Of a DNA stretch of 64,000 nucleotides, positions 1 to 64,000 are shown one piece after another. The stretch is from Pseudomonadota bacterium. GTDB lineage: Bacteria > Pseudomonadota > Gammaproteobacteria > Arenicellales > UBA868. The notes under the pieces are model-generated. The model had not been told where the DNA came from. It made no database searches and saw only the letters and a list, made by a program, of their open reading frames with translations. Numbering within the stretch: position 1 is the stretch's first letter; each line of letters opens with the position of its first letter. The position numbers and the translations under genes are program-made. The stretch is taken from contig JABHUE010000124.1 in assembly GCA_018672825.1 (NCBI GenBank), positions 1 to 64,000 of the forward strand, read 5' to 3'.

Positions 1-1608
1 ACCAAAAGCGCGATCTGAGCCAATCGCAATCAGCACGCCATCGCTATTGTCTACCGAATCCCAATTCCCCACCGTCACCTGGCCCTCTGTCCAGATTGAC
101 CAGCCTGCAGCGCTCGCATCCCCCGAGGGATTAAGATCAACTGGTTCCAAATCAGTCGCGGCAAGCGTCGCCCCAATCATCCGCCCGACCAATTCGTTGG
201 ATGAGTCAATTTCACCCTGCGAATTAACAAGCGTCTCAAGGTCTGCCAGCAGACTGCGGGAATCTGCCTTGACCGGTTGCGCGCTAAAAATGCTGCGCAT
301 CGCCGGATCCTTAAAGGTGAACTGGATCCCTTGATAGGAGAGTCCAAAGCCATCGAGGTCACCACTATTGATATCATCGTGATTGCAACCCGGAATCTCA
401 GGCTGACCTTCCGATTCATCTGACTGACAGGCCTCTGTTGCAATTTGCCGACCAAATACCTGACCTAAACGAGCAAAACGGCTATTGATAGGCTGGGAAA
501 AGTTTCTAAGATATTCTTGAGCTAAAGACGTGTAAGTTCTGGCGACAGCCGTAACGCTTTTATTCAACAGCAGGTCAGGTTCGTAGCGCCAACTGACTGT
601 GTTGCTCTCTAAATTTAAGTTGTTTGCGTTATCTTGGAATCCATCTTCGGGGACCGAAATCGAGCTTCGGCCTGGCGTCACGGATGACACAAGCGCCGAA
701 AACTCTTGACCGGCGCCTGAAAATTCCGAAATAGTTAAGTTGCTTAACAAGAAGTCATCAAGATCGAAGCCGGTTACGACCTCGCTGATTTCGATCGCGA
801 CCCTCCAGGAAGGCTGCGACGTTCGAGCATCACTCTCTAGTCCCAGCACGTACACCTTGACCACCGGGCGAACGTTGTCAACCGGAGTTAGATTATTTTC
901 TACCACTTCCTCTTCTTCCTCTTCATCACCACCGCCTCCTCCACTGGACGCGGTCACCGAAAAAGAGCGAGACACATCGGTCGCCGCGAAGTAGTCCCCT
1001 GCCGGGCTGTTCCCGGCTTGACCGGCGGTTATGGTGCATGTGCCGGCGCTTACCAAGGTAAGCGTTGTTCCCAAGACCGTGCACACTCCGGCGGTAGACG
1101 AAGCGAGCGACACCGTCAATCCGGAGTCAGATGATGCGGTAAGATCTGCCGTGCCGGATGCGAGCTGCTGTGCCCCGGGGTCATTGAATGTAATCACTTG
1201 GGATTTGCGACATTCCATATCTGTCATGTCAACATTTCCATCCTCTACCTCGAACTCCGCAAAGGTGTAATCCTGATCTAGCGTATAGGTCAGGGTTGCG
1301 GGGAAAGATGAAGTAGAGGTCTTGGATGTGTAGGAGGCGGCAACGCCAGGCGCCGCGGATGTTCCCAAGTTTATATTAGCGGTTGTGGGCGGCGCCGTTG
1401 GGTTGGAAAACGTGACCTTGAGTGTTTCACCTTCTGAAAACCTACGTCCTTTATTAATTTCCTGCCAATACACATCAGAATACGTTCCGTCCGCTTGGCT
1501 GTTGACTGCCTGACAGCCGGTACTGAGGGCCGCCAACGCCTCTTCTACAGGCAACAATGGGCAAAGCAAAAGGCACAGGCAGCCCATTCGCAAAAATGTG
1601 CTTTTCAT
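1..1608 (-). CDS. Putative autotransporter-like secreted protein (partial, C-terminus beyond window start)
   Basis: Not in ORF track because it runs off the edge. Reverse-strand ATG at 1608 gives MKSTFLRMGCLCLLLCPLLPVEEALAALSTGCQAV... with a signal peptide, and 536 codons open to base 1. Has an Ig-like region, a Gly5/Asp-Glu-rich linker (SSGGGGGDEEEEEEVVENN), and ends in ...AAGWSIWTEGQVTVGNWDSVDNSDG, resembling the start of an autotransporter beta-domain. Confidence 0.7.
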   Translation of the reverse strand, partial: MKSTFLRMGCLCLLLCPLLPVEEALAALSTGCQAVNSQADGTYSDVYWQEINKGRRFSEGETLKVTFSNPTAPPTTANINLGTSAAPGVAASYTSKTSTSSFPATLTYTLDQDYTFAEFEVEDGNVDMTDMECRKSQVITFNDPGAQQLASGTADLTASSDSGLTVSLASSTAGVCTVLGTTLTLVSAGTCTITAGQAGNSPAGDYFAATDVSRSFSVTASSGGGGGDEEEEEEVVENNLTPVDNVRPVVKVYVLGLESDARTSQPSWRVAIEISEVVTGFDLDDFLLSNLTISEFSGAGQEFSALVSSVTPGRSSISVPEDGFQDNANNLNLESNTVSWRYEPDLLLNKSVTAVARTYTSLAQEYLRNFSQPINSRFARLGQVFGRQIATEACQSDESEGQPEIPGCNHDDINSGDLDGFGLSYQGIQFTFKDPAMRSIFSAQPVKADSRSLLADLETLVNSQGEIDSSNELVGRMIGATLAATDLEPVDLNPSGDASAAGWSIWTEGQVTVGNWDSVDNSDGVLIAIGSDRAFG

Positions 1609-1747
1609 AAGATTTATCGAGATTCATAACCAACTTTTGTGGATTATGGTTCGAGCCAGAAATCTTAATCAACTTCTGTTGTTTATGATCCGATAGGTCA
1701 GATCTTAGACTAAAGGGTCGCTCTAACGGTAAGGCGGATGCATCGGG

Positions 1748-2554
1748 TCAAAGACAATGTTCTGGACCCGGAAATTCGCGAGTTTTTACCGCTTTCAAGA
1801 AATGCTCCACCGCGGTGACAGCCGATCCGGCGCCGGCCAAGAAATCTTTACTGAATTTAGGACTCTTCTTTGGGTATAGCCCGAGCAAATCGTAAAGCAC
1901 GAGCACTTGGCCGTCCGTTTGCGGCCCCGCACCGATTCCTATCGTCGGGGCGCTTATCTTTTTGGAGATTGAGTCTGCCAAGGTTGATGGCATCGCTTCC
2001 AGAATGAGCACCGAGACTCCGGCTTGATCCAAAACCAAGGCGTCGTTTTCAATCTCACTTGCCGCTTCGGTCTCTCGGCCTTGCACCTTGAATCCGCCAA
2101 ACTGATTGACCGACTGCGGGGTAAGTCCAATATGGCCGCAAACGGGGATACCCCGCTCCACCAAAAACTCGACCGTCTGGCGCATGAATGCGCCGCCTTC
2201 AATTTTGACCATCTGCGCTCCGCCCTCCCCGAGCAGTCGAGCGGCGTTTTCAAAAGCCTGCTGTGGGCTCGACTGAAACGATCCAAAAGGCATGTCCGCG
2301 ATAATGAGGCTTGTTTCTACACCTCGCGAGACACACTTGGTGTGGTAGACCAGATCGTCGACGGTGACCGGCAGAGTCGTTAAATGCCCCTGCACGACCA
2401 TGCCCACGCTATCGCCAACCAAAATAATTTCGACACCCGTCTTATCCAGAATACTGGCAAAACTATAGTCGTACGCGGTAAGGCAGGCGATCGGCTCACC
2501 GCGAGCCTTCATGTTAGCGAGTGTTGTGACGGTGATTGGTCTTTTGATAGTCAT
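1748..2554 (-). CDS. panB: 3-methyl-2-oxobutanoate hydroxymethyltransferase
   Basis: ACLTAYDYSFASILDKTGVEIILVGDSVGMVVQGHLTTLPVTVDD and GHIGLTPQS are typical PanB motifs. Confidence 0.95.
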   Translation of the reverse strand: MTIKRPITVTTLANMKARGEPIACLTAYDYSFASILDKTGVEIILVGDSVGMVVQGHLTTLPVTVDDLVYHTKCVSRGVETSLIIADMPFGSFQSSPQQAFENAARLLGEGGAQMVKIEGGAFMRQTVEFLVERGIPVCGHIGLTPQSVNQFGGFKVQGRETEAASEIENDALVLDQAGVSVLILEAMPSTLADSISKKISAPTIGIGAGPQTDGQVLVLYDLLGLYPKKSPKFSKDFLAGAGSAVTAVEHFLKAVKTREFPGPEHCL

Positions 2555-2729
2555 AATTGAACTCTAGCCCAAACCAGAAGCGATTTCGGGCGACCGATTA
2601 TGCCTAAACTCAGCAGGTCCGACCACTCCAAAAACCCTGCAATCTTAGGCTAAATTAATTGCGACCGATTAGCGGCGCTTGCCAACAAAATCTATAATCA
2701 GATAACTTAGTTTCCAGGGTTTTATTTCA

Positions 2730-3296
2730 ATGAAAATGCTGTTCGATTTTTTTCCACTGATTTTGTTTTTTGGCGCGTATAAGTTTTATGGCATATACGC
2801 GGCAACAGCGGTTGCCATTGCGGCCTCCGTCGGACAAGTCCTCTGGGTTTGGGTGCGTACCCGAAAAACAGAAACCACTCATCTGGTCACGCTTTTTGTG
2901 ATTGTTATTTTCGGTGGGATGACGCTGGTTTTTCGGGATGATACCTTTATCAAATGGAAACCGTCGATCGTTAACTGGATCTTTGCCGTATTTGTCATCG
3001 GCAGTCATTTTATTGGTAACAAAACGGTTATCGAGAGATTGCTGGGCACTAAGTTAAGTATGCCCGGGGCGATCTGGACCAAAGTTAATTTCTCGTGGGG
3101 AATCTTTTTCCTGATCAGTGGTCTGCTCAATATGTATGTCGCGTTTTATTACAGGCCCGAACTTCCCGAGGCAGTACGAACCGATTTTTGGGTCAACTTT
3201 AAAGTGTTCGGCTTACTGGGACTTACGCTTGCTTTTAGTGTGATCCAGATGATGCTAATTGCGAAACACATCACGACTAAAGACTCCGAGGACTAA
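2730..3296 (+). CDS. yciB: YciB/IspZ-type inner membrane (septation) protein
   Basis: MKMLFDFFPLILFFGAYKFYGIYAATAVAIAAS plus multiple TM segments, typical of the YciB family. Confidence 0.9.
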   Translation: MKMLFDFFPLILFFGAYKFYGIYAATAVAIAASVGQVLWVWVRTRKTETTHLVTLFVIVIFGGMTLVFRDDTFIKWKPSIVNWIFAVFVIGSHFIGNKTVIERLLGTKLSMPGAIWTKVNFSWGIFFLISGLLNMYVAFYYRPELPEAVRTDFWVNFKVFGLLGLTLAFSVIQMMLIAKHITTKDSED

Positions 3297-3562
3297 TGTC
3301 AGTAAAAGACCAAATTCATCAGCGACTCATGGAAAACCTGGGCGCTGAATCCGTCGAAATTGAAGACCAAAGTCATCTCCATGCGGGCCATGCGGGAGCT
3401 GCATCTGGTGGCGGACACTATGACGTGATCGTAATCTCCAGCGCATTTAACGATCTGAATACCCTCGGCAGACATCGTCTGATATATCGCGCGGTTGATG
3501 ATCTGATGAAAAAAGAGATTCATGCCCTCAGCATTCAGGCATTCAGTCCAGACGAGGTTTAG
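3296..3562 (+). CDS. BolA family protein
   Basis: HYDVIVISSAFNDLNTLGRHRLIYRAVDDLMKKEIHALSIQAFSPDE; overlaps the yciB stop. Confidence 0.88.
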   Translation: MSVKDQIHQRLMENLGAESVEIEDQSHLHAGHAGAASGGGHYDVIVISSAFNDLNTLGRHRLIYRAVDDLMKKEIHALSIQAFSPDEV

Positions 3563-3576
3563 CGAGAGGCGACGCT

Positions 3577-4287
3577 ATGGCAACCCCTTCTAAATCAGCT
3601 CGGTATTTCCTGTACTGGCTCGTTTTTTTTGGCCTTTTGTTGTTTGCTTTCACTCTCTTTGTTTGGTTTGGCGTTTTAGCACTTTTTATCGAGCAAGACT
3701 CGAGCCGGCTCTCGCTTGTCATTCTGGTTGGCCTCTTGGTTGCTTCTCTTCACGCAGGCTATCGCGCTTACAAGATCGACGACGAAATCAACCGGGCGCG
3801 AGTCATCGCGATCAGTTATCCATCTCACGAGAGCACCGATCAGTCGTCGATTGCCTCGGAATATCGCTTGTTGATTGACAAAGCGGTTTCAAACGGTCGA
3901 CTACTCACTGAGTCTGCAAATCTCGGAGTCTATCTAGAGAAACGCGTGCACGAGGGGCATGCCAACGGATGGTTCATCGCCGACCTCATGATCAAGCTCG
4001 GATTGCTCGGCACCGTTATCGGATTTATCTTTATGCTGAGTTCGGTGGCCCAACTCGAAACAACAGACCTTAATGCGGCCAAATTAATGCTGACTCAAAT
4101 GAGTGGGGGAATGAGAATCGCGTTGTTCACAACGCTTGCGGGCTTATCGAGCGGTCTCATCTTGGGCGCGCAATATCAGCTTTTGGATCATGGCGCCGAC
4201 CGACTCTTTGGCATTATCGTGAGCACTGCCGAGACCGGAGAGGTTCGTACGTCTCAATCAAACCCCGCGTTTACCCGCCCGGAGTGA
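3577..4287 (+). CDS. MotA/TolQ/ExbB-type proton channel family protein
   Basis: Several TM segments; LGLLGTVIGFIFMLSSVAQLE and GGMRIALFTTLAGLSSGLILGAQYQLL resemble the MotA/TolQ/ExbB core. Confidence 0.75.
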   Translation: MATPSKSARYFLYWLVFFGLLLFAFTLFVWFGVLALFIEQDSSRLSLVILVGLLVASLHAGYRAYKIDDEINRARVIAISYPSHESTDQSSIASEYRLLIDKAVSNGRLLTESANLGVYLEKRVHEGHANGWFIADLMIKLGLLGTVIGFIFMLSSVAQLETTDLNAAKLMLTQMSGGMRIALFTTLAGLSSGLILGAQYQLLDHGADRLFGIIVSTAETGEVRTSQSNPAFTRPE

Positions 4288-4291
4288 TCTG

Positions 4292-4903
4292 ATGCGTCCT
4301 CGTGGCGGTGGTTATCGCACTGATCCTTTTGTGGATCTCTTGTTCAACGCACTGCTCGGATTCACGCTTCTTTTTTTTGTTTCCCTGGTTTATTTCAATC
4401 CCGAGGCACGCCAAGGCAAAGTAAATTTAAAGGCGGAATATATTATCTCTGTTACATGGCCAGAGCACCGTACCGACGATATCGATCTTTGGGTGCGCGA
4501 TCCCTTGGGCGAGGTGGTCTCCTATCTACGCAAGGATGCGGGCTGGCTGCACCTTGATCGGGACGATCAGGGCGCTATTAACGATACCGTGATCATTGAA
4601 GGCGAGAAGATTATCTACCCGATTAATCAGGAGCTTGTCACATTAAGGGGGCTTGTCGATGGCGAGTACACCGTCAATCTTTATTATTATGAAAAACGAG
4701 AGCTTGAGCCCATTACCGTTCTTGTGAAAATCGAGCGCATTAATCCTTCCGTGCAAACTGTTTTTGTTAAAAAAGTAATTCTTTCCAAACTGGACGAAGA
4801 GCGAACCGTCGTGCGATTTACGCCCACTCGGGACGGGAAAATCATCAATGTTAATGAACGCCAGGCGCAACTCACCCCTTATCTGTTGGATCCGCCAGAA
4901 TGA
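4292..4903 (+). CDS. Membrane-anchored protein with ExbD/MotB-like N-terminal TM and a periplasmic domain; function unknown
   Basis: N-terminal TDPFVDLLFNALLGFTLLFFVSLVYF (Asp before a single TM), then TDDIDLWVRDPLGEVVSY; directly downstream of the ExbB-like gene. Confidence 0.6.
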   Translation: MRPRGGGYRTDPFVDLLFNALLGFTLLFFVSLVYFNPEARQGKVNLKAEYIISVTWPEHRTDDIDLWVRDPLGEVVSYLRKDAGWLHLDRDDQGAINDTVIIEGEKIIYPINQELVTLRGLVDGEYTVNLYYYEKRELEPITVLVKIERINPSVQTVFVKKVILSKLDEERTVVRFTPTRDGKIINVNERQAQLTPYLLDPPE

Positions 4904-5364
4904 CAGAAAGTGCATTTCTGCTAGCGCTGTCGTACGCCTTCGTGACTTTTTTATTACTATTGATCGTGACGCGGGCTCGTCTCTCGATAAAAATCAGAGC
5001 AATAACGGTCATTTCGGGCGCCGCTTTTTATATTGCTCACTTTCTCTCGCTCAACGGACTTGGAGGCTGGCCCGCAACCTTAACGCTTCCGGAAGAATTT
5101 CAACTGCACGCATTCACCATCGTTGAGCCCAACTCGATACAAAACGAATCCGGCCATATTTATGTTTGGATACAGGAAACCGGCGATGCCGAGCCCCGCG
5201 CTTATTCACTACCCTATAGCTCGTCCGTTCATGACCAGTTGACAGCATCCGAGAAACGGCGACAAGAAGGATATCAACAGAAGGGACGATCAGACGGTAG
5301 CGGCACAATAAAGATATCAAATGCCAGCCGACGCCTCCCCCAGAAAGTCTCCTTGGATAATTAA
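4900..5364 (+). CDS. Hypothetical membrane protein
   Basis: ATGA overlap with the preceding gene; N-terminal TM segments; no family recognised. Confidence 0.6.
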   Translation: MTESAFLLALSYAFVTFLLLLIVTRARLSIKIRAITVISGAAFYIAHFLSLNGLGGWPATLTLPEEFQLHAFTIVEPNSIQNESGHIYVWIQETGDAEPRAYSLPYSSSVHDQLTASEKRRQEGYQQKGRSDGSGTIKISNASRRLPQKVSLDN

Positions 5365-5397
5365 TCTAACGTGGCATCCCTGATGCCCCTGGTAATC

Positions 5398-6432
5398 TCA
5401 GGGCTGGAGCAAGTCATCCAGTAATTCTTCAAGCATTTGGGAGGGGCGAACGATACCTGCGACATTTCCGGCGACATTTAAAACCCGCAGACGAACCAAA
5501 TCCTCACTCTCGCCTTTGAAAACACTTTGAAGACCTGAAATTCGCGATAACACAGCGCCCATGAAACATTCAGAGGCGCGACTCGCGCCATCGTCAATCT
5601 TAAGCGCAATCCCGATGCCCGCATCAGGAACGGCGCCACAAAAAACCCCTTCCGCGCCCGTTTTAACAATGAATGATCCTTTGCCGGCCAAAATTGCTCG
5701 GGTACACCAACGCCCGGTCCCGGCCACCATTATCGGTTCCGAAACCATCGCCCGGTAGATATGTTTCGACGCATGACGTCGTTCTGTCGACAACCCTTTC
5801 CCAGATGCAAATCGCGCAAACGATAAGGCAAGTGGCTGAAGTGCGATTCCAGCGACGGGGATCCCACAACCGTCTATACCCCGCGGTACATCCGCGAGAG
5901 AGACATCGGCAAGATCTTCAAGAAGCGACAACACCCGCTGCTGGATAGGGTGTGTCGCCTCGATATAGCCCCCGCTTGGCAGACCAAGATGCCGGACAGA
6001 AGACAGAAAACCGGCATGCTTTCCAGAGCAGTTGTTATGGGCCGCGCTTGGATCAATGTTCGAGTTGATAAGCGCCTTTTGATCTTCGCTGCGGCGAGGA
6101 GGATGGACGCCACATTCCAGCGCATTCTCGTTCAACCCAATTTGCATTAGCCATCGCCGAACGGTCTCAACGTGAATGCTCTCTCCGTTATGGGACGCGC
6201 ACGCCAGCGCAAGCTGGCGATCCGTTAATTGGTATGCTTGCGCCGCTCCGCTCTCAATAAGCTGAATCGCCTGAAGCGGCTTAATTGAGGATCGTGGATA
6301 AATCAGTTGAGAGGTATCCCCGAGGCTCGCGAGTAGTTTGCCGTCGTCACGTACCACCGCGACCGCCCCCCGGTGGCGACTTTCGATCATTCCGCCACGC
6401 GTGACATCGATCACAGCTGGATTTGCGCTCAT
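5398..6432 (-). CDS. Asparaginase II family protein
   Basis: RSSIKPLQAIQLIESGAA, CASHNGESIHVETV, NNCSGKHAGFL, GIDGCGIPVAGIALQPLAL. Confidence 0.88.
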   Translation of the reverse strand: MSANPAVIDVTRGGMIESRHRGAVAVVRDDGKLLASLGDTSQLIYPRSSIKPLQAIQLIESGAAQAYQLTDRQLALACASHNGESIHVETVRRWLMQIGLNENALECGVHPPRRSEDQKALINSNIDPSAAHNNCSGKHAGFLSSVRHLGLPSGGYIEATHPIQQRVLSLLEDLADVSLADVPRGIDGCGIPVAGIALQPLALSFARFASGKGLSTERRHASKHIYRAMVSEPIMVAGTGRWCTRAILAGKGSFIVKTGAEGVFCGAVPDAGIGIALKIDDGASRASECFMGAVLSRISGLQSVFKGESEDLVRLRVLNVAGNVAGIVRPSQMLEELLDDLLQP

Positions 6433-6523
6433 TTTCTTGCCTCAAAAAACGCCCTAGAGCGCTCTATCACGTTACGAAAGATATACTAAGATCGTAAATT
6501 TCCCAATTGTTTAAATTACCCCA

Positions 6524-6895
6524 ATGAGCGACATAAAATATACCGCTGAGCATGCATGGGCACGGGCTGAAGATAATATCGTGACGGTAGGCATAACTGA
6601 TTTTGCACAGGAGCAGCTTGGCGATCTTGTTTTTGTTGAACTGCCAACGGAAGGGATCGAGGTTGCCGCCGGCCAGGAAGTTGTTGTTATTGAGTCCGTT
6701 AAGGCAGCTGGGGATATCAAGTCCCCGATCTCAGGCACCATCGTTGAGATCAATAAAAAACTTTTAGATTCCCCGGAACAGGTCAACGATGACCCCACCG
6801 GCGGCGGCTGGTTTTACCGTATCAAAGTTAAATCCACGGGCGATTTAGACCTGCTTCTCGATGAAAGCGAATATGAAACGCTCGTTAATGATTAA
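6524..6895 (+). CDS. gcvH: Glycine cleavage system H protein
   Basis: YTAEHAWARAEDNIVTVGITDFAQEQLGDLVFVELP; lipoyl-lysine motif ESVKAAGDIKSPISG. Confidence 0.95.
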   Translation: MSDIKYTAEHAWARAEDNIVTVGITDFAQEQLGDLVFVELPTEGIEVAAGQEVVVIESVKAAGDIKSPISGTIVEINKKLLDSPEQVNDDPTGGGWFYRIKVKSTGDLDLLLDESEYETLVND

Positions 6896-6923
6896 GCGAC
6901 CGTAAATCTGGAGAATTACAACG

Positions 6924-7874
6924 ATGAGTAAGTATGGCGTTAACAATGCCGAGCAAAAGGTGGCGCGAGTGCCCGTGAAGTTTGCACCAACAGAGCGTAG
7001 CGAGCGGCTGAAAAAGCCCGAGTGGATTCGGGCAAAATTTCCCGGCACTCCCGAGGTCATGCGTCTCAAGAAGATCTTGAGGGAAAAAGGCCTTAACACG
7101 GTCTGTGAGGAAGCAACCTGCCCAAATCTTGGGGAGTGCTTTGGTCACGGGACCGCCACCTTCATGATTCTTGGCGACGTTTGCACACGGCGATGCCCAT
7201 TTTGTGATGTTGCTCATGGTCGTCCGGGAACGGTTGATGTAGCGGAACCCGTTCGCCTTGGAGAGACTGTAAAGGAAATGGGGCTTAGTTATGTGGTGGT
7301 TACGTCGGTCGATCGTGATGACCTTAGAGACGGTGGCGCGCAGCATTTTGCAGATTGCATTCAAGCACTTCGAAAATCGTGCCCTGATATTCAAGTTGAA
7401 ATCCTGACCCCGGACTTTCGAGGACGTGCCGAGAAAGCACTCGCCATCTTGAAAACAACCCCGCCCGATATTTTCAATCACAATCTCGAAACCGTACCGA
7501 GCTTGTACCGACGGGTTCGACCCGGCGCCGACTATCAATATTCACTTAATCTGCTTAGGGACTTTTCAAGCGCTTGCCCCGGCATACCCACAAAATCGGG
7601 TTTAATGCTGGGTCTAGGAGAAACCAACGAAGAAGTGGTCTCTGTAATGGAAGATTTGAGACGCCACGAGGTACAACTGCTGACACTGGGTCAATACCTA
7701 CAGCCGACCAAGCACCACTTACCCGTTGAAAGATATGCAACACCGGCTGAATTTGAGGAATTAGGGCAAATCGGGGCAAAGCTGGGCTTTTCGCATGTCG
7801 CCTCGGGTCCAATGATCCGATCGTCTTATCATGCCGACCAGCAGGCGAAAGACGCAAAAAAGCTGATGACCTAG
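6924..7874 (+). CDS. lipA: Lipoyl synthase (radical SAM)
   Basis: [41 protein letters not shown], containing both LipA cysteine motifs. Confidence 0.97.
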
Positions 7875-7938
7875 CTTCCCACATTGTCAATGGTCGGGCA
7901 ACTTGTCACGATTTGGGGATAAAAATTGTAAAAATCAC

Positions 7939-7981
7939 CGGTTTAGGTTTAAATCTGTCCTAACACCTGCGGTTTAGGTTT
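7939..7981. repeat. Two direct copies of CGGTTTAGGTTT upstream of aapJ
   Basis: Exact 12-mer at 7939-7950 and 7970-7981, 31 bp start-to-start. Confidence 0.6.
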
Positions 7982-8063
7982 TCAGTCTCCAGATTTCTGG
8001 CTACAGACTGGAAGTCGCGGGTGATCAACAAACGACACTCACCAAAGTGAGAGAGGATTCGTA

Positions 8064-9083
8064 ATGAAACAAAAAACGACTGCTGTTCTGTCGGCGGCTG
8101 CGCTGGTTCTAGGCGTCGCAGGCACCACTCAGGCGGGCACCCTTGAAGATGTTCAAAGTCAAGGCGTCCTTCGCTGCGTCGTCAGCACCGGTATTGCCGG
8201 TTTTGCCCAACCGGATGCCAGTGGCGTCTGGAAAGGCTTCGACATTGACTTCTGCCGGGCGACTGCTGCTGCAGTGCTGGGCGATGCCAATAAAATTGAA
8301 GCAGTAACCTCAACAGGTAAAACCCGTTTCACCAAGCTTAATGCTGGCGAAGGCGACGTGCTTTGGAGAAACACCACCATTACATTCTCCCGTGACGTGG
8401 GCGTAAAACTACGCTTTCATGGAGTGAACTACTATGATGGTCAGGGCTTTATGGTCAAAAAGAGTCTGGGCGTAAACAGCGCATCGGAACTCGACGGCGC
8501 TTCAGTGTGCATCCAAACCGGTACCACTACCGAATTGAATCTCGCTGACTACTTCTCGGCCAACGGCATGAAGTATGAGCCTGTCACGATTGAAACCAAC
8601 GACGAGGCGCGTCAGAACTATGAAAGTGGCCGTTGCGACGTGTACACCACGGATGCGTCAGGTCTTGCTTCAACCCGCTCTGCACTGCCAAATCCTGATG
8701 ACCACATGGTTCTGCCAGAAATCATCTCCAAAGAGCCTTTGGGCCCTGCAACTCGCCACGGCGACGACCAGTGGTCAGACATTGTGACTTGGGTGCTAAA
8801 CGCAACCATCACGGCTGAAGAACTCGGCGTCACCATGGGTAACGTGGACCAGATGAGAAGTTCTAACAACCCGGAAGTGCTGCGACTGCTCGGTGTTGAC
8901 GGCAGCCAGGGCCAGGAACTCGGCCTGTCGAATGACTGGGCTTACCAGATCATCAAACAGGTTGGCAACTATGGCGAGATTTTCGAGCGCAATATTGGTG
9001 TTGATACCCCGCTTGGCATCGCGCGCGGTCTTAACGCGTTGTGGACCGAGGGTGGCCTGATGTACTCACCGCCGTTCCGCTAG
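8064..9083 (+). CDS. aapJ: General L-amino-acid ABC transporter substrate-binding protein
   Basis: Signal peptide; GTLEDVQSQGVLRCVVSTGIAGFAQPDASGVWKGFDIDFCRATAAAVLGD; first gene of a four-gene ABC operon. Confidence 0.9.
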   Translation: MKQKTTAVLSAAALVLGVAGTTQAGTLEDVQSQGVLRCVVSTGIAGFAQPDASGVWKGFDIDFCRATAAAVLGDANKIEAVTSTGKTRFTKLNAGEGDVLWRNTTITFSRDVGVKLRFHGVNYYDGQGFMVKKSLGVNSASELDGASVCIQTGTTTELNLADYFSANGMKYEPVTIETNDEARQNYESGRCDVYTTDASGLASTRSALPNPDDHMVLPEIISKEPLGPATRHGDDQWSDIVTWVLNATITAEELGVTMGNVDQMRSSNNPEVLRLLGVDGSQGQELGLSNDWAYQIIKQVGNYGEIFERNIGVDTPLGIARGLNALWTEGGLMYSPPFR

Positions 9084-9115
9084 TCGACTGGTTGTTTTTG
9101 TAACTGCAGTAACTT

Positions 9116-9166
9116 CACCAGGGATCCACTAGGATCCCTGGTGTACCGCAGAATTAGTTCTGCGGT
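9116..9166 (+). promoter_or_regulatory. Two tandem perfect hairpins in the aapJ-aapQ intergenic region
   Basis: CACCAGGGATCC-ACTA-GGATCCCTGGTG (9116-9143, 12-bp stem) then ACCGCAGAA-TTAG-TTCTGCGGT (9145-9166, 9-bp stem); no following T-tract. Confidence 0.8.
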
Positions 9167-9193
9167 GAAACCCGCCGAAGACAGAATTTATAA

Positions 9194-10384
9194 ATGGCAT
9201 CATCAAACGCCCCTTCGAACGTGCTCTCGCAACTCTGGCGTAATAAAGAATCCAGAGGGGTGATTATTCAGATTTTTACCATGGTGATTGTTTTCGGCCT
9301 GTTGGCAGTCATTGCCCGCAATGTCGTCATCAATCTCGAGGCGGTCGGTAAGGAATTTAGCTTTGACTTTTTGTTCTGGCCCGCCGGCTACGACATTGGG
9401 TTCTCTCCATTTATCGAGTACACAAATAAATCGACACACTTTATGTCCGGAGTGGTCGGCCTTCTAAATACCCTCCTGATTGCTTTTTGGGGTTGCATCC
9501 TGGCGACGATCCTAGGGTTCGTCATCGGCATCATGCGCTTGTCAAGCAATTGGCTTGTGAGTCGGGTGTCTTACGTTTTTGTAGAATTCGTTCGAAACGT
9601 TCCTGTTCTTATTCATATCTTGGCGATTTATGCGATCGTCGTCACGATCTTACCTTCGACCAAACAAGCAATAAGTCTTGGCGGCGATCTATTTTTTCTA
9701 TCGAATCGAGGGTTTTATATCCCTGCGCCTATTTTTGAATCAGGTGCCGGTTGGGTTGGCATCGTCCTACTGATCAGCATTGGCCTCGTTATCGCTTTCA
9801 AACGCCGGGCAAAACGAATTCAGGATAATACCGGAAGGATTTACCCCGTCTTTTGGATCTCGCTCGCCATCCTAACCGTACTGCCCTCTTTAGCGCTGGT
9901 TGCGATGGACACGCCTATCTCCTGGGATATTCCTGCCCTAAAAGGTTTTAATTTCCAGGGCGGGATGGCGGTAAAGCCCGAATTTATAGCGCTTTGGCTA
10001 GGCCTGTCCTACTACACAGCGGCTTTTATTGCAGAAATCGTTCGGGCTGGAATTCTTGCGGTGAGCCATGGCCAGACTGAGGCCGCGCACGCGCTCGGCG
10101 TCCGCCCGAATCGAACGTTGCAACTCATTATTATCCCACAGGCGCTTCGAATTATCGTACCGCCCTTATGTAGCCAGTACCTTAACCTGACGAAAAACTC
10201 GTCCTTGGCAATCGCCATTGGATATATGGATATCACCGCAACGCTTGGCGGTATTAGTCTGATGCAAACAGGAAAAGAAATGGAGACGATGTTAATCGTG
10301 ATGGGAATCTATCTTATTATTTCTCTACTGATTTCAAGTTTCATGAACTGGTTTAACAGTCGCATCAAACTGACTGAGCGCTAG
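9194..10384 (+). CDS. aapQ: Amino-acid ABC transporter permease
   Basis: GLSYYTAAFIAEIVRAGILAVSHGQTEAAHALGVRPNRTLQLIIIPQALRIIVPPL (polar amino-acid permease EAA motif); operon position. Confidence 0.9.
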   Translation: MASSNAPSNVLSQLWRNKESRGVIIQIFTMVIVFGLLAVIARNVVINLEAVGKEFSFDFLFWPAGYDIGFSPFIEYTNKSTHFMSGVVGLLNTLLIAFWGCILATILGFVIGIMRLSSNWLVSRVSYVFVEFVRNVPVLIHILAIYAIVVTILPSTKQAISLGGDLFFLSNRGFYIPAPIFESGAGWVGIVLLISIGLVIAFKRRAKRIQDNTGRIYPVFWISLAILTVLPSLALVAMDTPISWDIPALKGFNFQGGMAVKPEFIALWLGLSYYTAAFIAEIVRAGILAVSHGQTEAAHALGVRPNRTLQLIIIPQALRIIVPPLCSQYLNLTKNSSLAIAIGYMDITATLGGISLMQTGKEMETMLIVMGIYLIISLLISSFMNWFNSRIKLTER

Positions 10385-10393
10385 GTCGATACC

Positions 10394-11527
10394 ATGACAA
10401 AAAGCTTCAATCCTCAAAGCTACGAGCCCGGTACACATCCGGACCTCCCACCGCCGGCCATTACGACGGGCTTGATCGGCTGGATAAAGACCAATCTCTT
10501 TTCATCACCGCTCAATACCGCACTGACCCTGATTTCACTTTGGTTTTTATGGCAAATCTTGCCCTCATCGATCCATTGGCTGTTTACCGGCGCAGTCTGG
10601 TCTGCAGTCGACCGAAAGGAATGCTGGGCGATGATGGACGCGCCAAGAGACGGCGCCTGCTGGGCTTTTATTCGAGGGAGTCTGGAACTATTTCTTTACG
10701 GCTGGTACCCAGAGCCAGAACGTTGGCGCGTCAATCTTACATTCATCCTTTTCGGAGCCGCTGTCTTCGGCGCGTTACGTGAAAATATTCCCGGTAAAAA
10801 GTATTGGTTAATGTTCGCGGCAGTCTTTCCATTTCTTGCGGCGTGGCTTCTGTTTGGCGGGTTTGGCCTTGAGCCAGTCCCGACAGGCAAGCTGGGCGGC
10901 ATTCTCCTGACGCTGGTTGTCGCCGTCACAGGCATTTCTTTTTCTCTTCCGTTAGGGATAGCTCTCGCCCTTGGCCGCCGTTCACGCTTACCCGTGCTGC
11001 GAGCGATCTGTGTCATATTCATCGAGTTTATTCGCGGTGTGCCACTCATCACCCTCCTTTTTGTCGCATCAACGATGTTGACCTATTTCTTACCACCAGG
11101 ATCATCTTTCGACCTTTTGATGCGGGTCTTAATCATGGTAACGCTGTTTGCAGCCGCTTATATCGCAGAAGTGGTCCGCGGAGGCCTTCAAGGCTTGTCA
11201 TCAGGGCAGTATGAGGCAGCCGACGCGCTCGGCCTGACTTACTGGCAATCGCATCGCCTCATTATTTTGCCTCAGGCTTTGAAAATCTCAATCCCGGGAA
11301 TCGTGAATACCTTTATCGGCTCCTACAAGGACTCAGTTCTTGTCCTCATTATTGGCATGATGGATATATTGGGACTCGGTAGAGCCCGTTTGAATGACCC
11401 AGACTGGCTAGGACTTGCTCCGGAGCTTTACATCTTTATTTCTCTATTTTTCTTTGTGAGTTGCTTCGCGATGGCGCGCTATTCGTTGAGCCTAGAAAAG
11501 AAACTTGAAACTGGCCATCAATCCTAA
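10394..11527 (+). CDS. aapM: Amino-acid ABC transporter permease
   Basis: FAAAYIAEVVRGGLQGLSSGQYEAADALGLTYWQSHRLIILPQALKISIPGIVNTFI. Confidence 0.9.
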   Translation: MTKSFNPQSYEPGTHPDLPPPAITTGLIGWIKTNLFSSPLNTALTLISLWFLWQILPSSIHWLFTGAVWSAVDRKECWAMMDAPRDGACWAFIRGSLELFLYGWYPEPERWRVNLTFILFGAAVFGALRENIPGKKYWLMFAAVFPFLAAWLLFGGFGLEPVPTGKLGGILLTLVVAVTGISFSLPLGIALALGRRSRLPVLRAICVIFIEFIRGVPLITLLFVASTMLTYFLPPGSSFDLLMRVLIMVTLFAAAYIAEVVRGGLQGLSSGQYEAADALGLTYWQSHRLIILPQALKISIPGIVNTFIGSYKDSVLVLIIGMMDILGLGRARLNDPDWLGLAPELYIFISLFFFVSCFAMARYSLSLEKKLETGHQS

Positions 11528-11552
11528 GAGACCATGACAACGGATCATTAAT

Positions 11553-12323
11553 ATGAATCAGGACTCAAAAAACGCTTCAAAAACTGAAGATTCAATCATC
11601 TCAATCCACGGGATGCATAAGTGGTTTGGCGATTTTCATGTCCTCAAAAATATTAATCTTGAAGTCGGTCGCGGCGAACGCATTGTGATTTGTGGACCAT
11701 CCGGCTCCGGCAAGTCGACACTGATTCGATGCATTAATCGCCTGGAAGAACATCAGCAGGGCGATATCGTTGTCGAAGGCACTGAACTGACAGAAGATCT
11801 GAAAAACATCGATATTATTCGTTCTGAAGTTGGAATGGTCTTTCAGCAATTTAACCTCTTTCCGCATCTCACCGTTCTAGAGAATGTGACGCTGGCGCCT
11901 ATCTGGGTTCGAAAATTACCGCGCGCTGAAGCCGAAGAGCAGGCAATGAGTTACCTCGAACGTGTCAAGATTCCTGAGCAGGCAAGTAAATACCCGGGGC
12001 AACTTTCAGGCGGCCAACAGCAGCGTGTTGCAATCGCACGATCGCTTTGCATGAATCCGCGCATCATGTTATTTGATGAGCCGACCTCTGCTCTCGATCC
12101 TGAGATGATTAAAGAAGTGTTGGATGTCATGATCGAACTGGCCGAAAGCGGTATGACGATGCTCGTGGTCACCCATGAGATGGGTTTCGCAACTGCGGTC
12201 GCCCACCGCGTGATTTTTATGGATGGTGGCGAAATTATCGAAGAGCAGCCGCCTAAAGCATTTTTTGAAGATCCCCAGCACGACCGGACAAAGTTATTTC
12301 TCAGCCAAATCCTGCACCACTAG
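11553..12323 (+). CDS. aapP: Amino-acid ABC transporter ATP-binding protein
   Basis: Walker [10 protein letters not shown], signature LSGGQQQR, Walker [15 protein letters not shown]. Confidence 0.93.
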
Positions 12324-12333
12324 ACTTATTGGG

Positions 12334-12984
12334 TCAGGCTTGACTTGGACTGGTAGTGGTTTTGACCGCGTATCCGTCAATGCGCTGATGAAGCGGGCTG
12401 TTGCGCGGAAAATGGGCGAGCAAAAACTCCATTTGATCTGCAAGAATAGTCCGACCGGACAGAAATATGTACTCGGCATGAGTCGGCACAAAAGGCACTG
12501 CGACTAACTCCATCCCTGCTTCCTCGGGCATTCGATCGCCCTTGTGGTGGTTACAACGCTTGCAGGACGTTACCACGTTTTGCCATATATCCCGACCACC
12601 TCGACTCAATGGCGCGACATGATCTCGTGACAGGCTGTCATGATTAAAGCGCTGCCCACAATAGAGACACAGATTGCCATCACGGCGAAATAAGGTAACA
12701 TTATTCAACGGCGGCGCATAATTGGGAAGCCGTTTCAGGTGCGAGCGTGACCGCCCCGCCGTACAAATAATAGAATGAACTTCGATACGGCTCTGATGAC
12801 CTGAGCGAGCATTAATACCGCCATTGACCGTATACAGGATTCGACCCATTGGATAAAGCACTTGTCCAAGGCAATCCAGTTTTACGGCCTCCTCAAAACC
12901 AATCCACTCGAGCGGCATACCTCCTATATCGGTTCTTAACACTCTCAGGCTTAGATCGATCATCATTTCTCCAGCGAATATCAA
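12334..12984 (-). CDS. HNH endonuclease family protein
   Basis: LFRRDGNLCLYCGQRFNHDSLSRDHVAPLSRGGRDIWQNVVTSCKRCNHHKGDR. Confidence 0.85.
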   Translation of the reverse strand: MIFAGEMMIDLSLRVLRTDIGGMPLEWIGFEEAVKLDCLGQVLYPMGRILYTVNGGINARSGHQSRIEVHSIICTAGRSRSHLKRLPNYAPPLNNVTLFRRDGNLCLYCGQRFNHDSLSRDHVAPLSRGGRDIWQNVVTSCKRCNHHKGDRMPEEAGMELVAVPFVPTHAEYIFLSGRTILADQMEFLLAHFPRNSPLHQRIDGYAVKTTTSPSQA

Positions 12985-13027
12985 GCCTTAATGTGCTTTA
13001 AAAGACAAGACGAATCAATACCCCGCG

Positions 13028-14329
13028 CTAACCTGAATCATCAGCCCATTGACCCTGTCGTAACCGTGGAACAGGGGCCTCGTCAATCGGAAGATGGACA
13101 ATCGCGGCTAACACACCCATCACCACACCCATTTGCCACATAAGATCATACGAGCCTGTCAAATCATGCAAATAACCCCCGAGCCAGACTCCGATGAAGC
13201 TACCGATCTGGTGACTTAAAAACACAAATCCAAAAAGAGTCGCCATGTAACGAATCCCAAAAACTTGCGCAACAATTCCGACCGTTAACGGGACCGTAGA
13301 AAGCCAAAGAAGGCCCATCGTGCCTGCGAAGATATAGATCACCAGAGCTGTTTTTGGAATGAGTAGAAAAATAAAAAGCACCACCGCCCTTAATCCATAA
13401 ATCCCACTCAGTCCGATTTTCTTGCTAAAACGTTGACCATAGAATCCTGATAATACCGACCCCAGAATATTAAATATGCCAATCAAAGAAATCGCGATTG
13501 CGCCGACCATTGGGTCCAGTGAAAGATCGGTCACATAGATTGGCAAATGAACAGTAATAAATGCGACATGGAAACCGCAAACAAAAAATCCTCCGGTCAA
13601 AAGCAAAAATCCACGATGCCCAAACGCCTCCTTGATGGCGCTAAAACTGTTTGAATGCACAACATTTTCCTCTCGAACCCTCGGGTCGTTGGGCAAAAGA
13701 AATGCGAGTGGCAAGATGGCACAAACTGTTAATGCGGAGAGTACAAGTGAAAAACTCCAACCGTAACTTTCAATGACCGCTTGCGTTATTGGTGAATAGA
13801 CCACCTGACCCACTGATCCGGCAGCTGTCCCAAGACCAAAAACCAACGAACGACGTTCTATCCCGACTACGCGAACCATTGCTGCCGTTGCCAAAGAAAA
13901 TGCAGTGAAAGCCACCCCGGTACCAACCAGAACCCCACCCGCTAGATGCAGTGCGCCGGCGCTATCAGCCATTGTGACCCCAAAGGTACCGAGCGCATAC
14001 ACGATCGCTCCAAGACCAATTACAACGACTGGACCAAATCGGTCGGCAAGCATGCCTGATAACGGTAAACACAAACCCCAGAAAAGATTCTGCAACGCCA
14101 TCGCAAAAGCGAAGGTCTCGCGAGGCCAGTCCATTTGTTCGGTAATTGGCCCCATATAGAGGCCATAGCTTGACCGCGCTCCAAACCCAATGAGAGAGAT
14201 TAGACACCCTCCTAGCAAGACGACGAGGGGCGTCTGCCATGACTTTGCCGAGAGACGGTAATCCGTTGAGGACATTTGATTTAACTCCGCATTGCAGTAC
14301 TTTGTTGAAGGATGATCAAGTAACTGCAT
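13028..14329 (-). CDS. MFS transporter
   Basis: About 12 hydrophobic segments; GMLADRFGPVVVIGLGA MFS loop motif. Confidence 0.85.
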   Translation of the reverse strand: MQLLDHPSTKYCNAELNQMSSTDYRLSAKSWQTPLVVLLGGCLISLIGFGARSSYGLYMGPITEQMDWPRETFAFAMALQNLFWGLCLPLSGMLADRFGPVVVIGLGAIVYALGTFGVTMADSAGALHLAGGVLVGTGVAFTAFSLATAAMVRVVGIERRSLVFGLGTAAGSVGQVVYSPITQAVIESYGWSFSLVLSALTVCAILPLAFLLPNDPRVREENVVHSNSFSAIKEAFGHRGFLLLTGGFFVCGFHVAFITVHLPIYVTDLSLDPMVGAIAISLIGIFNILGSVLSGFYGQRFSKKIGLSGIYGLRAVVLFIFLLIPKTALVIYIFAGTMGLLWLSTVPLTVGIVAQVFGIRYMATLFGFVFLSHQIGSFIGVWLGGYLHDLTGSYDLMWQMGVVMGVLAAIVHLPIDEAPVPRLRQGQWADDSG

Positions 14330-14384
14330 CGCCTTGATCTTTCAAATATATAATTAGGAATCACAACCTAACATCCTAATTTTA

Positions 14385-14825
14385 ATGGAAACCTTCCCGA
14401 TCGATTACCCTAGAGTTCTTGAGGCATTTGAATTTTTGCAAGACTGGGATGCTCGCTATCATTTTATTACCGAGCTCGGCGAAAAACTCCCGCCCTACCC
14501 TGACGATGAAAGACTCGAAGTCTATCTAGTGCCCGAATGCATGAGTACCGTTTATATCCGCGCACTCCGCGGTGAGGATGGTCAATATTCTTTTCGAGGC
14601 GACTGTGACACCTCCACGGTTAAAGGCGTCGTTGCAATTTTAATGGCCATGTTTAACGACAAAACAGCGAGCGATATCGGCGATTTTGATGCAGATAACG
14701 AATTTGAAAAACTCGGTCTATTCGAGCATCTGAGTCCCTCTCGTCATGTCGGCGTCTATGCCATGGTTCAGCGAGTGAAGCGCCAAGTAGCGGCAATCGA
14801 GGGATCCTATGGAAAAAGCGCTTAG
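14385..14825 (+). CDS. sufE: SufE family Fe-S assembly protein
   Basis: FEFLQDWDARYHFITELGEKLPPYPDDERLEVYLVPECMSTVYI with the family Cys present. Confidence 0.82.
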   Translation: METFPIDYPRVLEAFEFLQDWDARYHFITELGEKLPPYPDDERLEVYLVPECMSTVYIRALRGEDGQYSFRGDCDTSTVKGVVAILMAMFNDKTASDIGDFDADNEFEKLGLFEHLSPSRHVGVYAMVQRVKRQVAAIEGSYGKSA

Positions 14826-14847
14826 CAGAATGCTAGCCACCCTAACT

Positions 14848-16488
14848 TCAACTAATAGAGTCGATGGTGGGCAGCTCGCCCCTTTTCCTTTTCTGAATTA
14901 AATCATCCAACCAGTCCGGATCCATTTCCGGCACTGAAGACAGCAGTAGCTCGGTATAATCTTTGTGTGGCGGTCGGAGGATATCTTCTTTTTTGCCTTG
15001 TTCAACGATCTTCCCCTGATACATAACAACGATGTTATCTGCAATCGCTTTGACTGTCGCTAAGTCATGAGTAATAAATAGATAAGAGACATTTAGATTA
15101 TTCTGGAGATTCTGCAATAGCTCAAGAATGCCCTCAGCAACGAGTTGGTCAAGCGCTGACGTGACTTCATCACAGATGATCAGTTCAGGGTTTGCGGCGA
15201 GCGCACGCGCAATACATACCCGTTGTTTCTCACCACCCGATAACTGGCCGGGCAGGCGATCGCCGAAGTCCGCTGGCAATTCAATCTGCTCAAGTAATTC
15301 CCCAACACGAGCCCTCTTTGATGCTCCTTTCAAACCGAGATAAAACTCTAACGGTCGACCAATAATCTCTGCTACTTTCTGACGAGGATTCAGCGCAACA
15401 TCCGGCATCTGATAAATCATCTGAATCGCACGAAGCTGTTCTTTGTCACGACCCGCTAACATCTTCGGTAACTCTTGATTTTCGAATTCTATGGCGCCAG
15501 ATTGAGGTGGCAACAGGCCAGTGATTACTCTCGCCAACGTGCTTTTCCCACTTCCCGATTCACCTACCACCGCAACGGTCTTACCTTTCGGGACTTCCAG
15601 ACTAATATCAGTCAGCACATCCTGATCGGCTCTTGGATAACGGGCAAAAATATTCTTGATCTCAAGGACGTGAGCATTTTCAGTTGCTTGTTTTTTATCT
15701 TCCCGAAGCGATCTCACGGCGAGCAGCTTTCGGGTGTACTCCTCTTGAGGACGGTCGAGTAGCGTGCGTGCATCCCCTTCCTCGACTAAATCACCGTGTC
15801 GCAACACCATAATTCGGTCTGCAACTTGGGCGACAACCGCGAGATCATGGGTAATGTAGATGGCCGACACGCCTCTTGCCCTAACCGCTTCCTTAATTGT
15901 GGACAGTACCTCAATTTGAGTCGTGACATCGAGCGCCGTGGTAGGCTCATCAAAGATGATCAGGCGCGGATCGCATCCCATGGCCATTGCTGTCATCGCC
16001 CGTTGCAACTGACCACCAGAGACCTGATGAGGAAATCGTCGCCCAATCTTATCTGGTTCAGGCAGATCAAGTTGCCCATAAAGATCAACGCCACGCCGTT
16101 CGGCTTCCTCTTGACGCATCTTTCCGTGTTGAACCGGCGCTTCTGAAAACTGATGAATCAATCTGTGAGCAGGATTAAAAGAGGCAGCGGCACTCTGTGC
16201 AACATAAGCGACCGTATCGCCTCTAATCTGCCGAAGACGGGAAGTCCGTGCGCCAACTAATTCCTCTCCGTCTAGAGAGATTGAGCCCGAAACAATTCGA
16301 CAGCCTGGCTTGGTATAACCCATCGCGGCCAGGCCAAATGTAGATTTTCCCGCCCCGGACTCGCCAATCAATCCTATGATCTCCCCCTTGCGCAGACTCA
16401 TGCTCAGACTTTTAACAATCGGCATCCAGACACCGTCGACTTCGGCCTCTATCACCAGGTCCTTCATGCTGAGCAAAATTTCACTCAT
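14848..16488 (-). CDS. Oligopeptide-type ABC transporter ATP-binding protein, two fused ATPase domains (DppD-DppF-like)
   Basis: Two Walker A motifs ([18 protein letters not shown]) and two signatures (VSGGQLQR, LSGGEKQR). Confidence 0.92.
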   Translation of the reverse strand: MSEILLSMKDLVIEAEVDGVWMPIVKSLSMSLRKGEIIGLIGESGAGKSTFGLAAMGYTKPGCRIVSGSISLDGEELVGARTSRLRQIRGDTVAYVAQSAAASFNPAHRLIHQFSEAPVQHGKMRQEEAERRGVDLYGQLDLPEPDKIGRRFPHQVSGGQLQRAMTAMAMGCDPRLIIFDEPTTALDVTTQIEVLSTIKEAVRARGVSAIYITHDLAVVAQVADRIMVLRHGDLVEEGDARTLLDRPQEEYTRKLLAVRSLREDKKQATENAHVLEIKNIFARYPRADQDVLTDISLEVPKGKTVAVVGESGSGKSTLARVITGLLPPQSGAIEFENQELPKMLAGRDKEQLRAIQMIYQMPDVALNPRQKVAEIIGRPLEFYLGLKGASKRARVGELLEQIELPADFGDRLPGQLSGGEKQRVCIARALAANPELIICDEVTSALDQLVAEGILELLQNLQNNLNVSYLFITHDLATVKAIADNIVVMYQGKIVEQGKKEDILRPPHKDYTELLLSSVPEMDPDWLDDLIQKRKRGELPTIDSIS

Positions 16489-16611
16489 AGTTCAATAGTC
16501 GCTCCTATCTCTCCATTTATAATGATGCAAACTTGAAGAGTTTTTTATAATAATTATTCTATTAGATATAAGATTACAACATTTATATCAATCCAGAAAC
16601 CTCCATCGATT

Positions 16612-17223
16612 ATGAAGCCCTACTTGCCTGACTTGCTCAACGATCTAGCGGCGGTATGTCGCGAATCTCAACAAGACTCCTTCATCTCGCTCTCGAAACA
16701 AATCGACGAAGTGCCAAGATCCCGTCTGCCCAACCCGTCAACTGAGGCCATTACAAGTCAAAAGTCTCTTGGTACCGCAATCTCAGGTATCCCGCCGGAT
16801 CTATCTCTTCGAGTGTCAGGCTCAATAGCAGCCCAACAATCACCTTGGTCAGAGGCCAGTCGGGGAATCCCTGAATTCTTTGCCGGAGGCTATGCCTATT
16901 CGATACTGGTCGATGAGCACGGAACATGTGGTCCTGAGCCGATTCGCGTAGGCCTACTTCTTCAGCAAGACCATGTTGCATACCCCGGCCATGCTCATGA
17001 CGCCGAAGAGTTTTACTTTATCCTCAGCGGAACTGCGACATGGCGCGTGGACGATCAAAGTTTTCAAGTCAGGCCCGGCGACCTCGTCCATCACGCCTCG
17101 GCGGCAATTCATGAGATGAATACCGCCGATGAACCGCTTTTAGCGATCTGGGCGTGGCGAGGAAATCTGGGAGGTCGATTCTGGTACGAGAGTAATCCGA
17201 GTATCGATTGCCCGTTATCCTAG
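16612..17223 (+). CDS. Cupin protein of the dimethylsulfoniopropionate lyase (DddL/DddQ-like) type
   Basis: YPGHAHDAEEFYFILSGTATWRVDDQSFQVRPGDLVHHASAAIHEMNTADEPLLAIWAWRGNLGG: Y-x2-H-x-H-x2-E-x-Y metal/substrate motif plus the second His and the PLLA-W-W-GxL tail. Confidence 0.72.
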   Translation: MKPYLPDLLNDLAAVCRESQQDSFISLSKQIDEVPRSRLPNPSTEAITSQKSLGTAISGIPPDLSLRVSGSIAAQQSPWSEASRGIPEFFAGGYAYSILVDEHGTCGPEPIRVGLLLQQDHVAYPGHAHDAEEFYFILSGTATWRVDDQSFQVRPGDLVHHASAAIHEMNTADEPLLAIWAWRGNLGGRFWYESNPSIDCPLS

Positions 17224-17288
17224 ACGCCGCTATCCAAAACAAACGCGCGCCCTAAAAGAACCCCAACTTACGCCAGGACGGAAGCAAC

Positions 17289-17531
17289 TCAACCTCCCGT
17301 CAGTGGGGCCATCACGACCATCTCGTTACCCTCTACCAGAATAAAGTCATCTCTTTTTGCTCTTGACACCGCCTGGCCGTCAATAGACACGAGCCCTACC
17401 TGCTCAACCGGGATACCGAGCAAAAGAATTGCATCAGAAATGCTGGCACCGTCAGGCAACTCGAGCGCGTCAACCGAGCAAAAATCAATCAAGTGGCCGG
17501 TTACTCTTATCCCAATTCGCACGGGCGTCAA
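17289..17531 (-). CDS. MoaD/ThiS-like ubiquitin-fold sulfur carrier protein
   Basis: 80 aa, GASISDAILLLGIPVEQVGLVSIDGQAVSRAKRDDFILVEGNEMVVMAPLTGG with terminal GG; probable TTG start overlapping the AOR stop by 4 bp. Confidence 0.8.
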   Translation of the reverse strand: MTPVRIGIRVTGHLIDFCSVDALELPDGASISDAILLLGIPVEQVGLVSIDGQAVSRAKRDDFILVEGNEMVVMAPLTGG

Positions 17532-19345
17532 CCAAGGCCAAGTCGACCTAGTGTGTCATCAGTTGGCACGCCGTCCTCAGACCAACCGCGAAGATCATAG
17601 TATTCCGGTAGCATTTTATCGAGCTCATTAACCTTTCCTTTAGCCGTGCCACTGGGCGCCGGATCCTTAAGGAGGCGCTCAGGCAATGTGTCATCTGCTT
17701 TTGTTAGGCCGGCGGCCAGATTGAACATTCGCTCAAGATTCCAAATACGTTCCCCAGATTTCATTAAGCGCTCGGCAGTCCAGTCGCCCTCGCTGTCGGC
17801 GTCTAACTGCGCCGCAAATTCTGGCGCACCCCACGCTCCCATGGTAAACATGCAAAGCCCGCTCGAATCAACGGCGGCCGTCCAGTCTTGAGATGTTTTG
17901 CATGGATCCGCCTTACCGTTACCCGTCTGGTCATCCATATCGACTTCAAACGTATCGTGCTTGAGATGGCAAGCACCCCGGTTGCCCGTCGCGTAGCCCA
18001 ACCCCATCCCCTGTAACGCTCGGGAATCATACCCGGCAAACTCCTGGCCTTTGACCGTCATCGACAATTCGGGATGTCCGTATTTCTCGCACATTAGCCT
18101 AGATCCCAATCCCAGCATTACCCCAAATCCCTCTTGTTTACCTGTCTTTTCAGCCATAACTGTCAGCGCTTCCGCATTGCCAAAGTTCAAAGGCACGCCG
18201 TCGGTGTCCTCGGTGGTAATCACGCCCATTTCGAAAAGCTCCATTGCCGCCGCGAGCGTTACCCCAAACGAGATCGGATCAATTCCATGTTCATTCATGA
18301 GATAGCCAGCGAACGTACAGGCATCTATATCGTCCACTCCAATGACGGGCCCAAACGCAAACGCGGTCTCGTATTCAAGGCCGCCTGAAGCATGCCAATA
18401 TTCTTTCCGGTTTTGGATAGTGAAGTGGTCTTGGCGGATGTGGGCAATGCGGCCGCAGGCGATCGTACACCCAAAGCAGGCTTTATTAGTCAATAGATTG
18501 GTGTGGCCCGTGTCGTCAGTTTTCATCATTGCTTTAGCGTCGACTTTGTCCGCCCCCTCAAACTGTACTTCCTGAAAATTTCGCGTCGGTAATCCACCAA
18601 ACTCCTGCATGGTGTCCATCATCGCGTTGGTCCCGTATTTGGTTAGTCCTCCGGTGTGCTCAGCCAGGAGATTTTTCATTTCCTGGGTCACAGTCATGAA
18701 TCGCTTCGGATCTTTTACTTTGACGCCGCCCGTGCCGCGTACCGCCACGGCCTTAAGGTTTTTCGAACCCATAACCGTACCAACGCCTGAACGGCCTGCC
18801 GCTCGGTGAAGATCATTAACCACCGAAGCGTAGCGCGCGCCTCGTTCACCCGCAATGCCGATCGTCGCAATCTTGAGCATCGGATTGTGATGCTGCTTCT
18901 TAATCCACTCGTCTGTCTCCCAAACGGTTTTGCCCCAAATCTTCTCGGCGGGTGCGAGACTTATCTCATCTCCTTCGATGAGCAGATAGACCGGCTTTTC
19001 CGACTGACCCTCCACAAGCAGTAAGTCAAATCCGGCATATTTAAGTTCTGCGCCAAACTTGCCGCCACTATTCGAGCAGGCAATCGCGCCTGTCAGCGGA
19101 CTCTTGGTGATTACGGCATATCGTCCACTTGTCGAAGCATTTGTCCCCGTCAACGGGCCCGTTGCAAAAATTAAGACATTGTCAGGTGCCATGGCATCTG
19201 CTTTCGGATCCATATTTTCCCAAAGATATTTCGTACCCAATCCGCGCTCACCAATGTAATCCTTCGCCCATTCCATGTTGAGCGCCTCTGGCGTAATCTC
19301 GTGTGTGGTGAGGTTCACGCGCAAAATTTTTCCTTGCCAACTCAT
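17528..19345 (-). CDS. Aldehyde:ferredoxin oxidoreductase family protein (probable tungstopterin enzyme)
   Basis: Start revised from the track ORF to ATG at 19345 (MSWQGKILRVNLTTHEITPE). YIGERGLGTKYLWENMDP; ATGPLTGTNASTSGRYAVITKSPLTGAIACSNSGGKFGAELKYAGFD; CFGCTIACGR; DSSGLC. Confidence 0.93.
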   Translation of the reverse strand: MSWQGKILRVNLTTHEITPEALNMEWAKDYIGERGLGTKYLWENMDPKADAMAPDNVLIFATGPLTGTNASTSGRYAVITKSPLTGAIACSNSGGKFGAELKYAGFDLLLVEGQSEKPVYLLIEGDEISLAPAEKIWGKTVWETDEWIKKQHHNPMLKIATIGIAGERGARYASVVNDLHRAAGRSGVGTVMGSKNLKAVAVRGTGGVKVKDPKRFMTVTQEMKNLLAEHTGGLTKYGTNAMMDTMQEFGGLPTRNFQEVQFEGADKVDAKAMMKTDDTGHTNLLTNKACFGCTIACGRIAHIRQDHFTIQNRKEYWHASGGLEYETAFAFGPVIGVDDIDACTFAGYLMNEHGIDPISFGVTLAAAMELFEMGVITTEDTDGVPLNFGNAEALTVMAEKTGKQEGFGVMLGLGSRLMCEKYGHPELSMTVKGQEFAGYDSRALQGMGLGYATGNRGACHLKHDTFEVDMDDQTGNGKADPCKTSQDWTAAVDSSGLCMFTMGAWGAPEFAAQLDADSEGDWTAERLMKSGERIWNLERMFNLAAGLTKADDTLPERLLKDPAPSGTAKGKVNELDKMLPEYYDLRGWSEDGVPTDDTLGRLGLG

Positions 19346-19815
19346 GACGCTGTCTCCTGATTTGATTGTTTCGCAGCTGCCGCCATTCGCCCTACGCCAG
19401 AGGCGCCAGCGTCGACGTAAGTAATCGCATCCGTTGGGCACGCCGCTACGCACTGAGGGTCTCCTCCGCAAAGATCGCATTTATCGACCTTTCCGCTAAA
19501 AGGGTTGAACTCGATCGTCCCAAAAGGACACGCTGAAACACAGGCTTTACAACCCACACAAGCCTGGGCACTAACCAGTTTTGCACCCAAATCACTATCA
19601 ATGGATATCGCGTTCGTTGGACATGCTTTCATACACCACGCTTCGACGCATTGCGTACAGGTATAAGGCACTGATGTACGGCCATGCTCAAACTCGAACA
19701 CCCGAATCCGAGAGCGGGCTGGAATAAACTCTCCTTCATGCTCAAAACTGCAAGCCATCTCACACTGCAGACATCCCGTGCATAGACTTGGCTCCATATG
19801 AAGCGATCGCTGCAT
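19342..19815 (-). CDS. 4Fe-4S ferredoxin-type protein, electron-transfer partner of AOR
   Basis: Multiple CxxCxxC...CP motifs; ATGA overlap with the downstream AOR start. Confidence 0.9.
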   Translation of the reverse strand: MQRSLHMEPSLCTGCLQCEMACSFEHEGEFIPARSRIRVFEFEHGRTSVPYTCTQCVEAWCMKACPTNAISIDSDLGAKLVSAQACVGCKACVSACPFGTIEFNPFSGKVDKCDLCGGDPQCVAACPTDAITYVDAGASGVGRMAAAAKQSNQETAS

Positions 19816-19977
19816 ATCACGACTCCTTTTAAAAATTTCCCGTTCGTTCTGTGGCCCAATTTACCAAAAAAAGATGCCTTCGTGACACTATCTTTACAAA
19901 CCTCCCCTCTATAATTACTACTCCGTCACTATGGAAATTAAAACTGCATCCGGACTTGGAACTGATGCTTCTTAAAA

Positions 19978-21387
19978 ATGAGCAATCTGAACGATAAACT
20001 AAGGCTACTTTTGGACGATCGCGGTCTTCTCACTGACACCGCTGACATTGAGCCGTACTTACTCGAGAGACGGAAAAAATATCAAGGACAATCTTCAATC
20101 GTTGCGAGACCAAAATCAGTTCAGGAAGTTAAATCCATAGTAGAAGTTTGCATCGAGGACGGTGTTTCGATTGTGCCGCAAGGTGGCAATACCGGCTTAT
20201 GTGGTGGGGCCGTGTCGGAATCTGGCCAACTTGTTCTAAGTCTGGAGCGCCTAAATCAGGTTCGGGAAATCGACAGCGCGAATAATACGATCACCGTCGA
20301 AGCCGGATGCATCCTGGCCAATATCCAGAACACTGCCCAGGACGCGAGACGATTCTTTCCAGTCAGTCTTGCGGCAGAAGGGAGTTGTCAAATTGGAGGA
20401 AACCTTGCAACAAATGCCGGAGGGATCAATGTTCTTCGATACGGAAACACTCGTGAACAAGTGCTCGGGTTGGAAGCAATATTACCCAACGGATCGCTTT
20501 TCTCAGATCTAGCAGGCTTGCGGAAAGACAACACGGGATATGATCTGAAACAATTACTCATTGGGTCAGAAGGGACCCTAGGGATCATAACTGCAGCCAC
20601 CTTAAAACTTTATCCATATCCGGATCACAACGTCACCGCATTTGTTGCACTGAAAGATCTTGAGGCCAGCATTTCTTTTCTCGGCCTCGCAACTGAACTC
20701 AGCGGTGGCACCCTGTGTAGTTTTGAACTGATTCCACATATTGGACTCGAATTTGCCTGCCGTCACATCTCAACCTGTGATCCTCCCCTCTCTTCAAAGC
20801 ATGATTGGTACGTTTTACTCTCCCTGCAGACAAGTGGATCCACGATTGATCTAGACGAAACTCTCGAGACTTTGCTCCAAAGCGCCCTTGAGGCAACCCT
20901 TATCGCTGATGCCGTTCTAGCCGCTAATGAGTCACAAGCCGCGCGGCTTTGGAAAATTCGAGAAGGCATTGTGGAGGGGCAATTGTTCGAGGGCGGCAGT
21001 ATCAAACACGACATTTCGATACCTGTTTCAAAAGTGCCACGATTTATCACTGAAGCATCAAAAGCAGTTAGTCAACGAATACCCGGAATAAGACCTTGTC
21101 CTTTTGGGCACGTGGGGGATGGAAATATTCATTTCAATCTCTCCCAACCCGTTTCAATGAGCAAGGATGAGTTTCTTTCAAGATGGGAGGAGATCAATGA
21201 ATTAGTTCATGATATCGTTGATCACATGGGCGGCTCTTTCAGTGCTGAGCATGGTATTGGCATACTCAAACTCAATGATATGCAACGCTATAAGAATAAT
21301 GTGGCACTCAGAACGATGCACACGATAAAAAAAGCACTTGATCCTGAAAATCTTTTTAATCCCGGCAAAGTTCTACCTCGCTCCTGA
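19978..21387 (+). CDS. FAD-linked oxidase (GlcD/D-2-hydroxyacid dehydrogenase type)
   Basis: VPQGGNTGLCGGAVSESGQLVLSLERLNQV; CPFGHVGDGNIHFNL; EHGIGILK. Confidence 0.92.
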   Translation: MSNLNDKLRLLLDDRGLLTDTADIEPYLLERRKKYQGQSSIVARPKSVQEVKSIVEVCIEDGVSIVPQGGNTGLCGGAVSESGQLVLSLERLNQVREIDSANNTITVEAGCILANIQNTAQDARRFFPVSLAAEGSCQIGGNLATNAGGINVLRYGNTREQVLGLEAILPNGSLFSDLAGLRKDNTGYDLKQLLIGSEGTLGIITAATLKLYPYPDHNVTAFVALKDLEASISFLGLATELSGGTLCSFELIPHIGLEFACRHISTCDPPLSSKHDWYVLLSLQTSGSTIDLDETLETLLQSALEATLIADAVLAANESQAARLWKIREGIVEGQLFEGGSIKHDISIPVSKVPRFITEASKAVSQRIPGIRPCPFGHVGDGNIHFNLSQPVSMSKDEFLSRWEEINELVHDIVDHMGGSFSAEHGIGILKLNDMQRYKNNVALRTMHTIKKALDPENLFNPGKVLPRS

Positions 21388-22713
21388 ATGCCTATTCTTG
21401 TCCAACCCATACCGACCGACCGTTTCCCTAAAAACGGAGCTGATGTTGTCATTGTTGGCGGTGGCATTATTGGCGTCAGCGCCGCTTTGACATTAGCCGA
21501 GCGGGGAGTATCTGTAGTGCTCCTGGAGAAAGGTGAAGTTGCCGCCGAACAATCTTCAAGAAATTGGGGCTGGTGTCGGCAGCAAGGTCGGGATCCCCGT
21601 GAATTACCACTGATCACTGAATCCTTAAAACGCTGGCGACTGATGGACAAGCGTATTAATAGTCGGACCGGGTTTAATCAATGCGGCACCTTGTACCTAG
21701 CGGACTCGGAAAAATCATTGGAGAAGCAGAGCCAATGGCTGGAATTTGCCAAACCTTTTCCAATCGGTGCAAAAGTTATTCGAACCAAGGCGGTCGAAGC
21801 CCTGCTTCCAGGTTGCGCAAGAAAATGGGAAGGCGCGCTTTACTGCGAGAGTGATGGTCGGGCAGAACCCTTTATGGCTGTGCCCGAAATGGCAAAAGCC
21901 GCTCGGGCGGCCGGTGCAACAATACTGACACAAACAGCCGTTTATGGTCTCGAAACCGAAGGCGGAAACATTTCGGGTGTGGTCACTGAAAAAGGAACGC
22001 TTCGAACATCTTCGGTCTTAATCGCAGCAGGCGCATGGTCGCGACTTTTTTGCCGAGCGCACGACTTGCGTCTCCCCCAGCTTAAAGTGCGCTCTTCCGT
22101 GCTAAGAACTGGTTCGTTTAGTAATGGGCCGACCACGTCAATCAGCACACCCGAATACTCGATTCGCTATCGGACGGATGGTGGTTACACCGTTGCGGAT
22201 GGTGCCAGAAGCAAAATTTATTTTGACCTAACTCCAGATGCGTTTCGCTTGTTGCCACAATTTCGCAAGCTTGCGTGGATGGTGCGTGCCCACATTTCGA
22301 TGCGCCTAGGTGATCGCTTCAGTATCGAATGGCAAGAAAATCGCCAAAATCTCTTGAACGTGTTGGCCAGAAATCGCGTTCTCGACCCAAAACCGCTCAC
22401 AACGCCGTTAAATAAAGCGCATCGCGCACTTATTCGAGATTTTCCCGGACTCACTAATATCCCTATCCAGGAACAGTGGGCGGGAATGATCGACGTTACC
22501 CCAGACGCTGTTCCCGTTATTTCAGGGGTCGACCGCTGCCCGGGGCTTTTTATTGCAACTGGTTTTTCAGGTCACGGCTTCGGGATTGGACCCGGTGCCG
22601 GTGAATTGGCATCTGATCTGATTACGAATCAACAACCGCTTGTCGACCCCAGTCCGTTTCGGTTTTCAAGATTTAGTGACGGTTCAGAAATCGACCCCAT
22701 TGTCGGAATCTAA
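21388..22713 (+). CDS. FAD-dependent oxidoreductase (DAO family)
   Basis: GADVVIVGGGIIGVSAALTLAERGVSVVLLEKGEVAAEQSSRNWGWCRQQGRD; C-terminal GFSGHGFGIGPGAGE. Confidence 0.9.
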   Translation: MPILVQPIPTDRFPKNGADVVIVGGGIIGVSAALTLAERGVSVVLLEKGEVAAEQSSRNWGWCRQQGRDPRELPLITESLKRWRLMDKRINSRTGFNQCGTLYLADSEKSLEKQSQWLEFAKPFPIGAKVIRTKAVEALLPGCARKWEGALYCESDGRAEPFMAVPEMAKAARAAGATILTQTAVYGLETEGGNISGVVTEKGTLRTSSVLIAAGAWSRLFCRAHDLRLPQLKVRSSVLRTGSFSNGPTTSISTPEYSIRYRTDGGYTVADGARSKIYFDLTPDAFRLLPQFRKLAWMVRAHISMRLGDRFSIEWQENRQNLLNVLARNRVLDPKPLTTPLNKAHRALIRDFPGLTNIPIQEQWAGMIDVTPDAVPVISGVDRCPGLFIATGFSGHGFGIGPGAGELASDLITNQQPLVDPSPFRFSRFSDGSEIDPIVGI

Positions 22714-22737
22714 ACGACCATCTGGAGCAACTGCCCC

Positions 22738-24435
22738 TCACTCCCTAAAGCGATTAACTTCTTCCCCGCGAAATCTGGCAACCCTGTTCATTGGCGGGAG
22801 AGATTCGTCATAAAAGAAATTCGGCAGATCATCATCATCGTCTGTAAAACCCGCCTGACGGTTGAACTCATGCTCAAGGCGTAATGTTTCAATACCGATT
22901 TCGTCATAAAAGGATTTAGAGAAATCTGTACCAAGCGCATTGTTCATCGCATCAATAATAAAGTCGGCGTTTGTGTCGGTAACGACCCGGCCAAAGATGC
23001 ATATGCCCAACGAATCCGAAGCCGCCATCACGCGCTGCGCTTCAAAACTGGCTGCAACAATTTGAGAAGCATCCATCTCGCGACAATCAAGTTTAGGAAG
23101 ATTGCCGGCGGTATGATCGGCGCCTTGCGCCGTCATCATCATCGTGACCCCGGTGCCCTCAACAACGCGAGGGTCATAGGCGCTGATCGCCTGCTGCTTG
23201 ATCACCGGAATCCGAGCGGCACCATAATGTTTCCCAACACGGGCTGTACCCTGTGCCCAAATCTTGCCTTGATCGGTTCCCTTTTTGATCTCGTCAAGTA
23301 CATCCAACATAAACTGAACGTCTCCAAATTGCCCCTCTCCGACATCCATGAGAACCGCAATCATTGCACCGGCCTCAATCGTGTCGATTCCTAGATCATT
23401 GGCCGCAAAGTTAACATGCGCGAGCTCATCCGGATCTGTTAATCCGCAGTTAGTGCCCATTAAACCAATGGTCTCGTATTCCATTGGGGACACAATTTCC
23501 TTGCCATCTTTATCGACGTAGACGTTGCTGCATTCAATTGTGCATCCCGGCATACAGGCGTGAGCGGTTTCGCCGCCTCGTTCCAGATTCTGCTCGCGGA
23601 TAAACTCACCACCCATGCGCATGACTTCTTTCTCAGGATCCGCTAACTGCCCAGAGGAAAAATTCTTAACCGGAAGTCCGCCAAGATAATTCTGGGTATC
23701 AGCCATCATCGCTGTCCCATAAGTTTTCATGTTTTGCGCAACCTCATCCTCTTTGAGCAGGGCGTTGTAATGCTTAACGGCTCCAATGACTTTTTTTCGG
23801 TCGTGTAGCTTGGGCATCTTATGAAGGTCCACAACAATCGCCTTCACTCTTTTTACGCCCATCACTGCCCCTACACCCCCCCGGGCCGCAAGCCTTGAAG
23901 GCCTAAGATCGGTATCACTAAATGATATTCCCGAGAGCAACCCACCGTACTCCCCAACCGGGCCGCATAACGCAAGACTCACTTTTTTTCCAAATCGTTC
24001 ATGCAATTTAGCCGCACATTCGAAGTTCGATAAACCGAGAAGGTCATCAGCAGACGAAAATGTGACCTCGCCCTCAACCGTAATACGCATTAATGTCCAC
24101 TCTTTACAAGCGCCATTTAGAGTCAGGCCGGCAACCGACAGCTGTCCCAACGCAAATCCGAAACTGCCCCCTGCATTCGCTTCCTTGATTCCGCCCGTCA
24201 GCGGGCTACGACAGCCTACGCTGATCCGATTCGCGTTAGAGAAATTAGTGCCCGCAAATGGTCCGACCGAAAAAATGAGAGGGTTTTCTTCCGAGAGAGG
24301 GTCCACATGAGCGGCACCACAGGCAACCAGTTTTTCGGCAATCAAATAACGACCTGCTTTAGCAACTTGCTCGCCTGACAGCGTCTCTCGCCGCACGTTC
24401 TGGTCGGCGAGGTCAATATGTAAATAATCTCTCAT
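22738..24435 (-). CDS. Second aldehyde:ferredoxin oxidoreductase family protein
   Basis: FSVGPFAGTNFSNANRISVGCRSPLTGGIKEANAGGSFGFAL; CMPGCTIECSN; DSLGIC. Confidence 0.9.
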   Translation of the reverse strand: MRDYLHIDLADQNVRRETLSGEQVAKAGRYLIAEKLVACGAAHVDPLSEENPLIFSVGPFAGTNFSNANRISVGCRSPLTGGIKEANAGGSFGFALGQLSVAGLTLNGACKEWTLMRITVEGEVTFSSADDLLGLSNFECAAKLHERFGKKVSLALCGPVGEYGGLLSGISFSDTDLRPSRLAARGGVGAVMGVKRVKAIVVDLHKMPKLHDRKKVIGAVKHYNALLKEDEVAQNMKTYGTAMMADTQNYLGGLPVKNFSSGQLADPEKEVMRMGGEFIREQNLERGGETAHACMPGCTIECSNVYVDKDGKEIVSPMEYETIGLMGTNCGLTDPDELAHVNFAANDLGIDTIEAGAMIAVLMDVGEGQFGDVQFMLDVLDEIKKGTDQGKIWAQGTARVGKHYGAARIPVIKQQAISAYDPRVVEGTGVTMMMTAQGADHTAGNLPKLDCREMDASQIVAASFEAQRVMAASDSLGICIFGRVVTDTNADFIIDAMNNALGTDFSKSFYDEIGIETLRLEHEFNRQAGFTDDDDDLPNFFYDESLPPMNRVARFRGEEVNRFRE

Positions 24436-24459
24436 TGTTTCTCCTGAATTTTCCCGAGG

Positions 24460-25017
24460 CTAGCGTTTTAACGCACGCCATACTAAAGGTACAGTAACCA
24501 CGGCTAAAACGACTTTGAAAGCCTCAGCCAGTAAAAATGGTGTGAGTCCCAACGCGATTGCTTTTGAGAATCCAACAACGCCTGACAACCAGCCGACCCC
24601 TAGTGAAAAAATAATAATTTCACCGATTAACATAACGCCCATTACGCTGAACGCGGTTTGCCCCCAGCCCTTGCTCACCAAGAATCCGACCACTGACATC
24701 GCAATTACAAAACCAAACAAATAACCACCCGTCGGTCCAAGTAAGTACGCCGCTCCAACTCCAGTTGCGAACACGGGCAATCCCAATGCACCCTCAAGCA
24801 GATAGAGCGCGCCAGTGAGAAATCCCAGTTTAGGTCCATATGCGATTGCGAGAACAAGCACAACGAAGGTCTGCATAGTCATTGGGACCGGCCAAAACGG
24901 TACCTGGACCTTGGCGGATATCGCAAGTAAACACGTGCCGGCGAGCGCCAGCAATATTTGTGCGGTTCTTGAATTACGACTGACAGGCCAGAGTTCTGAG
25001 ACGATGGAGGCTTGCAT
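24460..25017 (-). CDS. bioY: Biotin transporter BioY
   Basis: VPFWPVPMTMQTFVVLVLAIAYGPKLGFLTGALYLLEGALGLPVFATG...LLGPTGGYLFGF. Confidence 0.92.
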   Translation of the reverse strand: MQASIVSELWPVSRNSRTAQILLALAGTCLLAISAKVQVPFWPVPMTMQTFVVLVLAIAYGPKLGFLTGALYLLEGALGLPVFATGVGAAYLLGPTGGYLFGFVIAMSVVGFLVSKGWGQTAFSVMGVMLIGEIIIFSLGVGWLSGVVGFSKAIALGLTPFLLAEAFKVVLAVVTVPLVWRALKR

Positions 25018-25172
25018 AGGTCATCCTCATATAGCTTGGTTAGTATCAATTAAGTCGCACTATCGACTGGGAAGTGATCGCCAGGTCAAATGCGGCCTGT
25101 ATTGTCCGATGACTTGGGTAATCTGTCAAAGCGAGGTCAGATTTTTCATCTTAAGCTCTGCTTCGGCGAACG

Positions 25173-26090
25173 TTATCCCAACGCCTTGATGTACTGGTCC
25201 CGGAAATCCAAGCCAACCTGTTCAGAAAAAGCATCACTCAGCGAACCGGTGATTGGGCCTGGAATATTTTGCTGACCCTGATTAAGAACAACACCATCAT
25301 AAGATCGCACTGGGCAAATACAAAAACTAGTTGACGTAATAAACGCTTCGTCGGCTTCTTTAGCCTCATCCGGCAAGATATCCCGTTCCTCAACTTTGAT
25401 TCCGAGTCTCTCAGCCTGCGCGATGACAACTTCACGACTAATACCGGGCAGGACGAAATCGACCCTTGGGGTCGACAAGACGCCGTCTCTCACGATAAAG
25501 ATATTGCTCCCGATTCCCTCGGACAAAAAGCCACGAGTATCCAGCAACACGGCCCAAGCATGACCAGACTGTTCACGGACTTCGAGGTCCGCCAAAACAA
25601 GGTTTAAATAATTATGGCTTTTGATATTCGGATCGAGACATTCCGGCGGCACTCTTCTGGTGTCCGGCGTGAAAATATCAAGTCCATCACGAATCATAGG
25701 CGCGCGAGCTTTTAAGGGGAGTGGAGTGCATTCAACAATCACAGTCGGGCCTGAACTCTGCCAGAGCTCGCCCCCGACAATATTGAGCCCACGCGTCACC
25801 CTCTGCATGATCCAGTAATCCTCTCCAGGTCTGAGAAGGTCGCGGTTCTTTTCGAGCACCTCATGGGTAATCTCGATCATCTTGGACTGAGACAAACCGG
25901 GATTAATTTTTGCTTTATCAAGGGAATTAAATAAGCGACTAATGTGGGCCTCTAGTCGAAAAATGCTACCGTCAAAAGTGCGTTCTGCATCAAACACCGC
26001 GTCACCGAGCACAAACCCACGATCCCTAAAAGAAACACATGCCTTGGATTCAGGCAGAAATTCCTCATTGACATAAACCACTCTTTCCAT
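25173..26090 (-). CDS. PLP-dependent aminotransferase class IV (D-amino-acid/branched-chain aminotransferase-like)
   Basis: VYVNEEFLPESKACVSFRDRGFVLGDAVFDAERTFDG; IKSHNYLNLVLADLE; GFLSEGIGSNIFIV. Confidence 0.87.
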   Translation of the reverse strand: MERVVYVNEEFLPESKACVSFRDRGFVLGDAVFDAERTFDGSIFRLEAHISRLFNSLDKAKINPGLSQSKMIEITHEVLEKNRDLLRPGEDYWIMQRVTRGLNIVGGELWQSSGPTVIVECTPLPLKARAPMIRDGLDIFTPDTRRVPPECLDPNIKSHNYLNLVLADLEVREQSGHAWAVLLDTRGFLSEGIGSNIFIVRDGVLSTPRVDFVLPGISREVVIAQAERLGIKVEERDILPDEAKEADEAFITSTSFCICPVRSYDGVVLNQGQQNIPGPITGSLSDAFSEQVGLDFRDQYIKALG

Positions 26091-26143
26091 GAACCGACCT
26101 CCCTAAGAGGTTGCTAAACGTTCTGCAAATAGCGCCTTAGTGA

Positions 26144-26755
26144 TCATTCAATAGGCACCTCGAACTCAACACCACATTCAGCCGCTGCATCAATCAACCA
26201 TCGGCAGACATGATCAGCAAAACTTCGTCGCACCACGATATCCACCGCCCTCACCCCACGCCCATCGTCATTGCTGACGCTTGTTAAAAGCACATTGGTG
26301 TGCGCAAAAACAGTCTGGGCGCACTGCCGAGGTTTAAACGCCCTCGGGTGAAGATCAAGCGGGCAGGCTGAAGCCAAGACATCCCGCCAAGCGTGACCTC
26401 CGGCTCGAATAATCGTTTGTCCGCCCGATAGATCGACAACCGCACTATGGGATTCCAAAAATTGATTTTGGAACTCCACTAGAACATCTTGATCCGCTAA
26501 ACCGATCAGCAGCCATTCATCTGGGCCGAGCCAGCAGACCTGCCATTCTGAGCTTTCTACCACCGCGTTTGGCGCCAGCGGAAGATCAATCCCCAACAAC
26601 GAAGACGCGCAGATCATAAATTTAGAATCATTCGCGTCCCCGCGAAGATTTACATGAGTCTTAAACGGTATTTCCCGCATTCGAAAGCCAATTTCCCCGC
26701 TGACACCCGGCGCAGAGATCGGCTGTAAAATTTCAATTAGTGGAGACTGAGACAT
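26144..26755 (-). CDS. soxG: Sarcosine oxidase gamma subunit
   Basis: Start revised to ATG at 26755 (MSQSPLIEILQPI), avoiding overlap with the upstream gene; WLGPDEWLLIG, VVDLSGGQTIIRAGGHAWRDVLASACPLDLHPRAF. Confidence 0.85.
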   Translation of the reverse strand: MSQSPLIEILQPISAPGVSGEIGFRMREIPFKTHVNLRGDANDSKFMICASSLLGIDLPLAPNAVVESSEWQVCWLGPDEWLLIGLADQDVLVEFQNQFLESHSAVVDLSGGQTIIRAGGHAWRDVLASACPLDLHPRAFKPRQCAQTVFAHTNVLLTSVSNDDGRGVRAVDIVVRRSFADHVCRWLIDAAAECGVEFEVPIE

Positions 26756-26771
26756 GCTTATGATCGGACCC

Positions 26772-27599
26772 TTAACGAGCAAGCCCCAGAATCGCTCTCG
26801 CTTCATCCGGGGACGCAAGATTTCTATCATATTCGGCAGCGACGTCCGCAATTAAACTCACCAACGCCGCGTTATTTGCGGCCAACGTATCTTTATTCAA
26901 TTTCACATTATCTTCAAAACCGGTTCGCGCATGCCCACCTAACTCGAGACTCCATTTATTAACTTCGAACTGGTTTCGACCAATGCCCATCGCGCTCCAC
27001 GTTGCGCCAGGCGCAAGGGACGCCAACTCATCGATTAAAAATTCAAGCAATTTTCTTCGAACCGGCATAGCGCCGGGAATCCCGAGAACAAACTGAACAT
27101 GAATTGGGGAGGATATCGCGCCCGACTCAGACATTTTGATCGCGTTGTACAACATTGCCGCATCGAAAACCTCGATCTCGGGTTTTACGCCGTAAACCTT
27201 CATTTCACCCGCGAGCTCGTCAATCAGCTGAGGCGGATTCTCGTAAATCATCCCTGGAAAATTAACAGACCCGGTTGCAAGAGATGCCATGTCCGGCTTG
27301 AGATACAGCATACCCCCTCGCAGGCTTGCCGCTCGACCACGACCACCTGTAGAGAATTGAATGATCATATTCGGGCAGTGTTTTTTAATCCCTTCTTGCA
27401 CCTCGGAAAAAAGATCTGGATCTGAAGAGGAATCCTCTTGGGAGTCACGCACGTGAATATGGACGAGAGAAGAGCCTGCCTCAAACGCTTCGTGAGTGGA
27501 CTCGATCTGCTCGCTTGGGGTGACAGGTAACGCGGGATTGTCTTTTTTGCGTGGCTGAGATCCAGTGATCGCCGTGGTGACAATGATGGGCGTGGTCAT
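26772..27599 (-). CDS. Beta-keto acid cleavage enzyme (BKACE; 3-keto-5-aminohexanoate cleavage family)
   Basis: PIIVTTAITGSQPRK...SLVHIHVRD...FSTGGRG...ATWSAMGIGRNQ...GGHARTGFEDN. Confidence 0.9.
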   Translation of the reverse strand: MTTPIIVTTAITGSQPRKKDNPALPVTPSEQIESTHEAFEAGSSLVHIHVRDSQEDSSSDPDLFSEVQEGIKKHCPNMIIQFSTGGRGRAASLRGGMLYLKPDMASLATGSVNFPGMIYENPPQLIDELAGEMKVYGVKPEIEVFDAAMLYNAIKMSESGAISSPIHVQFVLGIPGAMPVRRKLLEFLIDELASLAPGATWSAMGIGRNQFEVNKWSLELGGHARTGFEDNVKLNKDTLAANNAALVSLIADVAAEYDRNLASPDEARAILGLAR

Positions 27600-30500
27600 G
27601 ACTTACTCCTTTGATTTTCAGGATCATAAAAAACCGGATCAACGATGACGGCGGGTACGATCTGGTCGTCCATCAATTGCGCAAAAATAGTTGAGCCCAT
27701 TCGAGTTCTTCCCCCTTTTACCAACGCTAATGCAATCGAGCGTCCAAGACTCGCACTGTAATAGCTTGAGGAGACATGACCCATCATTGGAACCGGTCGA
27801 GATTGTTGGGGTGAATTGACGAGTTGTGCGCCCTCCGGCAAGACGGTCTTCGAATTGTCAGTCAATAAACCGACTAGCTGTTTTCGGTTCGAGCGCAGCG
27901 TGTCGGCGCGAAATAAAGAACGTTTGCCAATAAAGTCCTTGTTTTTCGACACAATCCAGTCCATCCCAAGATCATTTGGCGTCACTGATCCGTCGGTATC
28001 CTGGCCCACAATTACATAACCTTTCTCGGCCCGCAGCACGTGCATGGCTTCGGTGCCATAAGGCGTAATATCGTACGCTCGTCCTGCATCCATAATCGTT
28101 TGCCAAAGTGTCATTCCATAATTTGCGTTTACACTAATCTCAAACGCAAGCTCTCCGCTGAAGCTGATTCGGCTAATTCTCGACGAGACGCCTCCAATTT
28201 TTCCTTCGCGCATACTCATAAAAGGAAACGACTCGGAATCGAGTTCAACGTCACAACCCGCGGCATGAAGCACCGCCCTTGACTGTGGCCCGGCTACGCT
28301 CATGACCGACCACTGATCTGTTACCGAGGTCAGGTAAACCTGTAGATCAGGCCACTCAGTTTGCAGCCAGCGTTCCATCCAGCCCATCACGGCCGCTGCG
28401 CCGCCGGTTGTTGTGGTCATGAGATAGTGATCAGGCGCGATACATGTGGTTACACCATCATCCATCACCATGCCGTCTTCACCAAGCATAAAGCCATAAC
28501 GACACCGGCCCGGTAAAAGGTTCGTCCAGCCATTGGTATAAATTCGATTTAAAAGTTCAGCTGCATCTGGCCCCTGGATGTCTATCTTGCCAAGCGTGGA
28601 TGCATCGAGCACACCAACGCTGTCTCGGGTCGCAAGGCATTCCCGATTAACCGCATCTGACATCGATTCACCCGATCTCGGATAATACCAAGGGCGCTTC
28701 CATTGACCGACATTCTCAAACAGAGCGCCGCGCTTGACATGCCAAGGATGAATCGCCGTCTTGCGTACGGGATCGAAAAGTTCCGGCCCGAGATTCCGAC
28801 CCGCAATCGCTCCAAAAGTAACGGGGGTATAGTTCGGTCGGAACGTGGTTGTCCCCACATCTCCCGGCTCTTTATTTAAGGCCTTCCCCAGGATCGCAAG
28901 GCCGTTGATATTACCGAGCTTCCCCTGGTCAGTACCAAAGCCCAGCGCCGTATAACGCTTGACATGCTCAATCGATCGATAGCCCTCGCGTGCTGCCAGC
29001 CGGATGTCTGAAGCAGTCGCATCGTTCTGATAATCAACAAACTTTTTAGTGCGTCCGCCATCAAGAATATTTGCCGGAACCTCCCATAATGCTTCGATTG
29101 GTGCGTGCTGTCTGTGATCAGTCGCAGGGATATCAACTCCCGTTGCCGAGAAACCACGTGCATTAGCGGCCGCAAGGGCACCTTGAACGCCCTCGCGTAA
29201 ACAATCACCAAGATCAAAAGTGCCATTGCACCCGCCCACGGAGCGCTCTTTCTGAACCGAGGCGCCGGGTAAAAACGCAGCCACCCGGCTGTCGAAAACA
29301 GGCTTGGCGCCAGACTGCGAATGCAAGTGAACCACCGGGCTGAGGCCACCCGACAGCGCAAGTATCTGACAATCGATCATGCCTTTATGCGCCGTCAATT
29401 CGCCAGTTGATTTGGACCACCTCGAAAGCTCGACCCTATTAAGCCCTTCGCTACCCGACCGGGCAGACGAAATTACATGACCCTTGTAAACAGGGATTCC
29501 AAGCGCTTCTGTCTCTCTGGCAACGGAGGCACCCGGAGACCTGCGAGAGTCCACGATAGCGACAACCTTCATCCCGGCCCAGGCCATATCGATTGCCGCC
29601 TGGTACCCTGAGTCGTTATTTGTAAAAACCACGCCCGTTCGTCCTGGAGCGACCCCGTACCGCCGAATATAGGTTGTAACTGCAGAGGACAACATCACGC
29701 CAGGTAGATCATTTCCGTCAAAGACCAGGGGTCGTTCTATCGCACCCGTGGCCAGGACAACTTCTCCGGCACGAACCCGCCAAAGGCGCTCTCGACTCAT
29801 TCGCGGGTCGCTGTCCCCCGATGCAAGGTGATGAGTCCGACGCGAATTGATCGTCAAAAAATTATGATCGAAATAACCGACGACCGTCGATCGATTTAGC
29901 AGCTTCACCTCGGGAAAGGTCCGCAACTCATCGACTATCTTTTTAACCCAGTCAACGGCTCTCGTTCCGCCAATCGTGGAAGACGCGCTGAGGAGACTTC
30001 CGCCAAACTGGGCTTGCTCATCCGCCAAAATCACCCGCGCGCCTGACCGGGCGGCTGTCAGTGCCGCAATGAGTCCCGACGGTCCCGCACCAACAATCAA
30101 GACGTCGCAATGAATATGGCGCTTGTCATAAATATCCGGATCAGGAAACTCCGGCGTTCGACCCAAACCCGCCGCTTTCCTAATAAAGTGCTCATAACGC
30201 ATCCACGCCGACCGGGGCCACATGAAGGTCTTGTAATAAAAACCCGCTGGAAGAATGCGGGAAAACATACTGTTGATCGCCCCAACATCATGCTTGAGGC
30301 TCGGCCACCCATTCACCGTTTGCGCTGACAAACCCTCATACAGTTCAACCTGGGTCGCTCGAAGGTTGGGCGTGCTGTAACCGGCTTCTCCAACCTGAAC
30401 GAGCGCGTTAGGCTCTTCAGCGCCCGCGCCTACAATTCCTCTGGGTCGATGATACTTAAAACTGCGCCCAAACAGTCTCACGCCCTGCGCGAGAAGTGCT

Positions 30501-30613
30501 GAGGCCAACGTATCTCCGGGGTGACCGGTGTATGTCTTTCCGTTAAACCGAAACCTAATACTTCGCGAGCGATCAATTAAACCGCCGCGCGACAGACGCC
30601 TCGCGCCACTCAC
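27596..30613 (-). CDS. soxA: Sarcosine oxidase alpha subunit
   Basis: 1005 aa; RFRFNGKTYTGHPGDTLASALLAQGVRLFGRSFKYHRPRG; FAD motif VLIVGAGPSGL; C-terminal GcvT-like domain. Confidence 0.95.
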   Translation of the reverse strand: MSGARRLSRGGLIDRSRSIRFRFNGKTYTGHPGDTLASALLAQGVRLFGRSFKYHRPRGIVGAGAEEPNALVQVGEAGYSTPNLRATQVELYEGLSAQTVNGWPSLKHDVGAINSMFSRILPAGFYYKTFMWPRSAWMRYEHFIRKAAGLGRTPEFPDPDIYDKRHIHCDVLIVGAGPSGLIAALTAARSGARVILADEQAQFGGSLLSASSTIGGTRAVDWVKKIVDELRTFPEVKLLNRSTVVGYFDHNFLTINSRRTHHLASGDSDPRMSRERLWRVRAGEVVLATGAIERPLVFDGNDLPGVMLSSAVTTYIRRYGVAPGRTGVVFTNNDSGYQAAIDMAWAGMKVVAIVDSRRSPGASVARETEALGIPVYKGHVISSARSGSEGLNRVELSRWSKSTGELTAHKGMIDCQILALSGGLSPVVHLHSQSGAKPVFDSRVAAFLPGASVQKERSVGGCNGTFDLGDCLREGVQGALAAANARGFSATGVDIPATDHRQHAPIEALWEVPANILDGGRTKKFVDYQNDATASDIRLAAREGYRSIEHVKRYTALGFGTDQGKLGNINGLAILGKALNKEPGDVGTTTFRPNYTPVTFGAIAGRNLGPELFDPVRKTAIHPWHVKRGALFENVGQWKRPWYYPRSGESMSDAVNRECLATRDSVGVLDASTLGKIDIQGPDAAELLNRIYTNGWTNLLPGRCRYGFMLGEDGMVMDDGVTTCIAPDHYLMTTTTGGAAAVMGWMERWLQTEWPDLQVYLTSVTDQWSVMSVAGPQSRAVLHAAGCDVELDSESFPFMSMREGKIGGVSSRISRISFSGELAFEISVNANYGMTLWQTIMDAGRAYDITPYGTEAMHVLRAEKGYVIVGQDTDGSVTPNDLGMDWIVSKNKDFIGKRSLFRADTLRSNRKQLVGLLTDNSKTVLPEGAQLVNSPQQSRPVPMMGHVSSSYYSASLGRSIALALVKGGRTRMGSTIFAQLMDDQIVPAVIVDPVFYDPENQRSKS

Positions 30614-30891
30614 GAAGGGTCTCCCGAGGGCGAATCTCCTGATCGGTAGACGCTCACAATCCTGTAGCTCACAGTATCGCGAATAACGTTAAACCAACGA
30701 CGACAGCCTGCTGAATGGCACCATTGCTCGGCATGCTGACCCTTCTTATTGTCACGAAAAAAAAGGTAGTCACCCCATTCCCGATCATTGAGATTTTCTG
30801 GAGACAGCGGACGCACGATATGCGCCTCACCTCCATAGCTAAACTCATCCTGATCGCGTGAACCACACCAGGGGCATTCAATCTCAAGCAA
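30610..30891 (-). CDS. soxD: Sarcosine oxidase delta subunit
   Basis: IECPWCGSRDQDEFSYGGEAHIVRP...WGDYLFFRDNKKGQHAEQWCHSAGCRRWFNVIRDT. Confidence 0.93.
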   Translation of the reverse strand: MLEIECPWCGSRDQDEFSYGGEAHIVRPLSPENLNDREWGDYLFFRDNKKGQHAEQWCHSAGCRRWFNVIRDTVSYRIVSVYRSGDSPSGDPS

Positions 30892-30925
30892 GGCACAAAC
30901 TCCAATTCATAAACTTTCTATTTGA

Positions 30926-32212
30926 TTAATGGGCGACGCCAGCAGCGCCGTGTTCGTCAATGAGTGCGCCTGAATAAAAGCGATCAAGCTCAAAAGCCGC
31001 ATTCAGTGGATGCGGTTCGTCGTTCGCAACGGTGTGCGCAAAAACCCAGCCTGACCCGGGTGTCGCTTTGAAGCCCCCCGTACCCCAGCCGCAGTTAAAG
31101 TACAGTCCGTCAACCGGGGTTTTGGAGATAATGGGGCACGCATCAGGGCATACATCAACAATTCCGCCCCACTGCCGAAGCATTCTGACCCGACTAAAGA
31201 CCGGGAAAAGCTCGACGATTGCAGCCACATTACCCTCTATTATCGAAAAGCTCCCGCGCTGACCGTAGCCTGTGTAGGCATCGATACCCGCGCCGATGAC
31301 AAGCTCGCCTTTGTCCGATTGGCTGACATATCCGTGAACGGCGTTTGACATCACAACCGTATCAAGGACGGGCTTCAGGGGCTCGGAAACGAGCGCCTGC
31401 AAAGGGTGACTTTCAACCGGCAGCCTGAAACCACCCATCTCCGCCAACACGCTTGCGTGTCCAGCCACCACCACCGCCACTTTTTTGGCCCCGATATAGC
31501 CGCGATTGGTCTCCACTCCCCGGACAGATCCGCTCTCTTGGCGAATGCCGGTCACCTCGCAATTTTGAATAATATCCACCCCGCTTGAATCAGCGGCGCG
31601 CGCATAGCCCCACGCCACGGCGTCATGCCTCGCGACACCGCCTCGGGGTTGGTAAGAGGCGCCCAACACCGGATATCGGGTATCGCCCGATATGTTCATG
31701 GCGGGGACTATCTCTTTGATTTGATCTGGCAGCAGGATTTCGCTGTCAATCCCATTCAACCGGTTGGCGTTCGAGCGTCGATAGATATCACGCATATCCT
31801 GCAACGTATGCCCCAAGTTCATTACGCCACGCTGACTGAACATCACGTTGAAGTTCAACTCTTGACTTAACCCTTCCCAAAGCTTGAGCGATTTTTCATA
31901 TAAATGGGCCGACTCATCCCAAAGATAGTTCGATCGGACAATAGTCGTATTGCGACCTGTATTGCCACCACCGATCCATCCCTTCTCAAGGAGTGCAACG
32001 CGGCCAACATTATGCTCTGACGCTAGATAATAGGCTGTCGCGAGACCATGCCCTCCCCCACCGACGACTATTACATCGTACTCACCGGCAGGTTCCGGGC
32101 TTCGCCATGCTTCCGCCCAATCCTGATGATAATTAACTGCGTTTCGGGCCAGACTAAATACGGAATAACGATCTTTTTTCACACTGTTTCCGTCGCGATA
32201 GACTTTAAACAA
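30926..32212 (-). CDS. soxB: Sarcosine oxidase beta subunit
   Basis: [53 protein letters not shown]. Confidence 0.95.
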
Positions 32213-32282
32213 ATAGTGATGCCGCTAGGCGACACTTCCTCGGAGAACCGTACAGCAGGCTCATCCACTAGACGTCTACGTC

Positions 32283-33542
32283 TCAGACCTCACGGTAGAC
32301 CGGAAAGCGAGAACAGAGTTCGAGCACTTTTCCTTTCACCGACTCTTCTACCGACTGATCATCGATGTTCTCGAGAATATCGCAAATCCAATGTGTAATT
32401 TGACTCATCTCGTCAACCCCAAAACCGCGAGTCGTACCCGCTGGTGACCCAATCCGAAGACCGCTGGTTACAAATGGGGACTGTGGATCATTAGGTACCG
32501 AGTTCTTGTTAACTGTAATGTTGGCGCGACCCAATGCCGCATCAGCGGCCTTGCCGGTCACGCCTTTGCTAATTAAATCAAGCAAGAACAGGTGATTATC
32601 GGTACCACCTGAAACAATGTCGAAACCTCTGTCCAAAAAGACTGCTGCCATCGCTCGCGCGTTCGCGATGACTTGCTCCCCATATGAACGAAACTCCGGT
32701 TGAAGCGCCTCTTTGAATGCAACTGCTTTACCCGCAATCGCATGCATTAGAGGACCGCCTTGAGTGCCCGGAAACACAAGAGAAGAAAGTTTCTTTTCAA
32801 TCTCAGGGTTGGCGCGAGCCATTATCATGCCGCCTCTGGCGCCTCGTAATGTTTTATGCGTTGTGCAAGTCGTCACGTCTGCAATACCGAGCGGGCTGGG
32901 ATATAAATCAACTGCGACAAGCCCGGTGACGTGAGCCATATCTGCCAAGAAATAGGCGCCAATGCTGTCGGCTATGTCCCGAAACCGCTGCCAATCTAAA
33001 AAACGGCTGTAAGCCGAAAAACCGGCAACTATCATCTTAGGCTTATGTTCTTTTGCCAACTGCTCTACTTGATCATAATCAATTTCACCGATATCTGTAT
33101 TCAGTCCATACTGAACCGGCTGATAAAGTTTGCCTGAGAAGTTTACTGCCGCACCGTGAGTCAAATGACCGCCATGAGCCAAGCTCATTCCAAGCACGGT
33201 ATCGCCCGGATTTAATAGCGCCATATAAACAGCCGCATTTGCGCCAGAACCGGAATGAGGCTGAACGTTGACATAATCAGCATTAAATAGTTGTTTTGCA
33301 CGATCGATGGCGAGCTGCTCTGCGACATCAACAAATTCGCAGCCTCCGTAGTATCTTTTTCCGGGATAACCCTCGGCATATTTATTCGTAAGCACTGTCC
33401 CCTGAGCTTCCAGTACTCGTGGACTTGCATAGTTCTCCGAGGCAATTAATTCAATATGTTCTTCCTGCCGACGGCTCTCATTCTGAATGGCTTCCCAAAG
33501 CTCTGGATCAAAGTCTTCTATTCGATCATTGGTACTAAACAT
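32283..33542 (-). CDS. glyA: Serine hydroxymethyltransferase
   Basis: [59 protein letters not shown]. Confidence 0.96.
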
Positions 33543-33658
33543 AGTTTCTTTTTCCGTTAAATTAGTAGTTGAATTGCTCGGCGAATAAGCCTGCCCGCAC
33601 AGCGGTCGATTCTACCGGACTCAACGCCTCGACCCAATACACCTTTTAGTGCTATCGA

Positions 33659-34429
33659 TCAAAGAATTTTATCGTCCCGGTTGACCCAGCGAGCAAGGCT
33701 GTAAAGTGAACGCTCCCCATGATAGTTAAGATGCTCCTCTGAGTAGCACCACTCCCTGCCAACGGGACAAGAAAGGCGGGACCGGCACACCAATCCGCAA
33801 CCCGTTTGATCCTCAATCCGTCTCGAAACGCAGCCATTAAGATCTGGCAGCGCATCAGATCTAAGAGCGCTTGCCGGGCAATTCGAGATACAAGGCTTCT
33901 CAACACAGCTATCACAAGGCGAATGACGGATTCGAAACGCATTTGTAACCGGCAACTGAGACTGGGTCAAAAATGCGGCGCGATAAGCAAACCAGGGGCC
34001 GTACTGCGGATTGATGTCGAGCCCGAGCGGTGAAGGCGCACCCCACCCCAACGATCGCCCTATTTGCTGTAAGGGAATCAAGGTGTTGCCGGGATAAATG
34101 ATCCGTGGTGATTGATCTCCCCAAAACAAGCGACTGACCTCGAGACTGGTTTCGGTAGAAAATTCATCAAACCGATCATCACCGAGTCGGTTATTTTCTT
34201 TTAAAAAGTGCCATAACGATGAGCCCGCCATGCCGAGTAAAACCAGTCGATCGTTGGGGTGAGTGGAAATTCCTGCTTGATCCCAGGCTTTTTGAAGCTC
34301 TCGATCAAAATCATCAACACAAATAATAGCGCGAAGATTCATCCCTCGATTCTCGAGCCAATCGTGTCCTCCCCGTATATCAGTATGATTGTTTTCAGCC
34401 ATTAGAATCTGTGTTGTGGCAATAATCAC
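33659..34429 (-). CDS. Fe-S protein resembling the C-terminal half of epoxyqueuosine reductase-type proteins
   Basis: CDSCVEKPCISNCPASAL...GCVSRRIEDQTGCGLVCRSRLSCPVGREW; preceding GRSLGWGAPSPLGLDINPQYGPWFAYRAAFLT aligns by eye to the QueG region before the ferredoxin domain. Confidence 0.55.
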   Translation of the reverse strand: MIIATTQILMAENNHTDIRGGHDWLENRGMNLRAIICVDDFDRELQKAWDQAGISTHPNDRLVLLGMAGSSLWHFLKENNRLGDDRFDEFSTETSLEVSRLFWGDQSPRIIYPGNTLIPLQQIGRSLGWGAPSPLGLDINPQYGPWFAYRAAFLTQSQLPVTNAFRIRHSPCDSCVEKPCISNCPASALRSDALPDLNGCVSRRIEDQTGCGLVCRSRLSCPVGREWCYSEEHLNYHGERSLYSLARWVNRDDKIL

Positions 34430-34526
34430 GTATTACGCATACTATCTTTGAACCTCGATTGCATCAATTTCCTATCCATTTTGCAAAAATCGTATCAAGT
34501 AACGAAAATGCACCTTTACAAAGTTC

Positions 34527-35498
34527 GTGCGTCAACCCCATGGCCTCATCAAGATGTTGACTCATAGTCATTCCCGATGCGTGATTCATGGTCATCGAGG
34601 CGCAAGAGGGCTAGCGCCGGAAAATACGCTGAAAGGGTTCGCCCGCGCCTGTCAAATTGGGGTTGATGGTCTTGAATTGGATGTCTTAATTAACGCGGAG
34701 GAACGAGTGGTGATTCATCATGACCACAGACTTAATCCCGATTTAACACGAGACAACCAGGGGTTCTGGGTGGATACACCTACCCCTCTCATAAAAGATC
34801 TCGACACCGTGGAACTGAAATCCTATGACATTGGTCAAGTCAAACCTGGCTCTAAGACCCATCAGACCTTCCCAAGACAATATCCAAGCGACGGGGAGTC
34901 AATTCTATTGCTCAGCGACCTCGCGGAATGGTGGAAAAACCTGAAACCGGTCCGTCCCATCATTAACATTGAACTGAAATCCGACCCTGAGTGTCCTGAT
35001 CATACCCCGCCTGTTAAAGATTACGTTGGGATCGTCATTGACGAAATAAAACGATTCGCTCTCATCGAGCATGTGTGGATACAAGCTTTCGATTGGTCTC
35101 TCTTGATCGAAACTAAGCGCCAATGCAAGGAGATCCCCACCGGCTTTCTCAGCGCTGAGCACGATGATGGCCCAACCATTTGGAGGGAAACACCGTCCCC
35201 GTGGCTAGCAGGATTCGATCCGTTCTGTCATAACGGAAAAGTCGCCGACGCGGTTGTCGCCGCTGGCGGGGACTACTGGGGCCCGTGGTACGGTGACTTG
35301 TGTCAACAGAGTGTGACTCACGCCAGGAATCTAGGACTGGGCGTTCACCCCTGGACACTCAATGAGTCTGCCGATATCAAAAAGACTTTGGAGTGGGGCG
35401 TGACAGGGATTACGACTGACTATCCGGATCTTGCCAGGGAAATCTTCCGCGCGAATCAAATAGCGGTGCCAGACGCCCTTGATTGCTCATCACATTGA
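34527..35498 (+). CDS. Glycerophosphodiester phosphodiesterase family protein
   Basis: [53 protein letters not shown]; start may be the Met at 34548. Confidence 0.92.
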
Positions 35499-35514
35499 TG
35501 AACGAACATTGCCA

Positions 35515-37371
35515 ATGAGTGAACCCATCATATCTGTTCGAAATTTAAGAGTATCCTTTGAGATGGCGACTGGAGAAATTGAGGTGCTCAAAGGCGTCGA
35601 TTTTGATATTGGAAAAGCGAGCACCATCGCACTGGTTGGAGAATCCGGATCAGGTAAATCAGTTACAGCGCAGGCCATCATGGGAATCTTACCCTCTACC
35701 GCGCGGATCACCTCTGGCGAGATTACCTTTCGGGACCCTCGATCCGGATCCATAACGGAGATTTCAGCCCTCTCCCAAGATGATCCGACTCTTCGAAAAA
35801 TACGAGGCGGGAAGATCTCTATTATTTTTCAGGAACCAATGGTGGCGCTATCCCCCTTGCACACAATCGGCGATCAAATCAGTGAGGCGCTTTTTTTGCA
35901 TCAGGAAACGAGTCGGTCGGAAGGACTCTCGCGAACCGAAGCCATGCTTGATTTGGTCGGCTTTCCCAACCCTTCTCAGGCGCTCAGAACTTATCCGTTC
36001 GAATTGTCAGGTGGATTGCGCCAACGGGCAATGATTGCGATGGCTCTCGTCTGTCGACCTGCGCTTCTCATTGCGGATGAACCAACGACTGCACTTGATG
36101 TGACCGTGCAAGCCCAAATATTGAATTTGATCAGGGATCTTCAACATGATCTCAAAATGGCTTTATTACTAATCACTCACGATCTTGGCGTTGTCGCAAA
36201 TATGGCTGAAGAACTCGTAGTCATGTATCACGGTAAGGTTGTAGAGAGCGGCTCCGCAAAGGATCTTTTTGAAAACCCACGTCATCCTTACCTGTCAGCG
36301 CTATTTAAGGCAGTGCCCCGTTTCGGTATGGACAAAGATGATCGACTCGTACCTGTTCGCCCCATTGACCAAAAACTGGGTGCACACTTCCAGAGAAAAC
36401 CGGCCATCAAGTCCCAATCAAGCACACTTTTAACGGTTAACGGGTTGAGCAAACGTTTTACGATTCGCTCCGAAGGCTTACTTACTAAAGCGCCCTCAAC
36501 AAGCATTCAGGCCGTGGATGACGTCAGTTTCGAGATAGCACAAGGCGAATGTCTTGGTCTTGTCGGTGAAAGCGGTTGCGGTAAAACAACGCTCAGCAAG
36601 ATGCTCATGCGCGCATTATCGCCCGACTCGGGGAGGATTCAATATAGAGGGCCAGATGGTCCCATTGATATCCTCAGTCTTGAGGGCAGCGACCTTATGG
36701 CGATGCGAAAAAAAATGCAGTTGATCTTCCAGGATCCCTTCAGTTCATTGAGCCCCCGGATGACCGTGTTCGATATCGTTCGCGAACCCTTTGTGATCCA
36801 CAACGAAGGTGATCTCGAAGCACAACGTGATCTCGTTCAGGAATTAATGCAACTGGTTGGACTCGATCCAAGATTTCTCAATCGTTACCCCCACAGTTTT
36901 TCGGGTGGACAACGCCAACGAATCAGTATTGCTCGCGCGCTTGCACTCCAACCTGAACTTCTCATATGCGATGAACCGGTGTCAGCATTAGATGTATCAA
37001 TTCAGGCACAAGTGCTCAACTTGCTTAAAGATTTAAAAAATGAACTCGGACTCACTTACCTGTTTATCTCTCATAATCTGGCAGTGATCGACTATATCGC
37101 TGATCGAATTGCGGTCATGCATCGTGGTCGTATTGTTGAGATCGCGCCAAGGAGCGAACTTTTTTCGAATCCGACTCATCCCTACACACAATCTTTACTG
37201 CACGCCGTGCCTCACCCTGATATCGCCCGACCGCTCGACTTTAATGCTATTAGTGCCCTAGGCGGCAATGATCCCGACCGCTGGCCTGCTGTATTTCGTT
37301 TTGAAGCTGGCGAGAGCGCTAAATGGATCGATCTTGGCAATCAACATCATGTCCGTGCACATGCAACATAA
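35515..37371 (+). CDS. Oligopeptide-type ABC transporter ATP-binding protein, two fused ATPase domains
   Basis: Track ORF starts at 35479; [15 protein letters not shown] at 35515 is the likelier start. Two Walker A motifs ([17 protein letters not shown]) and two Walker B/D-loop motifs. Confidence 0.92.
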
Positions 37372-39283
37372 TTTCAGGAGATTGATTAAATTGAATAGCA
37401 GAGTGTTGGCGATTTTCGGCTTGGTGGCCGGGTTGATTGGCTCTATCACGGTGGTAAACGCAGAAGCCCCTCTGATCGCGGAACGGGTCTCGGCCGGTGA
37501 CCTTCCTCCAGAGGCGCAGCGCCTACCCTTGAGCCCACTCAAAATCGACCTTCCTGCACTGGGTCAAACGATTGGACAGCAAGGCGGTGAAATTGAAATA
37601 TTAATGGCAAGCAGTAAAGACACCCGAATGCTTACGGTTTATGGTTATTCGCGTCTCGTCGGCTTCAATCCTGAACTTGAACTCCAAAACGACATTGCGC
37701 TAGCAGTAGATATTGAGGAGGGTCGGCGCTTTACTTTTCATTTGAGACCTGGGCACCGTTGGTCTAACGGCAAACCGTTTACCAGTGAAGATTTTCGTTA
37801 CTTCTGGGAAGACATCGCAAACAACGAAATGCTGTCGCCTTTTGGTTTGCCAGAAGATTTACTTGTTAATGGAAGTCCACCGAGAGTCGATATTATTGAT
37901 CGCCATACTATTCGATACGAATGGCCTGCCCCCAACCCTTTATTCTTGCCCTCTCTCGCAGGGGCTCGGCCTTTATACATCTACGCGCCCGCTCACTATC
38001 TAAAGCAGTTTCATGGAAAATATGTTGACCCGGAAAAACTGGAAGCTATGGTTGACGAAGCTGGCGTCCGCAACTGGGCAGGTTTACATACCCGGTACGG
38101 GCATCAATACAAATTCGATAATCCGAATCTGCCGACTCTGCAGCCTTGGCGGTGCATCACATCAGCTCCATCAGAGCGATTTATTTTTGAGCGAAACCCT
38201 TACTTTCATCGCGTTGATTCGCACGGTCAACAACTTCCGTATCTCGATCGCATTATTGTCAATATTGCCAGTTCAGGACTCATCCCCGCTAAGACCGGCG
38301 CTGGTGAATCGGGTCTTCAAGCACGCTATCTGAGATTGGATAACTACCCTTTTTTGAAAGAAGGTGAAAAACGTAATAATTTCGTTGTCAGGCTTTGGAA
38401 AATGGGAATCGGATCGCAAATCGCGATTTATCCCAATCTCAATGCGAATGACAGCGAATGGCAAACACTTCTAAGGGACGTAAGGTTTAGAAGAGCGTTG
38501 TCTCTGGGTATCGATCGGACGGAAATCAATGATGTAATTTACTTTGGCATCGTGAATGAAAGCGCAAATACCGTGCTCCCACAGAGCCCTCTTTTCGAGC
38601 ACGGCTATGCCAACGCCTGGAGCACATACGACCCCGATAAGGCTAATGCCCTGCTTGATGAAATCGGCCTGACTGCCCGCAATAAAGAAAACCTCCGACT
38701 TCTTCCAAGTGGTCGTCCATTGAAGATCGTGGTTCATTCAGCGGGCGAAAGCACAGAGCAAACCGATGTCATGGAGCTTATTCATGATACCTGGCTGAAC
38801 CTGGGCTTAAAGATATTCACGAAACCCTCCCAGCGAGAAGTATTTCGAGAACGACTTTATTCCGGCGAAGCACTGATGTCCATATGGACAGGTCTTGATA
38901 ATGGACTACCGACTTCAAACAGTCCTCCCACTGATTTGGCGCCAACGAACCAGACACAACCCCAATGGCCGGTGTGGGGGCAATTTTTTGAGACCGGCGG
39001 TCAAACCGGTCAAGCTCCGGATTTGCCCGAAGTCAAAGCGCTAGTGGCCCTGCTTAGGCAATGGCGGCGCGCGCCGGACCACGCTGAACGCACCGAGGCC
39101 TGGCGGGAGATGCTGAAAATTCATGCTGAGCAGGTATTTAGCATCGGCACAGTGAATTCCGTGCCACAACCGATTGTGATTGACGCCCGCCTTCGCAATG
39201 TTCCAGACGAAGGTATTTATGCTTGGGCGCCCGGGGCTTATTTTGGAATGTATCGACCGGACACGTTCTGGCTGGAACAATAA
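37349..39283 (+). CDS. Oligopeptide-type ABC transporter substrate-binding protein
   Basis: Start uncertain (track ORF from 37268). [33 protein letters not shown] family 5 pattern; hydrophobic leader. Confidence 0.87.
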
Positions 39284-39301
39284 ATCATCGAGATCCCTCT
39301 A

Positions 39302-40300
39302 ATGCTTCGCTATTCAATTAGACGATTATTGACGATGATCCCAACACTGATTGCTATCAGTGTGATTGTGTTTGTCATTATTCAATTGCCGCCAGGTGAT
39401 TATCTTGAGAGCCATATTGCGACGATGCAAGCTCAAGGCGAGAGCATCGACCAAAAGAAAATCGCGTTTCTTCGCGAGCAGTACGGGCTCGATCAACCGA
39501 TGTGGAAACAATATCTCGATTGGGCGTTTGGTTTTATGCAGGGCGATCTAGGCTACTCTTTCGAATACGATATGCCCGTCAACGATGTTATTGGCGATCG
39601 CATGTTTCTGACCATTCTCATTTCGATTGTCACCATCGTTTTTACTTGGTTAATTGCATTTCCAATCGGCATCTACTCAGCAACCCATCAGTACAGCTGG
39701 GGTGATTATGGATTGACGTTTATCGGATTTATTGGACTCGCAACTCCGAACTTTTTGCTGGCACTCGTGATGCTTTATTTCGCTAATGTCTACTTCGGAA
39801 CCTCAATCGGCGGATTAATGGATCCCAGATTTATCGACGAACCCATGAGTAGCGAAAAGTTGCTCTCAATTCTTGAGCATCTCTGGATTCCGGTAATCGT
39901 GATCGGCACCTCCGGAACCGCAGCGATGATTCGCCGTCTGCGCGCAAACCTGCTAGATGAGCTCGGGAAACAGTACGTCACCACAGGTAAAGCCAAGGGC
40001 TTGCCGCCGGGAAAGTTACTGCGCAAATATCCGCTTCGCATGGCGCTCAACTTTTTTGTAGCAGACATTGGCAATCTGCTTCCGAGCATCATCTCCGGAG
40101 CCGAAGTGACTGCTGTTGTTCTCTCGCTGCCCACGACCGGGCCGCTATTGATCGCTTCACTGCAAAGCCAGGATATGTATTTAGCAGGTTCTTTTTTAAT
40201 GTTTCTCGCTATTCTGACCGTATTGGGAATGCTGGTTTCAGATCTTCTTCTTGCGGTTCTGGATCCACGGATCCGTCTTCAAGGGTCGATATCAAAGTGA
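39302..40300 (+). CDS. ABC transporter permease (DppB-like)
   Basis: MLRYSIRRLLTMIPTLIAISVIVFVIIQLPPGDYL; REQYGLDQPMWKQYLDW. Confidence 0.92.
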   Translation: MLRYSIRRLLTMIPTLIAISVIVFVIIQLPPGDYLESHIATMQAQGESIDQKKIAFLREQYGLDQPMWKQYLDWAFGFMQGDLGYSFEYDMPVNDVIGDRMFLTILISIVTIVFTWLIAFPIGIYSATHQYSWGDYGLTFIGFIGLATPNFLLALVMLYFANVYFGTSIGGLMDPRFIDEPMSSEKLLSILEHLWIPVIVIGTSGTAAMIRRLRANLLDELGKQYVTTGKAKGLPPGKLLRKYPLRMALNFFVADIGNLLPSIISGAEVTAVVLSLPTTGPLLIASLQSQDMYLAGSFLMFLAILTVLGMLVSDLLLAVLDPRIRLQGSISK

Positions 40301-41529
40301 GTCAGTCCACGCCTCGCCATTTCGTCTCTGAAGAGCCATTTGATCCGTACTCGGTCGAAAAACTCTCCAAAAATCAGGAATCTTTGTATCTCGCATCGCA
40401 GTGGCGATTGATGTGGTGGAAGCTCAAAAAACATCGGCTCGCGCTTATTTCGGGATTCATTCTTCTTCTTTTTTACCTGGTAGCCGCTCTGGCCGAATGG
40501 TTTGCGCCCTACGATCTTCACACGCGTACCCGTTTTATTCATGCGCCACCGCAAGCGATTCACCTATTTCACGAAGGAAAATTCATCGGGCCGTTTGTTT
40601 ATGGCTATAACTTCAAGTTGGATATGAACACGCTTAAACGTGAGTTCAGTCCCGACGAGAACAAAATCCAACCGATTCGTTTTTTCTGCTCAGGGGACTC
40701 TTATCGGTTCTGGGGATTACTCGAATCACGATTTCATTTTGTATGCCCCTCGGCCGAAACTTTGAAATATGACCCTGGAATAGACTCACTCAATCCGACT
40801 CCGACCTATTCATTTATATCAAAGTCCCAAGCAGGCGAACTATTCCTTCTCGGGACTGATCGATTGGGGCGTGACCTCCTTTCGAGGATCATTTATGGGT
40901 CAAGAATCTCATTAACCATCGGACTCGTTGGCATCGCAGTAAGTTTCTTTTTGGGAATGGTGATCGGAGGATTAGCTGGATACTTTGGGGGTTGGGTCGA
41001 CGCGCTGGTTCAAAGGTTAATTGAAGTACTTCGATCTTTTCCGGAAATTCCATTGTGGATGGCACTCTCTGCCGTCTTGCCGGTCACATGGAGTCCGTTG
41101 CTCATTTTTCTCGGAATCACAATAATCCTTGCCCTATTAGACTGGACGGGGCTTGCGCGTGCAGTACGGTCGAAATTGATGGCGCTTCGCGAGGAAGACT
41201 ATTGCACTGCCGCCCAACTAATGGGTGCCAAACCAGGGAGAATTATCGGGCGACACTTACTCCCCGGTTTTATGAGTCACTTGATCGCCTCCGCTTCCCT
41301 TTCAATTCCGGGAATGATTCTGGGTGAAACCGCGCTCAGCTTTCTCGGTCTCGGTTTACGACCGCCAATCACAAGTTGGGGCGTATTATTAAACGAGGCT
41401 CAAAACATTAACGTTGTCGCGCTATATCCTTGGCTGATGCTGCCCGTCGTACCCGTCATTGTTATTATTCTGGCGTTTAATTTTTTTGGCGACGGCCTCA
41501 GAGATGCGGCAGACCCCTACAAAAACTAG
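40297..41529 (+). CDS. ABC transporter permease (DppC-like)
   Basis: LGTDRLGRDLLSRIIYGSRISLTIGLVGIAVSFFLGMVIGGLAGYFGGWVD; ATP-domain contact motif; GTG start overlapping the upstream stop. Confidence 0.92.
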   Translation: MSQSTPRHFVSEEPFDPYSVEKLSKNQESLYLASQWRLMWWKLKKHRLALISGFILLLFYLVAALAEWFAPYDLHTRTRFIHAPPQAIHLFHEGKFIGPFVYGYNFKLDMNTLKREFSPDENKIQPIRFFCSGDSYRFWGLLESRFHFVCPSAETLKYDPGIDSLNPTPTYSFISKSQAGELFLLGTDRLGRDLLSRIIYGSRISLTIGLVGIAVSFFLGMVIGGLAGYFGGWVDALVQRLIEVLRSFPEIPLWMALSAVLPVTWSPLLIFLGITIILALLDWTGLARAVRSKLMALREEDYCTAAQLMGAKPGRIIGRHLLPGFMSHLIASASLSIPGMILGETALSFLGLGLRPPITSWGVLLNEAQNINVVALYPWLMLPVVPVIVIILAFNFFGDGLRDAADPYKN

Positions 41530-41540
41530 AGAAATAAACT

Positions 41541-42113
41541 ATGACCGTTAGGATTCCTGATAATTATGTCAGCGGCGGATTTGCCATGGAATACGAAGTG
41601 CCGTGGATGACGCCCGGCGCGGTGAAACGCCTTGATGAATTAGTGAAGTCAACCGATAACGTGATTGAAGTCGGCACGGGCGGGTCAACCCTCTTTTTTG
41701 CCCGACGCGCTCATTCCGTCATTGGCATCGAACCGGACATGGAATGGGCCGATTCAGTGATCCAAGAAGCCTCTGGTCGCAACATCAACAACGCTCATAT
41801 TATTGCTGAATCTGATCCCGATCGAGTGCTTCAAATCGCCGGACGGCTTGCAGCATGCACCGTACTGTCGGTTGATCCGGACGATGGCTATGACCGCGAT
41901 CAGCTTCAGGATATTCTAGCCTCTCGAGCCGACGATCAACTCGAAGTCGTTGTGATGGATAACTATGGCGCGGCCGACCTGTTTTCAAAATCTTACGACT
42001 GGTCTAATGACTCCGTTATTGCCTCTCTGCCAGGATCAGGCTGGACAGGGTATTCATATGATGATCCGAAGTGGCGGGGAAAAGGCACGCGGGTTTTTTG
42101 GCGACGTCGATAA
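41541..42113 (+). CDS. Possible SAM-dependent methyltransferase-like protein
   Basis: VIEVGTGGSTLFFARRAHSVIGIEPDMEWAD resembles motif I of class I methyltransferases. Confidence 0.5.
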   Translation: MTVRIPDNYVSGGFAMEYEVPWMTPGAVKRLDELVKSTDNVIEVGTGGSTLFFARRAHSVIGIEPDMEWADSVIQEASGRNINNAHIIAESDPDRVLQIAGRLAACTVLSVDPDDGYDRDQLQDILASRADDQLEVVVMDNYGAADLFSKSYDWSNDSVIASLPGSGWTGYSYDDPKWRGKGTRVFWRRR

Positions 42114-42131
42114 CAACCCGCATCATGACGC

Positions 42132-43973
42132 CTAATCGAAACGCCGTGCCGCGTAACTGCCGGGCGCAGCTTCGAGGGCCGGGAAATTTTTTTTGCGCCC
42201 CGGCTTTCGGGGAACCACTTTTGATCCAACGTATTTAGTAATCCATCGCTGCCAGTGGGGCCACCACGAACCTTCTTTTAAAGTGGCTTTCTGATGCCAA
42301 CTATCGGGATCCCCTTTAGGCCTCTCGCGGCTACTCCAATACCCATATTTATTGGCCGCCGGGGGGTTAACCACTCCCGCAATATGACCAGACCCTGACA
42401 ACACGAATTTTGTCGACCCCTTAAACAGGGATGCACCGCCAAAAGTCGATTTCCAGGGTGCAATATGGTCATCAACGGTCCCGAGAAAAAAAGCTGGATT
42501 TTTAATCGACGATACGTCGAGCGGAATTCCTGCAACAGTCATGCCGCCAGGTTCCTTAAAGCTATTTTCGAGATACATTTTTCGCAAATACTGACTATGC
42601 ATTTTTGCGGGCATACGCGTGGAATCTGAGTTCCAATACAAAAGATCAAATGCGGGAGGCTTGTCTCCCATCAGATAGCTGTTGACCACGAAAGACCAAA
42701 TCAAATCGTTAGCGCGAAGCATATTAAAGGTGGTCGCCATGTCACTGCCGTCGAGATAGCCATCCTGATTCATTCTTGTTTCGAGATTGGTCACTTGCTC
42801 GTGGTCAATAAAAACGCCAAGATCTCCCGGATTCGCGAAGTCAATCATCGTCGCCAAAAAAGTCGCACTCGCAACACGATCGCTTTCTCCAATTGCGGAA
42901 AGATAGGCCAACGTTGCCGACAAAAGTGTACCGCCGAGACAGTAGCCGATTGCGTTTGTTTCAGAGGAGCCTGTAATTGTCTCAATCGTATCAAGCGCTG
43001 CCAAAGGACCTTCGAGCAGATAATCGTCAAATCCTTTCTCAGCCAAATTGCTATCAGGATTGATCCAGGAAATTACAAAAACGGTGTGACCTTGCGCGAC
43101 CAACCATCCGATCAATGAATTTTTTGGTTGTAAATCGAGGATGTAGTATTTATTGATCCAGGGGGGAACAATCAAAAGAGGAGTGCGATTCACTTTCGAT
43201 GTTGTTGGTTCATATTGGATCAACTGGATCAACTCATTTTGATAAATAATCTTCCCTGGCGTCACCGCAACATTTTTCCCGAGCTCAAAAGCATCAGCGT
43301 CAACCATTCGAGTTTTTAACTGGCCCTCTCCTCGCTCAAGGTCCGAAAGGATATTCTGAAAACCTTTTAAAAGATTTTGACCGTCTGATTCTATCGTCCG
43401 GCGAAGAACATCAGGGTTCGTGAGAATAAAGTTGGTGGGCGCCATGCCATCGATATACTGCTGGATAAAAAAATCAATTTGGGTTTTCTTTTTTTCATCT
43501 AAGCCTTCAACCGACTCCACGGACGTCATGATGTACCGAGCGACGAGCAAGTACGACTGTTTAATAAAATCGAAGATTCGATCCTCGGTCCAACTCTTGC
43601 TGCGAAAACGGTAATCATCCTTCTCTGGCGTTACCACTTCCTTACCTGGAACGCCAAGTTCGTCGTTTAATGCTCGTCCCCAAAGATCAAAGGTATCTTT
43701 CCAGAAGTTGACGTTAGCTTCGATCGCCGTGACGGGATCAAGCCGGATTTCACTCATGCCTTTTAAAAATTCGTTACTAAACATGTACTGATCAATTTCA
43801 CGCTTGAATGCTTCGGGTTGATGAGCTAGAAAATCAATCATCAGTTGCTGAGTCGATGCGGCCACGGTCTGCATTAACTCGTTGAACGCCAACTCAGGAT
43901 CGCTGCTCGGCACTTTTGGCTTTTGGTTCACAATTTTACTCTTAATTGTTGCAGTGCAACATTGTAGTTTCAA
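42132..43973 (-). CDS. phaC: Class I poly(3-hydroxyalkanoate) synthase
   Basis: NAIGYCLGGTLLSATLAYL lipase-like box with Cys; PPWINKYYILDLQPKNSLIGWLVAQGHTVFVISWINPD. Confidence 0.94.
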   Translation of the reverse strand: MKLQCCTATIKSKIVNQKPKVPSSDPELAFNELMQTVAASTQQLMIDFLAHQPEAFKREIDQYMFSNEFLKGMSEIRLDPVTAIEANVNFWKDTFDLWGRALNDELGVPGKEVVTPEKDDYRFRSKSWTEDRIFDFIKQSYLLVARYIMTSVESVEGLDEKKKTQIDFFIQQYIDGMAPTNFILTNPDVLRRTIESDGQNLLKGFQNILSDLERGEGQLKTRMVDADAFELGKNVAVTPGKIIYQNELIQLIQYEPTTSKVNRTPLLIVPPWINKYYILDLQPKNSLIGWLVAQGHTVFVISWINPDSNLAEKGFDDYLLEGPLAALDTIETITGSSETNAIGYCLGGTLLSATLAYLSAIGESDRVASATFLATMIDFANPGDLGVFIDHEQVTNLETRMNQDGYLDGSDMATTFNMLRANDLIWSFVVNSYLMGDKPPAFDLLYWNSDSTRMPAKMHSQYLRKMYLENSFKEPGGMTVAGIPLDVSSIKNPAFFLGTVDDHIAPWKSTFGGASLFKGSTKFVLSGSGHIAGVVNPPAANKYGYWSSRERPKGDPDSWHQKATLKEGSWWPHWQRWITKYVGSKVVPRKPGRKKNFPALEAAPGSYAARRFD

Positions 43974-44056
43974 AGCGCCTTAAGATCAAGTGAAGACACC
44001 GTCGCTGCTGCGATCGTTAGGTTATTATCCTTACCGCTTTTAAGAACGGGCACATC

Positions 44057-45679
44057 ATGACCAACATTTACGAACAGGGATTAGCCCGGAATCAGGCCAA
44101 TTACGCCCCGTTAACCCCACTGAGCCTCCTGAGCCGGGTCGAACGCGTGTATCCGGACCACCCCGCAGTGATCCACGGAAAACTGTGCTATTCCTGGCGT
44201 CAAACAACCGAACGCTGTCGACGACTGGCCAGCGCTTTGGTCAAACGCGGTATTGGTCGTGGCGACACCGTAGCAATAATCGCACCTAACACTCCGGCAA
44301 TTTTTGAGGCGCATTTTGGAGTCCCGATGGCCGGGGCCATTCTTAACGCACTTAATATCCGACTGGATGCTGCCACGCTTTCATTTATCCTTGAGCATGG
44401 CGAAGCCAAAGCCGTCATCACAGATAGTGAATTTTCCCCGCTAATGCGATCGGTCCTGGAAAATGCATCCCGAGATCTGCTGGTAATCGATGTCCATGAT
44501 CCGGAGGGTCCGGGCGGGGAGTCGATCGGTCAAATTAACTACGATGACTTTCTAGCCAGTGGCGACCCGGATTTTGAAATTTCCTTGCCCGACGATGAAT
44601 GGGACGCAATTTCCCTCAACTACACATCCGGCACGACAGGTAACCCAAAAGGTGTGGTCTACCACCATCGCGGTGCTTATCTAAATGCCATCAGCAATAT
44701 CGTTGGCTGGAACATGGCGCATCACCCCGTTTACCTATGGACATTACCGATGTTTCACTGTAACGGCTGGTGCTTCCCATGGACTCTCGCTGCGCTTGGG
44801 GGTACCAGCATCTGCCTTCGCAATGTTTCGGCTGGCGCTATTTTCAGCGCCATTGCCGAAAAACAGGTGTCTCATTTCTGCGGAGCGCCAATCATCCTAA
44901 ATCTATTGGTCAATGCCAAAGATTCCGAACGAAAATCCTTCTCGCACCCCGTCAATGTAATGACCGCTGCCGCCCCACCCCCACCAAGCGTTCTAACCGC
45001 AATGGAAGAAGACGGCTTTAAGATGACTCACGTGTATGGCCTAACCGAAACTTACGGCCCTGCTGTCATCTGTGCATGGCACCCTGATTGGAACAGTCTG
45101 CCTCCTGAGGATCAAGCAAATACTAAAGCCCGCCAAGGCGTTCCGTATCACGCACTTGAAGACCTACAGATTCTGGATCCTGAAACCATGGAGCCGGTGA
45201 CACCCAACGCGACTGATCTCGGAGAAACCATGTTCCGAGGTAATATCGTCATGAAAGGTTATTTAAAAAATGAGGTGGCGACAAAAGAAGCGTTCGCCGG
45301 AGGCTGGTTTCACTCGGGAGACCTTGGGGTCATGCATCCCGATCAATATATACAGCTAAAAGACCGCTCTAAAGATATTATTATTTCGGGTGGAGAGAAT
45401 ATTTCATCAATCGAAATTGAAGATACCCTTTATCGTCACAAGGACGTCCTCGAAGCCGCGGTGGTTGCAAAGTCCGATCCACATTGGGGTGAAGTGCCGT
45501 GCGCTTTTGTGACGCTGAGAAATAATTCACAAACAACCCCAGCGGAGTTAATTGATTTCTGTCGAACTCAACTTGCCAAGTTCAAAATTCCAAAGCACAT
45601 CATTTTTGAGGATCTACCCAAAACATCAACTGGAAAAATCCAAAAATTTAAACTCAGAGAGCGCGCCGAAGCACAATAA
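44057..45679 (+). CDS. Acyl-CoA synthetase (AMP-dependent synthetase/ligase)
   Basis: YTSGTTGNPKGVVYHHRGAY; GWFHSGDLGVMHPDQYIQLKDRSKDIIISGGENISSIEIE; KTSTGKIQKF. Confidence 0.93.
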   Translation: MTNIYEQGLARNQANYAPLTPLSLLSRVERVYPDHPAVIHGKLCYSWRQTTERCRRLASALVKRGIGRGDTVAIIAPNTPAIFEAHFGVPMAGAILNALNIRLDAATLSFILEHGEAKAVITDSEFSPLMRSVLENASRDLLVIDVHDPEGPGGESIGQINYDDFLASGDPDFEISLPDDEWDAISLNYTSGTTGNPKGVVYHHRGAYLNAISNIVGWNMAHHPVYLWTLPMFHCNGWCFPWTLAALGGTSICLRNVSAGAIFSAIAEKQVSHFCGAPIILNLLVNAKDSERKSFSHPVNVMTAAAPPPPSVLTAMEEDGFKMTHVYGLTETYGPAVICAWHPDWNSLPPEDQANTKARQGVPYHALEDLQILDPETMEPVTPNATDLGETMFRGNIVMKGYLKNEVATKEAFAGGWFHSGDLGVMHPDQYIQLKDRSKDIIISGGENISSIEIEDTLYRHKDVLEAAVVAKSDPHWGEVPCAFVTLRNNSQTTPAELIDFCRTQLAKFKIPKHIIFEDLPKTSTGKIQKFKLRERAEAQ

Positions 45680-45711
45680 TCCAACGTCCGAGCACTTCAT
45701 CATCCCAGACA

Positions 45712-46164
45712 ATGCCAAAAGTCATATCAACCAACCATACCAGTTTCACAGTCTCTGATCTTGATCAAAGCCTCGCCTTTTTTAGGGATGTCTTAGGGTT
45801 TGATGTCACATCCAAAGCCCCACGGTCACCGGATCTGATTCAAAAAATCACGAATGTTGATGATGCTGAGGTCATGATCGCTTATGTACGAGGACCGGGC
45901 CACAGCGTGGAGTTAATCGAATTTATCAATCCGAAAAAACAAGAAAACTTTAGGCCGCGAGCGTGCGACCTTGGCTTTTATCACATTGCCTATGACGTCG
46001 AAGGTCTAGATCAACTAATTCAAGATGCTGAACATTATGGCGTTTTCCCAGAGGGAGAAATTGTAACCATAGACCAAGGCCCTAATGCGGGTGCCCGGAT
46101 CGTCTATCTACGGGACAAAGACGGTATTACCTTTGAGTTGATCGAGAAACCAACGCCTCTTTAG
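45712..46164 (+). CDS. VOC/glyoxalase superfamily protein
   Basis: NHTSFTVSDLDQSLAFFRDVLGFDVTSKAP...IVYLRDKDGITFELIEKP. Confidence 0.87.
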   Translation: MPKVISTNHTSFTVSDLDQSLAFFRDVLGFDVTSKAPRSPDLIQKITNVDDAEVMIAYVRGPGHSVELIEFINPKKQENFRPRACDLGFYHIAYDVEGLDQLIQDAEHYGVFPEGEIVTIDQGPNAGARIVYLRDKDGITFELIEKPTPL

Positions 46165-46652
46165 CAAAAATCGGATCCGCGACTAAAAATTTCAGGCCGT
46201 GTTTCAAGCCCAATTCAGCTATATTTCTCGATATCCACTAGATAACGTCAACAGTTGAGGCTTAGTGAGGTGTGACGCGCCCAAAGTGCCTGCAGTGCCA
46301 AGAAGTTTCCCAAACTCTCCGAGAGGGATATTTGGTTGTGGAATATTCTCGATGTTGGGCAAAGCGCTCGATTTTTATCAAAACTGAATGGCACTGAAAA
46401 GCCAGAAAGGGTGTCCGATCCATATTTGACCTGCGGTCAACAATCCAGGTGCTGTGCGCTAATTGACCGTTCATTAAATTTGCGTTTGCACGGCTCTTCG
46501 ATGACGAAGCAACGGGTAAGATATCTCCGGTCTCCCCAAGATAAACAAATGTTCCTGAAAGACGAGCGCTCCCCGCAACGTTTTTTGAGTGAATTTTCAC
46601 GGCCGTCTTTCTCGATTTGACTTACTGTCTGTAAAAATTAAATCGATTGATT

Positions 46653-46658
46653 TATAAT
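46653..46658 (+). promoter_or_regulatory. Candidate -10 box (TATAAT) upstream of the mbtH/NHLP/NRPS operon
   Basis: Exact TATAAT in AT-rich tttataattatta; no good -35 at 17 bp (a TTGACT at 46617 is too far upstream). Confidence 0.25.
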
Positions 46659-46801
46659 TATTAGGGGATTATAACGATGCCGGATTCATTTCTGAGGAAG
46701 CAATTCAGATAAAGGACGTTCTAGAGATTCTGGCAATCGTTATTGTCACCGCAGCCCTTTGATGTTAACCCTAATTTACTCAATTGTAGCCCTCTAAGAC
46801 T

Positions 46802-47011
46802 ATGCCCATGCAAGACTCTGAAAAAATTCATACTGTGGTAATTAATCACGAAGAACAATATTCAATCTGGCCAACGCAAAAAACACTACCGGAAGGATGG
46901 AGTGCGGTTGGCGTCGAAGGTTCCAAACAACACTGCCTCGACTACATTGAAAAACATTGGACAGACATGAGGCCTCTCAGCCTTAGGAAAACATTAGAAG
47001 GAGCAGAGTAG
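46802..47011 (+). CDS. MbtH-like NRPS chaperone
   Basis: [55 protein letters not shown] matches the NxExQYSxWP...GW...G...[18 protein letters not shown] signature. Confidence 0.95.
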
Positions 47012-47017
47012 TTACAG

Positions 47018-47332
47018 ATGAGTGATAAACCCTCAACACCCCAAAAACCCTATGAAGCCTTGATAAAACGATGCTGGGACGATAGTGCGTTCAAACAAAG
47101 ATTGCTCGCTGATCCTGCCGCCGTTATTGAGGAAGCTGGCCTCCCACTTCCAGTCGGCATAACTGAAGTTAAGGCCATAGAAAATGGACCTTCCCAACTG
47201 ACTATTGTAATTCCACCCAATCCAAAAAATTTGCCAGATGCAAGTTCTAAACTAATCGCAGGCGGTTACTTTATCTTTTCGCGCGGCGGATTTTCGTGTG
47301 ATTTTATTGTTCATTCTGACGAAGATTCCTAG
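47018..47332 (+). CDS. Nitrile-hydratase-like leader peptide (NHLP) family natural-product precursor
   Basis: YEALIKRCWDDSAFKQRLLADPAAVIEEAGLPLPVGITEVKAIENGPSQLTIVIPPNPKNLPDASSKLIAGG|YFIFSRGGFSCDFIVHSDEDS: NHase-alpha-like leader (A..KRCWDDxAFKQRLLADP..., IPPNP), double-Gly site, 21-residue tail. Confidence 0.82.
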   Translation: MSDKPSTPQKPYEALIKRCWDDSAFKQRLLADPAAVIEEAGLPLPVGITEVKAIENGPSQLTIVIPPNPKNLPDASSKLIAGGYFIFSRGGFSCDFIVHSDEDS

Positions 47333-47362
47333 ATCTTCATAAAATTTTATTGAGAACTCATT

Positions 47363-48532
47363 ATGCAAAGCGAACTTTCAGTTGCAGCAAGCAGTCAAAC
47401 CAAGTTAGACCTTGATTCCCACATTCAGCCCTGTCCCGAGACATATGAGCTTGTTGCTGGGGAAATTGGAGTCAAATATAAGTCAATGTTTGATGATCTA
47501 ATGCATTCGCTTCCGCCTGAAAAAGCAGATCGTGTTCGTGGTTTTGCAGCACCTGAATCAGACATTTGGACCGACGAAACCGTCTGGACGGTCAAAGGAT
47601 CCGGCGCTCCAGGCGCGGTTAGTCCGGAGGGTCGCATTCGAACCTTGGATCATATGGGTGTCGCCCGATCCTTGATTTTTTCAGATCCCGGAGTACAGGC
47701 CACAGCCATGGGTACGGGCGAACTCGCTCTCGATACCATGCGGCACTGGAACGACTTCATCGTAAATTTTAGCGCGACCGACCCAAATCGTTTAAGAGGG
47801 GTTGCGATTCTCAACACCGAAAGCGTCTCGACAGCAGTTATAGAAGCAACTCGTGTATTAAATGCGGGGGGGCGTGCATTTGTACTCCCCAGCAGCGTCC
47901 CACCTGGCGATGCATCTCCTGCGAGCCACGAGATGGATCCGCTTTGGGCAATGTTGTCGGAGGCCAATGCGACAGTTACGCTCCATGCCGGTGGTGAAGA
48001 AGGTTTTTTAGCCAGCCAGAAATGGGACGATGGAGTAGCACACCTTAAGTTCGACACTATCGACTACAGCGCCGAAGGTGAACAAATTAGCCCTTACCTG
48101 TTTTCCACGATGTCACTCGCCCCCCAAAATTTTGTAACCCTAATGGTAATGGGAGGAGTTTTCGAGCGGTTTCCCGCACTCCGATTTGGAATTATTGAGC
48201 TCGGGGCGCACTGGCTGGCACCCTTAGCATTACACCTCGATAACACTTTCAAGATTTTCTCGCGTCGATTCAAAGGGGTGCTGGAATTACTACCGTCAGA
48301 ATATATTCGCCGCAACATTCGAGTGACGCCGTATCGCATCGAGAATATTGCTGACCATATCGAGCGCTATGGGCTTTCGGAGTGCTACTGCTACAGCAGT
48401 GATTTCCCCCACCCAGAGGGTGGACAAGATCCGATCAAGGATTTTGATACCAGCATTTCAAAAATGGGCCCAGCGATCAACGAAAAATTCTTTTGTAAAA
48501 ATGGAGAGTGGGTACTACCTGCTTTTTCCTAA
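47363..48532 (+). CDS. Amidohydrolase family protein (Amidohydro_2 type)
   Basis: LDLDSHIQPCPETYE metal-site motif; MVMGGVFERFPALRFGIIELGAHWLAPLALHLD; YCYSSDFPHPEGGQDP. Confidence 0.85.
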   Translation: MQSELSVAASSQTKLDLDSHIQPCPETYELVAGEIGVKYKSMFDDLMHSLPPEKADRVRGFAAPESDIWTDETVWTVKGSGAPGAVSPEGRIRTLDHMGVARSLIFSDPGVQATAMGTGELALDTMRHWNDFIVNFSATDPNRLRGVAILNTESVSTAVIEATRVLNAGGRAFVLPSSVPPGDASPASHEMDPLWAMLSEANATVTLHAGGEEGFLASQKWDDGVAHLKFDTIDYSAEGEQISPYLFSTMSLAPQNFVTLMVMGGVFERFPALRFGIIELGAHWLAPLALHLDNTFKIFSRRFKGVLELLPSEYIRRNIRVTPYRIENIADHIERYGLSECYCYSSDFPHPEGGQDPIKDFDTSISKMGPAINEKFFCKNGEWVLPAFS

Positions 48533-48587
48533 AAATTTACTTCCCGCATGAAGGCTTGTTCCCGTTTAGTATCAACTTAACACTGTA

Positions 48588-51500
48588 ATGGAAAATCTAG
48601 CTGCGCGATTGGCGGCGCTGTCGCCAGAAAAAAGAGCGTTACTCTCCAAGGCATTAGCAGCGAAGAAAGACGGGCATAAGAACGTCAATGAACGTCCATT
48701 ACCGCGACAAGACCTCAATGCACCCGTTCGACTGACCTTTGCTCAACAACGGCTCTGGTTTCTTGACCAGCTCGAGGCGGGTGGCGCAACATACAATATG
48801 CCGATCGCTGTTGAGATGATCGGACCGCTTAATGTTGACTTACTCCAGCAGACCCTTCAACACACTATTGATCGCCATGAGATTTTGCGTGTTTGGATTT
48901 CTGACGAAAACGGAAAGCCAAGACAAAGTTTAAGAGAATCGTTGGTAGCCGAACTACAGTTCTCTGATCTATCTAACGACGGCCGTGAGGTCATTGACGA
49001 AATCACAAGAGATGAAGCGTCGAAAAGTTTTTGTCTTGCTAACGATCCTCTTATTCGCTTTAAACTTTTAAAGGCTTCAGAAACCCGCCATATACTTCTA
49101 GTCACGATCCATCACATCATTGCCGATGGATGGTCGATCGGAAAAGTTCTGCTTCGTGATTTTATTGAAATTTACGGGGCGCTCGTTAATAACCGATCGC
49201 CAGTTCTTCCCGTTTTACCGATCCAATATCTTGACTTCGCTAAGTGGCAGGAAACAATTCTTCAAGGCTCGAAACGACTTTCGCTTGAGAATTACTGGAA
49301 AAAAAAACTAGTCGGACTCCCTCCTCTGCTCGAACTGCCAACTGACCGGCCGAGACCCGTAACGCAAACCCACAACGGCGCCGTGCATCACTTCTCTTTC
49401 ACGAAAGAAGAACTGACCAGTATAAAAGCTCTTGCTAACTCTCAGCGCGCAACCTTGTTCATGGTTTTGCTATCAAGTTTCGCGTTAGTGCTATCTCGCA
49501 TGGCCCGACAGACTGATTTTGCGATCGGAACTCCAACTGCGGGGCGAGATTATCCCGGAACGGGGGACCTGATAGGACTTTTTGTGAACTCGCTTGTGAT
49601 GAGAGTGAAAATAGATCCATCTCTCTCAGTCTCTCAACTGATTCAGCAGGTAAGAAACACATGCTTGGAAGGTTATCAACATCAGGATATGCCATTTGAG
49701 TATCTGGTAGACCAATTGAGGCCAGAAAGAAGCGCTAGTTTTTCTCCGTTATTTCAAACGATGCTAATTTTACAAAACCAGAACACGGATCGAGAAAACT
49801 TAAGTGCAGGCGGTGTGAGCATGGCGAGCCTACCAGTGGACTCTGCTACCGCGATGTTCGATTTAACCCTGAAACTTGAAGAGCAAGCTGGCGCGCTTTG
49901 GGGTGAAATTGAATTCAATACTGACCTATTCGATCCTCAAACTGCGGAATTAATTGGACAGTACGTCAAGTCTGCTCTTGAATTCATGAGCGAGAATCCA
50001 GCACGTTCGATCGATGATAGCTCGCTAATTCGCTCCACCAATAAAGAGACATTTTCGCGCCGCTTGGTCAGTTCCAACTGGTCAACCCCTTCATCCACCC
50101 TGCTTGAAAATTTTTCAATCCAAACGCAAAACTTTCCTGAAAAGATTGCCGTGCGGACCAGCGCGTCTCATTATGACTATCATCAACTTCTTAAACGCTG
50201 CAATCAGATTGCCACCGACCTATTAACAAGAGGGATTCCGCCTGAGACCCACATCGGAATCTGCATGCAGAGAACCCCAGATCTTCTAGCGGCTTTACTT
50301 GGCGTTTTGCGAGCAGGTTGCGCTTATGTCCCAATCGATCCAACTTACCCGCAGGATCGAATTACGAGCATCATTGATCAGGGAGTATTAAGTCTAGTTC
50401 TCACTGATCAATCCTCGGAAGAAAGGATGGCACTTAGCACTACCCCGATCCTGGTCATTGATCATAAGTTTCAGTCAGAATCTTCGAACCCAAACCCGCA
50501 GATAACATTTCCGTCTATTCATCCTGATCAGCTTGCGTATATTATTTTCACGTCGGGATCGACTGGCCGACCTAAAGGTGTACAAATCACCCATCGGGCA
50601 TTAAATAATTTTCTCAACGCAATGTCCAAAGAAGCTGATCTGCTATCTACGGACCACCTCGCTGCTGTAACAACCATCTCGTTTGACATAGCAGCATTAG
50701 AGCTTTATCTGCCTCTAATGTCAGGCGCAACAATCGAATTAGTTGACAGAGAAACAGCAAGTGATGGTTTTGCCCTTCTCGAACGCCTCAAGAGCTGCTC
50801 AGCCACAATAATGCAAGCGACCCCGGCAACCTGGCGAATGCTTCTGGCAACAGGTTGTGAAAAACTTTCAATTGGAAAAGCGCTCTGCGGTGGAGAGGCG
50901 CTTGATGCAGAGCTCGCGAAAGATATGACCGATGCGGGCCTGTCAGTCGTAAACCTTTATGGACCAACCGAAACGACGATCTGGTCATCCACGAGACACC
51001 TCAACAGTGAGGTTAAAGGACTCTACGCCGATCTTGGAAACCCGATTAACAGTACATCCTTTTGTATTCTTGACGACAATTTAAACCCTTGCGGAATGGG
51101 AGTTCCAGGGGAACTGTATATTGGCGGAGCCGGTGTCGGTCGTGGATACATCGGACAACCCGCTTTAACAGCGGATCGCTTTCTGCCTGATTTGGACTCA
51201 ACCCGACCAGGCGCCCGGATGTACAAAACTGGAGATTTGGCAGTCCTACGACATGATGATCGCCTGGATTATCTAGGTCGAGCCGACTTCCAGGTCAAAA
51301 TCCGGGGGTATCGAATTGAACTAGGCGAGTTGGAGTCAGTTCTAAAATCCCATAACGCAATTCACAACGCCGTGTCCGTGGTAAGAGACTCTCCATCCGG
51401 AAAACAGTTAATTGCTTATGTCGAGCCGGAATCTAATTGGCATGAACTACTGCAAGAGAGTGTTGCGCCGAAAAGCGATCAATGGTTAAACGTTTGGGAT

Positions 51501-54500
51501 GAAAGTTATCGACAACTGAACACGAACGTCGGCGAAGATGATTTCAGCGGGTGGCTTAGCAGTGTCACGGGTGAGCCAATGGCCCATGATCAGATGAAAA
51601 GTTGGGCAGACGTGACGGCCGCCAGAATACTCGACTATGCGCCCAGCAATGTTCTCGAGATCGGTTGCGGCACTGGTTTAATTGCATCTCGAATCATTGA
51701 TTCAGTTTCCCACTATTCAGGAATTGATTTCTCTCAAGAAGCAATCCAGAAAACAACGCATTGCCTTAGTCAACGGGGTCATTCACACTTCACGCTGGCC
51801 CAGAGTAGCGCCGACCACATTCCAGAGATGAACTTATCAGCGATTGATATGCTGATTATCAACTCTGTCGCTCAATATTTTCCTTCCTTTGACTACCTTT
51901 TAAAAGTCATCGGGCAATTAATGCCGATCCTCGCCCCAAATGCGGTGATTTTCCTCGGAGACTTGAGGCACTTCGATTTTCTAGACCACATTAATAGTCG
52001 AATTCTTCTCGCGACTGAAGAAGGACAGACCACCGTGGAGATCTTCAACCGTAAACTTCAACGCGCTCTTGAAGGAGAACAGGAACTCCTCATCTCACCG
52101 AATGCTTTTGCTGAAGAGACATTTGGGTCTAGCCGACTGTTCGCTATTGAACTTCTAATGAAGCCAAATGGGCTTGATCGGGAGCTTCAGGATTTTAGAT
52201 ATGATCTTGCGATTCATCTAGATGCTGACCAGGATTTCTGCGCATGGGCAAATTCTCTACCCCGCATCACACCGCCACTCTATGGCGACATTTCCTCGCT
52301 TGAGAATGGGCTACTAACGCATCCTTCCGGATTTCTAATCAACGGCCTCGAAAACAGCCGGTTGTCCGGAACGCAGAATTTTCTACAGAATTTAAAAGAC
52401 TCTGACGACTCAACCCCGATCGCAGATATCCTAAATGATCTACCCATCGATCAGATGAGTGAAGATTCGTTAGAGAAATACCTTACCTGGGCTGAGAAAA
52501 ATAGAGTTCAGATTCGAATTCGGTGGGATGATACCAACACCGGTTCACTCGAAGCGCTCGTTGCCCCCTCGACATCGCGGCAATTGCCGCACGGGTTCTA
52601 CCTTCTAAACCCAAAGCCAAAAAGAAAGCTAGTTAACCAGCCTAGATCAGCGTCTAGCGATATAACTTTAAAACGTGAACTTGAGGACGGACTTCAAGCT
52701 AACCTCCCCGAATACATGATTCCGTCGGCGCTTGTGGTTTTGGATAAGATTCCCCTCACCCCAAATGGAAAAATCGATAGGAATGCACTGCCTGATCCAG
52801 AACTCTCGCTATCAAGAGTAGCTTTTGTTGAACCGGCGACACCGCTAGAAATTTCGATTGCACAAATCTGGAAGGATCTTTTAGGGGTATCGTCAATTAG
52901 CGCCACCGATCACTTTTTCAGGCTCGGCGGCCATTCTCTCCTTGCGGTCCAAGTGATCGCTCGGATTCGAGAGAAAACAGGTTTGAATGTCGAATTACAG
53001 TCTATTTTTGATTCTCCCGTGTTGCGAGATTTTGCGATCAAGTTGGGAGACATTAGTCGCAATATTAACTTTCTTCCTGAACTTAAGCCCTATTCTGCAA
53101 GCAAAAGAAACGCGGCACCTCTTACAGAGCAACAACGGCAGCTTTGGTTTCTTGACCAGTTACATGGTGCTCAACCAACCTATCAGGTTTCAAGCACTGT
53201 AGAAATCATCGGGCCTCTTGACCATGAAGCCTTAAGACAAAGTCTTGAACTGATTGTTTCAAGACATGACGCATTACGAAGCAATTTTCAACAAATCCCC
53301 ACGGGTGTTGTTCGAGTAACACAGGAATTACCGATACTTGATTGGCAATGTTATGACTTAATCAACGAGTCAGACCTAGCCCAACAGATCAAAAAAGCGC
53401 TCACTGAAACATTTGACCTTGCCCATAGTCCGCTCCTGCGATGCCATTTGCTGACGGTGACCGCCGAGCGCACTGTTCTGGTACTTACCGCGCACCATAT
53501 CATCACCGATGAATGGTCAATTGGGATAATTCAAAACGAACTTGCACACTACTACCCTATCTTTAGATCAGGGCAACATCCAACCCCAGATCCACTCCCG
53601 ATTACTTACAGGGACTACGCTTTATGGCGAGAGTCATGCAAATTAAGTGATGCTTACAAAGAAAGTGAGGCATTCTGGCAAGACCTTCTTAAGATTTCAC
53701 CGTCTTCGCTCGATTTAGTCACTGACTTTCCAAGGCCGGCAAAACAATCCGACACGGGGGCAATTCTCTCAGGAAAAATAACCAATTCATTGCGCCAACG
53801 CCTAAAAAGGCTAACTTCAAAAACGTCAACCACCTTGTTCATGGCTTTAATTAGTGCATGGGCTGTCGTTTTAAGCCGTCGTTCGGGTCAAAAAGAATTA
53901 GTCATTGGTGTGCCCGTTAGCGATCGAAGTCACTCAGGTCTAGAAGCGCTCATCGGTTTTTTTGTCAATACCATACCTTTGCGCATTGATCTGACTGGCC
54001 AACCCACGATGGAGGAACTCCTTGACCGCGTCCGTACATCGTCGCTCGATGCCTTGCGCCATCAAGCAGTATCATTTGAGCGGATTGTTGAGCTCGTCAA
54101 TCCCGAAAGAAGTCTCTCGCAAACGCCAATTTACCAATCGGTGTTTGTTTTACAAAACGCGCCTAAAGCCCCTCTCGGGTTTGGTGACCTATCCCTTACG
54201 GTCTTGGAAAGTGACCCGGGCGTTTCCAAATTTGACATAACGCTCTCGGTTGAAGAGCAGGACGATTCTATCGAATGTCTGATCGAATACCGAACGGACC
54301 TTTTTAGACGTGAGACAGTCGAGCAAATGCTCAACGAATTTGATTTAGTGCTCGATGTCATGACTCGCTCAATCGAGCAACCCGTCGACAATATCCCCTG
54401 GGTTAGTGAACAGAATGAAACCCAACTTTTAGAGCGATATCAATCTGACAAAACTGCTCAGCTCGATATCGACGTGCTTTCGAAGTGGAAATCGCAAGTT

Positions 54501-57500
54501 GAAAAAAACAGTGATCGACCTTGTGTGCAGCACGGCTCACAACAACTGTCGTTTTCACAAATTGACCATTGGGCCGATCAGCTATGCGTGAAACTCGCAG
54601 ACACCGGATTAAAGCCTGGAGACGTTGTTGGTGTTTATGCGGAACCCACGCCTCTAATGGTCACCGCTATCGTGTCCGCGCTGAAAATGGGTTGCGCGTT
54701 TCTCCCATTACTTCCAGACACCCCACGCAATCGCCGTCAACGAATGTTGTCTACTGCTAACTGTAAGGTCGTCATTGACTGCGAAGGGAATTTCGAACAA
54801 GCTGGCATCGTCTGCGTGAAACCAGCCACCCTCTCATCCGAAGCGCCTTCTCTCGCGCAGTACCCACACTTTTCAAATGAATTACCTGCTTACATCATGT
54901 TTACCTCAGGTTCGACAGGTGAACCTAAGCCAGTAGTTGTCAACCGAGGAAACCTGGCCGCTTTTGTGTCCGCCCGGGAGAATTTTTATCCAGATCCGCC
55001 AAAAGAGCACCTTTTACTTCAACCTTTTAATTTTGATGTAGCGATAGGAAATCTGTTCTGGACCCTGTGCTTGGGGGGATGTGTTCACCTTAAGCCGCGA
55101 TCCTTAACGCGCGATCCTTTCCTTTTACTAGACGCAATCGAGCGTGAAAAAATTACCCATCTTGTGTTGCTGCCTTTACTGTACGAGCCGTTGCTATCAA
55201 TCGCAACCTCAGACCAATTCGCGTCCTTGACTTGCGTGATTCTCGGGGGCGAACAGATGCCATCAGATCTACCGGAAAGGCACTACGCGGTAAATCCAAA
55301 CGCAACGATCTATAACGAGTATGGCCCCACAGAAACGACTGTGATGTGTGCGGCTCATCCGGCAATCGACCCGTCGGCATTCGGGCGTCATCCTATCGGG
55401 AATGGTATCGGAAAAAGCCATTTATATATCCTGGACGAGCAACTCAATCTAATGCCTCCGGGGATTACCGGAGAACTCTATATTGGGGGCCCTCAGGTCT
55501 CGAATGGCTATCTTAATCGACCAAGAGAAACTGCCAGAATGTTTCTACCCGATCCGTTCTCAAAAAAGGCGGGTGCTCGCGTTTACCGGTCAGGTGACCT
55601 GGCCAGACTCCGACATGATGGCATGATAGAGCTGCTAGGGCGCCAGGATGATCAGGTCAAAATTCGCGGGAATCGAATCGAGCTAGGAGAGGTGGTACAT
55701 GCCATCCGAAAATTATCTGGCGTTGAAGAAGCGGCTATCAAGATCGATCGATCTGGAACTAATTCCCGACTAATTGCTTACATCACTCTTAAAGAATCAG
55801 AAGAATTGTCAGATGTCGATGTTATCAGGCAACTTGAGAGAGAGATTCCCAGCTACATGGTGCCAAGCGGGGTCATGGTACTGCAGTCTTTACCGCGCTT
55901 GCCGAACGGAAAAATAGATGAGCATGCTCTCCCCGACCCTGTTTTTTCATCGCAAGATCAATGCTTACCCGAATCAACTCAAGAGCAGAAAATGCTAGAG
56001 ATATGGCAACAGGTGCTCTCTTTGGATGAGATCGGCTGCGAGGATAATTTTTTCGAGCTCGGTGGAGATTCAATTCTCTCAATTCAAATTGTTAGCAAGT
56101 CTCGTCAATCCGGTCTTGAAATATCTGCGAGTGATCTATTTCAACACCAGACTATTCGTGGGCTCTGCGAACAGGTTCGCACGCCAGAAACAAATAGCCT
56201 CGAAGAGCCTGAGGAACCAATCAAGTTTTCTCTGACCCCAATACAGCGATGGTTTATTGAAAGAAATGCGACTGCACCACATCACTTTAACCAGTCACTC
56301 TTACTTGAGATCTCAAAGTCGATAACGCAATCGGATGTGCAGTCCGCATTAAAAGGTCTTGCAGCTCGTCATCCGATGCTCAGAATGAGATTAGCAGTCG
56401 ATTCCCCTGGTCACGCTCTCTCTTATGCTGAGGAGGAGCCCACTTTTGACCTTATAGAGATTCAAAATGACAGCGAAATATCGACTCGCCTTGACAAACT
56501 CCAAAGCACACTCAATTTAATAACAGGACCCATTTGGCGGGTTTGTCGTTTTAAGACTAATGATGAATATGATCGCTTATTTATTCTGATTCATCATATG
56601 GCTGTAGATGGGGTTTCATGGCGAATACTACTGAACGACCTTGAAAACTTACTTCGAACACCGGATTTTTTTGGGACCCAACGTCCTGTTGGCTTTGGCC
56701 ACTGGTCTCAGCATCTACACGACTATCGGGTCCCTGACCAACATATTAATTATTGGGCGAGCGTGCCGCCAGCAGTATCACTGCCATCGAAGTCAGCAAC
56801 TGCTGTAAATATGTGGGGTCAAGAAGAGGTCTATGCACAGGCACTTGATTCGGCGATAACAGAGTCTTTAATTGGGGTAACACCGTCCAAGCTAGGGGTC
56901 AGCACGCTAGACCTCCTGCTGACCGCACTTCACTATGCGGTTGCAAAATGGACACAGAAAAGCGATGTCGGATTAACCATTGAAAGTCACGGTCGAAATC
57001 TCGATCACTTTGACGTAGATCTCACAGAAACCGTTGGATGGTTCACCGTACTTTACCCGCTAATCCTTAAGGCTGATCCAGATCTCCCATTATCCGATCG
57101 TCTGCGTAGACATCGGGACACTCTGCAGAGAGTCCCAAACAAAGGTCTTGATTTTGGAGTCCTTAGGTATCTAAGTGATGATTCATCGATCAAAGCAGCA
57201 CTTCAAATATCGGAACATCAGGCGATCAGTTTTAATTACCTTGGCCAGTTTAACGCTGACTCAAATAACGATCTGATCATTGGTGAAGCAAAAGAATCAG
57301 TGGGCAAAGAAATCGCGTTACTCGGGGAAAGAACCCATCAAATCGACATTAATTGCTATGTCAGTAAGGGTGTTTTTCATTTCTTCTGGACTTACTGTCC
57401 GGCATTGCAAACAGAAGAGACAATCGCGTTGCTTGCCAACACTATGGCGTCTGAACTTCAGCTGCTTAACGAGATTGCTCAGAATTCAGAAGGATTCAAC

Positions 57501-59273
57501 GCAATGACAACTGCGGACTTTCCGCACGTCAACTTAACCTGGACAGATCTTCGCTCGCTTGACTCTAAATTTGCGCCACAGCAGATGACCGCTGCTTACC
57601 CCATGTCAGTCACGCAGCAAAGCATGCTCATACAAAGTCAACGCGCGCCAAGAGCGGGCGGATATGTCGTTCAATTTGCATGCAATCTCAATGGCAACCT
57701 AAATGTTAAAAATTTCAAGTTAGCGTGGCAGCATACTGTTAATTGTTATGAATCACTCCGTTCGGCGCCGTATACCACTCAGAACGATGCTCTGATACTT
57801 GCGATATTGAAGGACGTAGCCGTTGCATGGACAGAATTAGACTGGATCGCATTATCAACTATGGATCAATCAAGCAAGTGGTCCTTGCTTTTAACTGACG
57901 ATCGACGGGCTGGCTTTAATGAAACCGACTATCCATTAATGCGTTGCATGCTTATTCAAATCGAGAATCAGCAGTGGAGACTCCTTTGGACTCAACATCA
58001 CATCGTCAGTGATGGCTGGTCTCTACCGATCATCCTGACTAGCGTCTTTGAGACATATGAACGACTTCAGACTCAGACCCCTCTACCTTTAAGAAAAAAA
58101 GCCCCTTCTTATGGTGCCTATTTAGATTGGAAAAATCAGCAAAACCCAAAGCGATCAACTGCCTTTTGGTCGAATTATCTGAGCGAGATTACCCAACCAT
58201 CACACATCGGACACTTCTTAAATCCGGATAAAGAAGAAACTTTTCTATCAACCCAATTATCCCTTTCGCCATCGACAGGTTACAGCCTGCGCGAGTTTGC
58301 AAAATCTCAAAAAACCACTTTAAGCGCCTTAATTGAAATCTCAGTAGGAGTGCTTATTGGGAATTGGACGCTCAAACAAAAAAGTATTTTTGGAACGACA
58401 GTTTCTGGGCGGCCACCCGAAGTGAATGCTATTGAAGACATGGTTGGAATGTTTATTAATACCGTACCGGTCTGTATTGACTGGAATGACCAGACCACAA
58501 TCGAGGTCCTTTTACGAGGTCATCAAGAGAATCAAATCGCACGCTTAGGACATGAACATATTTCACTCTCGGAAACAATCAATCTGTGCTCGCTGCCTCA
58601 ACGCGTTCAACCGTTCGACTGCCTGTGCGTTTTTGAAAATTATCCCGTCAGCAATGCGCTAATCGATCAGAATGCAGCACTCGTGATGGATCAAATTGAA
58701 GTATTTGAACAAACCGATATTCCAGTAACACTCACCATCCAACCCAATACCTGCATAGAGCTTCACCTATCATCGTCTACACACTTTTTTGATAAAAATT
58801 GCGCTGAACTCTTCCTTAAATCCCTAAGCGCTCTTCTCGGTAGCTTAGCGAAAAATGAAAATCAATCGATTAACAACTGGTGCAAGAATACTCTGCCCGA
58901 ATTACAGACCAAGCTTCAAACCCTACGCCCCGGCCGACCCGATCTTAAGGCGCTAGTTGAATCGAATGCAGAAGCATCTGTTTTTGAAGAGCCACGTGGT
59001 GATACCGAAGCGACGATAGCCTCTCACTACTGTGACGTTTTGTCCATTGAATTGCCAAGTCGAAATGATGATTTTTTTGCGATCGGGGGTCATTCACTTT
59101 TGGCAGCGCGCTTGGCGAGTCGTCTGAGTAACGCCTTTGATGTCGAGGTATCGGTAGCAACGGTATTTGAGCGAAATACAATTTCGACCATGGCAATCTT
59201 TCTAGAAAGTCAACGGTGGGCGCTTCTTGATGATGCGGACGACTCGAACGATTTTGAAGAGATTGTGTTTTGA
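48588..59273 (+). CDS. Nonribosomal peptide synthetase, C-A(MT)-T-C-A-T-E-C-T
   Basis: C1 HHIIADGWS; A1 YIIFTSGSTGRPKGV...NLYGPTETTIW with MT insertion (VLEIGCGTGLI) before the A10 motif PLTPNGKIDRNALP; T1 LGGHSLLAV; C2 HHIITDEWS; A2 YIMFTSGSTGEPKPV; T2 LGGDSILSIQ; E HHMAVDGVSWRIL and ETVGWFTVLYP; C3 HHIVSDGWS; T3 IGGHSLLAARL. Confidence 0.97.
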   Translation: MENLAARLAALSPEKRALLSKALAAKKDGHKNVNERPLPRQDLNAPVRLTFAQQRLWFLDQLEAGGATYNMPIAVEMIGPLNVDLLQQTLQHTIDRHEILRVWISDENGKPRQSLRESLVAELQFSDLSNDGREVIDEITRDEASKSFCLANDPLIRFKLLKASETRHILLVTIHHIIADGWSIGKVLLRDFIEIYGALVNNRSPVLPVLPIQYLDFAKWQETILQGSKRLSLENYWKKKLVGLPPLLELPTDRPRPVTQTHNGAVHHFSFTKEELTSIKALANSQRATLFMVLLSSFALVLSRMARQTDFAIGTPTAGRDYPGTGDLIGLFVNSLVMRVKIDPSLSVSQLIQQVRNTCLEGYQHQDMPFEYLVDQLRPERSASFSPLFQTMLILQNQNTDRENLSAGGVSMASLPVDSATAMFDLTLKLEEQAGALWGEIEFNTDLFDPQTAELIGQYVKSALEFMSENPARSIDDSSLIRSTNKETFSRRLVSSNWSTPSSTLLENFSIQTQNFPEKIAVRTSASHYDYHQLLKRCNQIATDLLTRGIPPETHIGICMQRTPDLLAALLGVLRAGCAYVPIDPTYPQDRITSIIDQGVLSLVLTDQSSEERMALSTTPILVIDHKFQSESSNPNPQITFPSIHPDQLAYIIFTSGSTGRPKGVQITHRALNNFLNAMSKEADLLSTDHLAAVTTISFDIAALELYLPLMSGATIELVDRETASDGFALLERLKSCSATIMQATPATWRMLLATGCEKLSIGKALCGGEALDAELAKDMTDAGLSVVNLYGPTETTIWSSTRHLNSEVKGLYADLGNPINSTSFCILDDNLNPCGMGVPGELYIGGAGVGRGYIGQPALTADRFLPDLDSTRPGARMYKTGDLAVLRHDDRLDYLGRADFQVKIRGYRIELGELESVLKSHNAIHNAVSVVRDSPSGKQLIAYVEPESNWHELLQESVAPKSDQWLNVWDESYRQLNTNVGEDDFSGWLSSVTGEPMAHDQMKSWADVTAARILDYAPSNVLEIGCGTGLIASRIIDSVSHYSGIDFSQEAIQKTTHCLSQRGHSHFTLAQSSADHIPEMNLSAIDMLIINSVAQYFPSFDYLLKVIGQLMPILAPNAVIFLGDLRHFDFLDHINSRILLATEEGQTTVEIFNRKLQRALEGEQELLISPNAFAEETFGSSRLFAIELLMKPNGLDRELQDFRYDLAIHLDADQDFCAWANSLPRITPPLYGDISSLENGLLTHPSGFLINGLENSRLSGTQNFLQNLKDSDDSTPIADILNDLPIDQMSEDSLEKYLTWAEKNRVQIRIRWDDTNTGSLEALVAPSTSRQLPHGFYLLNPKPKRKLVNQPRSASSDITLKRELEDGLQANLPEYMIPSALVVLDKIPLTPNGKIDRNALPDPELSLSRVAFVEPATPLEISIAQIWKDLLGVSSISATDHFFRLGGHSLLAVQVIARIREKTGLNVELQSIFDSPVLRDFAIKLGDISRNINFLPELKPYSASKRNAAPLTEQQRQLWFLDQLHGAQPTYQVSSTVEIIGPLDHEALRQSLELIVSRHDALRSNFQQIPTGVVRVTQELPILDWQCYDLINESDLAQQIKKALTETFDLAHSPLLRCHLLTVTAERTVLVLTAHHIITDEWSIGIIQNELAHYYPIFRSGQHPTPDPLPITYRDYALWRESCKLSDAYKESEAFWQDLLKISPSSLDLVTDFPRPAKQSDTGAILSGKITNSLRQRLKRLTSKTSTTLFMALISAWAVVLSRRSGQKELVIGVPVSDRSHSGLEALIGFFVNTIPLRIDLTGQPTMEELLDRVRTSSLDALRHQAVSFERIVELVNPERSLSQTPIYQSVFVLQNAPKAPLGFGDLSLTVLESDPGVSKFDITLSVEEQDDSIECLIEYRTDLFRRETVEQMLNEFDLVLDVMTRSIEQPVDNIPWVSEQNETQLLERYQSDKTAQLDIDVLSKWKSQVEKNSDRPCVQHGSQQLSFSQIDHWADQLCVKLADTGLKPGDVVGVYAEPTPLMVTAIVSALKMGCAFLPLLPDTPRNRRQRMLSTANCKVVIDCEGNFEQAGIVCVKPATLSSEAPSLAQYPHFSNELPAYIMFTSGSTGEPKPVVVNRGNLAAFVSARENFYPDPPKEHLLLQPFNFDVAIGNLFWTLCLGGCVHLKPRSLTRDPFLLLDAIEREKITHLVLLPLLYEPLLSIATSDQFASLTCVILGGEQMPSDLPERHYAVNPNATIYNEYGPTETTVMCAAHPAIDPSAFGRHPIGNGIGKSHLYILDEQLNLMPPGITGELYIGGPQVSNGYLNRPRETARMFLPDPFSKKAGARVYRSGDLARLRHDGMIELLGRQDDQVKIRGNRIELGEVVHAIRKLSGVEEAAIKIDRSGTNSRLIAYITLKESEELSDVDVIRQLEREIPSYMVPSGVMVLQSLPRLPNGKIDEHALPDPVFSSQDQCLPESTQEQKMLEIWQQVLSLDEIGCEDNFFELGGDSILSIQIVSKSRQSGLEISASDLFQHQTIRGLCEQVRTPETNSLEEPEEPIKFSLTPIQRWFIERNATAPHHFNQSLLLEISKSITQSDVQSALKGLAARHPMLRMRLAVDSPGHALSYAEEEPTFDLIEIQNDSEISTRLDKLQSTLNLITGPIWRVCRFKTNDEYDRLFILIHHMAVDGVSWRILLNDLENLLRTPDFFGTQRPVGFGHWSQHLHDYRVPDQHINYWASVPPAVSLPSKSATAVNMWGQEEVYAQALDSAITESLIGVTPSKLGVSTLDLLLTALHYAVAKWTQKSDVGLTIESHGRNLDHFDVDLTETVGWFTVLYPLILKADPDLPLSDRLRRHRDTLQRVPNKGLDFGVLRYLSDDSSIKAALQISEHQAISFNYLGQFNADSNNDLIIGEAKESVGKEIALLGERTHQIDINCYVSKGVFHFFWTYCPALQTEETIALLANTMASELQLLNEIAQNSEGFNAMTTADFPHVNLTWTDLRSLDSKFAPQQMTAAYPMSVTQQSMLIQSQRAPRAGGYVVQFACNLNGNLNVKNFKLAWQHTVNCYESLRSAPYTTQNDALILAILKDVAVAWTELDWIALSTMDQSSKWSLLLTDDRRAGFNETDYPLMRCMLIQIENQQWRLLWTQHHIVSDGWSLPIILTSVFETYERLQTQTPLPLRKKAPSYGAYLDWKNQQNPKRSTAFWSNYLSEITQPSHIGHFLNPDKEETFLSTQLSLSPSTGYSLREFAKSQKTTLSALIEISVGVLIGNWTLKQKSIFGTTVSGRPPEVNAIEDMVGMFINTVPVCIDWNDQTTIEVLLRGHQENQIARLGHEHISLSETINLCSLPQRVQPFDCLCVFENYPVSNALIDQNAALVMDQIEVFEQTDIPVTLTIQPNTCIELHLSSSTHFFDKNCAELFLKSLSALLGSLAKNENQSINNWCKNTLPELQTKLQTLRPGRPDLKALVESNAEASVFEEPRGDTEATIASHYCDVLSIELPSRNDDFFAIGGHSLLAARLASRLSNAFDVEVSVATVFERNTISTMAIFLESQRWALLDDADDSNDFEEIVF
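51430..52650 (+). other. Methyltransferase domain embedded in adenylation domain A1 (between A8 GYRIELGELES and A10)
   Basis: VLEIGCGTGLIASRIIDSVSHYSGIDFSQEAI SAM-binding motif inside the NRPS. Confidence 0.88.
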
Positions 59274-62200
59274 AAGATCTTGATACCCTTATTTCAGCAC
59301 TCCAAGAGGCTGGCATTTCCATCCGTGTGGATGACGCGGGCAATCTCGTCGTGAAAGCGCCTCCAGGGGCAATGACCGCTCACTTATCTTCTGAAATCAA
59401 ATCAAATAAAACCCGACTTCTAGACTTCCTGAGTGCCGCTGAATCATCACGAAAGCGTCAACGTAATCGAATTGATAAAAAGACAGAGGCGGATCGTAGC
59501 CAGTTATCTGATGCACAAAAAAGACTATGGTTCCTCCACTTATTGGATAACACTTCAACTGCGTACAACATGCCTCTGGCGGTTCAGATTGTCGGTGATA
59601 TCGAGTTTGATCGACTTGAGAAAGCGCTCCAAGACATTGCCTACCGGCATGAAAGTTTGCGAACCCGATTCGAAGGGCACGGGGGTGCCGTTCAGGCCAT
59701 CGTTGACTCCACTCCTCAACTCAAACTTGAACTTCTTGCGAACTCCAAGTTACCTCAAGACATTAACGAGCAGATCCGCCATTCAACCCAAAAAGCAACC
59801 GAGCATCATTTTCAACTCGCCGAGGAGCATGGAATAAAAGCGTGGCTAAAACCACTCAACGATGGCAGCCATTTATTAATGGTGACACTTCACCATATCG
59901 TAGCCGATGGCTGGTCTTTGGCAAATTTAATTTCAGAATTTTCCCGACGGTATGAAGATCCCAACGCAACAATCCCGGATTTGCCCATTCAATATGCAGA
60001 CTATGTCGGATGGCTACAAAGTAATCATTCAGCGATTGAGCGAAACCTCGATTGGTGGAAGAGCACAATGGTGGGTGCACCCGAAAAGACGTCACTCGCA
60101 TACGACCGTGCTCGCCCATCAGTTGCTACTTACGAGGGATCTGAGCTATTTGAAACGATTTCCAATGAAACAATCGGAGCGATAAAAAATCTGGCGCTTG
60201 AAACCGAAAGCACCCCTTATATTGTCCTACTATCTGCTTTCGCATTATTTATTCAGAAAGCGGCGAACACCGAGCAGGTCGATGAAATTGTACTGGGAAC
60301 GACAGTTGCCAATCGAGATTTACCTGAGCTCGAGCCCTTGATCGGACTGTTTATTAATATGTTGCCGCTCCGGTTAGCGCCATCGAAACCAGAGTCAGTC
60401 CTCGACTTAATCGCCCATGTCAAAGCTGTCTTCCTCAGTGCACACGAACATCGAGATGTGGCGTTTGAACAGATTGTTGAAACAATCAATCCCCCGAGAG
60501 CGTTGAATCACTCTCCTCTTTTTCAAATTACATTTGACGTGCAAAATCAGCCAGCCGCTGATTTGACTCTTGGGTCCAACGTCCTCCACCCTATTACCCC
60601 GACAATCAAAAATTCCAAGTTTGACTTATCGGTGACCGTTGAGATCTCTGAATATAGTCCGACTGTCCAGTGGGTTTGGAATACTTCAATTTTTGACAAA
60701 CGAACTATTGAAAACTGGGCAAAAAACTTTAATCACTTTGTAGATCAATTTGCGCAGGCAGCAATACAGCCGCTTAATCAAATTGGCAGTTTGGCACCTC
60801 AATTGGAACTCGCATGGATCAATACTCAGAAAAATAACCTTACATCAAAAGACTTGCCTAATTGGATTGCGATGTTTGAAAAAAACGTTGCAAATCGTGG
60901 TAACGCGATTGCTGTTAAGGACGAAGTCCAGGCCTTTTCATACGTGGAACTCAGAGACCGAGCGCAGCAGATCGCCCGCGAACTAATCGAGTCAGGGGTC
61001 GAGCCAGGAGATCGGGTTATTGTCCTAAAGCACCGGGACGTGGATTTGGTGGCCTGCTTAATGGCGACCCACTACGCGGGTGCGACCTACATACCGCTTG
61101 ACCCCTACTACCCCGAAGAAAGACTTACCTGGGTCGTTGAAGACTCAGATCCCAGAGTCATCCTAACCGAACGTAATCTGGCATCTCAGCCTTCAATTTC
61201 GACGCGACAAGTCTTAGTCCTTGAAGATATCTCGGAGCGACCACTCGCCCACTTTTTGCCTGGTCCAAACAAGGCTCAATCGGCATATATCATCTTTACC
61301 TCTGGTTCGACTGGTCGTCCAAAAGGCGTTTCAATTGGGCACCTTGCCCTGACTAATTTTCTTTGCAGTATGACTCGAGAGCCCCAGCTTGACCAACACG
61401 ATAATCTACTTGCAGTGACTACAATTTCGTTCGATATTGCTGTGCTCGAGCTTTTTTTACCCCTTATTGTTGGCGGCACCACAACGATTGCGAGTCGCCT
61501 CAGCGCAATCGATGGGCGAGCTTTAATTAATCTGGTCGATAAAGAACAAATTACCTGCATTCAAGCGACTCCTAGCACTTGGAGATTGATGCTCGACGCT
61601 GGCTGGAGTTCAGCAAAAAACTTTAAAGCGTTGTGTGGCGGCGAGGCATTACCGAGTGGATTAGCTGGGGAGATCATATCAACGGGCGCCACTCTTTGGA
61701 ACATGTACGGCCCAACAGAGACTACGATATGGTCCGCAGTGAAAAAAGTAACAGTAGAAACATCAGCTTCGGCGTCAGGCAATGAATCTCTAGGGATCGG
61801 CATCGATAACACCCTTCTCTATGTGCTCGACACGTCCTTCAATCTCGTGGGCACCGGATGCATCGGCGAATTGTGGATTGGTGGCATCGGACTGGCTCAA
61901 GGTTATTGGCAACAACCATTACAGACGGCCGAACGATATCGACCTGATCCGTTTTCTGATGAACCGGGCTCTCGAATGTACGGCACGGGCGATTTAGTGC
62001 GAATCAGGCCAGATCAACATCTTGATTTTCTGGGTCGAATTGACAATCAAGTTAAGCTTCGCGGTTTCAGAATCGAACTTGGCGACATTGAGTCAGCGTT
62101 ATTGCAGCACCCCCAAGTCATCGCCGCCGCAGTCACTGCGGAAGGAAGCACACCAGAGAGTCAACAGTTGATCGCTTATGTGCAGAGTGAGGTTGGCGAA

Positions 62201-64000
62201 GAAAGCATTAGGTCAATATTGCGTGAGCGCTTACCTGGCTACATGCTCCCCTCGATAATCATCAGTGTTCCCAAATTTCCCCTGACGCCAAACGGAAAAA
62301 TTGATCGCCGTGCGTTATCAGCTTTTAAAAAAGCCTTACCTAAACCGGTACGGTCTCGCCCCCCAAAAACGCAAGTGCAGCGACTGCTCACTGAAATTTG
62401 GGGGGAGTTTCTCGAATTAGAAAGTGTAGATATTGCAACCAACGTATTTGAACTTGGCGCGCATTCATTGATGCTGAGCCAGGTCCAGCAACGATTAGCT
62501 GAAACCTTAGAAAAACCCATCGCACTCATTGATCTGTTCCGCTATCCCACTATTCAAGCGCTAAGCGACTTTCTGGATCAGCAACCAAAAAGAATATCTT
62601 CCCGCTCTCTGATTACCAAAGCCGCCTCATCAGAAATTGCGATTATTGGCGCCGCTGCAATACTGCCCGGTGCGCCAAATATAGATGCGTTTTGGGATCT
62701 ACTCAAAAAAGGTGACAGCGGCATCCAGCAATTCACGATCGAGCAACTCCGAGACGCAGGTCTAGAAGACACGCTGATCACAAATCCCGCTTTTGTTCCA
62801 GCGCATGGCGCCATTAGTGATATTGAATTTTTTGACGCAGGATATTTTGGAATTTCTCCATCCGAAGCCCGACTCATCGATCCGCAGCAACGACTTTTTA
62901 TGCAAAACGCGGTTCATGCGCTTGAAAACGCGGGATATGCGCGTTTTGACAAAGCTCAAAATATCGGGGTCTTTGCCGGCAGCGGTCAGAACGATTACCT
63001 CATTAACAATGTGTTGCCATTTCTAGATTCAAGCGGGTCAGCTGATTCCTATGATGCGATCATTGCCTCCGAGAAAGACTTTCTCACAACTCGACTTTCT
63101 TATCTGCTTAACCTGACCGGTCCAAGCCTGAATATCCAGACGGCCTGTTCAACGGGTTTAGTGGCTGTCCACGCAGCTTGCCAAGCGCTTCGCTCTGGTG
63201 AGTGCGAAATAGCGCTTTCAGGCGCCGTGGCGTTACGGATACCTCAAATAAATGGGCATCTTTATCAGGAAAATATGATCGTTTCGCCCGACGGAAATTG
63301 TCGACCATTCGATCAGCAAGCGAATGGAACCGTTTGGGGTAGCGGTGTCGTCGCTTTTGTACTGAAGCCGCTTGAGCAGGCCATCGCTGACTGCGACCGA
63401 ATTATGTCGGTGATAAGAGGTAGCGCAATTAACAATGATGGTGCCACAAAAGTAGGATTTACAGCACCAAGCGTTGAAGGGCAAACCCGGGTCATTCGAT
63501 CAGCGCTTGCAGACGCGTCTGTTAATCCATCTGACATTCAATACATCGAAACCCACGGGACCGCCACCGCGTTGGGAGATATGATTGAGTTCGAGGCGTT
63601 GAAAGATATTTGGCATAACCAAAATTCGACATGCTTTCTTGGGGCCGTAAAATCACAGATTGGACATCTTAATTCTGCGGCCGGAGCTGCAGGACTTCTC
63701 AAAGTCGTACTAGCGCTAAAACATCAAAACATACCGCCTTCCCCTTATTTTCAATCCCCTCAAGAAAAGCTTGATTGCTTTAACGATCATTTCAAGATCT
63801 CAACTCTTCTAACTCCCTGGCCTAACGATAAAGTCCGAAAAACAGCGAGCGTCAGTTCTTTTGGAATTGGAGGGACGAATGCCCATCTCGTACTAAGCGA
63901 TGGGCCTGAAACTAATACGGCACGCCCGGCCGATCTCTGTCCGCAGGTCTTAACGCTTTCGGCAAAATCTGAAACCGCACTTAACAGTCTCTGCCGAATA
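59270..64000 (+). CDS. Hybrid NRPS-PKS, TubC-like docking-C-A-T-KS-... (partial, runs past window end)
   Basis: Not in ORF track. TTG start at 59270 overlaps the NRPS TGA by 4 bp (TTGA); 1577 codons open to base 64000. Docking MKDLDTLISALQEAGISIRVDDAGNLVVKAPPGAMTAHLSSEIKSNKTRLLDFL; C HHIVADGWS; A YIIFTSGSTGRPKGV...NMYGPTETTIW; T LGAHSLML; KS IAIIGAAAILPGAPNIDAFWDLL, TACSTGLVAVHAA, ETHGTATALGD, KSQIGHLNSAAG. Confidence 0.95.
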   Translation, partial: MKDLDTLISALQEAGISIRVDDAGNLVVKAPPGAMTAHLSSEIKSNKTRLLDFLSAAESSRKRQRNRIDKKTEADRSQLSDAQKRLWFLHLLDNTSTAYNMPLAVQIVGDIEFDRLEKALQDIAYRHESLRTRFEGHGGAVQAIVDSTPQLKLELLANSKLPQDINEQIRHSTQKATEHHFQLAEEHGIKAWLKPLNDGSHLLMVTLHHIVADGWSLANLISEFSRRYEDPNATIPDLPIQYADYVGWLQSNHSAIERNLDWWKSTMVGAPEKTSLAYDRARPSVATYEGSELFETISNETIGAIKNLALETESTPYIVLLSAFALFIQKAANTEQVDEIVLGTTVANRDLPELEPLIGLFINMLPLRLAPSKPESVLDLIAHVKAVFLSAHEHRDVAFEQIVETINPPRALNHSPLFQITFDVQNQPAADLTLGSNVLHPITPTIKNSKFDLSVTVEISEYSPTVQWVWNTSIFDKRTIENWAKNFNHFVDQFAQAAIQPLNQIGSLAPQLELAWINTQKNNLTSKDLPNWIAMFEKNVANRGNAIAVKDEVQAFSYVELRDRAQQIARELIESGVEPGDRVIVLKHRDVDLVACLMATHYAGATYIPLDPYYPEERLTWVVEDSDPRVILTERNLASQPSISTRQVLVLEDISERPLAHFLPGPNKAQSAYIIFTSGSTGRPKGVSIGHLALTNFLCSMTREPQLDQHDNLLAVTTISFDIAVLELFLPLIVGGTTTIASRLSAIDGRALINLVDKEQITCIQATPSTWRLMLDAGWSSAKNFKALCGGEALPSGLAGEIISTGATLWNMYGPTETTIWSAVKKVTVETSASASGNESLGIGIDNTLLYVLDTSFNLVGTGCIGELWIGGIGLAQGYWQQPLQTAERYRPDPFSDEPGSRMYGTGDLVRIRPDQHLDFLGRIDNQVKLRGFRIELGDIESALLQHPQVIAAAVTAEGSTPESQQLIAYVQSEVGEESIRSILRERLPGYMLPSIIISVPKFPLTPNGKIDRRALSAFKKALPKPVRSRPPKTQVQRLLTEIWGEFLELESVDIATNVFELGAHSLMLSQVQQRLAETLEKPIALIDLFRYPTIQALSDFLDQQPKRISSRSLITKAASSEIAIIGAAAILPGAPNIDAFWDLLKKGDSGIQQFTIEQLRDAGLEDTLITNPAFVPAHGAISDIEFFDAGYFGISPSEARLIDPQQRLFMQNAVHALENAGYARFDKAQNIGVFAGSGQNDYLINNVLPFLDSSGSADSYDAIIASEKDFLTTRLSYLLNLTGPSLNIQTACSTGLVAVHAACQALRSGECEIALSGAVALRIPQINGHLYQENMIVSPDGNCRPFDQQANGTVWGSGVVAFVLKPLEQAIADCDRIMSVIRGSAINNDGATKVGFTAPSVEGQTRVIRSALADASVNPSDIQYIETHGTATALGDMIEFEALKDIWHNQNSTCFLGAVKSQIGHLNSAAGAAGLLKVVLALKHQNIPPSPYFQSPQEKLDCFNDHFKISTLLTPWPNDKVRKTASVSSFGIGGTNAHLVLSDGPETNTARPADLCPQVLTLSAKSETALNSLCRI

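Follow-up and report, generated by a model that had tools for sequence, protein, structure and literature searches.

A Candidate NHLP-Fold Accessory Protein for Microsclerodermin-Type NRPS/PKS Biosynthesis in an Arenicellales Bacterium

Does a small protein with a RiPP leader fold, encoded between an mbtH gene and the genes of a hybrid NRPS/PKS assembly line, represent the precursor of a separate peptide, or does it serve the assembly line itself? This question is raised by the ORF at 47018-47332 of the window, i.e., the whole stretch of 64,000 nucleotides analyzed, with which a 117-kb contig begins.

The NHLP Gene and Its Surrounding Cluster

Translation of the ORF yielded a protein of 104 aa featuring the motif LIAGG (residues 79-83) and the tail YFIFSRGGFSCDFIVHSDEDS, as described in the original prediction. 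The gene is located 6 bp after mbtH (ending at 47011) and 30 bp ahead of an amidohydrolase gene (starting at 47363), again in agreement with that description. The single Cys mentioned there holds for the tail (Cys94), but not for the whole protein, since the leader carries Cys19. Membership in the NHLP family was substantiated by a family-model search, in which TIGR03793 (leader_NHLP) matched residues 13-83 (7.6e-17; 60.9 bits versus a cut-off of 50.9); the likewise suggested model NHase_alpha reached 26.5 bits, being slightly under the Pfam cut-off of 27.2. In a profile search, the proteusin NMR structure 8tb1 was the best sequence match (8e-13). A chance ORF is excluded by the TIGR03793 match, by a 68% identical relative residing in the same context in Sheuella amnicola, and by the codon pattern: where residues are conserved, two-thirds of the fourfold-degenerate sites differ.

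The cluster spans positions 46802-93874 and features the following genes and parts, those beyond 64,000 lying on the remainder of the contig:

46802..47011, + strand: mbtH-like gene, 69 aa (PF03621, 8.2e-22), directly upstream of the NHLP gene and 55% identical to the Sheuella mbtH upstream of its NHLP gene
47018..47332, + strand: NHLP-fold protein, 104 aa, ATG start (TIGR03793, Sheuella relative, AlphaFold2 models, Foldseek), comprising a proteusin-type leader domain (residues 10-70), a linker with LIAGG (residues 79-83) and a conserved, hairpin-like C-terminal tail (residues 80-99)
47264..47314, + strand: conserved tail GYFIFSRGGFSCDFIVH, 83% identical to the Sheuella relative (residues 82-99) versus 66% in the leader region
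47363..48532, + strand: amidohydrolase (PF04909, 5.9e-15), MscE-like by position and family (msc gene content, PMC6163206)
48588..59273, + strand: NRPS, MscH-like by domains, C-A(Gly)-NMT-PCP, C-A-PCP-E, and C-PCP without an A domain; 38-39% to the Sheuella NRPS
59270-67636 (59270..64000 in the window), + strand: NRPS/PKS, MscI-like by domains, TubC_N docking domain, C-A(Gly)-PCP-KS-AT-KR-ACP-TE
67784-75139: acyl-ligase PKS, by domains
75136-75876: type II TE
75759-80399: PKS
80400-89477: KS-AT-ACP-AMT-MOX-C-A-PCP, by domains
89504-93874: PKS with KR

The original prediction had recognized the hybrid NRPS/PKS nature of the cluster but missed its known kind. Judged by the published gene list and domain order, the cluster is of the type known for the antifungal microsclerodermins (msc), in this case outside the myxobacteria. 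The msc blueprint includes the amidohydrolase MscE, proposed to accomplish pyrrolidone closure, and a type II TE (PMC6163206). Common to the window's cluster and the msc cluster of Jahnella and Sorangium are the PKS start of the acyl-ligase (AL) type, the AMT-MOX module, which features an Asn-type A domain and precedes a PKS, the Gly-NMT module of the NRPS, the terminal Gly-PKS(KR)-TE module, the amidohydrolase and the type II TE. One further msc trait, the Gly module between Trp and GABOB, is incomplete in the window, leaving the cluster short of one A domain: the third module of the NRPS at 48588-59273 (residues about 3440-3500) consists of C and PCP only, whereas the Sheuella orthologue features a complete Gly-type A domain in this module. 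The window's module may either be loaded in trans or be skipped. Furthermore, the NHLP and mbtH genes are not named among the 14 genes of the published msc list (PMC6163206), and neither the msc halogenase nor the Fe/aKG oxygenase or the MFS transporter was seen in the window's cluster. The open-access literature yielded no description of an NHLP gene in an msc-type cluster.

A-domain codes were read by eye at the GrsA positions given in the literature. The code following AMT-MOX is Asn-like (DATKIGEVGK), those preceding the N-methyltransferase (DILQLGLIWK) and in the last module (DILQLGMIWK) specify Gly. In the first NRPS, the second A domain features DVGLIGEVMK in the window and in Sheuella alike. 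Deduced from module order, the product would comprise a beta-amino polyketide, Asn plus malonate, sarcosine, the residue selected by the DVGLIGEVMK domain, and 4-amino-3-hydroxybutyrate, an order that corresponds to the msc blueprint (PMC6163206).

The clusters of the window and of Sheuella are both bordered by genes encoding an SPFH protein, an ABC exporter and DUF697 proteins (contig C13, 93880-97617; L038, 733-5641), the exporter in Sheuella being of the cyclic-peptide-export type; this flank possibly represents the export or protection module of the cluster. Elsewhere in the window, a tungsten-type aldehyde:ferredoxin oxidoreductase is encoded on the minus strand at 17528-19480 (8c0z, 4e-224).

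Conservation of the NHLP Gene in Sheuella amnicola

A scan of 85,462 species, performed with exact 8-residue words and therefore prone to miss more distant members, detected one NHLP relative (68% identity), residing in the betaproteobacterium Sheuella amnicola (Burkholderiales). The Sheuella gene (95 aa) is again located between mbtH and the orthologous NRPS gene, and this within an orthologous cluster, so that the NRPS association, whose lack in related genomes the original prediction had named as grounds for refutation, holds in a second genome. Identities between the two clusters amount to 44% for the acyl-ligase PKS, about 51-52% for the TEII, 49% for the AMT-MOX module, 42% for the PKS, 38% for the NRPS, 39% for the NRPS/PKS/TE protein and 55% for mbtH. 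The halves of the cluster are swapped, the mbtH-NHLP-NRPS-NRPS/TE block preceding the PKS block in the window and following it in Sheuella, but the mbtH-NHLP-NRPS trio is intact in both genomes despite this rearrangement. Two relatives of the window's amidohydrolase (49-50%) are encoded on another Sheuella contig beside further PKS genes, indicating that the NHLP gene is linked with mbtH and the NRPS rather than with the amidohydrolase. The two Sheuella relatives form a tandem pair of MscE-like amidohydrolases (contig C2, L045, 9442-20000; KS domains 46-51% identical to those of the window's PKSs), and the locus may be a separated portion of the same pathway.

Further members were detected neither in 369 genomes of the class, 399 genomes of the phylum and viral contigs, nor, except for Sheuella itself, in 400 genomes of its order, and the other 109 genomes of the window's order contained no close relative (best other match 33%). 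The protein was also considered as a general accessory of AMT-MOX lipopeptide clusters. No NHLP gene was found around those of Nostoc flagelliforme, Ralstonia sp. RS650 and Streptomyces chartreusis (75-110 kb searched), and such clusters do not, therefore, generally require it. Plasmid-borne NHLPs of Thiodictyon, Tistrella and Nostoc (the Nostoc record being unannotated) were examined as NRPS neighbors, adjacency being shown for none of them.

No other protein of the cluster is as conserved as the NHLP protein, which ranks above mbtH, the TEII and the megasynthases (38-49%); in the megasynthases, only 7.9% of the 91-aa stretches reach 67% identity. Identical fourfold-degenerate sites account for 33% in the NHLP gene versus 20-27% in the other cluster genes; since these sites are as diverged as elsewhere in the cluster, the conservation points to selection and not to recent transfer. 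The conserved place of the gene in the swapped orthologous cluster indicates that this selection ties it to the assembly line. In RiPP families, the core is usually more variable than the leader, and the cores of the control NHLPs were indeed very unlike each other. In the window and Sheuella proteins, by contrast, the tail ('core'), including the fixed, nucleophile-containing segment RGGFSCDFIVH, is identical at 15 of 18 residues (83%) versus 47 of 71 (66%) in the leader. For the two members compared, this pattern indicates strong purifying selection on the protein, the tail included.

AlphaFold2 models of both proteins, built from two-sequence alignments, featured three helices and a hairpin, followed by a second hairpin formed by the tail. 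With mean pLDDT values of 67 and 73, and about 53-75 in the tail, the tail hairpin is to be taken as a suggestion. A Foldseek search for folds beyond proteusin returned no match below E = 0.001, 8tb1 being the top hit at 3e-3.

Leader Signals and Alternative Roles

Tailoring enzymes were described to bind the LXXXXL motif at positions -12 to -7 of proteusins, and the LahT protease to bind this motif as it occurs in a Nif11 leader (PMC10858898); for a proteusin YcaO, both Leu residues were required (PMC12455567). Hydrophobic residues occupied -12 and -7 in each of the 13 control NHLPs whose double-Gly-type site was readable, whereas position -7 is Ser in the window protein and Lys in Sheuella, and position -12 is L in the window and Asp in Sheuella. 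The linker alignment contains a one-residue gap, by which the Sheuella -12 residue may be read as Met at -11; position -7 fails in both proteins regardless. Domain reading recognized no RiPP tailoring enzyme in the cluster, as the original prediction had stated for the surroundings of the gene, and a genome-wide search detected neither YcaO nor LanC-like proteins in the window's genome or in that of Sheuella. A control NHLP of the same order with a standard motif was found together with YcaO and a C39-ABC exporter, indicating that a standard RiPP arrangement would have been picked up.

A C39 peptidase had no match in the Sheuella genome but is present in the genome of the window, where it belongs, together with HlyD, to an NHLP-type exporter locus (TIGR03796, TIGR03797 and TIGR03794) on the 15.8-kb contig C144 (L039, 5027-15723). 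Neighbors of this exporter are a fatty-acyl-AMP ligase-like protein of 1145 aa and a Nif11-like leader peptide; the genes scanned on this contig included no recognizable RiPP tailoring enzyme.

Compared to the proteusin/NHLP leader family (TIGR03793; MprE7, SrpE, PoyA), the window protein shares the leader sequence, the predicted fold, the AGG site and the length, but differs by its broken LXXXXL motif, the missing tailoring enzyme, its invariant tail and its NRPS/PKS neighbors. Hence, the family assignment, the absence of tailoring genes and the NRPS linkage given in the original prediction were upheld, whereas its title of a RiPP-type precursor was not, considering the broken motif, a tail more conserved than the leader, the YcaO and LanC-like proteins missing from both genomes, and the C39 peptidase missing from Sheuella. 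A carrier, a scaffold and a regulator had been among the options that it offered.

A true precursor, the tail of which would be freed at GG with little or no modification, exported separately, and act or be co-regulated with the lipopeptide, nevertheless has some points in its favor. The AGG site and the hydrophobic residue at -4 (Ile) are kept in both proteins, the C144 exporter is available in the window's genome, leaving room for a peptide cleaved in trans, and the family provides precedent (PMC2887384). Against the findings on the -12 and -7 positions, the tail and the absent enzymes, we regard this explanation as unlikely, although worth keeping in mind.

A regulatory or signaling protein governing expression or export of the cluster without contacting the synthetase would agree with a small conserved protein whose gene, in the window, lies near the start of its transcription unit. 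However, the Sheuella gene sits mid-cluster, and no DNA-binding or signaling family was matched, which makes such a role improbable. Slightly less probable still is a ribosomal/nonribosomal hybrid or scaffold, in which the polyketide-peptide chain, or part of it, would be attached to the tail (e.g., at Cys94 or Ser) and then released. The nucleophiles of the invariant RGGFSCDFIVH segment in both clusters would suit this function; RiPP-type enzymes are known to join some NRPS/PKS pathways (PEARL, PMC11212132), and fatty-acylated RiPPs are known from the lipolanthines. Yet a TE of its own terminates the assembly line, which corresponds to a known, self-sufficient cyclic product, and the cluster showed no gene for a ligase, PEARL or acyltransferase. 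The weakest explanation is that of a bystander, or of a remnant from an older RiPP locus, that spread with the cluster by chance. It agrees with the rarity of the gene in the window's order and among AMT-MOX clusters, but fits poorly with the highest conservation in the cluster at saturated synonymous sites and with a place kept through rearrangement.

A Possible Role alongside MbtH

Conservation in a distant bacterium and the missing leader signals render an accessory of the assembly line likelier than the precursor of a separate peptide. Based on comparative sequence analysis, we estimate the chances to be about even that the NHLP (proteusin leader, nitrile-hydratase-alpha-like) fold protein is a dedicated accessory of the microsclerodermin-type NRPS/PKS line. 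More tentatively, a RiPP leader fold may have become an obligatory NRPS/PKS accessory, acting as an adaptor or chaperone alongside MbtH, with the former core turned into a fixed binding hairpin. We favor an adaptor or chaperone serving the MbtH/NRPS block because this is the sole neighborhood kept in both genomes.

In such an arrangement, the 104-aa protein would be neither cleaved nor modified. Its leader domain and the C-terminal beta-hairpin, predicted with low confidence, would present a surface to which a component of the MbtH-MscH-like NRPS block binds, and the protein would support the MscH-like synthetase much as MbtH proteins generally do. A nonribosomal machine would thereby make use of the capacity of proteusin leaders to bind proteins. 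MbtH-like proteins resemble the NHLP protein in being small, stand-alone, conserved beside an NRPS and, as proposed here, partners of a synthetase; they differ by an unrelated fold, and the cluster already encodes a separate mbtH gene. PEARLs (lantibiotic-dehydratase-like ligases) in NRPS/PKS clusters are likewise components of the RiPP type that nonribosomal pathways have recruited (PMC11212132), but they are enzymes, whereas the NHLP protein is of the leader type without an enzymatic domain. Docking of the acidic C-terminus to the TubC_N domain of the next NRPS was also considered and was dropped because the Sheuella protein ends in NR.

Several observations count against an accessory function: the retained AGG site and hydrophobic -4 residue are as expected of a cleavage site, the C39 peptidase of the C144 exporter could act in trans, the tail hairpin is modeled with low confidence, and two members are known, with no NHLP gene in the published msc list or in the three other AMT-MOX clusters.

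The annotation given to NHLP proteins is that of a RiPP precursor, whatever their context. If the accessory role proposed here is true, the NHLP fold can also serve nonribosomal synthesis, and annotation tools mislabel such genes. For one copy of the cluster, the strain is named and its genome public (Sheuella amnicola NBD-18), which makes the product as well as the function of the small protein accessible to testing.
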